Both the position numbers and the translations under genes were made by a program. From Limonium bicolor (lineage: Eukaryota > Streptophyta > Magnoliopsida > Caryophyllales > Plumbaginaceae), in NCBI GenBank assembly GCA_023374045.1, contig CM041779.1, positions 268,532,131 to 268,596,130 on the forward strand: a stretch of 64,000 bases of DNA. Reading direction: 5' to 3'. The notes under the pieces were generated by a model. It was not told the DNA's origin, searched no databases, and worked only from the letters and a program-made list of their open reading frames with translations. This document shows, piece by piece, positions 1-64,000 of the stretch (position 1 is its first letter; every line of letters begins with the position of its first letter).

Positions 1-1118
1 TTCTAATGATGGGGGATTGGATGGTAGTGGTTTTAGATGATGTTTAGGCCTTGTTTGGTGACATCTAAAGGCCTTAAAAAGTGTAAACAGGTGTTAGGTT
101 GATGTGAGAGTTGTGAACTTAAGATCACAAGAGTAAAATTAAGTATAACGGGATGACGGGGTTAACTATGGGCGCATTAGTCGTTAAACAATCATATTAA
201 GTTAGTTAATGGAAGAATTGTATATTATACTTGTTGTAGATTATTGGAAGAGATAATAATGACAGACCACAAACAATAGAGTGGACCTTGGTGACAGGTA
301 TGGTTTTCTTGCAGCCTGTGTTCTACCGGATTACACCGGCTTGTGTGCCAACCTGTTTTTCTGTGTGTTTGCCACCTTGCAAGAATAAGCATGAAATGAG
401 TTGACAGTAATTCATTTATGTGGCGTACTTGGTTCCGATACCGTTTAACCTCAAATATGTGTTTAACCTTAGCTAACCGACTCTAGGATCACATAAGAGA
501 TCGATATTCGGATTTAACGACCCAAACCATGGGAACGTTCTAACCACGGCTATGCGTGAGTTAGTTGTGTGTTGTTTGTGCGTGTAAGTATGTTTACCTC
601 CCTTGTGTGTTTGACCTGGTTGTAACACCATATGGTATATGGATGTGATAGGTTCCATAATGGAGTTCTTAACTATATATATATATATATATTAATGGGG
701 GTGAAGAATCCGGTCGTTCTGGTCGCGCGTTGTTTGGGAGTTGGAATCCATATTTGACTTACCTTCCTCTCTGTTATGTTATGGTTGTTTTCCCTTCTTG
801 GATTACAATCACTGGTAAGCTTAACCAAAGCTTACCTACCTCGATTATTGTTCGGGGCAAGGGGGATATGTGTATAGTGTGAACGGTTCTATATTAAGCC
901 CGAAATATCTAAGTAAGTGTGTACGGTGTGTTTGGAACTATGTATATCCGACACATCTTAAGTAAGTATACATTCTCTAAGTGGAACAATAAATTATTGT
1001 GTAACGAGTTTAACATGGGAATAGAAAGATTCTCTAGGCTCCAAAGAGAAAACTAACTCTCATCTTGGGGTACGAGCCCTCACGTGACTCTCCCCGAGTT
1101 ATGTTGTATGTATGTTAA
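1..1118 (+). mobile_element. 5' LTR (left part) of the outer LARD-like Ty3/Gypsy element
   Basis: Matches 29934-31036 in the complete 3' LTR almost base for base, so the window opens about 2.7 kb inside a 5' LTR whose start lies outside. The match stops at 1118, where a solo LTR is inserted, and resumes at 5547. It contains conserved LTR blocks: the imperfect hairpin near 293-325 around an ACAGGT/ACCTGT pair, a CCGG-bracketed block near 327-340, and the block near 700-735 ending GCGCGTTGTTTGGGAG. A short (TA)n run lies at 674-693. No coding capacity is expected; the short frames here are chance. Confidence 0.85.
1114..1118. repeat. Target-site duplication GTTAA (left) of solo LTR A
   Basis: GTTAA directly precedes the TG of the LTR. 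The same five bases follow its terminal CA at 5542-5546. Removing 1119-5546 rejoins the outer LTR without a gap relative to its sister copy at 31036-31037. Confidence 0.92.
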
Positions 1119-3548
1119 TGAAATACCCCAAACCTTGATATGTTGTTTAAATGTTAAACTATGGTATTTAAAGGCTAAAAAGTGCCTGAGAAACATTAGT
1201 GAACAATTTAAACCATAGTAAAAACACAATAAAGCACTAAGACACAGTTTGAGCAAAACATGCTCTAAGCTTGGACTGAACTTGGTTGGGACCCAATGAG
1301 CCTAACAGGACTTATTAATACTCAATTATGATTTAATAAGGCTAATTAAGTCCTTAGGAAACTTTGGTAGACAACTAAACCAAACAAAACACAAATAAAT
1401 ACCTTAAAGTCAATAAGAGCAAAAATGTGCTCTAAGCTTGGGATAGTCTTGGTTACGACCTAATGAGCTTACCAAGACCTTATTTATATGTTAATGAACA
1501 TATTAAACCAATTACCAAAGAAAACCAGCTTGAAAACAAGTTAAAACACAAAATGTGCTTTAAGGAGTCTTAAAGCACATTTTTGAAAAATTGTCTTGTA
1601 AATGAGTTTTGAGTGGCTAAATGTCCATCATTACTCTCTAATTAACATGTGTACTACTTAGTATCACATTAGGAAGTCTAAATCAATGGGAAATCAAAAA
1701 TTTCACAACTATGTGCCTTGTTTTGTGAATAGTAACTAAATTAAGCAAGTCTATAACATAAGTCAATATAAGTAAGTTAATTGGTCAACAAAGACCAAAA
1801 ACACCCCTACGTAACATAAGGGGGGGTTTTTATTGTGGTGAGTCACCACTCTTGCTAGCTTGTTAAGTAAATAAGATGACAACTAAAGTTTACTATTTAC
1901 TTTATAAGTAATATCTTGTAAAAGCAAGCTCTCATTTCATTCCTTCCTTTCCCACTCATTTCCACCGTCTCCAACCTCCTCCCTCCTCTCTCCATCGGTT
2001 TTGCTACAGCAAGTAGCCATTCTCCAACTTCCATTGCTTGTAACTCCTAGCTCCATGGTCCAAATTCAATTTCAAGACCACCATTCTTCTAGTTAGACCA
2101 AGCTCTTTACTTCTATCTTTTCAAATCTTCTAAGCTTCATTCGGTGCCATGGAGATTCACCATTGATGGAGCTTGACCTCATCTTTTCACACCTTGTTGT
2201 TCTCCATTGCTTCAAGGTAAGGAAACTCAAAGAAAAACTCCATTTCCTCTTGTTTTTGTGTTGGCCAAAAATTCACCATGTAATGCTGTCTTCTTTTGGT
2301 CCTTTCATAGCTTCATTCCAATCTTCCAAGGGCTTGGTGGAGTCCTCTCTTGCTACTTAGTCAAACTCTCTTCCAATTCCAAGGTAAAACATTCATTGTT
2401 GTGTTTTAAGACAATATATATAACCTAGGGTTTGTAAATGAGTTTAAGCATGAAGCTTAAATGCTCATTGGTTTTACTTGTGTAATGATTAGAACATTGG
2501 CAAATAACCAAGTCCTCTTGCCGATTTCCAAACAAGGAAGAACAAGAGTGTTCAAGTAATAATCTTGAAGAAAAGAGGTAAACAAACTATCTCAATGTAG
2601 TTTAAATGCCTAGGAAAAATGAGCTTGATTTGGTTAATAAAATACCTAAGGAGCCAATGGTGAATGACATAGGAAAATACTCTCAAGGAGTTTATTAAGG
2701 GCATATGTATTGTTGGGTGTATTTGCAGGTCAAAGGCATTATATATATATATGGAAATTCAGTGTTTATGGTTTATACAATTTAAGGGCCTAAGTGCCAA
2801 GCAATTTAATTATGCACTATATTGTGATGTAGTGTAAATTTGGTGAAGTTTGGTGTGTGAGAATGTTCTTGATGGATTTAAGTGTTCTTGGATGTTTAAT
2901 GGTGAAAACTATGTGTTTTGGTGTAAGAATATACAGAGAAGCTATGGCAAAATTTAGTTGGTAAACAAAGGAGTTTATGTGTTCTAATGAGATTTTATGA
3001 CCTAGAAGGTACTAGGAATGGTTAAGTGTAAAGATGGTGAAAGAAAGTGGATTAAGGTGTTTTATGTGTTATGATGCCTTGGACATAGTCTTGGAGGATT
3101 TAGGAGTAAATGAGTGTTTTATACACATCAAAGTCATGTTATGAGAAGTATAAAGTCTTGTGCAAGTTTTGGTATACAAAGGAAAAACAATGTCTTGCAA
3201 AGATCTAAGTGTAAACTTGTGGAAATAGTAGAAGTTGGGTGAAGGAGATGCTTGTGTGAGAAGTGGTGCTTTTAGGAGTAGTGGTAAGGGTGGTAAGATA
3301 ACATTTTGGTTAGTGGAGTAATAGGCATGAAACTACCACCTAGAAAACCTAAGGAAAAACATTACAAGTGTTAAGAGATTTTGGTAAGAAAAGTGAGTAA
3401 CAAGTTGGACAATGTTTTAAGGAGGTTCAAGGTGATATCATGGTATTAGAATATACCTAATACCACATGGGAAGCTTGGGTAATCAATGGATAAAGAGAA
3501 TAGATGAAACAAGACTAGAAAATGTCAATTTGGGAATTCTGTTACAGT

Positions 3549-3729
3549 GGTCCGGGACTTAGGTATTGGATGATGTCCCGGACCATGCTTGAAAAATGGC
3601 CGAGAGTTGCACAAACACCCTGGTCCGGGACTTGGGGTCGGTACAAGGTCCCAGACCAATGTTAAAAATCAGCCGAGAGTTTCTATAAGTGTTGGTCCGG
3701 GACTTAAGGTAAGGACCAAGTCCCGGACC
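3549..3729 (+). repeat. Hairpin array: three palindromes at ~72-bp period
   Basis: Each unit begins GGTCCGGGAC and ends with its reverse complement about 16 bases later: 3549-3584, 3622-3657 (one mismatch) and 3694-3729. Spacing is 73 and 72 bp. The spacers share an AAAAAT run and a CCGAGAGT word. It sits mid-LTR, downstream of the leader-like part and upstream of the conserved 3' blocks, the position of the comparable arrays in the other LTRs of this group. Confidence 0.9.
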
Positions 3730-5094
3730 ACTCTAAAAATGTTGTTTAAGGTATGAAAATGATAGGTAATGATGTTATAAGGTTGTTTAGGACATGTTAG
3801 GTGAGTTATAAATACAATCAAATGGGAGAAAAGTTGTAATAAAATGTGGAAGTAAAACAAGTTAAAAATGTCAAGTTATTTAACTAGTTAACGGGGGTGA
3901 GTTATGAGCATTAGACTTTAAACAATCATGTTACCCCGATGTTATAAAAGTAAATGTAATGTTACCAGTTGTTCGAGAATTGTTCGAGGAACATAAGTGG
4001 ACATGATAGAGTGGACTCCGGTGACAGGTATGGTTTTCTTGCAACCTGTGTCCTACCGGATTACACCGGCTTGTATGTCAATGTGTTTTTCAGTATGTTT
4101 GCCACGTTATAAGATAAATCATGTAACGAGTTAACAGTCTTTATTGTTGTTGTGTGTTTACATACCGATACCGGTACCTCGAATGCACATGAAAGGCTAG
4201 TTAACCACTATTAGGTAAACGTAAGAGAACGGTATCCGGTAATAACATTTCCAACCTAAGGAACGTTCTAACCACGGCTATGCGTGAGTTGGTTGTGTGA
4301 TGTTGCTGTGAATGTGTGACCCTCCTTTGTGCGATTAACTCAGTTGTAATATTGTATTGCGTGCTGGTGTGATGGGTTCCACAGCGGAGTCTTTATTGTG
4401 AATATATATATATATTATGGGGGGGTGAGGAATCCGGTAGTTCCGGTCGCGCGTTGTTTGGGAGTTATTGTATACAGTTTCTTCAGCTTCCTCTCTGTTG
4501 GTTGTTTTCCTTCATTGGTCTTCAATCACCCCTGAGCTTAACCAAGGCTCTTGACTCACGTCTGTTGGGGATTATGTATGTTGCGTTCGGATCACTATAT
4601 CCGATCCATCTTTGTGTTAAGTTATCCGTTCGCCTAACAGGACGGTAACGAGTTATGTAAGCGAGCTTAGCATGAGTTTGACAGCATCCTCTAGGCTCTC
4701 CCAGTGAACTAACTATGTGCGGGGCAGTTCCTAAAGAGATCCGTACCCGTTACGTTATGTGTCGTTGATTTTACTGCAATGTTTATTGCGATGTGAGTTT
4801 GTATGTGGTTTAAATGTGAAGTAGGTGGATCATGGATATGAATCCCAATTTATAAAAGAGACGTTTATGGATTAACCCGACTAGTGGGTATGTGTCATCT
4901 ATTAAGGAAATAGCTCCATTAAAGGAGAAACACTCTAGGATCAAAGAACACAAAGAGTGATTTATTAGATGTAGATGTGTTGTCTGTATTTGTTGTGACC
5001 ACTGTTGTGGATTGTAATGTGTTTGTGTTATTTGTGTACATGCATGATTTAAATGTAATCAACCGCATGCTAAGACGACAAATAGTTGTGCGTG

Positions 5095-5160
5095 GCCCGG
5101 TAGCATGTGGGCTGCGGAATTACCATACCAGCAAAGGTGCTGAGCCCCTGGGGGGCCACC
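5095..5160 (+). other. Conserved LTR 3' hairpin block in solo LTR A
   Basis: A GCCCG...GGGC stem around AGCATG is followed by an ACCAGCAAAGGTGCTGAGCCCC motif (given in part) and a GGGG run that can pair back. The block is followed by a CAGGTACAAGGAGCTGG-like segment (5183-5198). It recurs at 5861-5928, 15955-16020 and 31355-31421, and on the reverse strand near 12380-12452 and 33405-33470. Conservation exceeds that of the surrounding LTR, which suggests a functional RNA or DNA element (inference). Confidence 0.65.
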
Positions 5161-5546
5161 CTTTCTTCTCTTTCCTATTTCAGGTACAAGGAGCTGGAAG
5201 CCGTTCGAGAGTAGGGGGGTAGTTGTTTTTACATGGATCGCCATTTAAATGGTATATGTATTGTAGGTGTAGTAAGACCGAAATTGTTATCGGCATTAGT
5301 TTGTAAATACTCGGTACAGTTGGAATGCGTATGTATGTTGGTTGTTGTTAATAGAAAGAGATAATAATTTGTAGTTGCTCGGCAATTTAGTCCATCAGAC
5401 CGGTACAATGTAAATGTATTAGCCTTGTTAGCCACGTGGGTGGTTAACGGCGTGTAACACCAATGAGTTAAGTAATGTGATGAGTTAAGCTTTCCGCTGC
5501 AGATTGTTGCTAAGTGTATTGTTGTTAGTTGGGGTGTTACAGTTAA

Positions 5547-6294
5547 TGTGTGATATGTGTTTTTATGTTGAGTATGTTGATCATGGGTATCAACTTCAGG
5601 TTATTATAAGTGGAATTTAAGCAAAACCCGATTAAATGGGTAAATGTCGTCTAGTGAGGAGTTAGCTCCATTAAGGTAGAAACCCTGTAGGGTTAAAGAG
5701 CACAATAAGGTGATCTAACAAGCGTTAATGTGATGATTGAATTGTTTGAATCCTGATGCTTGGATGTGTGTTAAATACACGTGTGTTATGTGTTTATAGT
5801 TTTTCATGCATGATTTAAATATAATCAACCGCATGCTTAGATGACAATTAGTTGTGCGTGGCCCGGTAGCATGCGGGCTGCACGATTACCATACCAACAA
5901 AGGTGCTGAGCCCCTTGGGGGCCACCCTTTTTCCTTTTCAGGTACAAGGAGCTGGAGCCGTTCGAGAGTAGGACGGGGTGGTTATTTGTGCATGGGTAGT
6001 TATTTAATTACTTATGTATTGTAGGTGTAGTAAGACCGAAACTGTTATCGGCATTAGTTTGTAAATACTCGGTACAGTTGGAATGTAAATGTATATTGAT
6101 TGTTGGAAATGGAACGGAATGGTAATGTGTAAGTGCTCGGGAATCTGGTCCATCCGATACAATGTATAAGTATTAGCCTTGTTAGCCACGTGGGTGGTTA
6201 ACGGCGTGTAACACCAATGAATTAAGTGAATGTTGAGTTGTGTTTTTCCGCTACAAATTGTTGTTAAGTACGTCGTTGTAGTAGGGGTTTTACA
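5547..6294 (+). mobile_element. 5' LTR (right part) of the outer LARD-like element
   Basis: Resumes the LTR interrupted at 1118 and matches 31037-31792. It includes the conserved hairpin block at 5861-5928. It ends GGGGTTTTACA, one base off the family's usual GGGGTGTTACA, and is directly followed by a primer-binding site, which fixes it as the 5' rather than the 3' LTR. Confidence 0.88.
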
Positions 6295-6299
6295 AAAAG

Positions 6300-6311
6300 T
6301 GGTATTAGAGC
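6300..6311 (+). promoter_or_regulatory. Primer-binding site (initiator Met-tRNA type, one mismatch)
   Basis: TGGTATTAGAGC lies 5 bases after the LTR end. The canonical plant initiator-Met PBS is TGGTATCAGAGC, seen unmutated in the AlkB-bearing element at 51735. The single C-to-T change fits an old element. This site would prime minus-strand DNA synthesis. Confidence 0.85.
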
Positions 6312-9300
6312 GAAGTATCGCTCTGATGGCTGGAATTAATTACCGAGTTAGGAGTTTAATACTTTGGGTTAAGGGTTGAGTGATAGCGTGAGAGATACGC
6401 TAGTTAGGAATTACCAGTGTGTATTGGAAACCTACAATATCGTTCCCGTCCTCCACAATCCCTGTTTTATAACTTGGGAAAGAACACCAGAGAGATGGAA
6501 GTCCTCTCTTACTCAGGAAAACCCGATCTGGCTGTTATTAAACATCTCTGTAAGTACGGAGAACCTGTCATACGGTAGATTCTGAAAAGTGGGAATCCCG
6601 GAGACGGTTTCCATCTGAACAATGTTAGTCACATTTAATAGCGAAAATTGAAGAATCCTATGCATAGGAGAATGGAATTTCTGGCAACCTGGGTCGACAT
6701 GCCGAGCAGTCAAGAACAACCAGCTTGCAACGCACCAACCGTGCAACAAGCAAGAAGTGAAGTAATGGAACCCGAGACGCGTGTCTACGGGACCACGATT
6801 ATTAAATAATGTTGCCAACGGTAAACCAACCGACTAAGGAACTATAAAGTAGTACCCAAACAAGAGACAAGTCTCAGTAACCACGACAAATGTGTGGAAC
6901 GGGCTACGAAGAAGATACAATACTAAGTAAAAAGGGGACCCCAAGAATGGGAAACACCCTAGTTAATGATTATCATGTGAAGACAATGAGAAGCCGCCCA
7001 GAAGGTTTATTGTCAAGACTGTAAGATCAAAGTAAGGGCCAAAAGGCCACTGAATATGGTGCAGGTAAAAACAATACCGCAACCAGTAAATGTTCAGCCG
7101 ATAGCCAGTTAACATGGTGCACTAGCCATGGCAAGTGCTGCTATAACAGGGTGTTCCGGGAAAATTCTAACAACTATGAAGTACTTAGTAAAGTGCCATG
7201 AAGTCGAATGAAATAGTCATAACCTCGAGAGGGCTTAACAGCCTAACCCTTGTAATTGGGAATACACCATTCAGCGAGAAGCTAGACTCGGTTAAGCCAA
7301 GAAGACGTTGTAATACCATGAGAATTTTTCTTTCAAACTCGGATTTATTTCAAACTCCTTTTCAAAACCAAAATTTCTTTCAAACCAATACTTATTTCTA
7401 ACCTTCTTTTAAACCAAACCAGAGGACCTACGCCGGCCTCAACGCCACATGGTAGGTAAGCTACACCCAGTTCACTTTTGAACAACCGGACGGAAATCGG
7501 ATGACCCGAGGGTGTCAACCCGTGGGAATGGATTGAGTTCATACTAAATACAACAGTTGACAGACTTTCCCTTGATTAAGTTCGGGAAGCACTGAATGCA
7601 TGTATCATAAGACAATATAAGGGAGTTGACAATAGAATACTTCACCTAGGCGTGTAACGGACACTACGAGTGTACAAAAATGAAATGTGGGACGACCGCA
7701 CTCCGATAGGAGCTTGCGGGCCTGACGGACTCATTCATGAGTTAGTCGGGTAAGTAGTAATGTATCAGTAGGGTACCTCATGTATGTATACGAGTAGAGT
7801 CGGGAACACGGGAAGTAGTCGACTCCGTACTACGGTCAGTAGTAAAGGTCAAACAAGAGCAACTGATTACCATGAATGGTTAGAGTAAAAGGACTCAGTT
7901 AAGTCAACGAGACTAAGGGAATTAGTGAATTTATTTCAAGGAAGTGTTTAAGAGTCAGGAAGTGTGAAGTGCACTGGTTAGTAAGTAAAGACATAGCATA
8001 TGTCTCAAGTGTCATGAGGGAAAACATGATAGCTGGAACGAATATCCAGCCTATACATGGTAAGGCAGATGCCTAATGTGGACACATTAATGTGCAACAA
8101 ACGGGATGAAACTCCCGGAATGATCATCTAGACTACTGGGGAATATCGATCTTCACAGAAGAGGATAGTAAACCCAGCTAAGAACACAAAATGGCGTAGT
8201 TAACTAACACACCAATAAGTGCAAGCCAGATGTGATGGCATAACTTAGCAACACCCAGGAACAATCCTTGAGGGGTGTTTGGATCAACGATTGTTGAACG
8301 AAATAACGTGACAGAAAGGCAAGGGTTGAAACTAACACTCAGTTTAAACATAAGTCGTCCGGAGGCAGACTGACATTCCTAAGGGACATCCCATGAAAGG
8401 AAGCATGATGCAATGACCTTGTCATGGAGCCCAATATAACATCCAAACCATGTGATGGCGTATGAAGAAGTAAAATTTATATGAACAGCTTATAATAAGC
8501 ACAGCTCGAGGGAATGAGGCATATAAGCCACAAACTAAATGTGTTACGTAAATTTAATTGATTATGGAAGTTATGTTGTACAAGTGAATAGAGCGGAGAA
8601 TGAACCACTACTTTAAGAGTGGGGATACCGCTCCATATTGTGAGACCGCGGGAGCGGTAGTTATGTGAACCAAGTTCAAGAAATATGTTAAGGATTGACC
8701 ATGTTGTTATTGCGGGAGAGCAGTTAGTTTAGTAGCATGTGTGTATAAAGTGAAGCACCGAGTGAGCAATGCTCAAGGAGCATAAAGACTTGAAAAAAAA
8801 TAGTGTATTCAGTAGTCATTCAAATGAATGATGAACCATAATACGAATAATGAAGGTACATGAGCGGAAACTAACATAATAGTGTATGCCGTGTGAGTTA
8901 GTGTTGTACAAGAAGTAAGAACACGGTGCGCAGTAAGCGACCGTTGTAGGAGTATTGTTAGGCAATAATATGGCGAATAAGTAGAGTTGTGAGTTAAACT
9001 CGGTGGAGGTGCAAGGAAGTGATAGTAAATGGACTGGGCAGTAAGCCAGTAGCCAGTATTATGAGATGAGGATCTCGTTGGAACGTGATGTGGATTCCTA
9101 TTGCAGTTGCATAAGGAATGGAAGGGTAGTCTTAGTGAATTTACACGGTAAGCAAAGTTGAAAGCGTCGGGATAAGAATCCCCGATTGCTAAGTAACCAA
9201 CCCGTAGTGAATACGGAAGTCATGCAAACGCACCAGTAAATACCAACCATCACAATAGTAAACAAAGGCGGAAAGAGACCTCTAACGCTATAATGATCGA

Positions 9301-11237
9301 TGCATAGGAAATGCAAGGTCGTACAAATGAAAGAGTACATGTACAAAACCAAATATGGAGGCATGATTAGCAATAAGTGACTGTAGTAACAGGGAATACC
9401 AAATACCGGTATGCAATATACCTCAAGTGTTGGAAATAACCGAGGGAGCACTACATATTAGGTAGTAGCTCGACCTCAACCAACAGTAAGTCGGAAGAAG
9501 CAAAGTGAATAGTCATGAAATACATAGCAGTATACACAGTAAATTGTTAGAGAACTGGATGGAAATTTATTACTCACCGAATTTGCGCACGGTAAAAGAT
9601 ATGAAGGTGATAAATCGGAGATGTACAATACAGTAAGAATAATGAATGGGGCAAACTAAGCTCTAAAGTTATCAGGGTCACGCAGCAGGAGCTAGTGGAC
9701 CCGTGATTCAGATGTTGAATATGCATGGTGAATACGAGAAATGGCTAATTTCTGACAGGCCAGAATCGAAACCGATTATGAGTTAAATAAACTCCAATGA
9801 GAATTCTTAGTTTAGGGACTAAACCGACAATATGGTTAAGATCCTCTAACCAGAACGCATTGTATAACAGACCGCATGGGAGTTAAAACATTTCACGGCG
9901 GCAGAACATTTTAAACCAATGTTCAGTGATTGATTACGTGGGCGTAATCCCTTTAAGGGGGGTAGAGCCTAAAAACGCTTAGTGTGTTTTGACGTACAAG
10001 TGTACGTGAACTATGGTGTGCATAGCACAAAATAATTTGTTTTGATGATTGGTGCGTATGTAATATGAACATACGCATTCATTCATGGTTTAATTGTGGT
10101 AATTGCGCACAGAAGATGCGAATACCATTGTGATAAGTGTGTCCACTATTTTTAACTGTTGTGTGAGAGTACAAGTGTAGGGAGTAGAGAAACTCCTGGG
10201 GAACAAAACCCCCGACAGTATATAAATTAAAAACCGTGTATTTTTTGTATTTTGATATATATATTCTATATACAGTATTGTGATTTATGAAGGGGTATGA
10301 AACCGACATAGAACCTAGTGAGAATTAGATTCCCTAGGTAACTTGTTTATGAGTGATGATTCATGGATGCTGATGTACTAACCTTGAAGATGTAATGATT
10401 ATGACTAGAATGACTAAAAAGATAGAAAATTGGAAATGTGTACTACTTGATGCTTGAAAATGAAGTGGGAAGTGGAACTTGTTTGCATGCGATCAAGGGA
10501 ATCCGAACACCAATTGGGGTGGAAGGATAGTTCGACACTGATGCTGATCACATCAGGGGTGGACGACTCTTGAAGCTCCCTATAAGTGGTCACAAATAAC
10601 CACATTAAGAAAGATGCAAAGACAATAATTGGACTTGGAGTTGTATTGCGTTTTCAAAAGATTTTCATTGGTATTTCCAAAACTTTCAATTGATACTTTT
10701 AAATAAAGGATTCTCTTATACTTAACTCTTAAAGAATATTTTTTGTATTACTTGCTCACGAGCTGAGGACGTATGAGCCTTTGTCTTTGGACCGGTGACA
10801 TAAGAAGTATATATGTTAAAAATTAAGTGATTGATCTCCCAAAGGAACGGGACCCAAAGGTGTCCATTGCACAACCGTTTTCTAGGATCACAGTGTATAT
10901 GTACTCGCAGGGAGTCCATGAGAGATGGAAAAAGGAATTTTTGATTGTTGTACATGCTAAGACATGTTGTGTGTAGGTGTAATAATGTTATCTTGACCTT
11001 GAGTCCAATTGTGGTTGCGTCTGAATTTGGTTATGTTACCCAGACCTGAGAGTCTTGCTGATGGGGATATGTGGATACAAATGTGGTTTTACCAGGACCG
11101 TACCGTTTGAGGTTATTATATTTAAGGTATGTTATGTTATGGATGTGTTTATGTTTGTTATGTAAGGTATGTTTTGGTATGGAGGTTTTATCTGGCAGTA
11201 ATTCCCGGATTCTATGGAAGGATATGAGGGAAATTGT

Positions 11238-11272
11238 GAACTTCGAGGACGAAGTTCTTTTAAGGGGTAGAT
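11238..11272 (+). promoter_or_regulatory. Hairpin plus polypurine tract before the LTR (first copy)
   Basis: A perfect 8-bp stem (11238-11245 with 11250-11257, GAACTTCG/CGAAGTTC) with an AGGA loop is directly followed by a TTTTAAGGGG-type tract that primes plus-strand synthesis, then TGAAATACCCC at 11273. The same hairpin-PPT arrangement occurs at 27217-27252 and at 58142-58175 in the AlkB-bearing element. Confidence 0.75.
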
Positions 11273-11911
11273 TGAAATACCCCAAACCTTGATATTTGTT
11301 TAAATATTAAAAATATGGTATTTTAAGGCTAAAAGTGCCTTAGAAACATAGTGAACAATTTAAAAACATAGTAGAAAACAATAAAGTACCATAAACAATT
11401 TGAGCAAAACAAGCTCTAAGCTTGGGATAACCTTGGTTAAGACTCAAGGAAGCTTACCAAGACTTTATTAACATGAAAAATATGATTTTCTAAGGCTAAT
11501 TAAGTCCTTAGAAAAATGGTAGACAATTTAAACAAAAACCAAGAAAAACAAGAAAACACCATTAAGTCAATTTAAGAAAATACTTGCTCTAGACTTGGTG
11601 TAACCTTGTATAAGACCTAAAGGTCATTCCTAGACCTTATTTACATATTATTGAGTGTTAAAGAATCATTCCCAAAGAAAAACAAGCTCAAAAACAAGAT
11701 AAAACACAAATGTGCTTTAAGGAGTCTTAAAGCATATTTTTGGAAAAATTGTCTTGGAAATGAGTTTTGAATGGCTAATGTCCATCATTACTCTTTAATC
11801 AACATGTGTACTACTTAGTATCAAATTAGGAAGTCTAAATCAATGGAAATCAAAAATTTCACATTATGTGCACTAATTGTGAATATCTCAATAGTGCTAG
11901 TTTAAGACATA
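11273..11911 (+). mobile_element. Truncated LTR fragment (first copy of a tandem duplication)
   Basis: Begins TGAAATACCCC and follows the 5' end of the complete LTR (27253-27900), then breaks off at about 11911. There the sequence jumps back to interior sequence equivalent to about 10834. The fragment therefore belongs to a duplication of the interior/LTR junction and is not an independent insertion. Confidence 0.85.
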
Positions 11912-12995
11912 ATCTCCCCCAAAGGAACGGGGACCAAAAGGTGTCCATTGCAACCGGGTTCTGCGGGATCACAGTGTATATGTACTCGACATGGGAGTCC
12001 ATGAAAAGATGGAAAAAGGAATTTTTGAATGCTGTACATGCTAAGTGTAACACCCCCCAACTCTAAATCCCGTAGTTAACTTCTAACGACCTCTAACATA
12101 ATCAACAAACCGCAGCGGAAATAACTTAAACAGATTTGGTGTTACCGCTGCCAGCCACCCACGTGACTGACAAGGCCTTTCCTCCCAGCATGTTACGGTC
12201 TAAATGACTGTAATACATTACAATCTCCTTAAATTACATACCGATTTGCTAAGTCTTAATTAATACAACACACTTATAAATACAACTTATAACAAAATCA
12301 AAACGAATCACAGTCCTAAATGTACCCCTGCCTACTCTCGGTCGGGTCTGATCTCCTTCGCGTACCTGTGAATGGTTGGCCATGAAATGGCTCAGCAAAA
12401 CGAATTGCTGGTATGGAATCGTGTAGCCCACATGCGACCGGGCTACACTCAACTAATTGATCGGATGAACATGCGGTTAATTTATTAACAGACATGCATA
12501 TATAAAAAACACCTGTAAACACTCAGCATGCCAATCATATAGTCAACAAACAATCAACAAGTGATCCTACTCAACGGGATCAAATCGTCGCAACAGGGTT
12601 AGCCTTCCTTCATCTCTTAACCTTATTTAAATTAAATTCTTCAGTCCTCCCGTGCCTTTCTCTTCTCGATTAGTGTAATGCTCTCATTGGTATTGTTTTA
12701 TTCAAATATTTTTCCTTACAATCCACACAACGGAATTGTGCATATACTTTTAAAGTTCTCAAGACAGTCTGACTTTGGAGACTGTTTACACAGTTTTAAC
12801 TTAGGGCAGGTGGCCCGTACCAAGTGAACACTACGCATCACAAAATAATCTGTCTCGATAGTGGCATATATACATAAATATAATACATATAACTCACCCC
12901 TGTCAATGATCATATGCCAAAGACGGGGAGCCAATCGCTTGGCTCCGGGGCAAGCGCAGCCCGTAGACGCACTCCAACGAGGTTGGTCCTATTAT

Positions 12996-15900
12996 TGAAA
13001 ACCCCAAACCTTAATATGTTAGTTAATTATATAATTATTATATTTTAAGGCTATTAAGTCCTAAGAACATGTGGGAGAAATTCCGAAGTAAACGAATCAA
13101 ATAATGAATTAAAAAGCACAAACGAGGCTTAAAAGCACGTTCTCTCGAAAAACCGAAAAACATGACTTTAAACGTTTAAAACGGACTTTATAATTATAGT
13201 TGATTTTATAACTATAATATATACTAATTAGAGTCTAAGAGTTTTTTAGAAACAAAAAAAATATTCCGGAAACCGGACCCGAACTGTTAAAACTGACAGT
13301 TCGGGAATTAACGGGTTTTATCTGCTAATGACCAAGTGCCACTCTCTCACATTGTAAAATAAAATTAGACTTTTCTTCCCCTCTCCTTGTGTCTCACGTG
13401 AGGACAACCCCTCTCTTTCTCTATTTTAAATTACTCCACTTTACTCACTAAACTACAAAACAATAAAATACTACTCCCTCACACTCTCTTCCTTATTCTC
13501 TTCACATCACCGTCTATTTCCCCCTCCCCCCCATCTCTCTTTCTCTGTTCTGTGTCCCAGCCATGGCGATTTACAAGCCAAGGAAAAACCCCAACTTCTT
13601 CTCCTTGTAACTTCATCATCCTAGCTCCAAATCAAGAAACTTTTACACAAAATACTCCTCTCATCTTGGGGATCATTTTGCACCTTTCAAAATCTCAAAA
13701 CTCCATACTTCATCTCCATGGGTGTACCACATTTTGAAGAGAAAACTTCATATTCTTGAAGCCAATCATCTTCTTGTTGTTCTAAGGTAAGAAACAACTC
13801 AAAAATCTGTTCGTTCCCCCATCCCTTTTTTTAGGGTGACCGATTTAATGTGTGCTAAACACCATTGTTTCTCTTCATCAAGCTTGTTAAACCTTCAAGA
13901 AGTGTTGGAGCTAGCCCTAATTCCATTGCCAAATTTCATTTTGAAATAGAAGGTAATTCCCTCCAATGTGTTCAAGTAATTTCTAATTCTCTAGGGTTAA
14001 TGGAATGATATTCATAAACCCTAAATACTCATTGTGGCTATCTTGGCTTGGTCATTAGTGTAGCAATTTATCCCGTTGAGTACCGATTGAGGAACAAGAG
14101 TAAAGAGAAGGGGAAAGGTTGAAAAGAAAAAAAAAACAAGGTAATTAACTTACCTTCAACTAATGTGTGAGCTATGAATGTGTTTTGTTTTAGTGCAAAT
14201 AAATGTTGAGTGTAATGTAGGTGTTGCTAATAATATGAGGAAATTCAGTGTTTAATTTGATGTTGTTTAAGAGCCAAACCTTAAGGGTTATGTATATTGT
14301 GGTGTTGTTGTCAAATGATGGGATTTGTATAAATTAGTGTTTTGGAATGAGTTGATGTCAGAGTGTTTTGGTGGGCTAAATAATGTGGGGAAACATGTAA
14401 AACTATAGGGAGATCATGCCAAAAATTGTATATGGTTTGGGTACATTTTTGTGTTGGAAACGTCACTGTAAAATGAATTTTCTGGCACGTCCGAATTCCG
14501 TCCGGACTTGGAGTTCGGACATGCCTCGTTGCGTTAAAAATTTTCTGGGTTTCGAGTGATGTCCGGACTACTGTCCGACCTTTGAGGTTCGGACCTTTAA
14601 AGAATTTTCCCAGATTTGGGTCTCTTGTGTCCGACCTTTGATGTCCGGACACAAGTTCGGACGCGTTGAAAATTTTTCTCAGATTTGCTCTCGACTTGTG
14701 TCCGACCTTAGATGTCCGGACACAAGTTCGGACGCTTGAAAATTTTTTTTCCATTTGCTTCGACCTGTGTCCGAACTTTGAAGCTCGGACACAAGTTCGG
14801 ACAATTGCCTTTTTCACCTTCTAAGTCTCGCGCTTGTGTCCGAACGTTGATGTCCGGACACAAGTTCGGACATGTCACTGTTTTCGTCATAATTTGCTCG
14901 TTTGAGCCCCGTTTTGACTTCCGTTTGCGGGGGTTTTGTCTAGAACATGTAGGTGAGTTATAATAACAACAATAAAAGATGGAAAGATCATAATAAAGTG
15001 TGAAAGAATAACACTAGAATGTGAAGTAACAAATTAATAAAGGTCTAGTACATTAATTAACCGACGTTACTAAATGTGTACAGGATTCTCCAACGGTGGA
15101 AACCAATCACAGCAAGGACCAAAGTATGGTTTCTTGCAGTCTGTTGCCTACCGTTTTACACCAGCTTGTGTGTTGTTTGTTTTTTCTGAGTGTTTACAAC
15201 CTTGTAAGATTAAATCATGAAATGAGTTTACAGTTCTTATTATTAATGTTACGTGTGCGTACCGATACCCGTAACCTCGAATGCGGGCTAACTGTTAACT
15301 AACCAAAGCTAGGAACGTAAGAAACGGTATCCGGTAGTAACATTCCACCTAAGGAACGTTCTAAAAACCAAGCTATGTGTGTTTGGTTGTGGTGGGTGTT
15401 GTGATTTATGTATTGCTTCCTTTGTATGTCTAACTGGACTTAAACACGTACTTGTGAGAGAGTGTGCTAAGCTCCCACTGTGGGACTTCTAACAAGTGCC
15501 AACGGGGGGAGTGAGGAATCCGATCGTTCGGTCACGCGTGTATGTATGGGGTCGATATCTGAATCAGATTCGGCTCTCTCCCTATGTTAGGGTTGTTTTC
15601 CTTTTTGGACTTCAACCTCCCATTAGCTTAGCCAAAGCTTGCTTACCTGACTTCCACTCGGGCTAGGGGGAAATTATGTGTTGATGTGTTCGAGTCTTTA
15701 TACCTGTCTCATCTCTTAAGTTAAGTTATTCATCCGACTAACGAAACAGTAATGTGATATGTGATAAGCTTAACATGAGAATGAAGTCGTTCTCTAGGCT
15801 TACTAAGTTGACTAACCATGTTGAGTTATTTCCTAAAGTGAATTGAATCACTATGTACGTGTTTGTTATTGTTCTGCAATAATTCCTGTTGAGTATATGC

Positions 15901-16398
15901 ATGTTTTATGTTTAAAATCAACGCCATGTTTATCACGACCATTAGTTGCGTGTATCCCGGTAGTCAGCGGGCTGCACGTTAACCATGCCAGCAAAAGGTT
16001 GCTGACCCCCTTTGGGGGCTATGTTTATTTGCAGGATGAGGATCGAGGAAGCAGAATGGCTTTAGATCCTAGGTTGATGATACTTTTGTTATTTTTGGAT
16101 ATTGGACCCGAGTAGTGTCTGTACACTCGAGGTCTTATATTTTGGCGGATGTAGAGTTAGTTGGTGATTTTTTGTACAGTTACACTCGGTATATTGTGAT
16201 TCTTTTGGATAGGTGATTTTTGTAAGGTTGTAATTATGCTCGGGATTCTCGTAATCAGACCGATATATTGTATGTAACTGCCTTGTTAGCCACGTGGTGG
16301 CTAACGGCGTGTAACACCGCCCTTTGTGGTATATGGTCAAGTTAGGATTTCCGCTGCGATTATTGATTAAGTGTGAAGGTTACGGTTGGGGTGTTACA
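12996..16398 (+). mobile_element. Solo LTR C, nested in solo LTR B
   Basis: Starts TGAAAACCCCAAACC and ends GGGGTGTTACA (3403 bp). The flanks are ATTAT (12991-12995) and ATCAT (16399-16403), a duplication with one mismatch. Order inside: leader with a strong donor-like TCTAAG/GTAAGAAAC at 13787, a six-unit hairpin array (14489-14871), conserved blocks around 15118-15160, and the conserved 3' hairpin at 15955-16020. It is shorter and more diverged than solo LTR A and probably belongs to a sister subfamily. Confidence 0.88.
14489..14871 (+). repeat. Hairpin array: six palindromic units at ~69-bp period
   Basis: Units start near 14489, 14560, 14629, 14699, 14767 and 14836. The later four have the form TGTCCGAMCTT...GTCCGGACACAAGTTCGGAC, in which TGTCCGAAC-like and GTTCGGACA arms pair around a TCCGGA core. 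Palindromes are about 35 bp; the spacers are T- and A-rich with a GAAAATTTTT run. A reverse-strand 168-codon frame here comes from the near-69-bp (multiple of three) period. Confidence 0.9.
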
Positions 16399-19100
16399 AT
16401 CATAGATACCACCCTCTCACTCCAATAAACACGCGTGCCCGGTCTACCCGGATCCTCTCGTCCCCCCAATAGTTAGCATTAGTCAAATTCTCATAATCCC
16501 TTCCTTTGTCACCTCGCGACATCACTTTGATGTAGTTAACAATCAATAAGGTAGTTATAAATTTATATCACACTCATATACATCCATCCTCTCAATCTCC
16601 TTGAGTTCTCCATTCATGATCCAATTTCCATTCCTCGTATATTAGGCTACTCTACTGAGTAGTTAGCAGCACGACAAACATCAAGACGGATAAATCACCA
16701 CGCAATTACGAGCAACAATAATAGTCCAGTTTACATGCTTTAATCTTGGGGGTCGTTTTTTCACACAAACACTAGCACACAAGCCGAGTATAACTCGGTA
16801 GCAAGAAGGCTACAAGAACCATACCGTACACACCGAGAGGAAGCTCGCCTAACTCCCGGATGTCATCTCAATTATCGTCCCGACTATCTCGATCCTATAA
16901 TGGATCAACCGAGAGAGTCATTTATTTACACTTATTACGAGAACATACATGTAATATAATTGGTAAGTTTAATTAAGAGGAAACTGGAAAAAAATTGATA
17001 ACTCTAGACAAATATTATTTTGTTATTCCTTCTGCAATTTCTTTCATTAATCAATTTTTTTGTTAAAACACACTTAAAAATCTTAACTAACTATTTCTTT
17101 CTATATTAACAACTCGTATCTCCAATTTTAAATTAATTTAACTCATTACTACCTTTTTCTTTTAAACTCTCTGATTAACATTTATATACCGATACAATTT
17201 AAATTAACCAGTACCAAAATTATTGAATTAACAAAACAACACCACTTTACCGCTTAATCATTTAATCTCCAGTCTTATCAATTGAATACCAGTTTTCCCA
17301 AAATAAGTTGATAAAAATGCAATAAACCACAATTAAAATTTTTTTTCCTGCTTACCAATCAATCACTCACTTACACAAACAAATGCAATTAAAAACTTAA
17401 AAATCTCAATTAACTGTTTATTCATCAATCGTGATTATTAACATATTAAACTAATAACTTTTAGCTCAGTAACAATAGGACTAAAGAAAAAAATTTAGTT
17501 CTCTTTTAAAACCATGACAACCATTAACCACATATTAATTCTAGAAATCAAGACTATCTATATCTCATTTTCAGATTTCCAAAACCGAAATATACGGAAT
17601 ACTTTGCTATAATTTATCGGTGTTTGACCACAAAATAGAACTATCATATTTATCATTTAATCACTAAAATAATTACTATTTAGGTACTCTTTTCTTCATG
17701 CTTATTTAACAAATTATCTTACCTCCTAACTTACGTTTAATCAACCAAAAGAATACTTAGGTTCAATACGCAGCTTATGGTTCTTTCCTTTCAATTCTGA
17801 ACAGCAAGATAACTCATATGCTATTTTTTTTCTAAACAGCAGAGACTTGATACTGCCTATAATATTTTCCTTCACAAGGTGAGATAAAATAAATTAATTA
17901 TCTTCTAATGTTGACAGCAGCTTTAGAGAAGAGGAACTCCATCACTGTTATAAAATTACATTCTAGACTGGTTTTTGATGTTAGTGCAGCCACGTCAAGA
18001 GGATGAACAAGCTCAGATTTTTTTTTACCATTTACCCAGAATATCCACAGGCACAGAAAAATTCCTTTAACTGTTTAAATGTTTTTCATTGTCAAAACAT
18101 GTATATAAAATTTAGCACTGTATTAATTAAACTAACAACTCTCGGTGAACCAGTATAAGGATGAAGAACAGATTACGAAACTAAGGATTCATGGCAAACA
18201 GAAGCAAAGTTTTGCTTACCTTAACAAGGAAAACTTTGAAACCAGTTTTGGGTTTATTCCCGTTGTTGATTTAGGCCAGACTACAGCATATCTTTTTAAT
18301 TGATGTTTTTTTTTCTTTAAACAGAAACCCACCTCTACATTCTTCTCCAGTTTCAGATCAAGAGGCATTTTTTTTCCTGTTCTCCCCCCTTTAATTGTTA
18401 CCAAACCACCATCAACCAGTTCAACACATAGATCATTTATAGATCTACGCCATGGCAATAAGTCCAGGCATGTTAATGGAGATTGAAAGAAGAATCGGCA
18501 AGAATGGGTGTGTCTGATTTTGATTTATACAGCAAAGAAAATATAGAGAGTGAAGTATGTATACTTCTAGTTCACTAGTTTAGATTCGTAAAATTACCGT
18601 AGAGAATGGAAAGAATCAGCAGGCATAGATTTGTATGTTCCTTGTTTACCAGCTGGATTTGTTGTTCGGCAGATGAAGGAATGAAGACAACACATGTATG
18701 TTTCCTTGTCCACCCGTGAAAATGGTTGTTCCTTGTTCACCAGTTGATTCCAAATTACCGTTAACAGAGTGTGAAGGAAGGGAGGCTGAGATGTGCGCAT
18801 TCTGGTGAGAGTTGTAGTGATTTACCCTCTTCAAAGGTGTAGATACAAGAATGTTCTGGATACAGAAATTGAAGCTGGACCAAAACATGTATATTCTTGT
18901 TTGGCAGTTTTATAGTTTTATCTACAGAGGTGTGGACGAAAAGGAAAAGCAGAGAGTAGACCATGGATGTTCCATTCTTGCCAATTTGAACTTCAGAAAG
19001 AAGAGAATAAAGAGATGATGTGGAGAGAGCAGTGAGAGAGTGAACGCGTAGAACACTTGCTGATAGGGTTTAGGACAGAAGAGACTGAAAAGAAGAAATC

Positions 19101-19115
19101 AGTATGGTTGTTTTG
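19101..19115. repeat. 15-bp target-site duplication (left) of the LINE
   Basis: AGTATGGTTGTTTTG at 19101-19115 is repeated at 25540-25554, immediately after the LINE's A tail. A duplication of this length next to a 3' A run is the mark of target-primed reverse transcription. Confidence 0.93.
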
Positions 19116-19734
19116 CAGTACATGGGCACTACACGAAAAACAAAAAAAAAAAACAGAAAAAAAAAAGAGAGAAAAGGTTTCAAAGTACGCGCCCCCACCG
19201 CTACAAGAAACCCTAACCCGTTCTTCTTCCTCGTTGAAATTCCGGCCAATGAGAGGAAGATTATAGCTCATAATGAGCTATTTGCACAGATTTGTGCTAG
19301 ACCTGCAGAAGATTTGGAGTATGAGTCGAGAGAGGAGGGGAGTATTCAATGTGAGGAAAGAGATTGTGAGAGGAAGATCGAGAGACGGAGCACGCGGTCT
19401 GGGCGGATGTCGAATCTGGAGTCAATTGGAGCCGGTGAGCAGAGTCGACAACAGCACGGCAAGAAAGAGACTGGAAGAGGAGGAAGTTTGGTACCGGTTG
19501 GATCAAATTGGAGGTAGATCTATCCCTCGATCTTCTGACCTAACTCTTGAATTCTCTGATGCAAAATCTTCAGATAATCCATCACTTGCAGTAGAAATTC
19601 TTTCTATTAGCTACAGGAGAAAGATAATTAGAGTTAGATATATTTTGATATATGATGTGAGAAATCTCCTTGTTCGACTTTCTTCCCCTTTCGTCCTTTC
19701 GAAAACCTGCATCTCTGATAGACTGAAACCAAAT

Positions 19735-21253
19735 ATGGAAAACATCATCAACAGTTGGAATAATCTCAAACTCCATCCTGCTGAATCGAAGAGCTCTAAT
19801 ACAGAACCGCTTATAATCGAACCTTCTCACCCAGATATCAAAAAATCCCTCTTTGGCAAGGTCTGGCACCCAAATCGAATTCATGCCAGACAAATGCTAA
19901 ATTTCATGACTCAAATATGGAAGCCCAAACCCTACCTCCGAGTCAATGAAGTCGAGTACAACTGTTTCTCTCCTTCATGTTCTCAAGTGAAAATGAAGCT
20001 ATCCACATCCGCTCGAATGGCCCTTGGCATTTTCAGAACCGTTTGTTAGCTTTGATGCCTCTCAATCCCTTGCTTAGCTATGCAGAGCACAACCCGAGAA
20101 CTATCAAGATCTGGGCTGGTGTTCATGGTCTCCCGATTGGCTTCTGCAACAAACCTTCAGCTATCCTCTCTCGCCCAGAGGTTAGGGAAATTCATCGAAG
20201 TTCCGGATAAGGTAAATCCCATGACCTCTAGAGTTCTCAGATTTAGGATAGAAATTCCTGTGGCCGAACCCTTGTGTAGAGTGATGTTAGTCACTACTGG
20301 TCAAACAAAAAGAGTTTGTCGGGCCTCCTACGAAAACCTACCTAGTTTCTGTTATATCTGTGGTAAACTCACTCATGTGATGAATGAATGTAAAGTGATC
20401 AAGACCAACCCTAAAGATGCTGACAAATTTGGACCTTGGATGAGGGCTGAAAATGCTAGCCTCTTATCCCCAGCTTCTGAAGAATTACTTTTTCAACAAT
20501 GGAAGGCCGAAGGGCTCATAAGAGATGATTATCTGTTAGCCGCTCCAATTACTTGCTTATCTACCGAATCTGCTCCCAGAATCAATGTTGATCTGTCTTT
20601 GGCCATGAATCCCCCTCATAATTTCAATCTTAACTTCAATCCAAGAACTGTTACCCCTTTCTACCTTTAACAGACCTTTGTTTCCTTCACCTCTAAGAGC
20701 CATCCCGCCCAATCCTGTGCCCCCTCGTTACCCAGCTACTCAATTTCTGAACATCCCTCTTATTCCTAAAGCTTCAAACTTCAGACCTTATCAACCCACC
20801 CAGAACATCTCCCAACCTTTTATTACCCCCCACTCCTCACTGCCCGTCATCACAACAAATTCCCCCCTCTCAATATCATCCTATCCTTGGGAATTTAACC
20901 CCTCAGATTTCTGTTCAAGCTTCTGGAGTCCCAAGAACCCAAATCCTCCTCAACCCTCTCAGAATAATCAGATTTACCAAAACTTCGACTGGAATGCTTC
21001 CCTCTCTGAATTTGGATTACATGTACAAGATAAACCCAACAGCCCTGAGTCTATTAATCAAAATCCGCCCATGACTATTAGTCAAATCTTGCAAGAAGCT
21101 GAAGATAAAACAAGGCCTTCCTCTGATGTCATGTTTATCCCTACCCATTCTGATGAAGCCAATCTCATTGCCCAAAGACCTGGAAAACAGAAATTACACC
21201 CCTCCTCCCTTCTTGGCCCTTCCAAAACCCTCTTCAAAAAAAGAAAGTATTGA
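19735..21253 (+). pseudogene. LINE ORF1: RNA-binding protein, DUF4283-like with CCHC knuckle
   Basis: ORF1 proteins of plant L1 elements coat the element's RNA and assist target-primed reverse transcription. The first ATG in the main frame is 19735. The N-terminal half resembles the DUF4283 domain (tryptophan-rich patches such as IRSNGPWHFQNRLL and IKIWAGVHGLP). A zinc knuckle of form CX2CX4HX4C (CYICGKLTHVMNEC) lies near 20350-20391. The C-terminal third is rich in Pro, Asn and Ser and carries no recognisable fold. The frame shifts near 19980, 20165 and 20670, so no single protein can be made from this copy. It is followed about 120 bp later by ORF2. Confidence 0.85.
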
Positions 21254-21374
21254 AAACCCAGCTTCTGATGATTAGATCACCCCAATCTTTTGGGGATGAA
21301 ATAGAGGAGTCTGAATCTGAAGATACTTCCCTCATTAAGGCAGACCTTGCTAGTCAGCAAGGCTGCCACCCAAA

Positions 21375-24300
21375 ATGAGTTGCATAACCCTCAAACTGCC
21401 GGGGCTTGGGTCGGCCCCAGGCAGTTTTCTTGGGTTTCGGGTTTACTTAAAATCCACAAACCTGAGATAGTTTTCTTAATGGAGACCCATAGATCCTCTG
21501 CTGAAATGGATCAAATTTTGAGCAAGTGGGTTCTGTATAATGGATTCAGTGTTGCTAGTAAAGGAAGAAGTGGGGGCCTTGCTTTACTCTGGAAAAAAGA
21601 GGTTCTTCTCACCTTAGTCAATTCATCTTCCCAACACATTACGGTGGATGTCACTCTCCCAGGTATGAATACTTTTCATTTTACGGGTTTTTATGGGTGG
21701 GCTAATTGGAATTTAAAATATCTTTCTTGGAAATTGATTCTTGCGCTTAGGCATCAAGTTAGGATCCCTTGGATCTTAGCAGGGGATTTCAATCAAATAA
21801 TGTTTGAGAAGGAAAAAGAAGGTGGTAGACTTAGGAGTGATTCGGTTATGGCTCCTTTTAGGAAAGTTATTAGGGATACTGGGCTTATTGATGCGGGCTT
21901 CATTGGCTCCCCTTTCACTTTTACCAATTGTCAACCAGATCCTTACCTTTATGTTAGTAGGCTAGATAGAGTCTTTATCTCCACAGATGCCCAAAACCTC
22001 TTTCCTCTCCTGTCTGTCCAACATCTTCCTAGAGAGCATTCTGACCACTGTCCTATCCTCATTAAGCTTCTAGGTTCCCACAAAAAACCTGGTCACATTT
22101 TTAGATTTGAAGACATGTGGTTAATGGAGGAAAAGTGCAAAAAATTGTTACACAGATTGTTGGGGGCCTAATAACCATAACCTTTTGGAAAACATCAACA
22201 CTTGTAGAAAGAAACTCCAAGCTTGGAATGGGTGGAACATCTATAAAGTCAGGAATAAAATCAAGAGCAAAACCAAAGAGCTCCACAAGATTAACCTTGT
22301 TAGACAGACCATTGGAAGCATCTCAAATAGGAAAAGACTGCTATCTGAGATCGAAATGCTCCAATATAAAGAGGAGTTATGGTGGAAGCAAAGAGCTAGG
22401 GACAAATGGCTTAAAGAAGGGGACAAAAACTCAGCTTACTTTCACTCCAAAGCTTCAGCCAACAAAAAGAAAAATACCATCTTTGGTTTGGAGCAAGAGA
22501 ATGGGAATATGGTTTACTCTTGGGAGGAGATTGATAATACTGCCACCACTTATTTTCAGAATCTCTTTAAGGCCACCAACTTAGACAGCTCTGAACCCTT
22601 TTGTAATCTAGTGGGCAACATCCTCAATGAGGATCAGAAGGCTTCCTTAACCTTAGAGTATAACCAAGATGAAATTCTCCTGGCTGTGAAGAACCTAGGA
22701 TCGAATAAAGCTCCTGGACCCGATGGTTTTAATGGGAAGTTCTACAAGCATTTCTGGAGTATTATTGGAAACCAAATCATCCAGGTTTCCTTAAATATCC
22801 TCAATGGCCAACCAATCCCTCCTTCTCTCAATGACTACTACATTACTCTCATCCCAAAGACCCCGGGGGCCACCCACCTAAACAATTTCAGACCGATAGA
22901 CCTGTGCAACTTCACCTACAAAATCATTACAAAAGTCCTTGCCAATAGATTGCAAAATATCCTCCCTGATATCATCTCTGAAAATCAATCAGGTTTTGTC
23001 AAAAATAGACTTATTTCTGACAATATTATCCTGGCAGGAGAATTATATCACAGAATTCAAAGTCCCAAGCCACAAAAAAACCTCTGTTTGCTTGTAAGAT
23101 TGATCTAAGCAAAGCGTATGATAGATTGGAGTGGACTTTTATAAATGACCTGCTCAAGGCCATGGGATTTCCTGATCATTGGAGAGTTCCTGTCATGAAC
23201 TGTATCTCCTCTGTCAAAGGTTCGGTCATTATTAATGGAATTCCAGGCAAACCTTTTATCCAACAAAGGGGGATTCGCCAAGGTGATCCCCTGTCCCCCT
23301 TCATCTTCATCTTAGCCCAGGAAGCTCTTTCCAGAGCCATCAACCGAGCCATGTGTGATAACCTCTACCTAGGTATTAGTGTCAACAATGCCACCCCTCC
23401 CATCTCCCATTTATCCTTTGCAGATGACATGATTCTCTATGGGATTGCTACTCCTCAAAATGTTAACCATCTAGCCAATATCCTTTTCAGTTTCCTAAAA
23501 GCCTCTGGGCATGAAAAAACCACCAAAAATCAGAAATCATTTTCAGCAAAAAAGTAAACCTGCAAGCTAAAACCCAAATGGCAAATGCTTTGAATGTCCA
23601 AGTGGTTACCCATTTCAAAAAATACCCGGGCCTCCCTACAAAAATTGGCAGAAATAAGAATGAAGCCTACGGCTACATTCTTGATGCGATCAGGAAGAGA
23701 ATCCATAACTGGAATAGGCCCATGTCCCAAGCTGCTAGATCAGTTCTTACTACCAGTGTGCTCATGGCTATACCCCCCTGTCTATGTCTATACTGAGAAT
23801 TCCAGACCATATCACAAAGAAAATAGATTCAATGATAGCTCAGTTCTGGTGGGCTGGGAACTCGACTAAAAAACCCCTCTATTGGACAAAATGGGAGCAG
23901 ATCTGTTACAAAAAAGAAAATGGAGGATTAGGTTTCAGATTTACTAAGGACTTCAACCAAGCTCTTTTAGCCAAGCAAATTTGGAACCTTATCAAAAACC
24001 CAAATACTCTGGTAGCTAGAATCCTAAAAGCAATATATTATCCCTCATCTTCTATCCTTACAGCCACTACTTCCAAGAAAGATAGCCCCATCTGGAAATC
24101 CATATTATCAAGTATGCCTCTCATCAGAATGGGGCTCAGAAAGGAAATAGGAAATGGTATTGAGACAAACATTTGGAACTCTCCTTGGCTTCCCAGAGAT
24201 GGCAACTTTAAGATCATCTCCCCAATTGGAAACAGAAGGAGTAATCTGAAAGTCAGAACCCTGATGAATGAGGACGGACAGTCTTGGAATAGGGAGATTA

Positions 24301-25481
24301 TTAATCGAACCTTCCTCCACATTGACAGAACAGACATCCTTGAGAGCCGCTTCAATGCTGAGAAGGAAGACGAATGGATCTGGCACTACTCCACGGATAA
24401 AAAATATTCAGTAAGACAAGGTTACATGCTGCTACAAGACAACAAGAAGGAGATCAACTCCTCCAACACCAACCGAGGCCCCTGGGATGTTATCTCAAGG
24501 GTCTCTGACAAATTATGCCCTCCTAGGGTGAAACTTCTATTGTGGAAATTCCTAAATAACAAGCTCCCGTGTATGGCTAATATAGCAAAAAGAATTGGGG
24601 AAAAGGAAAGTGCCACTTTTGTGGTAACACAGATACGGATACCCATGCCATATTTCTCTGCTGGACTAGTAGTCAATTCTGGGACAAACTAGTGAATCTT
24701 GATGATATTCCAGGTTACAGAAGTGGAGCTATCCAAGATTGGCTGATCCACAAAGCTCAAAGATGGTCTAAGTTGAAACTCTCTATGATAGCCAATTCGA
24801 TTTGGGCTATTTATGATGGGAGAAACAAAGCCAAACACAATCCTGAATTGGCGGTTATATTGTTGTATTGAATCCAATTTACATTTTTCTGCTATGTATC
24901 ACTCTAAAATGATGAGTTCAACTCAACGGATTATGAATGATGCTGCTATGGTTTTATTACAAGATGAAATTTTACTTGTAACTTCTGTAAACAGACACAA
25001 AGGAGTCTCAACAGCCTCAGGAGGTATTCTCATTGATTATGTACACAAGCCAAGAGTGGCCTTCAACATCTAGACCTTCACGAAAACACAAGATCATGAG
25101 ATGGAGATTCAAGCAATTGCAAAAGGAATTGAACTGGCTACCGAAGAAGGATTCTCCAAAATCCACATCATCATCAACAATCAGGAATCCTACATGACCT
25201 GCAACGACATTCTCAACAACAACCGGGAAAGAGGTCGCCAATTCCAGAAACTAGCAACCGGATTCCAAAGAATGAACTCCACCAAGCTGTACTCTTGTAA
25301 TTCTGAATTTAAACAATTTCCTGCTTTCTTAGTTACCAAGATTTTCAATCCATCTGTTGAATGGAAAATTTGGAAAAGGGATCATATCCCTACTGCTGTT
25401 TATCAGGCTTGTGACCTGAATTTCGATTTAAGTATTAAGACTAATAGCGGTAATGTGTGTAACCCTATGACTTTGATGTAA
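21375..25481 (+). pseudogene. LINE ORF2: APE-type endonuclease, reverse transcriptase, zf-RVT, RNase H-like tail
   Basis: ORF2 nicks the target and copies the LINE RNA. Endonuclease, about 21375-22170: METH near 21480, GDFNQI near 21784 and the catalytic SDHCPI near 22040. Reverse transcriptase, about 22600-23560: GSNKAPGPDGFNG, NFRPIDLCN, RQGDPLSP and the active site FADD (GAT GAC at 23423-23428). A connecting region with GGLGFR-type motifs and a zinc-finger RVT domain run to about 24690. The final part, to the stop at 25481, looks like a degenerate RNase H. Frame breaks lie near 21395, 22145, 23085, 23545, 23790 and 24610-24890. It is a dead copy, but less decayed than the LINE at 38340. 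Confidence 0.9.
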
Positions 25482-25539
25482 TTTCGGCGTCTATGGTTAG
25501 TTTTATATATGCAGTACGACAAGTTTATATCAAAAAAAA

Positions 25540-25554
25540 AGTATGGTTGTTTTG
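25540..25554. repeat. 15-bp target-site duplication (right) of the LINE
   Basis: Second copy of AGTATGGTTGTTTTG, overlapping the last A of the tail. Downstream sequence continues solo LTR B. Confidence 0.92.
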
Positions 25555-26921
25555 GTATGGACGCGTATGTTGCTCGCAGGTTAATTTTTTGAAAAGGAGT
25601 GTGCTACTGTAAATAATATATCTAGGTAATGGAATACCCTGCAGATTTTAACAACAGATTTTAACAACCCATAATGATTAGTATTAGGCAAATATTAGTT
25701 GTATTATAAAATATTTAGTTGTTAAGTTTTAACTAAACATAGGCTGACATAATATATTTTTAATTAATTGTTAATAAGTCTCTATTTTATTAACTCACTA
25801 ACTTAATTATTATTTTGCATACCAATTTAATATTACAAATAGTCTTCTTTTTATAAATAGTGTCCTTTTCAAATTTGTTATATCTTATCCCATATTTTAT
25901 CATTATATATTATTATTTTTTTCTCCTTCCCCACATTATTGTTTAGAAACGTTTAGAATTTAATAAACCCTTCACAAATATTATAGGTATTTATAAAATC
26001 TAATTAAGGCATAACAAGCCTATTAAAATCATATATTTCTTACTTAATCCATAATAGGACTTAATTAATAAGTTTTCTTAAATTAATGATCAATGTTTAC
26101 ATACCATTTTAATAATGCCCTTCTTATTACTTTTATGTATCTCCTTGTGTATTATGTACATTATATAATGTCATTGTTAATATTTAATTTCTCTATTTCA
26201 AGTGTTTAACAATGCTCTTTTTAACCCGTACATACGTTTATATAGGATATGCACATTTATGGTTAATTAAACTCTTTTTTTTATCTCCTTAAGATCATTT
26301 ATATTCTATTGTTCCTTTTTACATATTTAAGATATTTAACCTTTCATTAATAATCTTCATTTAATTAATTTATTAGGGTAGTTAATAATTTGGGTTATTT
26401 CATGTTCTTTCTTGTCTTATTTTCCTTATGTCATACGGCTGATTCAAGCTGGAAAACGGCCAGCTTCTCTCTTTCTTTCTTTTTTTTATGTAACATTGTA
26501 CACTTATATATTGTAACATTATGTGTTTAGGTGTTGTCACATTGGACTTGTTTCATGTGTTAGTTTTAACACATGTTATTGTTTTACCTTAGGTGTATTC
26601 CTTATGTTTATTTTTGTATGAATGGTATACTTATTATTTATTGTGATTTGTAAGTATACTTAATGATCTTGGTACATGTAACATATGTTACATTAACTTT
26701 AATGGTTGATTTGCCCGTAAAGTTATTCTTTTTTTTAGTCCATTGTTAAGTTTAATGGACTATATAAGTATGTGCATATAGATGCTTTGGTGTATGATGT
26801 GATTCTCCACCAATTTAAGTTCTTTAGTGTTTACAGTTTAAGGACTAATCCTCGTTTAAGTTCTCTTTTAATTAAATTCTCCTTTAATTAAGGTAGTTAA
26901 GGTTTGGGGTATTTCACTAAG

Positions 26922-27252
26922 ACATGTTGTGTGGTAGGTGTAATAAATGTTATCTTGACCTTGAGTCCAATTGTGGTTGCATCTGAATTTGGTTATGTTA
27001 CCCAGACCTGAGAGTCTAAGGGTGGATATGTGGATACAAATGTGGTTATGTTACCCGGACCATTGAGTTCAAGGTTATTTTTTTTTCAAGGTTATTATGT
27101 AAGGTATGTTATGTTATGGATGTGTTTATGTTTGTTATGTAAAGGTATGTTTTGGTATGGAGGTTTTATCTGGCAAGTAATTCCCGGATTCTATGGAAGG
27201 ATATGAGGGAAACTGTGAACTTCGAGGACGAAGTTCTTTTAAGGGGGTAGAT
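26922..27252 (+). mobile_element. Interior tail of the outer element (second duplicate) with hairpin and polypurine tract
   Basis: Repeats 10964-11272. It ends with the 8-bp hairpin (27217-27224 with 27229-27236), then TTTTAAGGGGGTAGA, directly before the TG of the 3' LTR at 27253. This is the tract that primes plus-strand synthesis. Confidence 0.85.
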
Positions 27253-29797
27253 TGAAATACCCCAAACCTTGATATGTTGTTTAAATATTAAAAATATGGT
27301 ATTTTAAGGCTAAAAAGTGCCTTAGAAACATTAGTGAACAATTTAAAACATAGTAGAAACAATAAAGTACCATAAAGACAATTTGAGCAAAAACATGCTC
27401 TAAGCTTGGGATAACCTTGGTTAAGATTCAAGGAGCTTACCAAGACTTTATTAACATGAAAATATGATTTTCTAAGGCTAATTAAGTCCTTAGGAAAATG
27501 GTGGTGACATTTAATAAGCCAGAGAAAACACAAGAAACACCATTAAGTCAATTTAAGCAAATACTTGCTCTAGACTTGGTGTAACCTTGTATAAGACCTA
27601 AAGGTCATTCCTAGACCTTATTTACATGTTAATGAACATGTTAAATCAATTCCAAAAGAAAAACAAGCTCAAAAATAAGATAAAACACAAAAATGTGCTT
27701 TAAGGAGTCTTAAAGCACATTTTTGAAAAATTGTCTTGGAAATGAGTTTTGAATGGCTAAATGTCCATCATTACTCTTTAATCAACATGTGTACTACTTA
27801 GTATCAAATTAAGAAGTCTAAATCAATGGGAAATCAAAATTTTCACAATTATGTGCACTAATTTGTGAATAGTGCTCAAATAGTGCTAGTTTAAGACATA
27901 AGTCAACTTAGTTAATTAAACGGTCAACATAAGCCATGAAATAACCTAAGTACTAAAGAGGCGGCCTGTTTTTAAGTGTGAGTCACCACACTTGACTAGT
28001 TTAATTAAAGGGAAGAAAAGAAAAGCAAGTAAAGGAAGTTACCTTTTTACATAAATATCTTGTAAAAGCTAGCCTCTCACCTCATTTCCTTCTTTTCCAC
28101 TCACTCCCACCGTCTTCATCCTCTTCCTCCCTTATCCAAAGCCGTTTTGCTACAGTTCACCCCCATTCTTGATCTTCTTTTACTTGTAACTCATAGCTCC
28201 ATGCTCCAAATTCAATTTCAAGACCACCTTTGTCTTAGTTAGACCAAGCTCTTCACTTCTATCTTTTCAAATCTTCAAGAACTCAATTTCGGTGCCATAG
28301 AGAATCTCCATTGAAGGAGGAAAAACTCATCTCTTCACACCTTGTGGTTCTCCTTTGCTTCAAGGTAAGAAAAGTCAAAGAAAATTCACATTTCCTCTCA
28401 TTTTCATACATGGCCGAAAATCACCATTAGTGATGCCTGGTCTTGCCCATTTTAGTAGCTTGATTCAATCTTCAAAGGACTAGGAGGAGTCCTACATTAT
28501 TTCTTAATCAAGCTCCATTTCAAATTCCAAGGTAAACTTCCATTTTAGTGTTTTAAAACACTTATGTAAATTTAGGGTTTATATGTGAGTTTAAGTATGA
28601 AACTTAATGCTCATTACCCTTGTATGTGTATTAGTTAGAAGATTGACAAGTGATAAAAGCTCCTTGCCGATTTTCAATCATGAAAGAACAAGAGAAAACA
28701 AGTGAGAAAATCTTGAAGAGAAGAGGTAAATAGCCTATCTTAATGTAATGATGTGTCTTAGGAAATTGAGCTTTGAGAATGCTTAATAAAGAACCTAAGG
28801 AGCCAATGGGAAATGAGTTAGTAAAATATCTACACGGTGGTTATTAAGGGCATATGTGATGTTCTGTGTATTTGCAGGTTAAAGGCAATTATTATGTGGG
28901 AAATTCAGTGTTTAAGATTAATGCAATTTAAGGGCCTAAGAGCCATGTTATTTAAGAGCCTAAGTGCCAAGCAATTTAAGTTATTGCACTATATTGTGAT
29001 GTAGTGTAGTTTAAAGGTTTAGTTTGTGTGTAAAGAATATCTCTTGTGAAGGTGAATGTCTTTGATGGTTAAAGGATGAAAAACCATGTGTTTATGTGTA
29101 AGAATGTGTATTAAGGGATTGAGTGTTCTTGGATTGTTTAAAAGTGAAAAACTACGTGTTTTGGTGTAAGGTGATACAAGAGAAGCTATATCAAAATTTG
29201 GTGAGTAAACAAGGAGTTTTAGGTGTTTAAATGGAGTTTGGTGACCTAGGTTGTACTAGGAATGGTTAAGGTTTAAATTGGTGAAAGAAAGTGAGTTAAG
29301 GTGTTCTTAAGTGTTAAAATGTCTTGGGCATTGTCTTGGAGGTTTAGTGAGCGAATGGGTGATTTCAAATACACCGAAGCCATGATAAGTGTGTTGTTAA
29401 GACTTGAGCAAAATTTGGTAAACAAAAGAAGTGTAATGCCTTGTGAAGGTTTAATTATGAACTTGTGGGAAAGACTTGAGGAGTGTGTGTAAAGGGGATG
29501 AGTGTGATGCAAAATGATGCTTTAGGAGTGGTTATTTTGTTATGGAAGAACACTTTGGTTAGTGGAAGTTTTAAGCAAAATTACAAGTTACAAGTGTAAG
29601 GTAAAATGTTCTAAGTGTTAAGGATTTAGTAAAAGCTTGAGTAAATGTTTAAGGAGTTTTGGGGATTAGAGAGGGTTTTAGTGTGCCAAAATATGTTAAA
29701 ACATGTGGGAAAACATGTGGAATGATTAGGAAAAGATTGGGTTGAAATTGGAGTTCAAAATGAGAAGAAAAGCACTTTGGAAAATGGGGTCTGTTGT

Positions 29798-29902
29798 GGA
29801 CCCCCCTAGGGACCACCCCTATGGGGAGGTCCAGTGGAATTCTGCAGGCGAATGTAGTTTCTGCTGTGGACCGCCCCTGGGACCTCCCTAGAGGGGCGGT
29901 CC
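29798..29902 (+). repeat. Hairpin array: two 35-bp palindromes 70 bp apart
   Basis: Units are 29798-29832 (GGACCCCCC...GGGGAGGTCC) and 29868-29902 (GGACCGCCCC...GGGGCGGTCC), starting exactly 70 bp apart. The stems are much more GC-rich than the rest of the LTR and unlike those of the other arrays, but size, spacing and position in the LTR are the same. Confidence 0.88.
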
Positions 29903-31354
29903 AGACCAGAGAGAAAAAAATATTGTTTAAGGCTTCTAATGATGGGGGATTGAATGGTAATGGTTTTAAATGATGTTTAGGCCTTGTTTGGTGACATGTA
30001 AAGGCCTTAAAAAGTGTAAACAAGTGCTAGGTTGGATGTGAGAGTTGTGAACTTAAGATCACAAGAGTAAAATTAAGTATAACGGGATGACGGGGTTAAC
30101 TATGGGCGCATTAGTCGTTAAACAATCATATTACCCCGATGTTAATGGAAGCAATTGTAATGTTACCAGTTGTTCGAGAATTATTCGAGGAACATAAGAG
30201 GACACAATAGATTGGACCTTGGTGACAGGTATGGTTTTCTTGCAACCTGTGTTCTACCGGATTACACTGGCTTGTGTGCCAACCTGTTTTTTGTGTGTTT
30301 GCCACCTTGCAATAATAAGCATGAAATGAGTTTACAGTAATTCATTTATGTGGCGTACTTGGTTCCGATACCGTTTAACCTCAAATATGTGTTTAACCTT
30401 AGCTAACCGACTCTAGGTCACATAAGAGATCGGTATTCGGATTTAACGACCCAAACCATGGGAACGTTCTAACCACGGCTATGTGTGAGTTAGTTGTGTG
30501 TTGTTTGTGCGTGTAAGTATGTTTACCTCCCTTGTGTGTTTAACCCGGTTGTAACACCATATGGTGTATGGATGTGATAGGTTCCATAATGGAGCTCTTA
30601 ACTATATATATTAATTGGGGGGTGAGGAATCCGGTCGTTCCGGTCGCGCGTTGTTTGGGAGTTGGTATCCATATTTGACTTACCTTCCTCTCTGTTATGT
30701 TATGGTTGTTTTTCCTTCTTGGATTACAATCACTGGTAAGCTTAACCAAAGCTTACCTACCTCGATTATTGTTCGGGGCAAGGGGGATATGTGTATAGTG
30801 TGAACGGTTCTATATTAAGCCCGAAATATCTAAGTAAGTGTGTACGGTGTGTTCGGAACTATGTTATATCCGACACATCTTAAGTAAGTATATGTTCTCT
30901 AAGTGGAACAATAAATTATTGTGTAATGAGTTTAACATGGGAATAGAAAGATTCTCTAGGCTCCAAAGAGATAACTAACTCTCATCTTGGGGTACGTGCC
31001 CTCACGTGACTCTCCCCGAGTTATGTTGTATGTATGTTAATGTGTGATATGTGTTGTTATGTTGAGTATGTTGATCATGGGTATCAACCCAAGGTTATTA
31101 TAAGTGGAATTTAAGCATAACCCGATTAAATGGGTAAATGTCGTCTAGTGAGGAGTTAGCTCCATTAAGGTAGAAACCCTCAAGGGTTAAAGAGCACAAT
31201 AAGGTGATCTAACAAGCGTTGATGTGATGATTGAATTGTTTGAATCCTGATGCTTGGATGTGTGTTAAATACATGTGTGTTATGTGTTTATAGTTTTTCA
31301 TGCATGATTTAAATATAATCAACCGCATGCTTAGACGACAATTAGTTGTGCGTG

Positions 31355-31421
31355 GCCCGGTAGCATGCGGGCTGCACGATTACCATACCAGCAAAGGTGC
31401 TGAGCCCCTTGGGGGCCACCC
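31355..31421 (+). other. Conserved LTR 3' hairpin block
   Basis: GCCCG/CGGGC stem around a GTAGCATG loop, then the ACCAGCAAAGGTGCTGAG motif and a CCCC...GGGG pair. It lies about 370 bp before the LTR end and just before TTTTCAGGTACAAGGAG (31430-31446), which looks like a splice acceptor. Near-identical copies are at 5861-5928 and 5095-5160. Confidence 0.65.
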
Positions 31422-31792
31422 TTTTTCCTTTTCAGGTACAAGGAGCTGGAGCCGTTCGAGAGTAGGACGGGGTGGTTGTTTGTGCATGGGTAGTTATTTA
31501 ATTACTTATGTATTGTAGGTGTAGTAAGACCGAAACTGTTATCGACATTAGTTTGTAAATACTCGGTACAGTTGGAATGTAAATGTATATTGATTGTTGG
31601 AAATGGAACGGAATGATAATGTGTAAGTGCTCGGGAATCTGGTCCATCAGACCGATACAATGTATAAGTATTAGTCTTTATAGCCACGTGGGTGGTTAAC
31701 GGCGTGTAACACCAATGAATTAAGTGAATGTTGAGTTGTGTTTTTCCGCTGCAAATTGTTGTTAAGTACATTGTTGTAGTAGGGGTGTTACA

Positions 31793-33031
31793 GCCCCAAA
31801 GCCGTACAAACTAAATACAGAATCCAAATGCCAAATCTTAAAGCAGAGGCCAAAACTCCAAACAGAAGCTAAACCTGCAAATCAGACGGGGATAGGGGTG
31901 AGCAAAACCATCGCTCAGGAGGTGAAAAACTTCTTCAACTAAGCACGCTCAAAACATAATCTAGACATACATTTATACTTATATAGAAGTATAGCAAAAT
32001 CAGAAACAGAGGCCTTGGAGAAAGAAGGCAGAAACAGAGGCTTAGCAAAGTCATAAACTTATCCACAAATAGAAGCTTAACTAAAATCAGAAACAGAGGT
32101 CGCAGAAGAAGTCCTTAAAATCGAAAGAGGTCCAAAGCAGAACGAGCCAAGAGATGACAAATCAGTGGGAGCAGCAAAACAAATCAAAAGGCCGAATCTT
32201 TGTAAACTAGAGACTTCTTAGAAGATGGAAAGAATGCAGCAGACCATCTCAAGTCAAATACAGACAGAGCAGACAGAAACAGAGCACTTATAAATCAGAA
32301 ACTTTCAGAGGACACAAGGCACACAATAGTCTGTCAGAAACCAAAACAGGGAGAGCAGATGAAACAGAGTACTTACAAATTAAAGGTTCCTAGAAGACAG
32401 AAAACACACACACAGTCTGTCAAATACGGGAGCTGAAGGAACAGACAAAAGTAGAACACAATACGAACAGAGGTGGGACACTAGCACTGAACACAACACT
32501 AAAAAAGGTCAGAAACCATGGATCTAACAGATCCCTCAACAACACAGAAATGACCCGAAGGCTAAAGGGTTCATCTACCCCACAGAACAGAAATGGGAAT
32601 GACCCAACACTCAGAATGACGTCTACGTAGCATGCTACGAGATAGCTCGACCTAGCCTTCCACGGCTCAGAATGTACAAAAACTAGGTCCCCAAAACTGA
32701 AGTTTAATAAATCAGAACAAAAGGTGTAGAATGCAATCACCAAGGAACAAGACCTTAAACACTACAATAACAGAGTTCATAGTTGAAACAGATGTCTTAA
32801 ACTAAGACCAACGAAATATGCAGGATCAAACTGAAGTAAGAATCTGAAACACACTTTCAGAGCAAATCAGAGTTCAAAGGCTTATCAAGACTTTCAAATC
32901 AAAGTGCACATATACATGTGCTAAAACATATCAAACAAACAGATCATACTCGAAGAGAGGAAACAAACACCGTAAAACCACACTCAAAACGGAGCTCGAA
33001 CAAAGAAGTTATGCAAAAACAAAGGTCGGTC
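31793..33031. other. Unclassified, CAGA-rich sequence, no supported gene
   Basis: Follows the 3' LTR. The + strand is rich in scattered AGAAACAGAG-like words (for example near 32000, 32090, 32275, 32360), giving a weakly repetitive texture. A 107-codon reverse-strand frame (32420-32743) is hydrophobic and matches no family I know. It is probably an old repeat remnant. The last bases, GGTCGGTC, are the left side of a hairpin array continued at 37434 beyond solo LTR D. Confidence 0.4.
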
Positions 33032-36000
33032 TGTAACACCCCAACTCATAAAACCTGACTTATCTCACAAACCTCCAATTACTTATATTAACATTGCAGC
33101 GGAAATTTTCTACAAAGATGGTGTTACAGTCGTTAGTCACCCACGTGACTAACTAGGCATGCTAAATCCTCTAAGATCTAGCTACGGTCTGATGGACCCG
33201 AAATTACCGAACATTAGTACTTACAAGTCTTAACCAAATACATACACAATTCCAAATACATTTCCTCCTATACAACTAACTAATATAGACCACCGTACGA
33301 GTGCACATGCACAACTCGTAGGTCAAATTTAAACCCACATATGTCTACCCTTCCTACTCTCATGCCGGGCCATCTGTTGCTTCTTACCTGCAAAATAATA
33401 TGGATGCCCCTAGGGGCTCAGCACCTTTGCTGGTATGATTAACGTGTAGCCCCCACGCTAACGGGACTACGCACGACTACTTTGTCGTATACATGAGGTT
33501 GATTATTAATACAACATTAATAAGAAGTACAATAAACACCACACGACATATGAACAATTCATAGTTCAACCACAACGAACGACTTAAAAGAGTTCCTTAA
33601 GTAAGTGAGTTAGCTTTTAACTCCTTAAGTCAAGATTTCTCTTATTCTCAAATCCATTCTTATCTCATCTCAAGTCTTATCTTAAGTCTCATTGTGCCAA
33701 CCATTCTTTAATTAGAATTGGTTGTTTCTTAACTCAATGTTTATCTGTGTGGGTCAAAGGTAACCCTAGCCAATGAGCTATCAACTCCATTGGTTTAAAT
33801 AAACATTATTTCTTAAATTTGGGATTTAGGAGATCCCACCGCACCATCTTAATCTTGCCTCCCACCTTGAACCATAATCCAAGGTGGCCGAGTCTGTTTG
33901 TCGACTCTAGGCGACAAGTCCGAAGACAAGCCTCGATGGAGGACGGACCTGATAGGGATACCGACCTCCTAACTCAACATGCATGACCGGAGTCAGTCCC
34001 GGATTCTTCACTCCCCAAGTTCCAGTTAGTAGAAGTCTCAACGACGGTGTCTGTTAGTTAACCTCTTTCGGTTACTAATAAACCAATATTAGGGAGTGTT
34101 CCTTATTCTCACACAATTCCTTACTAAACATTGTTAGTAAGTTCTCAAAGTAAGTTGTGTTAGTTTCATACAACACACAACAATACACTAAACCGGTTGC
34201 ATGCTTTATCTTGTTTAGTCGGGACACATAAACAAATAGCACACAAACCGAGGTACACCTCGTTAGCAAGAAGGCTACAAGAAAACCATACCGTTCACCG
34301 TTGGTCGTTTGGTTGCCTAATCTCCTCCGGAGTCCAAATACTCAAACCCTAAAACATTCATCCAATCGGGTGGTTAATTCTCTTTTAATTAACCTAACTC
34401 ATATCATCACTAATGGTTTCCGATTAGTAATGTCTAAATCATTGTAATTTAAACTTAACCACTTAAATCATTTTACTTCTCTTAATTTATCAAGTCCTTA
34501 TATGCTTATCTTTCTAATCATCATTACCCTCCTAATAATGGACTACTAATGCCACTCTTTCTCCTCTCTTTTTTTAAGGTCCGACCGACCCACTCTAGGG
34601 TAGGTCGCCTGGGTGGGTCGGATGCAGAAGCATCCAGTTTGACAGTTTTTGCTCGATCGACCCAGATAGGGCCGGTCCCCTGGGTCGGTCCACTGTAGAA
34701 CCCTTTCCCAAAGTGCTTATTTTACTCCAATCTCTTCCACAAGTGTCCTAGTATGTTCCTATATCATTTTGGCACATTAATACCCTCTTAAATCATCCAC
34801 CAAACTCATTATTCAACCCACCTCCAAATTCCTTAATCACTTACTCAAATTCTTACTAAGTTCCTAACACTTAAAACTTAGTTCCTTATACTTCCAACAT
34901 GTAAACTTTGCCTAAAACCTCAACTAACCAAAGTGTTTCTTCTCAACCATTTTGACTACTCCTCAAGCATTATCAATCATCCTCATCTCCTTAACTCAAA
35001 CTTCTCATAGTTCTCAAGGTCTCGTTGCATCTCCATGCACAACTTCCTCTCTTTTACATTTATTACTCATCATTCCTAAACTTGTATATACTTATGCATT
35101 TCTAGCCATCCTCTTAACACCTTAACATTGTTCCTCATCCAACTACACAATCACTTAGCCTTACACACACCTTTACTCCTTCAACTTGACCATTCTAAAT
35201 TCCTCTTAAACATTTCCATCTCCTTTACTCAATTTACTCACCATTAACATTGTTATACACTCTTATCCATTTCTAGTCATTCCCTTGACAAGTTACTATA
35301 TTCTCTTGAAGTTTTCACCTCCATCACCCAATTCCACTCATTACCATCCAAGTTATCCTTATTATCTCACTACTAGACAATCTCTTAACATCTCATAACA
35401 TTCTTCCTCAAACTTCACATTAACCTTAGAAATCCTTCTCTTGTAGTTTAAAGGTGATTATCACTCCCAGACTTCTAACTCCTCCAAGACAACTCTAGGT
35501 CATTCTAATCCTCAAGAGCACCTTTGTTAACTCATTTCCACTCAAATTTCATTTGATGATTCCTAGTAAGTCCTTGATCATTTTAATCCATAAAATCCAC
35601 TAAAAACACTTTGTTTTCTACTCAAATTTCGCCATAGCCTCTCTAGTATATTGCCATGCCCAAATGCATAGTTTTTTCTCCTCTAATCAACATACACACA
35701 TCAGTCCTTTTCTCATGATATTTCTCACCCAATTCAAACCATTCATAACAAACACAATATGGTGAAATAATCTTAAATTGCATAGCACTAAGGCTCTTAA
35801 ATGATATGACTCTTAGGCCCTTAAATGACATGGCTCTTAGGCCCTTAAATGACATAACTAAACACTGAATTTCCCACATAAATAGCTTTCAACCAGCATT
35901 TACACAACACTCCATATCATAGCAATATAAATGTTCTTATAATCCATCTTATGCTTATCTTACTAACTCATTTCCCATTGGCTCCTTAGTCACAAGTTCA

Positions 36001-37428
36001 TAAGCTTGTTCATATTCTTTTCCTAGGTTATATAAACCATTATATAATGTAATCTCTAAGCTACATTTGGTATCTAACTAAACCCCATTCCCTAAGACAT
36101 TAACCACCTTAAGGTATTAGTAAGTAATTTACCTGTTTTTCAAGCCTTTTTCTTTCTCTCTTCCTTTGGCTTTCTTGACTGATTTTCAGAAAGGACTTTT
36201 AGTTCCCTTGCTAAGCTTCTAATCAACATTCAAATAATGTAATGAGTGTTAAGGAATATACCTAGACCCATGGAATTTACTCTTAGGTTAAAAAGAGTTT
36301 TTAAGCATTAAAATGGATTATTACCTTTGGAGTCTTAAGATAGACTTTGGTAAAGAATCAAAGGAGGACCTCCACTAGTCTTTTGAAGATTGAATCAAGG
36401 CTATTACAAAGAGTAAAACAAGGCACTTCAAATGGCAATTTTCGGCCAAGTACAAAAATGGAAGAAAAGGATGATTTTTGAAGCTTTTCTTACCTTAAGC
36501 CAAAGAGAGTATATACTAGCTCTTGAAACTGAATTTTTCTCTTCAAATGGAGCTCCTTTAATGGAGTCCAACTTCTGGTTTAGAATTATGAAAATAGAGG
36601 ATGGAAGGTCTTGGTCTAACTAAGACAAATGTGTGCTTAGTTTTTGATTTGGAGCTTGGAGTTGCATTTGGCAAGCAAAACAAGTTGGAGAAGGTGAAGG
36701 CTGGAGCTTCCACGGTTCTGGAGGAGAGAGAATGAAGAAAATGCTGTGGACAAGGAAGAAGAAGTGAGGAGAGAGGAAAGCAAATGGGATATTTCCTTTA
36801 CTTAAGCAAAAAGTTAGTGAATTGTCTTTTCTTTTCTTTACCTCTTCTTTTCTAAGTTATGAATGAGTCATGTGGTGACTCACCCCTTAAGAAACCATGC
36901 CCCCTTGATATTTATGGCTAGTTTGACCATTGACCACTTAAAGAAGTCATTTGACTTATTTTGGGCACTATTTGGGTACTATTCATAAATTATGGCACAA
37001 ATTGTGAAATTTTTTGGGTTTTCATTGATTTGAGGATTCCTAATGTTGATACTAATAGTACCCATGTTTATTAAGGTATAAACTTGGTCATTTAGCCACT
37101 CAAAACTCATTTCCAAGACAATTTTCAAAAAAAACATGCTTTAAGAATCCTTAAAACACAATTTGTGTTTAAACTTGTTTTTGAGCTTGTTTTTTCTTGG
37201 TAATTGATTTAACATGTTCATTAGCATGTTAATAAGGTCTAGGAATGACCTTTGGGTCCTAATCAAGGTTACACCAAGTCTAGAGCAGTATTTGCTTAAA
37301 TTGACTTTATGGTGTTTTCTGTTGTTTTCTTTGGTTTAAATTGTCTACCATTGTTTCTAAGGCATGTTTTAGCCTTATTACATCATAAATTGATGTTTAA
37401 TTAACATACTTAGGTTTGGGGTATTTCA
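33032..37428 (-). mobile_element. Solo LTR D (reverse strand)
   Basis: Reads TGTAACACCCC at the left and GGGGTATTTCA at the right (4397 bp). Both sides carry CGGTC (33027-33031 and 37429-37433). The reverse complement of the conserved hairpin block lies at 33405-33470, a hairpin array at 34585-34688, and a donor-like CTTAAGGTAAG on the reverse strand near 36490. No interior remains. The frames of 60-78 codons within it are chance. Confidence 0.93.
34585..34688 (-). repeat. Hairpin array in solo LTR D
   Basis: Two palindromes with CCGACCCA...TGGGTCGG arms: 34585-34621 and 34657-34688 (one mismatch). The right arms end 67 bp apart. Compared with the arrays in LTRs A, C and the 3' LTR, the unit length is similar and the stem sequence differs. 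Confidence 0.85.
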
Positions 37429-37433
37429 CGGTC

Positions 37434-38339
37434 TAAACATGCATCCGACCTTGCATGTTCGGACGTAAGCCGAGAGTCAGAAAATCCGCCCGCGCATGAT
37501 GTCTGAACTTACATGTTTTGGAGACATGTTCGGACACAGTGAAAAATGTAAAATAAATTGTGGAAATCAGCCAGGACCAAGCCACAAATCCTCCACAACT
37601 TACCAATCTTTTTGTAGCAAAATAGCCAATCGAAAACATACATCCACGGGGTTTAACGCATCAAACACACATCAAAATCAACCAAAACATCACCAATCAT
37701 AGAGTCAAAACAATCATATACGTAAACCGAAATGGAACCCCAGTGGGGTGAACATACACAACTCAATCCATCTACCACCTACCTCACATCCGAAGAAAAG
37801 CAATTATTTGCAGACTCCACACATCAGACCCCTTGAATCTCCACTCGAACAAAGAACACTCGATCAAAACAAAAGACAACCGGAACTGGAAGGAAGCGAA
37901 GAATGGAATGAGGAACAGGAATCGACTCTGAATCCCCACACTCAAGATCTGGCGGACTTGAACAGCAAAGCACCCAATCAATTAAATTGTAGGGGTAAGA
38001 GATTAAATAAGAGAATGAGCAAAGAGAGGAGAAGATATGCAGTGGGAGTTGGGAAGAAGAAGGAAATGTTTGAATGAGAATGTCAGAAAAGTGGAAGGAG
38101 GAAAAAAGTAACGTGAATTAGAAATAAGAAAGAAGGAAGGAAAATATTAAGGAACTAATAAATATCCTCCTTCACAAATAAATAACAAATAAGGAAGACT
38201 TTTATAACCCTACTTCCTCAAGCAATCATAATAATAATAATAGGAGAATGTCATAGACATACTAATATATGATCAAAATACAATATGAACTGCCTTTGTG
38301 AATCAGAGAAAGAAAACAAAAAAATTAGGACATAACAAC
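37434..38339. other. Remnant of an older LTR-like repeat carrying a hairpin array
   Basis: 37444-37535 holds palindromic modules: one right arm ending at 37464 and a complete unit at 37501-37535 (GTCTGAAC...GTTCGGAC), 71 bp apart, with a GCCGAGAGT spacer like that of solo LTR A. Solo LTR D is inserted in this array. The remainder (37540-38339) is purine-rich and has a 109-codon frame (37748-38077) without family resemblance. It most likely derives from a decayed LTR of the same group. Confidence 0.5.
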
Positions 38340-40036
38340 TTCTGTTCCAAACATATAAGGAGCAAGGCGACAGGAGAAATGGAGACTATTAAAAAAAGAC
38401 ATAGTAGAAACAAAGGCACAACTAGTAGGGCTGCTCGAAACTCGTCACTCCCATCCAATTAACCGAAATAGGTCCCTTTGGGGACTAGAATGCCAGACCA
38501 CGTGGGATGAAGTACTAGCAGTGGGACAATCTTGTGCAATCATCATAGCTAGGAAGACTAATGATGTAGTAATCAGTAACTTGCAAAGGATTCTAGATGG
38601 GTAGCAATGAATGTAAGCTGGCACAAATCCAATTTCACAGGGACTTTCCTCCTTATGTACTCTCCCACATCTACAGAAGACGGAAGAGCAGTTTATCAAG
38701 AACTCACAACATTATGTGCTTCCTTTTCCAATCTATTACTAATCGTAGGGGACTTCAATGAGATACTCAAAGGTGATAACAAAAAAGGGGGAAACTCCAA
38801 TCAATAAAACAAAGGAATGAAGGACTTCAAAACATCGCTAGACTCTATGGGAGTAATTGAGCTCGAACTCACTGGCTGCAAATTCACGTGGTGAAGAGGT
38901 AATTCAATGAGTCAGATTGACAGAGCTTTTCTAGAACCTGAATGGCTTGCTAATTTTCATAATATTAAATTGAGAGCAAAGCTGTGGAGACAATCAGATC
39001 ATAGAGCACTATGGATCTCCCTTGATGAGCTCAACTGGGGACCCAAACCTTTGAGAGCACTAAATACGTGGCTCAAACACTAATCATTCACCATTCTGTT
39101 CCAGCAAGAGTGGTCAAAGCTATGAGAGCTAAACCTGCAGCAGAAGCTGAAACAAATCAAAACTTCAATAAAGAAGTGGAACACTTTAGTATTCTGAAAC
39201 TCACATCTGTTGATTACAAAACTAGAGCAAGAATTGGCAAAAACTGACGTCATTGATGAGCAAAGGCAGGCCGATGAAACAAGCCGAGCCAGAAGAAAAC
39301 TATCCAAAGTCTTCTGTGGAAACACTTGAGATAGCAAGAATCATACTGGCAGCAATGTTCCCGGGAAAAATTCTTAAAGGAAGGCGACCGAAATGCCATA
39401 TACTTTCATAGGAAAGCCTCGATGAATCGGAACTCAAATTGCATTCCTCACCTCATAATCAACAATATGCTCTCCTCTAATCCAGAAGAGATAAAACAGG
39501 AAATAGTCTGACACTTTAAGGAGCTTTTTTTAGCCAGGAAAAGTAGTGACTCTCTCCCCCCACACCAGGGCCGCCCCAAACTTAGTCAAGCAGAGGCAAT
39601 CGCTCTTGAATCAATCCATGATGATTTAGAAATAAGAACAACAGTCTGGGCTTGCGGAGAAGACAAATTCCCGGTTTTGATGGATTTAACTTTAAATTCA
39701 TCAAAACCTATGGCACATAATCGGGAATGATTTCTCCAAAACAGTAAATCAGTTTTCCAACAAAACAAGATTCCACGTGGTATCTACATGACCCGGTAAC
39801 ATGATCCCGAAGAGAGCTAAAGCAGTGAAGATAGTTGGATTCTGCCTCATCAGTATGATCGGATGTGTTTATAAAGCCATTGCAAAGATCCAGGGTTCCT
39901 GCTTGACTTAAGTCTTAGGCAGTTTGGTAGGTGAGACCCAAACTACTTTAATCAAAGGAAGGCAAATTTTAGAAGGTCCTCTGATTGCCAATGAAGTCAT
40001 ATGATGGCTAAAATCCAACAGGAAGAAGGGAGTTCT
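38340..40036 (+). pseudogene. Decayed LINE ORF2 fragment (endonuclease to early reverse transcriptase)
   Basis: Translations in shifting frames give L1-type landmarks in order: a LLETR-like word near 38430, VGDFNEIL near 38746-38769, SDHRAL near 38994, an LKEGDRNAIYFHRKASMNR-like stretch near 39375-39430, and RT words VYKAIAKI near 39870 and GRQILEG/ANEVI near 39955-40000. Stops and frameshifts occur every 100-200 bases, so it is much older than the LINE at 19116. It is cut off at 40036 by the insertion of LTR E; the continuation is not in the window. Confidence 0.82.
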
Positions 40037-41630
40037 TGTAACACCCTTCTCGGTAATCACGTATTAATCTCTCATGTAGCAATAATAAAGATGTCTCACA
40101 GCGGAAGGAAAAACGATAAAGGAAACTCACACGGGTGTTACCTGTCATCCCTCGCCCAAGCGAGTGATGAAGCAATATGAAATATAATAACAGAATAGCG
40201 ACATTAAATAAACTTCCCGGTGATAACGAGATACCGCCTATACAACAGTCTAAGTCTCAATATATACAACGATAGTGAGCATCTATCCGTATCCCAAATA
40301 AGTGCAACATCACCATAAGTAATTTAAGCGTCTATCCTAATACAGTAAGAAGTCTGTGCGGTAATCAAAAGCAAAAGCCCTACTACCCCGGGTCCCGCAC
40401 TTCGGCTTTGTCAATAGACAACAACCTACAAAATGTCGTGTAGGCTCAGAGATAAACGCTGAGTATGCTAGGTTTGGACCCTAGTGGTCACTTAAGTCAT
40501 TATTAACCGTCTTTGCATTAGATTCATTTCATGCTCTGCCGGTTTACAGTTTATATTAAAAGCTGTAAAAACGTAAATAAACACACATCATTCATTACAG
40601 TTAAAATTCACATCATTGCATAACATTAGATAATAAAGTCGGAGGCGGTAATACGCGCAACGCTTATAACAATCATCACATATCACATCAGTCGGCCCCC
40701 CGGGTCCTCACATAACGTTGTAATTTGGTTAGCACTATCGGGCGTCAAGTTAGGGCTACCCAAAATAACTCATATGGACGGTAGTTCCACATACACACGA
40801 AGGTGCTCATAGTGCCAGGGATTAGGAGATCCCGGGCTTCCACTTTGCCTTTTAAAGGCGTCCTAAATGGCCAAAGGCCTGGTGCCAACAGTAGCACACT
40901 CTTCCTGACGATCTATGCAGGCTCATCAGGATTTCATAAGAGTAGACCCGATCCGGGTGTTAACTCTAGAGATCTCTATGCGCAACCAATAGCCGGTTGC
41001 TATATAGTTTATGTATATCATCACACTCATTCACACTCCAACAAATGATTTAGTTAACCAAGTATAGTTTTAGGTGTGGAGAATTCACTTATTTATTGGC
41101 TGCCCTGTGGGTCTTATGCATGCCTAGAAGTAATCTAGGTCGTGTTCATGTTCGAGTCCAAGCTCTAGAGATTGACGATGTCGTATCTCGTTCCTAAGTA
41201 TATTACTTAGGTTATAATTTACATAATTTATAATACTTAGAGTATTATGTCAGATAACGGCAGTCGCAAACACATTGCTCGTATAGGTATGTTTATATAA
41301 GTCGATCAATAGTCAACATAATATTAGCCCGACGGGCATTCGCGCAAGATAAAATAATGCGGAAATTAACAGATATTAACACACTTCATGCATACACATT
41401 CATCACAAATCATTATTTAACACACATCAATATCTAAGCCCGAGGAAGTCCTCAGGACATCTCAGATCAAACCCCTTTACATACCGTACACCTTAGACCT
41501 AGGATGCGCAGTAGACCACTAACCTCGTTGGGCGCCTCCGTCTAAAGCACGATCTAAAAATTTGAAGAACGCTAGAAGTCAATCCACATGACTAGTTTAC
41601 TCGGTATTTCCGAATAACATCAATAATCCT

Positions 41631-44600
41631 TGTAACACCCCTAATCCTAACCTGTTTAAAAATGTCGCAAGTCGTAGCAAAGTAAATTACGTCGCAGCGG
41701 AAAATAAAAACTATCTAACCTTGGTGTTACACGCTGTTACTCACCCTTGTAAGTAATAAGGCACTCTTACTCCATCCAACAACCATGACCCCTCACGCTG
41801 TGATGAACAGATACTGAGCACTCTAATTATTACAGACCAAATCCAAACTAGATAAGCAACTAACTGAATACAACAAACTCTTTATTACAATACCAAATAA
41901 AACTTAAGAGTGTTTAAAAACATAGCAGCTACCCTGTTCCCCGCACTCCGGCTTGTGTCTTCTTCAGTAACCTGAAATGTTTGTCCATTGAAGGGCTCAG
42001 CAATCGAAATGCTGGTATGCTAACTGTAGTCCTAAGTCATTTAGATTCCTTAAGTCGTTTTAGCCATCTTGATATTAGATTCATTACATAATACACCGGT
42101 TTACAAATATAACAGTGATAACTGTAAGCATAAAACAATCACATAACAGTCCACCTGCAATCATCAGTGCATAGTAGTAACAACAACCAATAATCAAACA
42201 CCAATAAACCATAACAACTATCAAACAAGATACGCGTATTAAACTGTACTTGTTAGTTGGCCACCTGGCCCTTGTCTTTAACCAATCACTTAAACTTTCC
42301 AATTAATTTCCACCTCAGGCGTCATGTCAAGACAACCCTTAAAAACTTATTAATGGACGGTAGTCCCCTGGGTTCCAACGGAACCGTTACCAGCTGACCT
42401 TATGGCCCTGGATAATATATTGACCGATCCGGTCGAACCTGTGCACCAATGGCAGTGCCCTCCGCCATCGTCGAGTGTGGACAATGGATTCCCTTGAGTG
42501 ACTCCCCGTTGAAGTCTCTCGTAGTGATCACGATGCGCAACCAGAAAGTCAAAACAATCTGGATTCCTCTCTTTATAAGTTAGCCCTTTAGTCAATGATA
42601 CAATATCCAATCCTTGAGTTAAGACTATAACAGTTGACCATCAGTTAGGTTTAATAATACCTAAAGGTCAGTTAGTTCTCTCTTTTTTTTTAGATGTATA
42701 AACTTCCAGTCATAAGACGTTCGCGTAAGGTACACCGCAACAGTGTTGAGCAATACAGTATACAAACAATATACATAAAATCACAGATATCACTCTTAAC
42801 AATTTAAACACACAACGTCTGGACCTCAGGAAAATCCTTAGGACATTCAGACCACACAATTAACATACCGTTCACCGTAGTAACAGCTAGCTTGACAATT
42901 CACGCTCTAGTAATCCCTTCCCGTACGCTGTTATATATACATACAATACCGGGTTATATTAATACGACTGTTTACTAAATATTACAGTACTGTCACTGTA
43001 GAACTAATACTTGTAATACTAATCAAGTATGTTCTTTATTTCCCCCTGTTATTTTACAGTGACTCAAAGTAGTTCAACAGTTCGTTATTTTATGTGACAT
43101 TCACATGTGATAATGAATTTCTACCTTTTTGTATATTTTCCATTTCATAAATCATATACCCATAATTATTTCCACTTATCCTTTATATTATACCATTTGG
43201 TTATTTTTATTATAACCACCTTTATTTTATAAACTTTATATTATATTCCTTAATATAGCATATTACATAGTTTTAAATTACAACACCATCCTTATTAATT
43301 CGGTATTTATATTTTATACGCAATAACTTTTATAAATTACCAAATAACCATATAACTTTTATAATTTACTAAATACCCCCATTAACTTTGGTAATTACAA
43401 TCTTTTCATACTAACTTTTATAAATTAAAATTAAATCCCTTAAACTTTCGGTTTCCACTTATATTTTCTATATTTACATTTTAACCCCAAAACTTTATAT
43501 AAGTTATATATTAACTTATAAACTATAGTTTTAATATTTAATTCCTTAAAATACCGAAAAGGCCCTTATAGTTTTATTAATTATGAATTCGCCCCTTAAT
43601 CATTTCGGTTTTTATAACTAAACTTTCATAAATTATATAATCACCCCAAAACTTTTATAAACTTAATATTTTATGTCATAAATCATTTTAACCCAAAGTT
43701 TTTGGTCAACACTTTGACCAAGACTTAATTTCATAATTAATACTTTAATATACCAATAAATTCACTTGTAATTCGGCTATACTCCTAAACTTCTCAATAA
43801 TTACCAAATAGCCCCAAAACTTTATAAAATGTTATTTTAACACTTGTACACTTATTTAAATTCACCAAATTCATAATATAAATTCCTACCTTATATTATA
43901 CCATAAATATACCAAATGAACCCTTATGTTCTCGGCAATCACATTTAATACCACAAACTTTTTAAAATTCACATTTTAGCCACATAACTTATTAAACTAG
44001 CCATTTAAATACTTGTAGCTATTTTTAATGTTCCCAAAATTTATAATATAAGTTAATATACTTATATATTTCTAAAATCACCAAATAGTTCATTATACTC
44101 TCGGCTTTAATTTCAACTTACCTTATAGTTTTCAAAACTTGATTTAAACCTTATAATAAATACATATAAATGTATATAAGCCATATAACAACTCTAAAAA
44201 TTATGCTAATGACTTAGAATGATTATTAACTCAAAATAGAACATTTTATCCCTAAAGTATTCGGTTTGAACTTATATGTATCTTAATAAATTTTTGTGAC
44301 ATAAATATATACCTTAAGGTAATAATCTTACCTTATATGTTATAAACTATTTTCTTGACATTTTAATCCATTGTTTTTCGGCCTTAATATATTTAGAAGT
44401 TATACATAATTTTTATACCAAAATTTGAAGCTTAAATCAAACTTAAGCTTAATAAATCTTAATTATTTAACTTACTCCTTAAATCAAGATAATTCTTGTA
44501 CTTGATTTCTCCTTGAATTCCAAGCTCCTCTAATGATATTTTGTTGAAGAACTTTCGGCCTCCACACATAGGTTTAGGAGATCCAATGTTAGACTTCTAA

Positions 44601-46877
44601 CAAGAACTTATAATTAATATTTGGAGTAGTTTTACAAGAGTTTACCTTAGGAATTCAACAAGGTATTTTTGGTACACCATGGGAAGATTGTAGATCCAAG
44701 TTTCCTTCATGAAATAATGAAGAGATATAGGTTTAGAAGTTCCTAATTTTCGAAAATACCTTAAGGAATTTACTTAGGATTTTCAACATGAAAATATACC
44801 TTAACTTGATCTTGTTGTTCCTTATGTTGTTGTTGAATCTAGGAACCTCCATGGAACACTTAAGCTTGGCGATTTCTTGGGTAGTTGCTAGGATGATTTC
44901 TTGCTTCAAGACTTGGTAGAATTAACTAGGAAATTACATTAAAATGGTGTTAGAACTTAGAACACCATTAATGGAGCTTTAAAGCTCTAAGGAATTAACT
45001 TAGCAAAGGAAGAAGAAAAGAGAGAGCTTGAGGACTTACCAATTCGGTTGCATGAGCAAGGAAGGAACGGATGCTCACGTAAGGTATTAAGGAAGAAATG
45101 AAAGGATCAAAATCTGATTGGTATTTGTTTATTTGATCAAATTGATTAGGCATACTAGGTAGGCTCCTTTCATTAGTTAATTGCTTGGTTCATGGCTCCA
45201 TAAAATGCTCATTATTGAGCTTGCTTTTCGGTCACATGTGGGGTGAATTAAGAGTTGATTAGTAAGTCTAGCATATAGGAAGTTAGGCAAGGTAATTGTT
45301 TAGCATTTAATGAGTTGATTATTGATGCTAACCTTGTCTTATTCTTGCAGGTGTGTCCATCCATAATGGATGTAGGCAGCTCCAAATCCATGTAGACTTA
45401 CAGCTAAAAGAATTGTAGGAGACTAATTTAGATTTGTTTTATACTAGACATGTGATTAGGCTTAGTTAAGTATTTGTTTTTATTGGATTGATTAACAGCA
45501 ATAATACTCCCTTTCTCCTGCATATGAATCGGCAGCATGTGGCTAAGTGGGTAGGTTTATTTGTTTATATCATTGTACAAAGGTAGGTCTAGTTAGTATT
45601 GTTAAATGTCATTATTTTCAATTCTAATCCTATTGTTGTTGTCCTTGCAGGCATACGTAGTGGAGGCTCCAATTGACTGAATATATTTGCTACATTATCA
45701 TATAGCACATGCTAGGTGAGTCACATTACCATAAGGCAATTTTATTAACTAAAACTAGCCAAAATACACACTAAATGGCGCCCCATATAGAGATTAATTG
45801 GGATTGATTTTGATTTAATTCATGTCACATTATATTTTTACTAAGACCATATTATAACATGTAATAGGTTCCAGCATTTATTTGGTACATTTATATTATG
45901 GTAAAAGATGAAAGTTTTAAGGTAAAAATGCTGATTTTAGGTACCTTTTTGACTCAAAAATCGGCCCTGGTTGTGCTATGATATTAGCACTGGCATTAAC
46001 TGATTTAGATGGTCAATTTATCCCCTTTTGATATTATCAACTCGTGGCTCCTCAAAAACTTCAAGGTAATTGCGTAAAATGCATTTTTGTGACATCCGAA
46101 GGTACGTTTTTGCGCTTTAAGGATTTTCTGGAAAATAATTAGTCGCTATGAGTTCCAAGTGTTTATTGACATTGTTTATAGTCAATAATATATGTTAAGG
46201 TGTTACATTGAGTTATATGGGGTTATATAAACTCGTAACGCAATTTCCGGGCTACCGGCACTCTAGGGGCAAAAGGAGCGTTAAGAAATTCCCCCGAGCA
46301 CTTTGTGTATTTTTGGGAAAGTAGCTCGAGAAACCTCTTTGGAATAATGAATATTTATGATATGAACTTTTAGAATGATTTATATTGGAGTTTGTGCCAC
46401 TTCGGTCCTCTCCGGGCACTCCCGGGGGTTTATGGGGCCCTCATCGGGAACCTCCGAGAACTTTGTCTTTAACTGAGAATTTATCTTGATAACTTCATCT
46501 TAAATGTTCATTAAATTGTTATTGTGTATTTAGAATGAAGTATAATGCTTTACTTTATTTAATAAAGTATTTCCGGGACTTTCGGGCCTTAAGGGGCCCT
46601 TAAGGGAACTCCCGGGCATATTATATTTTTACTCAGTTCTAACTGAGAACTTGTGTTTTAAAGGTCATAAAATGATCCTTGATTAACCTCATATGGGTTT
46701 TATAGCTTATATAACTTGTTTAGCTTAAGGTCGGGCTTTAACGCTCGTTTTTTGACCTTAAGGAGTTTTGGTGCGTTTTAACGCCTAAGTGTTTATATAC
46801 TTTTATTAGGGTTTAATGATCCCCTAAATAATACTTATTTATCATTATTTAATTATTTAAAGGTTAGGGGTATTTCT
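41631..46877 (-). mobile_element. Solo LTR F (reverse strand), nested in LTR E
   Basis: TGTAACACCCC at the left and GGGGTATTTCT at the right (5247 bp), with ATCCT on both sides (41626-41630 and 46878-46882). The last base is T where the family has A, so the 5' TG of this LTR has decayed to AG in its own orientation. The GCTGGTATGC motif and CAGCGGAAAA near the left end match the conserved LTR 3' blocks. The middle (43100-44450) is almost 80% A+T. No gene is seen. Confidence 0.85.
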
Positions 46878-49800
46878 ATCCTGATATTACATCCCCGGAT
46901 TTCAACAGTTATTTGTTAAGGTATCATTATCCAAAATCTTACTCGTAGTACATATTAATACTCGGTTTTAAACAAAAGCGTCGGTTCTTATAAAAAACGT
47001 CTTAGTTAGCGTTTTCAAACGTTAGAATTTATACTACTCTAAACCATAATATTTATAAGTGTAACGCTTATACTTATGTTCATATACTTCCGTATATAAT
47101 TCAACTGATTCGGTTGCATGCATAGGTATATGTTTATATCCTATAGTTGCATGTATTCATGCAACGTTAGCTTATATTACATATCATCTTACTATTCTTT
47201 ATTAGACTTTGTGTTATATAACTGAAATATCCCTAAATTAATTTAAATTAATTTAGGGTATTTCTTTTATTAAATACCCTTGATAATATTATTGAACAAT
47301 AAACTATTATATGGTGTTATAATAATAAACGTTAAATTATTATGGGTTAAACATTAAATTATTATATGGAGTTATGGAATATTATTTGGAGGATTTCTTA
47401 TGTTTAATACAATTTAAATTAATTAATTATATGGTATTATGAATTTAATAGAAATATTTACAAGTCAATAAATCTTGGGAAAATTCCTAGACACTCCAAT
47501 TATATTATAAAGATGTTAGAAACATTTGGAACATTGATTTGAAACACAAAAGTCAATATAAATCCTAGAGACCCTAAAGCTTATTAAGCCTTGCTAGGGT
47601 TGACTTTTTTTTAGAATGGTCAAACTAGCCCATGAAATCTATACCAATAAATAGGTATGGAAAACCACGAAGATCGATAAAAAGAACGTCAAAAACGGAC
47701 CATCCTAGCCAAAGTTATGCTGGTTTGAAGTTTAGAGCCAAAATTTCATAAAGTGCCACGTGTCAGCCCCTCGTGCGTCCCAACACTTAGCTGATTTTAC
47801 CTCCTGTTTTTCTCCAGCAAACAACCGATCTTGACCTAACTTGTGACGGCTATATCTTCTTCATCTTTCAATATTTTTCAAAGCCGTCTTCTTTATTCTC
47901 TTCTCCTTTGAATCATCTTCACAACCGTAACTCATACAAACCTAACTCCTTCTACATCAACGGGAAAATCGTTCTCAAGTTGGCACTTTTCACAGTCGTA
48001 ACCCAGATTTCCAGTTCCCTTCGAATTCAGGTAAATTCGTCTAGCCATAAATCCTTCGTTTCTCAACCAAATTTTGATTTCTTTAGCTCGTTGTGTAGAT
48101 CTCTAATCCGTCTACAACTTTCATGTTTATTCCCAAGCCTGATTCGTAACCGCTTGGAAGTTATAGTCGCCCAAAGTCTCTGATTTGTCAGCACATAAAA
48201 TCACAGAAAAACGACAGGTAAACTCGTAACTTCGGGTCAATTTTCTTTCTGTACAATGCGAGTTAGGATTAGTTCTAGTTATCAATGTGTAGATCTATGT
48301 TTCTTCTTTCTAATGAGCCCAAAACATGGCCTAACTCGATCTAGAACGTAATCTACAGACCTCCAAAGTTCGCTACTCGAACAGGTTGAAGTCGGAACCT
48401 TTCCAGAAAAACGATTTCGAATCGCTTCGATTCGGGCAATTCCGGTGAGTTTCCGATCGAATTGCTCCGATAATGTTGTTGGTAGTGTTGTTTTCGACCT
48501 AACCCATGTTTTAATTGAATCAATTACGTACCATATGAGGGAATTTGTCGGATTTGTGTTCGAATCGAACTCAGAAACTATATAAACCCTAACCTTCGAA
48601 TTGAATTCGAAACTCGATGAATATTGCATGATAATGGGGAAATCGGTACCATTAGAACCGGAATTCGATTTCGAATCCATAGAAACAAAAATCATTGAAT
48701 TTCGTTCTGTAGATCGAGAGATATAGGTGAATTAGTACTCGAGTCCGATTTGTGTTCTCTGAAGAACTCGCGCAATATAGGCCGTCCGATCTCAGTTAAT
48801 AAAGATGGACGGCCACGATTAAAACATACGATTTTAAAGTATAAGTTTTTTATATGTTTCCAGGAATCAACCCTAACTTGTTTAATTAATTTAAGTATCT
48901 TCCCGAATGTATTTTGACTTGAAATTTTAACCACAGATTCCTTATAAAGTCTAGTTTATTTTGATATAAATTAATATGGGTTTTGAGTTTTTAAACGTAA
49001 GTTATAATTTTTGCAAGTTTCGGTTATTGTGGAATTATCTGGATAAATTTAAAGGATATCTTTGTGAAATAAAATTTTTATATATGTCTAAGATGTTATA
49101 GTTACTATTATTAAATTTGGGAATTTTTGGACAAAGGTAAATGGGTTTAAAAATTGTATTTGTGAAATTTTCATGAGATTTTCTTATAATATATGGTTTT
49201 TAATTTAACAAAATTAGGGTATAGTTTGTTAATAAACTTTTAGGGTTTGGAAAATATGAAAAGACTAAATTAATATTTAGTAGCAGTATATTTATAAATA
49301 TTTTGGTTATTCATTTTTAAGTAAAGTAAAAACTATATATATATATATATATGTTTATAATATAGAAAAAGGAATAGAAGCTTATATTAAATTAAGAAAA
49401 CTAATTAATCTACATTTCTGATTACTATATAATATGGAAGTTGTATATATACCTATGGAGGTTAAGGAAATATTTTATTTTATAAACTTTATGTTATAGG
49501 TGGATTTGGTTAAAGGTTAATAATGTAATTAAATACAATAAAACTTCTTAAGGAATGTTTTGGGGAAAACCTAATGTATATATATACTCATGTGAGAGGA
49601 ATTAAATAGAAGCTTGTGTTAAATCAAGGATTTAAATTAATTTACATTTATTCTATTATACAGTTGGGAGTTAATATACTTAACGTTAACTTGGAAAATA
49701 CTTTATTTTATAACCTATTTATATAATACGTTAATAAGTGTAAGGTTAATCGAGGTAATTAAATAAAACTACTTAAATAATGTTTTAATTAAATCCTAGT

Positions 49801-50190
49801 ATAACTATACATAATAGACATAATTAGAGGAAATAAAATACCTTATCCTATAGGTAATACCTAAGCAAATAAAATGCCTCTTGAAGACTAGATGTGTGTG
49901 AGTTGTAAAGGTGATTTTAGTTTAATAATTTCTTAAAGAATGTTCTGGATAAATCTTATATTATATATGGATTTACATATATATTAATATATGAGAATAG
50001 CAAGGGAAATAACATTTCTTGTGGAAGAATAATTAGTAGAGTGTATATATGTACCTACTCAACTTTAGGTCTCTAATAAATGTTGTAATAATTAGCCAAC
50101 GTTAATCTAAAGGTTTAATTAAATTAACCCCATGTCTAAGAGTAAGTAATTTAAAATTTCGTTAGTTGTATCTGTTAGACAAGAAAATTC

Positions 50191-50252
50191 GATGGCGTAG
50201 TGGGTTAAGTTTAATCTGGAACTGAGTCGAGGTTGCACGTTCGAAACCTCGC
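50191..50252 (+). other. tRNA-like / SINE-head-like segment inside the LTR
   Basis: GATGGCGTAGTGGGTTAAG resembles a tRNA-type A box (50198-50209). GTTCGAAAC at 50239-50247 fits the B-box consensus (GTTCRANNC), about 40 bases downstream. The 3' LTR has the same at 61160-61221. A CGAGGTT/AACCTCG pair surrounds the B box. No complete cloverleaf can be drawn, so it is not a tRNA gene; a captured SINE head is the likeliest origin (inference). Confidence 0.5.
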
Positions 50253-51006
50253 ATAATCCTTTTAGGGAACTTAATTAAAACAACGAAAACGTAGCGCGGG
50301 CTTGGGCTAACCTACTGGGCCCAAGCCTGTGAACTCCGAAAGCCCACTTTAACAATTCAAAAGAGAGTTTGGGCCACTCTCAGGAAGTAAATTCTAAATA
50401 ATTCCAAACTTAAACGAGATGGGCCTAACAAGGAGTGAGTTAACAAGTCAAGCCCAAACCTCGTAAGAGAATAATGGTCAACCTGAAACTAGTAATCAGT
50501 AATGAAGAAGACTGTTAAGTGTATAAGTCTCTTAACTAATCGACACTTGGATACCTTAATCATAGGTTATTAGTGGGAGTTGCACTTGCACATTTGGTCA
50601 ATTTGGATTATGCTTCTACACGTACCAGGTACGATCTCTCGTACTCCGATATTTCTGATGTTTGACCTATGAGTCGTTTCGAGAAACGCTAACTGACTTT
50701 AAGAGGAATTTAAAAAAAAGAAATGGTTGTGTGATTAACTCAGCTTGTCTGACTAAACTGAGCCTTGTATGTGAAACTCACTTGGGTATTGGTTCCTTCC
50801 CTTCGGTTGTTCCACTGGACATTGATTACTTGGGGTTTACGCTTCTGCACTCTGTAGGACTGAGTGTTTTGGTATTGCTCTGGGTAATGGTGATCTGGTG
50901 GGAATTTGGAAAAAGTCATCTTTGGTATTCTTTCTTTGACTCTGGATATTTGTTTCATCCATGAGTGGGGTCGTTGCTGTGACGTGCGCGCGTCTTCATC
51001 GGTAAA

Positions 51007-51088
51007 CAGTAAAGGCTGTATATCCCTTGTCCTGAGAGGACGTAGTTAACAGTAAGGGGCTGTATATCCCCTGTCCTTAATGGACGTT
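51007..51088 (+). repeat. Two-unit tandem repeat with double hairpins (43-bp period)
   Basis: Units start CAGTAAAGG (51007) and CAGTAAGGGG (51050). Each holds an AAGG/CCTT- or GGGG/CCCC-type stem around CTGTATAT and a GTCC/GGAC stem around a 5-base loop (CCTGAGAGGAC, CCTTAATGGAC). Sequence has changed on both sides of the stems while pairing is kept. The 3' LTR copy is near 61976-62057. Confidence 0.75.
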
Positions 51089-51734
51089 CTTGGCGTGGGG
51101 GCCATCTCTCCAGTTGGTTTCATTCCATTCTTGAGTTGCTGGTTTTGGTTTTCTCTCATTCATTCCTAGTCCTCGTGACCACATGGGTCTTTCTACTCCA
51201 ACTTGGAAATGGATCTAACATAAGTAATGATTGTTCACTAATTCTTGGTGTGGTGTTATTTACTAACTTTACTCTTCTGTTATTTGTCTCCTTTGAAATG
51301 TTATGTTTGACTTGGTGTTTTAAAAGGGTGTTTTGTTTCGCTATTTTGTTTAAGTGTTGTTTTCAAGTTATTGTTTATTCTCAAGTTATATTAAAGTTTT
51401 GTTTTAGAGAATAGTACCAGTTCCATTCCAGGGAACTGACTCACCCTCCCGGGGTGGGCTGCTTGGTTTAATCTTGCAGGTACAAATTATTATACAGGTA
51501 ACCACGAAGAGTGTGAGTAACTGGGATGGTATTAGGATTTTTGGAGAGGTTGTTGTAATTTATTTATGTTTATTTCATGTTGAGTTTTCTCGAGTTCAGA
51601 CCGTAGCTTTTGTAAGTTATAAGTTGTAATTGGTGAGGGTTGGTGCCGGGTGTTTGGAACCCGATGGTCTGTACGCCCTTCGTATTTTTATTTCCGCCTT
51701 TTTTAAATACACTAAATAGGGGTGTTACAGAAAG

Positions 51735-51746
51735 TGGTATCAGAGC
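51735..51746 (+). promoter_or_regulatory. Primer-binding site, initiator Met-tRNA
   Basis: TGGTATCAGAGC, 5 bases after the LTR end, is the perfect plant initiator-Met PBS used by many Ty3/Gypsy and Copia elements. From here to the Gag start at 52013 lies an untranslated leader of about 270 bases. Confidence 0.95.
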
Positions 51747-52661
51747 GTAGTTACGCTTTGAACCCGAGAAAACAAGCCGAGTGAAATACTTAGATTATAG
51801 GTGCACTTAAAACTGGGGAACCGGGGTAGAATTGGGAAGTGGGGATTCCAGAAAGGCGCGTGACCTTTACCCCATACTTACGTTATTATTTACATTTCAC
51901 TGCACGTACCTACGAACCGTCCTTAGGACGTTATAAAAATACCTACTTTACTACATGGACATTTAGACTCAACAATACGCCTCTGAGTAACGAATCCGTC
52001 AATATCAGCTAAATGTCGGGAAGAAGAGGAAGAGGAGCAGGTTCCTCAGGAGCAGGATCTTCAGGAGGCCTTGGACCCGACGCTGTCACTCCAGAGGTCA
52101 TAGCTTAGATAGTGACGGCTGCACTAGCTCAGCAGCAGGCCCAGATCCCACAGCCGCCACCACCACCACCTAATGGACCCCGAGAGTTCAACTGGCTGAA
52201 GGCAGTCAATGACCTTCGCCCTCCAACTTATGAAGGCCAGCCGAACCGAAGACCTTAGAGAAGTACATCGACGAGATGCAGAAGGCCTTCACCTCTATGC
52301 ACGTTCCAGCTAATCGCCAGGTGGACATAGCGGCCTACTTCCTTCAGGGACCCGCGCACCGATGGTGGCAGACTGCTAGAGCCGAGCTGACGGCCCTGGC
52401 GAATTTCGACTTTCAGGCATTTCTAGTGGCCTTGAGAGCTAAATTCTACCCATCTTACCTCCAGAAGAGGATGAGGAGCGAGTTCGAGCAGCTGAAGCAA
52501 GGAAATCCTCTGTTGCTGACTACTATAACAAGTTCGTGGAATTACTTGCTGTGATTGGAGAGGGAGCTTACGCTCCGAGGTACCTGGTGGATAAATTCCA
52601 TTCTGGCTTGGACTTCAGGATCATGAACATGATCGGTTCCACCAGAGGGATGACCTTACAG

Positions 52662-52737
52662 GTAAGGAACATGATTTAGAGAATTTGGTATGCTAAGATT
52701 CTCCATTAACATGTATTGTAACGACAGGAACTAGCTG
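52662..52737 (+). other. Candidate intron 1 in gag (76 bp, phase 0)
   Basis: CAG/GTAAGG at the 5' side and AACGACAG/GAAC at the 3' side. Unspliced reading meets an in-frame TAG within seven codons. Removing it keeps the Gag frame open and continues with plausible Gag residues (ELAEDAND). Both splice signals are good for a plant intron. Confidence 0.8.
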
Positions 52738-52947
52738 AGGACGCAAACGATTGCGAGACCACTATTGCCTATCAAAATTTTGTGCTAGGCAAGAGGAGGA
52801 ATGACAATGGAGGAAGAGATGGGAGAGGACCCCCTCAGACTCACGAAAGGAGGGGCAAATTTTTCAAGGGGGGGAATGAGAAGGCCATCGTCCCTTCTAA
52901 CGCTAATGCTAAACCTCTTCGCCACGAACCACCTAAGGGTGAGAAAG

Positions 52948-53005
52948 GTTGGAATCTACAATATGTTACATTTTATTTTCCTATCTCGTTACTAACTCTG
53001 ACCAG
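52948..53005 (+). other. Candidate intron 2 in gag (58 bp, phase 1)
   Basis: AAAG/GTTGGA to TCTGACCAG/GAAC, with a branch-point-like ACTAAC 13-18 bases before the acceptor. At 58 bp it is not a multiple of three, so retaining it would lose the zinc-knuckle frame; removing it joins the frames. The donor is weak and the length is near the plant minimum, so this one is less certain than introns 1 and 5. Confidence 0.65.
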
Positions 53006-53373
53006 GAACAGGAAATCAATTTGTGAGAAGGTACTTCTGTAAGTGGTGTAAGAAGGACCACCCGGGCAAGGATTGTAAGGGAAACCTGGTGAATTGCAAC
53101 TACTGCGGCAAGATGGGGCACAGATCGTTTGAATGCATCATGAACCCGGACTCCAGGAGATACAAGCCACGCACCGGGTCAGCGGCTGAAGCCCCACCTA
53201 CTAACACTAATGGAGGAGGAGTAGAGGTAGTACGGGAGGTGCTGGACCATCTACCAACCGCCCTGCCCAGACACAGAGGCCGGGACAGAACTACCCTCAG
53301 AGGCCAGGCAAAGCACCGGTCCTCAACCTGGTGGACGGGGTGGAAGCAGCGAGGAATGACCTGAGTTCATCTG

Positions 53374-53555
53374 GTGAGGAATACCTTCCTATCGAAGGAG
53401 CTTAGACTTTTATTCCATTCTTGTTTCTATAAACTCATGTTTCTTCGTATTGTAAAGGGATGAACTACAAATCCCTCCTTCCTTTATATTTTGTTCGAAA
53501 CCAAGTTGTGAACCTTATCCTAAACTGCTTAATAAGAATCATTGTTTTCATTCAG
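53374..53555 (+). other. Candidate intron 3 between gag and the AlkB exon (182 bp, phase 1)
   Basis: Donor TCTG/GTGAGG (53374). The acceptor is the pyrimidine-rich TTTTCATTCAG/C at 53555. The AlkB frame is open back to exactly this acceptor. Other donors before 53460 cannot be excluded. Unspliced RNA meets a stop at 53402. Confidence 0.65.
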
Positions 53556-54271
53556 CTTTTGATATTTGCTTTCCCATATTACCTATCTCCACACCCAACA
53601 TCCCCTTTGAAGCCAAACCACACCCACCAGAGAAATGTGAGGTCTTGAGACCCGGGATGATCTTACTACGAGAGTACCTGACCCCAGCAGTCCAGTATGC
53701 ATTGATCCTCAAGATCAGGGAGTTAGGTGTGAAGGAAGGGAATTTTTACACTCCTACCTTCAAGAATGGTTCAAACATGAAGTTGAAGCTCATGTGCTTA
53801 GGCAAGAAGTGGAACCACACCACCAAAAGCTATGAAGAGGCGGAGGTGCCACCGATCCCGGAGGAGTTGCAGACCATCATTGGAGCTGCAGTGAAGATCG
53901 CACAAGAATTGGAGGATGAGCCCGTCCCAGACATAACCTCAGACGTCTGCATCATCAACTTTTATGGGAAAGAAGGTAAGCTAGGGTTGCATCAAGATAA
54001 GGATGAATCCCTAGAATCCATCACCAGAGGAGTTCCAGTGGTTTCCATATCACTTGGAGACGACGCGGAGTTCCTATTCGGTGACCAGAAGAGGATGGAC
54101 CTCGCTACCAAGATCATCCTAAAGTCAGGTGATGTACTGATCTTTGGAGGGGCAGCTAGACTCATCTACCATGGAGTGAAGAGAATCAAACCCAACACAG
54201 CCCCCACATCCATTATTAACCAGACTCACCTGAAACCTGGCAGATTGAACCTGACCTTTAGACAGATCTAG
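53556..54271 (+). CDS. AlkB-family 2-oxoglutarate/Fe(II) dioxygenase exon, ALKBH1-like
   Basis: AlkB enzymes use Fe(II), O2 and 2-oxoglutarate to strip methyl or other alkyl groups from DNA or RNA bases. The frame runs uninterrupted for about 238 codons from the acceptor at 53555 to a TAG at 54269-54271. All catalytic landmarks are present: an N-x-Y motif and HQD iron ligands in NFYGKEGKLGLHQDKDES (codons 53960-54013), the distal iron His in LIYHGVKRI, and the R-x5-R that binds 2-oxoglutarate in GRLNLTFRQI at the C-terminus. The N-terminal part (LRPGMILLREYL, FYTPTF, MCLGKKWN) resembles plant ALKBH1-type proteins, so a host gene is the likely source. It lies between Gag and protease, probably as a Gag-AlkB terminal exon; a separate start (ATG at 53657) is possible. 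Confidence 0.92.
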
Positions 54272-54361
54272 CTATGTATTTTACAATTCAGCATTGTAAT
54301 CATTAAACTACTCAAGCTTGCAATAAGAATGGAAATACTAAGAATTCATTTCTTCATGTAG
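54272..54361 (+). other. Candidate intron 4, AlkB exon to pol (donor uncertain)
   Basis: The acceptor TTCTTCATGTAG/G at 54361 is good and followed by an open phase-1 exon. Possible donors are TAT/GTATTT (54276) and ATT/GTAATC (54296), both weak and after the AlkB stop. Because the stop precedes any donor, including the AlkB exon would always end translation before pol. Confidence 0.5.
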
Positions 54362-55400
54362 GCGCTGGAAATTTTGAGATCAAGCTGAATGTGTTGAACC
54401 AGGCTCAAGCAAAGAGCAATGGAATGGTCATCACAGGTATAAACGTTAACCCTGAGTAATTACCTTGGAACGTTTACCCAAAATCTTAAAAACCTATTCT
54501 ACAATTTCAGGAACGTTCCTAGTTAATGGAGTGGAGGCCACAGTCCTGTTTGATTCTGGTGCCTCCCACTCCTTCATATCACAAGCGTTTCATGATAAGA
54601 TCGATGCTTCGACCGAGGATATCCACGACTGCTCAGTCTTGCTGCCATCCAAAGAACGGATCAAGTGTAGTAAGCAGTGCAAGAATTTGAGCATACACAT
54701 CAAGGGAGCGGACTTCCTTCTGGATGCCATAGTCTTCCCTGGCATGGGATTTGACATTATTGTGGGCATGGACACGCTACAGCGGTATCGAGGCAGACTA
54801 CATTGTGCAGAGCACCGTCTCCTCCTGAAGTCAGCTACAGGGACCACCGTGTCGTACCGAATGCAGCCTAAGCAGCCGACTGTGAAGGTTGTATCGGCTC
54901 TATCCCTGATGAAGGAGGTATCCAAGGGCGCGACTGCTTACTACTGTTATGCCCAGGATCTGAGGACGGATCCGAAGTTCCAGAGCAATGTTCCCATTGT
55001 GTCGGAGTACCCCGACGTTTTTCCAGAGGAGCTACCTGGACTACCACCGTTGAGAGAGGTCGAATTCAATATTGACCTCATACCTGGTACGGGACCGATT
55101 GCTAAGACTCCCTACCGGATGGGCCCTGCAGAGATGGTTGAGTTGAAGAAACAGCTGCAGGAGCTACTAGATAAAGGTTTCATCAGACCCAGTGTCTCAC
55201 CTTGGGGTGCACCAGTGCTTTTCGTCAAGAAGAAGGACGGAAGCATGAGACTCTGCATTGACTATAGAGAGTTGAACAATGTCACGATCAAGAACAAGTA
55301 CCCACTGCCCAGGATCGAGGACTTGTTCGACCAGCTGAGGGGAGCCAAGGTGTTCTCCAAGATCGACCTGCGTTCCGGATATCATCAGATAGGTAGCTGA
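54362..55400 (+). pseudogene. pol, first part: aspartic protease and RT N-terminus (intron at 54437-54510)
   Basis: The short exon 54362-54436 (75 bp, phase 1 at both ends) encodes a linker and is joined across a 74-bp intron (ACAG/GTATAAAC to CAATTTCAG/GAAC) to the protease. The catalytic DSGA has its Asp at 54552-54554. The protease separates Gag and Pol proteins. RT follows with [40 protein letters not shown] and [14 protein letters not shown] frameshift near 55395 (local duplication of CTGAG) brings a stop at 55398. Joined to Gag exon 3 by skipping AlkB, the phase is preserved. Confidence 0.9.
54437..54510 (+). other. Candidate intron 5 just before the protease active site (74 bp, phase 1)
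   Basis: Donor ACAG/GTATAA, acceptor CTACAATTTCAG/G. Unspliced reading from the linker exon meets a stop at about 54457. Removing it restores a linker-to-protease frame with the usual spacing to the DSGA site. Confidence 0.8.
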
Positions 55401-56600
55401 GCTGAGCCAGACATAGAAAAGACAGCCTTCCGGACCAGATACGGCCACTATGAGTTCACAGTAATGCCGTTTGGACTGACTAATGCACCGGCGAGATTTA
55501 TGGACTTGATGCAGAGAGTCTTCCAAGCACAGTTGGATAAGTCGGTGGTCGTATTCATAGACGACATTCTGATCTTCTCCAAGAGCAAAGAAGAACATGA
55601 GCGGCATTTGAGGACAGTTTTGGAGACTCTGAGGGGAGAAGCAGCTGTACGCCAAGTTCAGCAAGTGTGAATTTTGGCTGGACAAGGTGTCATTCCTTGG
55701 ACACGTGATCTCGGCTGAGGGAGTTTCTGTAGACCCAGCTAAGATCGAGGCAGTGAAGAGCTGGCATAGGCCTCGTACTGTGACGGAGATACGGAGTTTC
55801 CTTGGGTTGGCTGGCTACTACAGACGTTTTGTGAAGGATTTCTCCAGGCTAGCCAAGCCCTTGACTTCACTGATGAAGAAGGATAGCCCGTTCGTATGGA
55901 CAGAGGCTTGTGAGGTCTCCTTTCAGGCGCTGAAGGACGCCCTGACTACAGCTCCAGTGTTGACAATTCCCGAGGGGAACGAGGGGTACGAAGTATATTG
56001 TGATGCTTCAGGCAGAGGGATTGGTGGAGTACTAATGCAGCATGGCCGAGTGGTAGCTTATGCTTCTAGACAGCTGAAGAAGCACGAAGAAAATTACCCT
56101 ACACACGACCTTGAGCTCCTCGCCATAGTCTTCGCCTTGAAGATCTGGCGACATTACTTGTATGGAGCCACAGTCCGGATTATGACAGACCATAAAAGTC
56201 TGAAGTACATCTGGACCCAGAAGGAGCTGAACCTGAGACAGCGACGATGGGTCGAGCTACTGGCTGATTATGACATCAATCTCCAGTACACCGAGGGTAA
56301 AGGGAATGTCGTGGCAGACGCTTTGAGCAGGAGAGCACACTCACTCCTAGCCTTGATAGAGACGACCACGATATCTGAGGAGATATACGCAGCCCAGGAC
56401 AGAGATGTATACCTACAGGGCATCAGGCGGAAATTAGCAGACGGTTTGACTGATGGTCTGAAGTATGAGTATGAGCTAGACAGTGAGGGACACCTTCGAG
56501 TCAGAGGCAGACTCTGCGTTCCTCAGGATGCGACAGAACTCCAGACCAGGATTCTTTCTGAGGCTCATTCCTCTACGCTATCAGTACACCCTGGAGCCAC
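55401..56600 (+). pseudogene. pol, middle part: reverse transcriptase catalytic core and RNase H
   Basis: Continues RT with the [11 protein letters not shown] motif and the active-site FIDD (Asp codons 55560-55565). A frameshift near 55632 separates it from [11 protein letters not shown] and [16 protein letters not shown]. RNase H follows with its acidic residues in [11 protein letters not shown] (Asp at 56002), [14 protein letters not shown] and VADALSRR, ending near 56335. RT copies the RNA and RNase H degrades the template strand. A frameshift near 56600 precedes the integrase core. All lesions look like single-base or very short indels. Confidence 0.92.
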
Positions 56601-56603
56601 AAG

Positions 56604-57813
56604 ATGTACAAGGACTTGAAACAATTATTCTGGTGGAGCGGGATGAAGAGGGATGTAGCGGATTTCGTCTCTCGGTGCCTCACCTGTCAGAAGGTGAAGT
56701 TTGAGCATCGTCGACCAGGAGGCCAGATTCAGTCACTACCAGTACCGTGCTGGAAATTTGATGATATCAGCATGGACTTTGTGGTCGGTCTTCCTCCAGC
56801 TAGAGGGGGACTGAATTCCATTTGGGTGATAGTCGATAGGTTGACCAAGACAGCTAGGTTTATACCTATCAAGGAAACATGGAAGGTGCCCAAGCTAGCT
56901 GAGGTTTTCACCACAGAGCACATCCGGTACCATGGAGTACCGAAGACGATCGTCTCCGATCGTGACACTCGTTTCCTCAGCAGATTTTGGCGTCAGGTGC
57001 AGGAGGCGTTTGGGACTCAGCTACGCCTCAGCACAGCTTTTCACCCACAGACTGATGGGCAGACTGAGAGGACGATTCAGACATTGGAGGATATGTTGCG
57101 AGCAGTCGCTCTAGACTATCAGGGGAGTTGGGTAGAGCGTCTACACCTGGTAGAGTTCTCCTATAATAACTCTTACCATTCATCTATCGGCATGGCACCT
57201 TTCCAGGCTCTATATGGCAGGCCGTGCCGGACTCCCTTGTCATGGAGTGATCCTTCTGAGGCAGTCCTAATTGGGCCCGAATATATTCAGACACTGCAGG
57301 ATGACGTCAGAGTTATTCAGCAGCACATGAGGGCAGCGCAGTCCAGACAGAAATCCTATGGGGATCAGCGCACCAGAGAGCTTGAGTTTAAGGTTGATGA
57401 CATGGTCTTCTTACGAGTGTCCCCGATGAGAGGCATCTTCAGATTTGGGATGAAGGGGAAACTAAGCCCTAAGTATGTCGGCCCGTACAGGATTACGGAG
57501 CGAGTGGGCCCAGCTGCATACAGATTAGATTTACCAGCAGAGTTGGGGAAGGTACACGATGTTTTCCATGTATCTCAGCTGAAGAAGTATATGCCTGACC
57601 CTTCTCACGTACTGCAGCCGAGAGAGATTAGAGATAGAGCCTACACTGAGATATGAAGAGACTCCTATTCGGATCTTGGACACGAAGGTCCGCGAAACGA
57701 GAGGCAGATCAGTTAAGCTAGTGAAGGTTCTTTGGGAACACCATGGGGTCGAGGAAGCTACTTGGGAGACTGAGGACTCCATGAGAATAAAGTACCCCCA
57801 TCTTTTTACATGA
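56604..57813 (+). pseudogene. pol, last part: integrase with GPY/F motif and C-terminal chromodomain
   Basis: Integrase inserts the DNA copy. The zinc-binding segment ends in CLTCQKVK (near 56680). The core triad is Asp 56775-56777, Asp 56958-56960 and Glu 57066-57068, the D-x60-D-x35-E pattern. The C-terminal KYVGPYRITERVG is the GPY/F module. After a frameshift near 57645 the frame continues (TKVRETRGR, VKVLWEHHG, EEATWETEDSM) to a TGA at 57811-57813. This tail is a chromodomain of the Tekay type, thought to steer insertion to histone-marked heterochromatin. That agrees with its landing inside other LTRs. Confidence 0.92.
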
Positions 57814-58141
57814 TAGTCCCCTATGTTGTTAGTCTATATCAGTAGAGGTACGAGGGCGTACCTTAGCTTCTTTTAGGGGGAACTGGAGCATAATCCTCCT
57901 TCGTTACCTCATCCAGATTATGCCCGGTTGTTTTACTAATAGGATGAAGGAGAAGTGTATGTATGTATTTGAGTTACTCGTATGTGATTTATGATTTCTA
58001 TTTATGAAATATTTTGGTACTTTCCGGTTCAGTATGATTCTGAGTACCTTGTGTGAAATTGGAATAGGAATGGTTGGAAATTAAAGGTTTGGTATGGAAG
58101 ATACAATTGGGAATGCCTATTGGAACTGTTAGTAGATTTTA
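57814..58141 (+). other. 3' untranslated stretch between pol and the polypurine tract
   Basis: About 330 bases without an ORF of note. A near-palindromic TTAGGGGGAACTGG region (57871) and T-rich runs are seen, but nothing I can name. Confidence 0.6.
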
Positions 58142-58175
58142 AACTTCGGGTCGAAGTTCTTTTAAGGGGATCTAC
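58142..58175 (+). promoter_or_regulatory. Hairpin plus polypurine tract of the AlkB-bearing element
   Basis: A 7-bp perfect stem, AACTTCG (58142-58148) with CGAAGTT (58152-58158), loop GGT, then CTTTTAAGGGGATCTAC running to the LTR. The outer element has the same arrangement with a different loop (AGGA). Confidence 0.85.
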
Positions 58176-61100
58176 TGAAATATCCCTAAATTAATTTAAT
58201 TAATTTAGGGTATTTCTTTTATTAAATACCCTTGATAATATTATTGAACAATAAATTATTATATGGTGTTATAATAATAAACGTTAAATTATTATGGGTT
58301 AAACATTAAATTATTATATGGAGTTATGGAATATTATTTGGAGGATTTCTTATGTTTAAATACAATTTAAATTAATTAATTATATGGTATTATGAATTTA
58401 ATAGAAATATTTACAAGTCAATAAATCTTGGGAAAATTCCTAGACACTCCAATTATATTATAAAGATGTTAGAAACATTTGGAACATTGATTTGAAACAC
58501 AAAAGTCAATATAAAATCCTAGAGACCCTAAAGCTTATTAAGCCTTGCTAGGGTGACTTTTTTTTTAGAATAGTCAAACTAGCCCATAGAAATCTATACC
58601 AATAAATAGGTTATGGAAAACCACGAAGATCGATAAAAAGAACGTCAAAAACGGACCATCCTAGCCAAAGTTATGCTGGTTTGAAGTTTAGAGCCAAAAT
58701 TTCATAAAGTGCCACGTGTCAGCCCTCGTGCGTCCCAACACTTAGCTGATTTTACCTCCTTGTTTTTCTCCAGCAAACAACCGATCTTGACCTAACTTGT
58801 GACGGCTATATCTTCTTCATCTTTCAATATTTTTCAAAGCCGTCTTCTTTATTCTCTTCTCTTTGAATCATCTTCACAACCGTAACTCATACAAACCCTA
58901 ACTCCTTCTACATCAACGGGAAAATCGTTCTCAAGTTGGCACTTTTCACAGTCGTAACCCAGATTTCCAGTTCCCTTCGAATTCAGGTAAATTCGTCTAG
59001 CCATAAATCCTTCGTTTCTCAACCAAATTTTGATTTCTTTAGCTCGTTGTGTAGATCTCTAATCCGTCTACAACTTTCATGTTTATTCCCAAGCCTGATT
59101 CATAACCGCTTGGAAGTTATAGTCGCCCAAAGTCTCTGATTTGTCAGCACATAAAATCACAGAAAAACGACAGGTAAACTCGTAACTTTCGGGGTCAATT
59201 TTCTTTCTGTAATGCGAGTTAGGATTAGTTCTAGTTATCAATGTGTAGATCTATGTTTCTTCTTTCTAATGAGCCCAAAAACATGGCCTAACTCGATCTA
59301 GAACGTAATCTACAGACCTCCAAAGTTCGCTACTCGAACAGGTTGAAGTCGGAACCTTTCCAGAAAAAACGATTTCGAATCGCTTCGATTCGGGCAATTC
59401 CGGTGAGTTTCCGATCGAATTGCTCCGATAATGTTGTTGGTAGTGTTTTTTCGACCTAACCCATGTTTTAATTGAATCAATTACGTACCATATTGAGGGA
59501 ATTTGTCGGATTTGTGTTCGAATCGAACTCAGAAACTAATATAAACCCTAACCTTCGAATTGAATTCGAAACTCGATGAATATTGCATGATAATTGGGGA
59601 AATCGGTACCATTAGAACCGGAATTCGATTTCGAATCCATAGAAACAAAAATCGTTGAATTTCGTTCTGTAGATCGAGAGATATAGGTGAATTAGTACTC
59701 GAGTCCGATTTGTGTTCTCTGAAGAACTCGCGCAATATAGGCCGTCCGATCTCAGTTAATAAAGATGGACGGCCACGATTAAAACATACGATTTTAAAGT
59801 ATAAGTTTTTTATATTGTTTCCAGGAATCAACCCTAACTTGTTTAATTAATTTAAGTATCTTCCCGAATGTATTTTGACTTGAAATTTTAACCACAGATT
59901 CCTTATAAAGTCTAGTTTATTTTGATATAAATTAATATGGGTTTTGAGTTTTTAAACGTAAGTTATAATTTTTGCAAGTTTCGGTTATTGTGGAATTATC
60001 TGGATAAATTTAAAGGATATCTTTGTGAAATAAAAATTTTATAATATGTCTAAGATGTTATAGTTACTATATATTAAATTTGGGAATTTTTGGACAAAGG
60101 TAAATGGGTTTAAAAATTGTATTTGTGAAATTTTCATGAGATTTTCTTATAATATATGGTTTTTAATTTAACAAAAATTAGGGTATAGTTTGTTAATAAA
60201 CTTTTAGGGTTTGGAAAATATGAAAAGACTAAATTAATATTTAGTAGCAGTATATTTATAAATATTTTGGTTATTCATTTTTAAGTAAAGTAAAAAAAAT
60301 ATATATATATATATATATGTTTATAATATAGAAAAGGAATAGAAGCTTATATTAAATTAAGAAAACTAATTAATCTACATTTCTGATTACTATATAATAT
60401 GGAAGTTGTATATATACCTATGGAGGTTAAGGGAAATATTTTATTTTATAAACTTTATGTTATAGGTGGATTTGGTTAAAGGTTAATAATGTAATTAAAT
60501 ACAATAAAACTTCTTAAGGAATGTTTTGGGGAAAACCTAATGTATATATATACTCATGTGAGAGGAATTAAATAGAAGCTTGTGTTAAATCAAGGATTTA
60601 AATTAATTTACATTTATTCTATTATACAGTTGGGAGTTAATATACTTAACGTTAACTTGGAAAATACTTTATTTTATAACCTATTTATATAATACGTTAA
60701 TAAGTGTAAGGTTAATCGAGGTAATTAAATAAAACTACTTAAATAATGTTTTAATTAAATCCTAGTATAACTATACATATAATAGACATAATTAGAGGAA
60801 ATAAAATACCTTATCCTATAGGTAATACCTAAGCAAATAAAATGCCTCTTGAAGACTAGATGTGTGTGAGTTGTAAAGGTGATTTAGTTTAATAATTTCT
60901 TAAAGAATGTTCTGGATAAATCTTAATATTTATGGATTTACATATATATTAATATATTGAGAATAGCAGAGGGAAATAACATTTCTTGTGGGAAGAATAA
61001 TTAGTAGAGTGTATATATGTACCTACTCAACTTTAGGTCTCTAATAAAATGTTGTAATAATTAGCCAACGTTAATCTAAAGGTTTAATTAAATTAACCCC

Positions 61101-62698
61101 ATGTCTAAGAGTAAGTAATTTAAAATTTCGTTAGTTGTATCTGTTAGACAAGAAAATTCGATGGCGTAGTGGGTTAAGTTTAATCTGGAACTGAGTCGAG
61201 GTTGCACGTTCGAAACCTCGCATAATCCTTTTAGGGAACTTAATTAAAACAACGAAAACGTAGCGCGGGCTTGGGCTAACCTACTGGGCCCAAGCCTGTG
61301 AACTCCGAAAGCCCACTTTAACAATTCAAAGAGAGTTTGGGCCACTCTCAGGAATAAATTCTAAATCATTCCAAACTAAACGAGATGGGCCTAACAAAGG
61401 ATTTAGTTAACAAGTCAAGCCCAAACCTCTGTAAGAGAATAATGGTCAACCTGAAACTAGTAATCAGTAAGTGAAGAAGACTGTTAAGTTTATAAGTCTC
61501 TTAACTAATCGACACTTGGAATACCTTAATCATAGGTTATTAGTGGGAGTTGCACTTGCACATTTGGTCAAGTTTGGATTATTGCTTCTACACGTACCAG
61601 GTACGATCTCGTACTCCGATATTTCTGATGTTTGACCTAGTCGTTTTCGAGAAACGCTAACTGACTTTAAGAGGAATTTAAAAAAAAAAGAAATGGTTGT
61701 GTGATTAACTCAGCTTGTCTGACTAACTGAGCCTTATATGTGAAACTCACTTGGGTATTGGTTCCTTCCCTTCGGTTGTTCCACTGGACATTGATTACTT
61801 GGGGTTTACGCTTCTGCACTCTGTAGGACTGAGTGTTTTGGTATTGCTCTGGGTAATTGGTGATCTGGTGGGAATTTGGAAAAAGTCATCTTTGGTATTC
61901 TTTCTTTGACTCTGGATATTTGTTTCATCCATGAGTGGGGTCGTTGCTGTGACGTGCGCGCGTCTTCATCGGTAAACAGTAAAGGGCTGTATATCCCTTG
62001 TCCTGAGAGGACGTAGTTAACAGTAAGGGGCTGTATATCCCCTGTCCTTAATGGACGTTCTTGGCGGTGGGGGCCATCTCTCCCAGTTGGTTTCATTCCA
62101 TTCTTGAGTTGCTGGTTTTGGTTTTCTCTCATTCATTCCTAGTCCTCGTACCACATGGGTCTTTCTACTCCAAACTTGGAAATGGATCTAACATAAGTAA
62201 TGGTTGTTCACTAATTCTTGGTGTGGTGTTATTTACTAACTTTACTCTTCTGTTATTTGTCTCCTTTGAAATGTTATGTTTGACTTGGTGTTTTAAAAGG
62301 TGTTTTGTTTCGCTATTTTGTTTAAGTGCTGTTTTCAAGTTATTGTTTATTCTCAAGTTATATTAAAGTTTTGTTTTAGAGAATAGTACCAGTTCCATTC
62401 CAGGGAACTGACTCACCCCTCCCGGGGTGGGCTGCTTGGTTTAATCTTGCAGGTACAAATTATTATACAGGTAACCACGAAGAGTGTGAGTAACTGGGAT
62501 GGTATTAGGATTTTTGGAGAGGTTGTTGTAATTTATTTATGTTTATTTCATGTTGAGTTTTCTCGAGTTCAGACCGTAGCTTTTGTAAGTTATAAGTTGT
62601 AATTGGTGAGGGTTGGTGCCGGGTGTTTGGAACCCGATGGTCTGTACGCCCTTCGTATTTTTATTTCCGCTTTAAATACGCTAAATAGGGGTGTTACA
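58176..62698 (+). repeat. 3' LTR of the AlkB-bearing element
   Basis: 4523 bp with the same ends as the 5' LTR. It shows the same internal landmarks: (AT)n run at 60299-60317, tRNA-like segment at 61160-61221, two-unit hairpin repeat near 61976-62057 and TCTTGCAGGTAC near 62445. It is followed by ATAAC (62699-62703). Confidence 0.95.
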
Positions 62699-62703
62699 AT
62701 AAC

Positions 62704-64000
62704 TCATTATTCCTTATAACAAGTCATATTCGAATTTGAAACTTTATAACTTTGTAGTATGTAATTATACTAATGAAATAACATTGTCATTATTATTGCA
62801 TGGTTTAAAACCATAGTATATACATATATATATATATATAGTTGCTCACTGTTTACATATATATATATGTATTTGTTTTATGAAATATAAAACCTTATAC
62901 TATGTAAATGTTACCTCTCATCCTAGATTCATTTAATCACACCAATATCAATAATAACTATAGTATTTTTATATCATTGTAACCATAATCTAAAATTTCA
63001 TTTCTTGAATATTATGCATGCGCTACAGCACTATAGTTTTATAAACTATATTTTTAACCTCTTAAAATTATACAATGTCATATTCATATCATTATGCAAT
63101 ATAATATGACACTTTACATTTCATTAAACATTATAATATATAGTTTTAGAAAAACTATATTTATTGCCGAAAGGGTATATACATAACATACCTATTATTT
63201 CTTCATTTCCCATAGTTTTTATTTATTACAATATAACCACATATTTTATACCATGTTATAAATGTCATATTTTATAACATTAAAACTTTAAAACAACATA
63301 TAACCTATAGTTTTATTAAACCTATAATTATTGTCGAATGGCCCTTAGGTTATAACTCTATTTTCTTCTCAATTCCCATACTTTCTATTTATTACAAATA
63401 CACCACTTATTTTATAACATATCATGTTCATCATATATTATATCATTTAAACTTTATAGTAAGTATAATATATAGTTTTTTAATTTCCAAAAATTACGAA
63501 CAGACCTTAGGGTCTGTTCCAATTTTGTTTTCAGCACACACATACTTTACATAATTATACTTTTACCACAAATCTTATAACATTAATATATAACATATAT
63601 TATATCATCATTTATACTTGTAACTTGTATAACCTATGGTTTATGTATTTTATTTATTTTTCTTAGAACTACTGAATAGACCATGGGTCTGTTTTGGTTT
63701 ATTTTTCCAGCACAATATACTTTCTATATTTACATATTCACCACATATATTATAAGATGTTACATATAGCTTATATTATATTTTATTAACATGTATAATT
63801 GTATAACCTATATTTTTGTGTTACTTAATTTCCAAACAGACCCATGGCTGTTTTTAAATTCCTTTTTCTGTCCCAAACTTTCCTTATTTACATATTGACC
63901 ACAAGTTATACTATATACTTCCTAATGTCATCAAAACTATATATTATACACTTTTCTTTGTAAAATCATTTATATAACTCCAAAAATTCCCAAACTTTAT
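62704..64000 (-). mobile_element. Continuation of LTR E: very AT-rich, no gene
   Basis: Resumes the sequence broken at 47217. It has (TA)n at 62819-62840 and recurring TATAGTTTTA and GGTCTGTT words near 63510-63530 and 63685-63695. It resembles the AT-rich middle of solo LTR F. No ORF or motif is recognisable up to the window end. Confidence 0.6.

Follow-up and report, generated by a model that had tools for sequence, protein, structure and literature searches.

The window examined here is a 64,000-bp stretch of the Limonium bicolor genome, in which an LTR retrotransposon of 15.5 kb spans positions 47223-62698. The element starts with a 5′ LTR of 4507 bp (47223-51729) and ends with a 3′ LTR of 4523 bp (58176-62698), both on the forward strand and both with TG..CA ends. 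The LTR pair showed 98.2% identity including gaps over 4551 aligned columns, and the 5-bp target-site duplication ATAAC was found in identical copies on the left (47218-47222) and on the right (62699-62703). The matching LTRs and the perfect duplication had been described in an earlier reading of the letters alone (the sequence-only reading), and both descriptions held. A primer binding site (TGGTATCAGAGC, 51735-51746, forward strand), which we take to be of the tRNA-Met type, was located 5 bp past the end of the 5′ LTR. A 60-bp near-palindrome with 87% self-complementarity was also observed where the 5′ LTR begins (47214-47273).

The coding parts of the element, which read on the forward strand, were scanned against Pfam as separate pieces. 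The gag capsid piece (52234-52551) matched PF03732 with E=2.4e-9. The CCHC piece at 53002-53361 matched zf-CCHC with E=0.0019 and 18.6 bits, below the Pfam cut-off of 20.8 bits; the gag exon with the zinc knuckles was placed at 53006-53373 and has a frame slip near 53.2 kb. Protease and the start of reverse transcriptase (RT) were found at 54511-55397 (RVP_2, E=1.7e-27; RVT_1, E=1.2e-8), the end of RT and RNase H at 55633-56616 (PF17917, E=1.1e-34; PF17919, E=2e-32), and integrase at 56562-57653 (SH3_Tf2-1, E=1.1e-25; Integrase_H2C2, E=2.2e-11; rve, E=2.5e-5, below its cut-off). The LTRs, the target duplication, gag and the order of protease, RT, RNase H and integrase are those of a gypsy element. 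After the integrase, a chromodomain (57652-57810) was counted as present, though its PF00385 match (E=6.3e-5, 23.3 bits) is under the Pfam cut-off of 25.1 bits. Two close integrase relatives have a chromodomain match at the same place, likewise under the cut-off. Since the match is common to some integrase relatives, we called the element a chromovirus, in agreement with the earlier description of the carrier; within the chromoviruses, it presumably resembles Tekay. The relatives of the proteins encoded by the element point to a plant host.

Over 4483 aligned sites, 24 substitutions separate the two LTRs (K2P 0.0054); with rates of 1.3e-8 and 6.5e-9 substitutions per site per year, the insertion would be 0.2-0.4 million years old. 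Its sequence marks the element as a young Ty3/gypsy LTR retrotransposon of the chromovirus type. Gap events between the LTRs numbered 53 (44 of a single base, 37 in homopolymers). Indels are thus about twice as frequent as substitutions; most of them change one base of a homopolymer, which points to an unpolished assembly. In the one copy seen, the gag and pol frames are broken at several places. The indel excess between the LTRs suggests sequencing error, so these frame breaks may not be real; the pattern resembles the errors of long-read assembly more than it resembles decay.

Elsewhere in the window, remains of an L1-type LINE with broken frames were observed at 19267-25478 (CCHC_4 knuckle; endonuclease, E=2.5e-12; RT, E=2.3e-9 and 1.4e-16), together with weak zf-RVT and RNase H matches. 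Long mutual repeats with at most 97% identity, some of them inverted, occupy 1-6294, 10835-12045, 26917-31793 and 35753-37428. In the window, Rfam gave no match at the gathering score and ARAGORN gave no tRNA.

The AlkB domain within the element

An AlkB domain lies after the CCHC piece, whose zf-CCHC match is under the cut-off, and before the protease, within the matched LTRs; this is the position between zinc knuckles and protease that had been proposed for it. The domain matched PF13532 with E=1.6e-43. The ALKBH1-type catalytic residues were all present, namely N168-x-Y170, H179-x-D181, the distal H239 and R263-x5-R269, which is the complete AlkB signature noticed in the sequence-only reading. 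That reading had also placed an open frame at 53556-54271. An open frame is indeed present, but at 53456-54268, followed by TAG at 54269-54271, whereas 53556-54271 (forward strand) gives the bounds of a putative exon. Base 53556 directly follows CAG, and the AlkB codons begin at 53558 with an FDIC motif that is common to host proteins; a reading frame started at 53556 contains 19 stops up to 54271. The AlkB frame contains no ATG from 53456 until M68, at the start of the domain. Its GC3 was 0.58, compared with 0.56-0.67 for four gag/pol pieces.

The AlkB is apparently an intact-looking captured plant ALKBH1-type 2-oxoglutarate/Fe(II) dioxygenase, for which a demethylase role is predicted. The unbroken frame itself is uninformative, because about one break per 0.7 kb would be expected from our estimate of the break density of the gag/pol frames. 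Inside the AlkB frame, a strong GT-AG pair of 153 bp (51 codons) was observed at 53976-54128 (rank 5 of 3617). Its excision would keep the frame and remove the HxD motif, and it may be a chance pair.

Putative introns and the AlkB exon

Four gaps with intron-like ends were found in the gag/protease region, all on the forward strand. Putative intron 1 (52662-52727, 66 bp, phase 0) has the donor ranked first of 279 GT and the acceptor ranked 35 of 559 AG, and contains an in-frame stop. Putative intron 2 (52939-53005, 67 bp, phase 1; donor rank 8 of 279, acceptor rank 19 of 559) contains TACTAAC at 52990-52996; no gag-frame stop lies inside it, and its retention would shift the frame to a stop at 53040-53042. 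From gag, putative intron 3a leads to AlkB (53374-53555, 182 bp, phase 1; donor rank 3 of 279, acceptor rank 6 of 559; in-frame stop). Putative intron 3b uses the same donor and passes AlkB toward the protease (53374-54361, 988 bp, phase 1; acceptor rank 10 of 559). It would be followed by a short exon (54362-54436), open in phase 1, and then by putative intron 4 (54437-54510, 74 bp, phase 1; donor rank 6 of 279, acceptor rank 3 of 559; in-frame stop). An acceptor at 53457 was rejected for AlkB as out of frame. A donor-like site just past the AlkB stop forms the pair 54276-54361 (rank 10 of 3617), and use of this donor would turn AlkB into a true cassette exon.

The AT content was 66-68% in the short gaps and 72% in the stretch after AlkB, and 40-57% in the exon pieces. 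When all 3617 GT-AG pairs with a length of 60-200 bp were ranked, the four gaps took places 3, 12, 4 and 1, with scores of 9.7, 5.5, 9.5 and 10.7; the best pair in the pol part of the window scored 5.1. An intronless control was provided by a related element, L006. An alignment query of the integrase against genome contigs gave 19 loci, and frames were read for two of them, L006 and L007; the same query against viral contigs gave one fragment. L006, from a record titled Mycobacterium, is a plant-type element with a single frame of 1360 aa that opens within gag and continues through integrase. Chance GT-AG pairs in L006 scored up to 9.9, and the pair inside the AlkB coding region scored 9.3; splice scores are therefore no proof of introns, and we rejected them as the sole proof. 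The integrases of L005, L006, L007 and L008, in records titled Acidobacteriota, Mycobacterium and Labilibacter, were 53-60% identical to the plant-type element; these loci are probably plant DNA inside bacterial assemblies.

The capsid and knuckle pieces of the window aligned to L006 above shuffles, the knuckle piece barely so (54, shuffle maximum 51). In L006, the knuckle match ends at residue 215 and the protease-piece match starts at residue 248, while the same interval in the window is about 1.37 kb long. The window AlkB gave no match to L006 above shuffles, and neither did the short exon ahead of the protease or the pieces E1b, E2, E3C and E5; the coding nature of these four pieces accordingly rests on open frame and context. 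Stops in gaps 1, 3 and 4 and the frame shift caused by gap 2 would make a full Gag impossible from unspliced RNA. Phase 1 is shared by the 53374 donor and by both acceptors, the one before 53556 and the one before 54362, so that either product, Gag-AlkB-stop or Gag-protease, would stay in frame. Owing to the frame slip near 53.2 kb in this copy, the in-frame join depends on the frame read immediately ahead of 53373. We consider the four putative introns in gag/protease likely; the AlkB, which lacks a start codon of its own, has the look of an alternative exon in an intron-containing gag/protease gene.

Ancestry of the AlkB and known AlkB-bearing elements

A protein search with the AlkB gave 1785 matches, of which the best 120 were taken. 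Among these 120, four unnamed proteins (P0001, P0002, P0003 and P0006, ranks 1, 2, 3 and 6) showed 55-62% identity to the window AlkB; the remaining matches were at most 54% identical, and named plant proteins at most 52%. The closest class was ALKBH1, with the other ALKBH classes farther away, in support of the ALKBH1 type and plant ALKBH1 ancestry proposed earlier. The search and the tree with ALKBH1 relatives that the sequence-only reading had suggested placed the AlkB and the four proteins in a separate clade: in a tree of 54 rows, of which 49 were hand-picked from two lists of 120 matches and in which a few unnamed proteins were assumed to be host genes, the five split off with a support of 100/99 and a stem of 0.96. 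D203, K212, R213 and M214 are common to this five-member clade, and none of them is found in more than 2% of the remaining rows of a 50-row alignment. A profile search with the five AlkBs gave no further clear member among the best 120 of 4391 matches. P0242 of Artemisia was considered as a member; it is internally duplicated and lacks the clade motif, and it was left out of the tree. An AlkB alignment query against viral contigs gave three remote AlkBs with 31-32% identity. If P0001, P0002, P0003 and P0006 lie in retrotransposons, the capture would be old; if they lie outside retrotransposons, an unsampled ALKBH1 branch would be the source of the capture.

The sequence-only reading knew of no LTR-retrotransposon plan that includes an AlkB. 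This is contradicted by the Gypsy_Pa_2799 family of Phalaenopsis, an Ogre/Tat element encoding an ALKBH5-type m6A demethylase (Alvarado-Marchena et al. 2022, PMC9289625). In the screen of 121 angiosperm genomes described there, two Phalaenopsis species were the only ones whose LTR-element consensuses contained 2-ODD domains (PMC9289625). Both the orchid and the window elements are Ty3/gypsy LTR elements that carry a plant AlkB-type 2-oxoglutarate dioxygenase with all cofactor residues kept. The orchid AlkB is of the ALKBH5 type, near ALKBH9B/10B, and forms the C-terminal end of ORF2, a separate frame of 565 aa, with gag-pol as a single ORF, in a multicopy element of 25.5 kb with dual RNase H, as given in that report (PMC9289625). 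In contrast, the AlkB of the window element, a 15.5-kb chromodomain element of which one copy was seen, is of the ALKBH1 type and apparently forms an alternative exon after the zinc knuckles and before the protease; the ALKBH5-type AlkB, the C-terminal position in ORF2 and the lack of a chromodomain that mark the orchid family were not found in it. Among the papers listed from an open-licence library without preprints, the orchid element was the only AlkB-bearing LTR element. Because the AlkB class and the element lineage differ from the orchid case, the window element looks like a second, separate AlkB capture by another kind of LTR element; what is new relative to the orchid precedent is the AlkB class, the element lineage and the gene plan.

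The gene plan also has partial precedents. Plant LTR elements are described as generally intronless, with Ogre and EVADE as named exceptions (PMC12786077, PMC6317226), and where they have extra ORFs, these are reported to lie mostly downstream of pol, ahead of the 3′ LTR (PMC7264820). Ogre-like elements have a gag-pol intron that is spliced in a subset of transcripts; splicing is likewise predicted for the window element, which unlike them is a chromodomain element and has four putative gag/protease introns, one with a competing AlkB exon. Such a multi-intron plan would be uncommon for a plant retrotransposon. Rice ALKBH1 (OsALKBH1, PDB 5xoi and 5xeg) is a host gene with no Gag fusion, and the element AlkB differs from it in its separate clade with D203 and K212-R213-M214. 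In plant RNA viruses, the AlkB domain lies within the replicase. Like those viruses, the element would be a mobile genetic element with its own AlkB, thought to target its own RNA; the families listed as having AlkB domains are Alphaflexi-, Betaflexi- and Closteroviridae (PMC9289625).

A possible role of the AlkB in the element

The arrangement suggests the following model. One donor (53374) would be spliced to two alternative acceptors. With the near acceptor, the exon from 53556 would give a fusion of Gag, zinc knuckles and AlkB that ends at TAG; with the far acceptor, the exon from 54362 would be joined, AlkB would be skipped and Gag-Pol would be made. Unspliced, intron-retaining RNA would serve as the genomic RNA. 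Gag would carry the AlkB fusion into virus-like particles, where the zinc knuckles would hold it on RNA and AlkB would strip methyl groups from packaged RNA or nascent cDNA. Candidate substrates are m6A, m1A/m3C damage or 6mA in single strands, and their demethylation would prevent host methylation or alkylation from repressing the RNA or halting reverse transcription. Related activities have been described: the orchid element AlkB is reported to take m6A off RNA in vitro (PMC9289625), rice ALKBH1 to have 6mA activity on single strands and R-loops (PMC10469495), and, according to a review, host ALKBH9B to release ONSEN RNA from stress granules (PMC12786077).

In support of the model, we counted the LTR and duplication setting, the domain, its fold and catalytic residues, the lack of an early ATG, the splice signals and phases, the stops or frame shift in the gaps, GC3, the young LTRs, the orchid precedent with its in vitro activity and the 6mA activity of rice ALKBH1. 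The whole of it, a young chromovirus with a captured ALKBH1, alternative splicing and a packaged Gag-AlkB demethylating RNA or cDNA, in which splicing, packaging and activity are predicted, appears to us about equally apt to be right or wrong. We hold more tentatively, at somewhat short of an even chance, that a chromodomain element with several gag introns lets two acceptors compete for a single donor, in the style of retroviruses, to make either Gag-Pol or Gag-ALKBH1 and so brings into its particles a demethylase that would clean packaged RNA or nascent cDNA.

The AlkB may instead have no role, if an ALKBH1 transcript was picked up by this copy or a small family through template switching and stays intact only through the youth of the insertion. 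With only 24 substitutions between the LTRs, intactness alone indeed says little. If a known host gene had been copied recently, however, a closer match would be expected, unless the host ALKBH1 is unsampled: among the matches listed, the AlkB is at most 54% identical to plant host ALKBH1, like a long-separate lineage, with the catalytic residues kept, and its bounds agree with the phases in which gag and protease would be spliced. We consider such a passenger less likely than the packaged Gag-AlkB model. A chance event, in which a host ALKBH1 gene or retrocopy entered by nested insertion or a wrong assembly join, would fit the single copy in the window and an assembly that looks error-prone. 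Against this, the frame begins and ends at splice-like bounds, the GC3 of AlkB resembles that of the element, and reading 51690-54600 by eye, we noticed neither a poly-A nor a target duplication that a nested insert would leave; this explanation is very improbable.

A functional enzyme could also act in trans on host RNAs or on chromatin, for example on 6mA at R-loops, and thereby loosen silencing, instead of acting on packaged nucleic acid. Rice ALKBH1 is reported to bind chromatin and counter PRC2 (PMC10469495), and the authors of the orchid study suggest that cellular RNA could be targeted (PMC9289625), but the proposed fusion to Gag zinc knuckles points to the element's own RNA, and we regard action in trans as rather improbable. 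Under the packaged Gag-AlkB model, the exon arrangement would be a concrete and testable route by which an LTR element brings an enzyme to its own genome. If the model is true, the element and the orchid ALKBH5-type case would together represent convergent capture of demethylases by LTR retrotransposons. A lone AlkB-bearing LTR family could be an accident, whereas a second capture, in which another gypsy lineage took up another AlkB class, would point to methylation of transposon RNA or DNA as a barrier whose removal is selected for.
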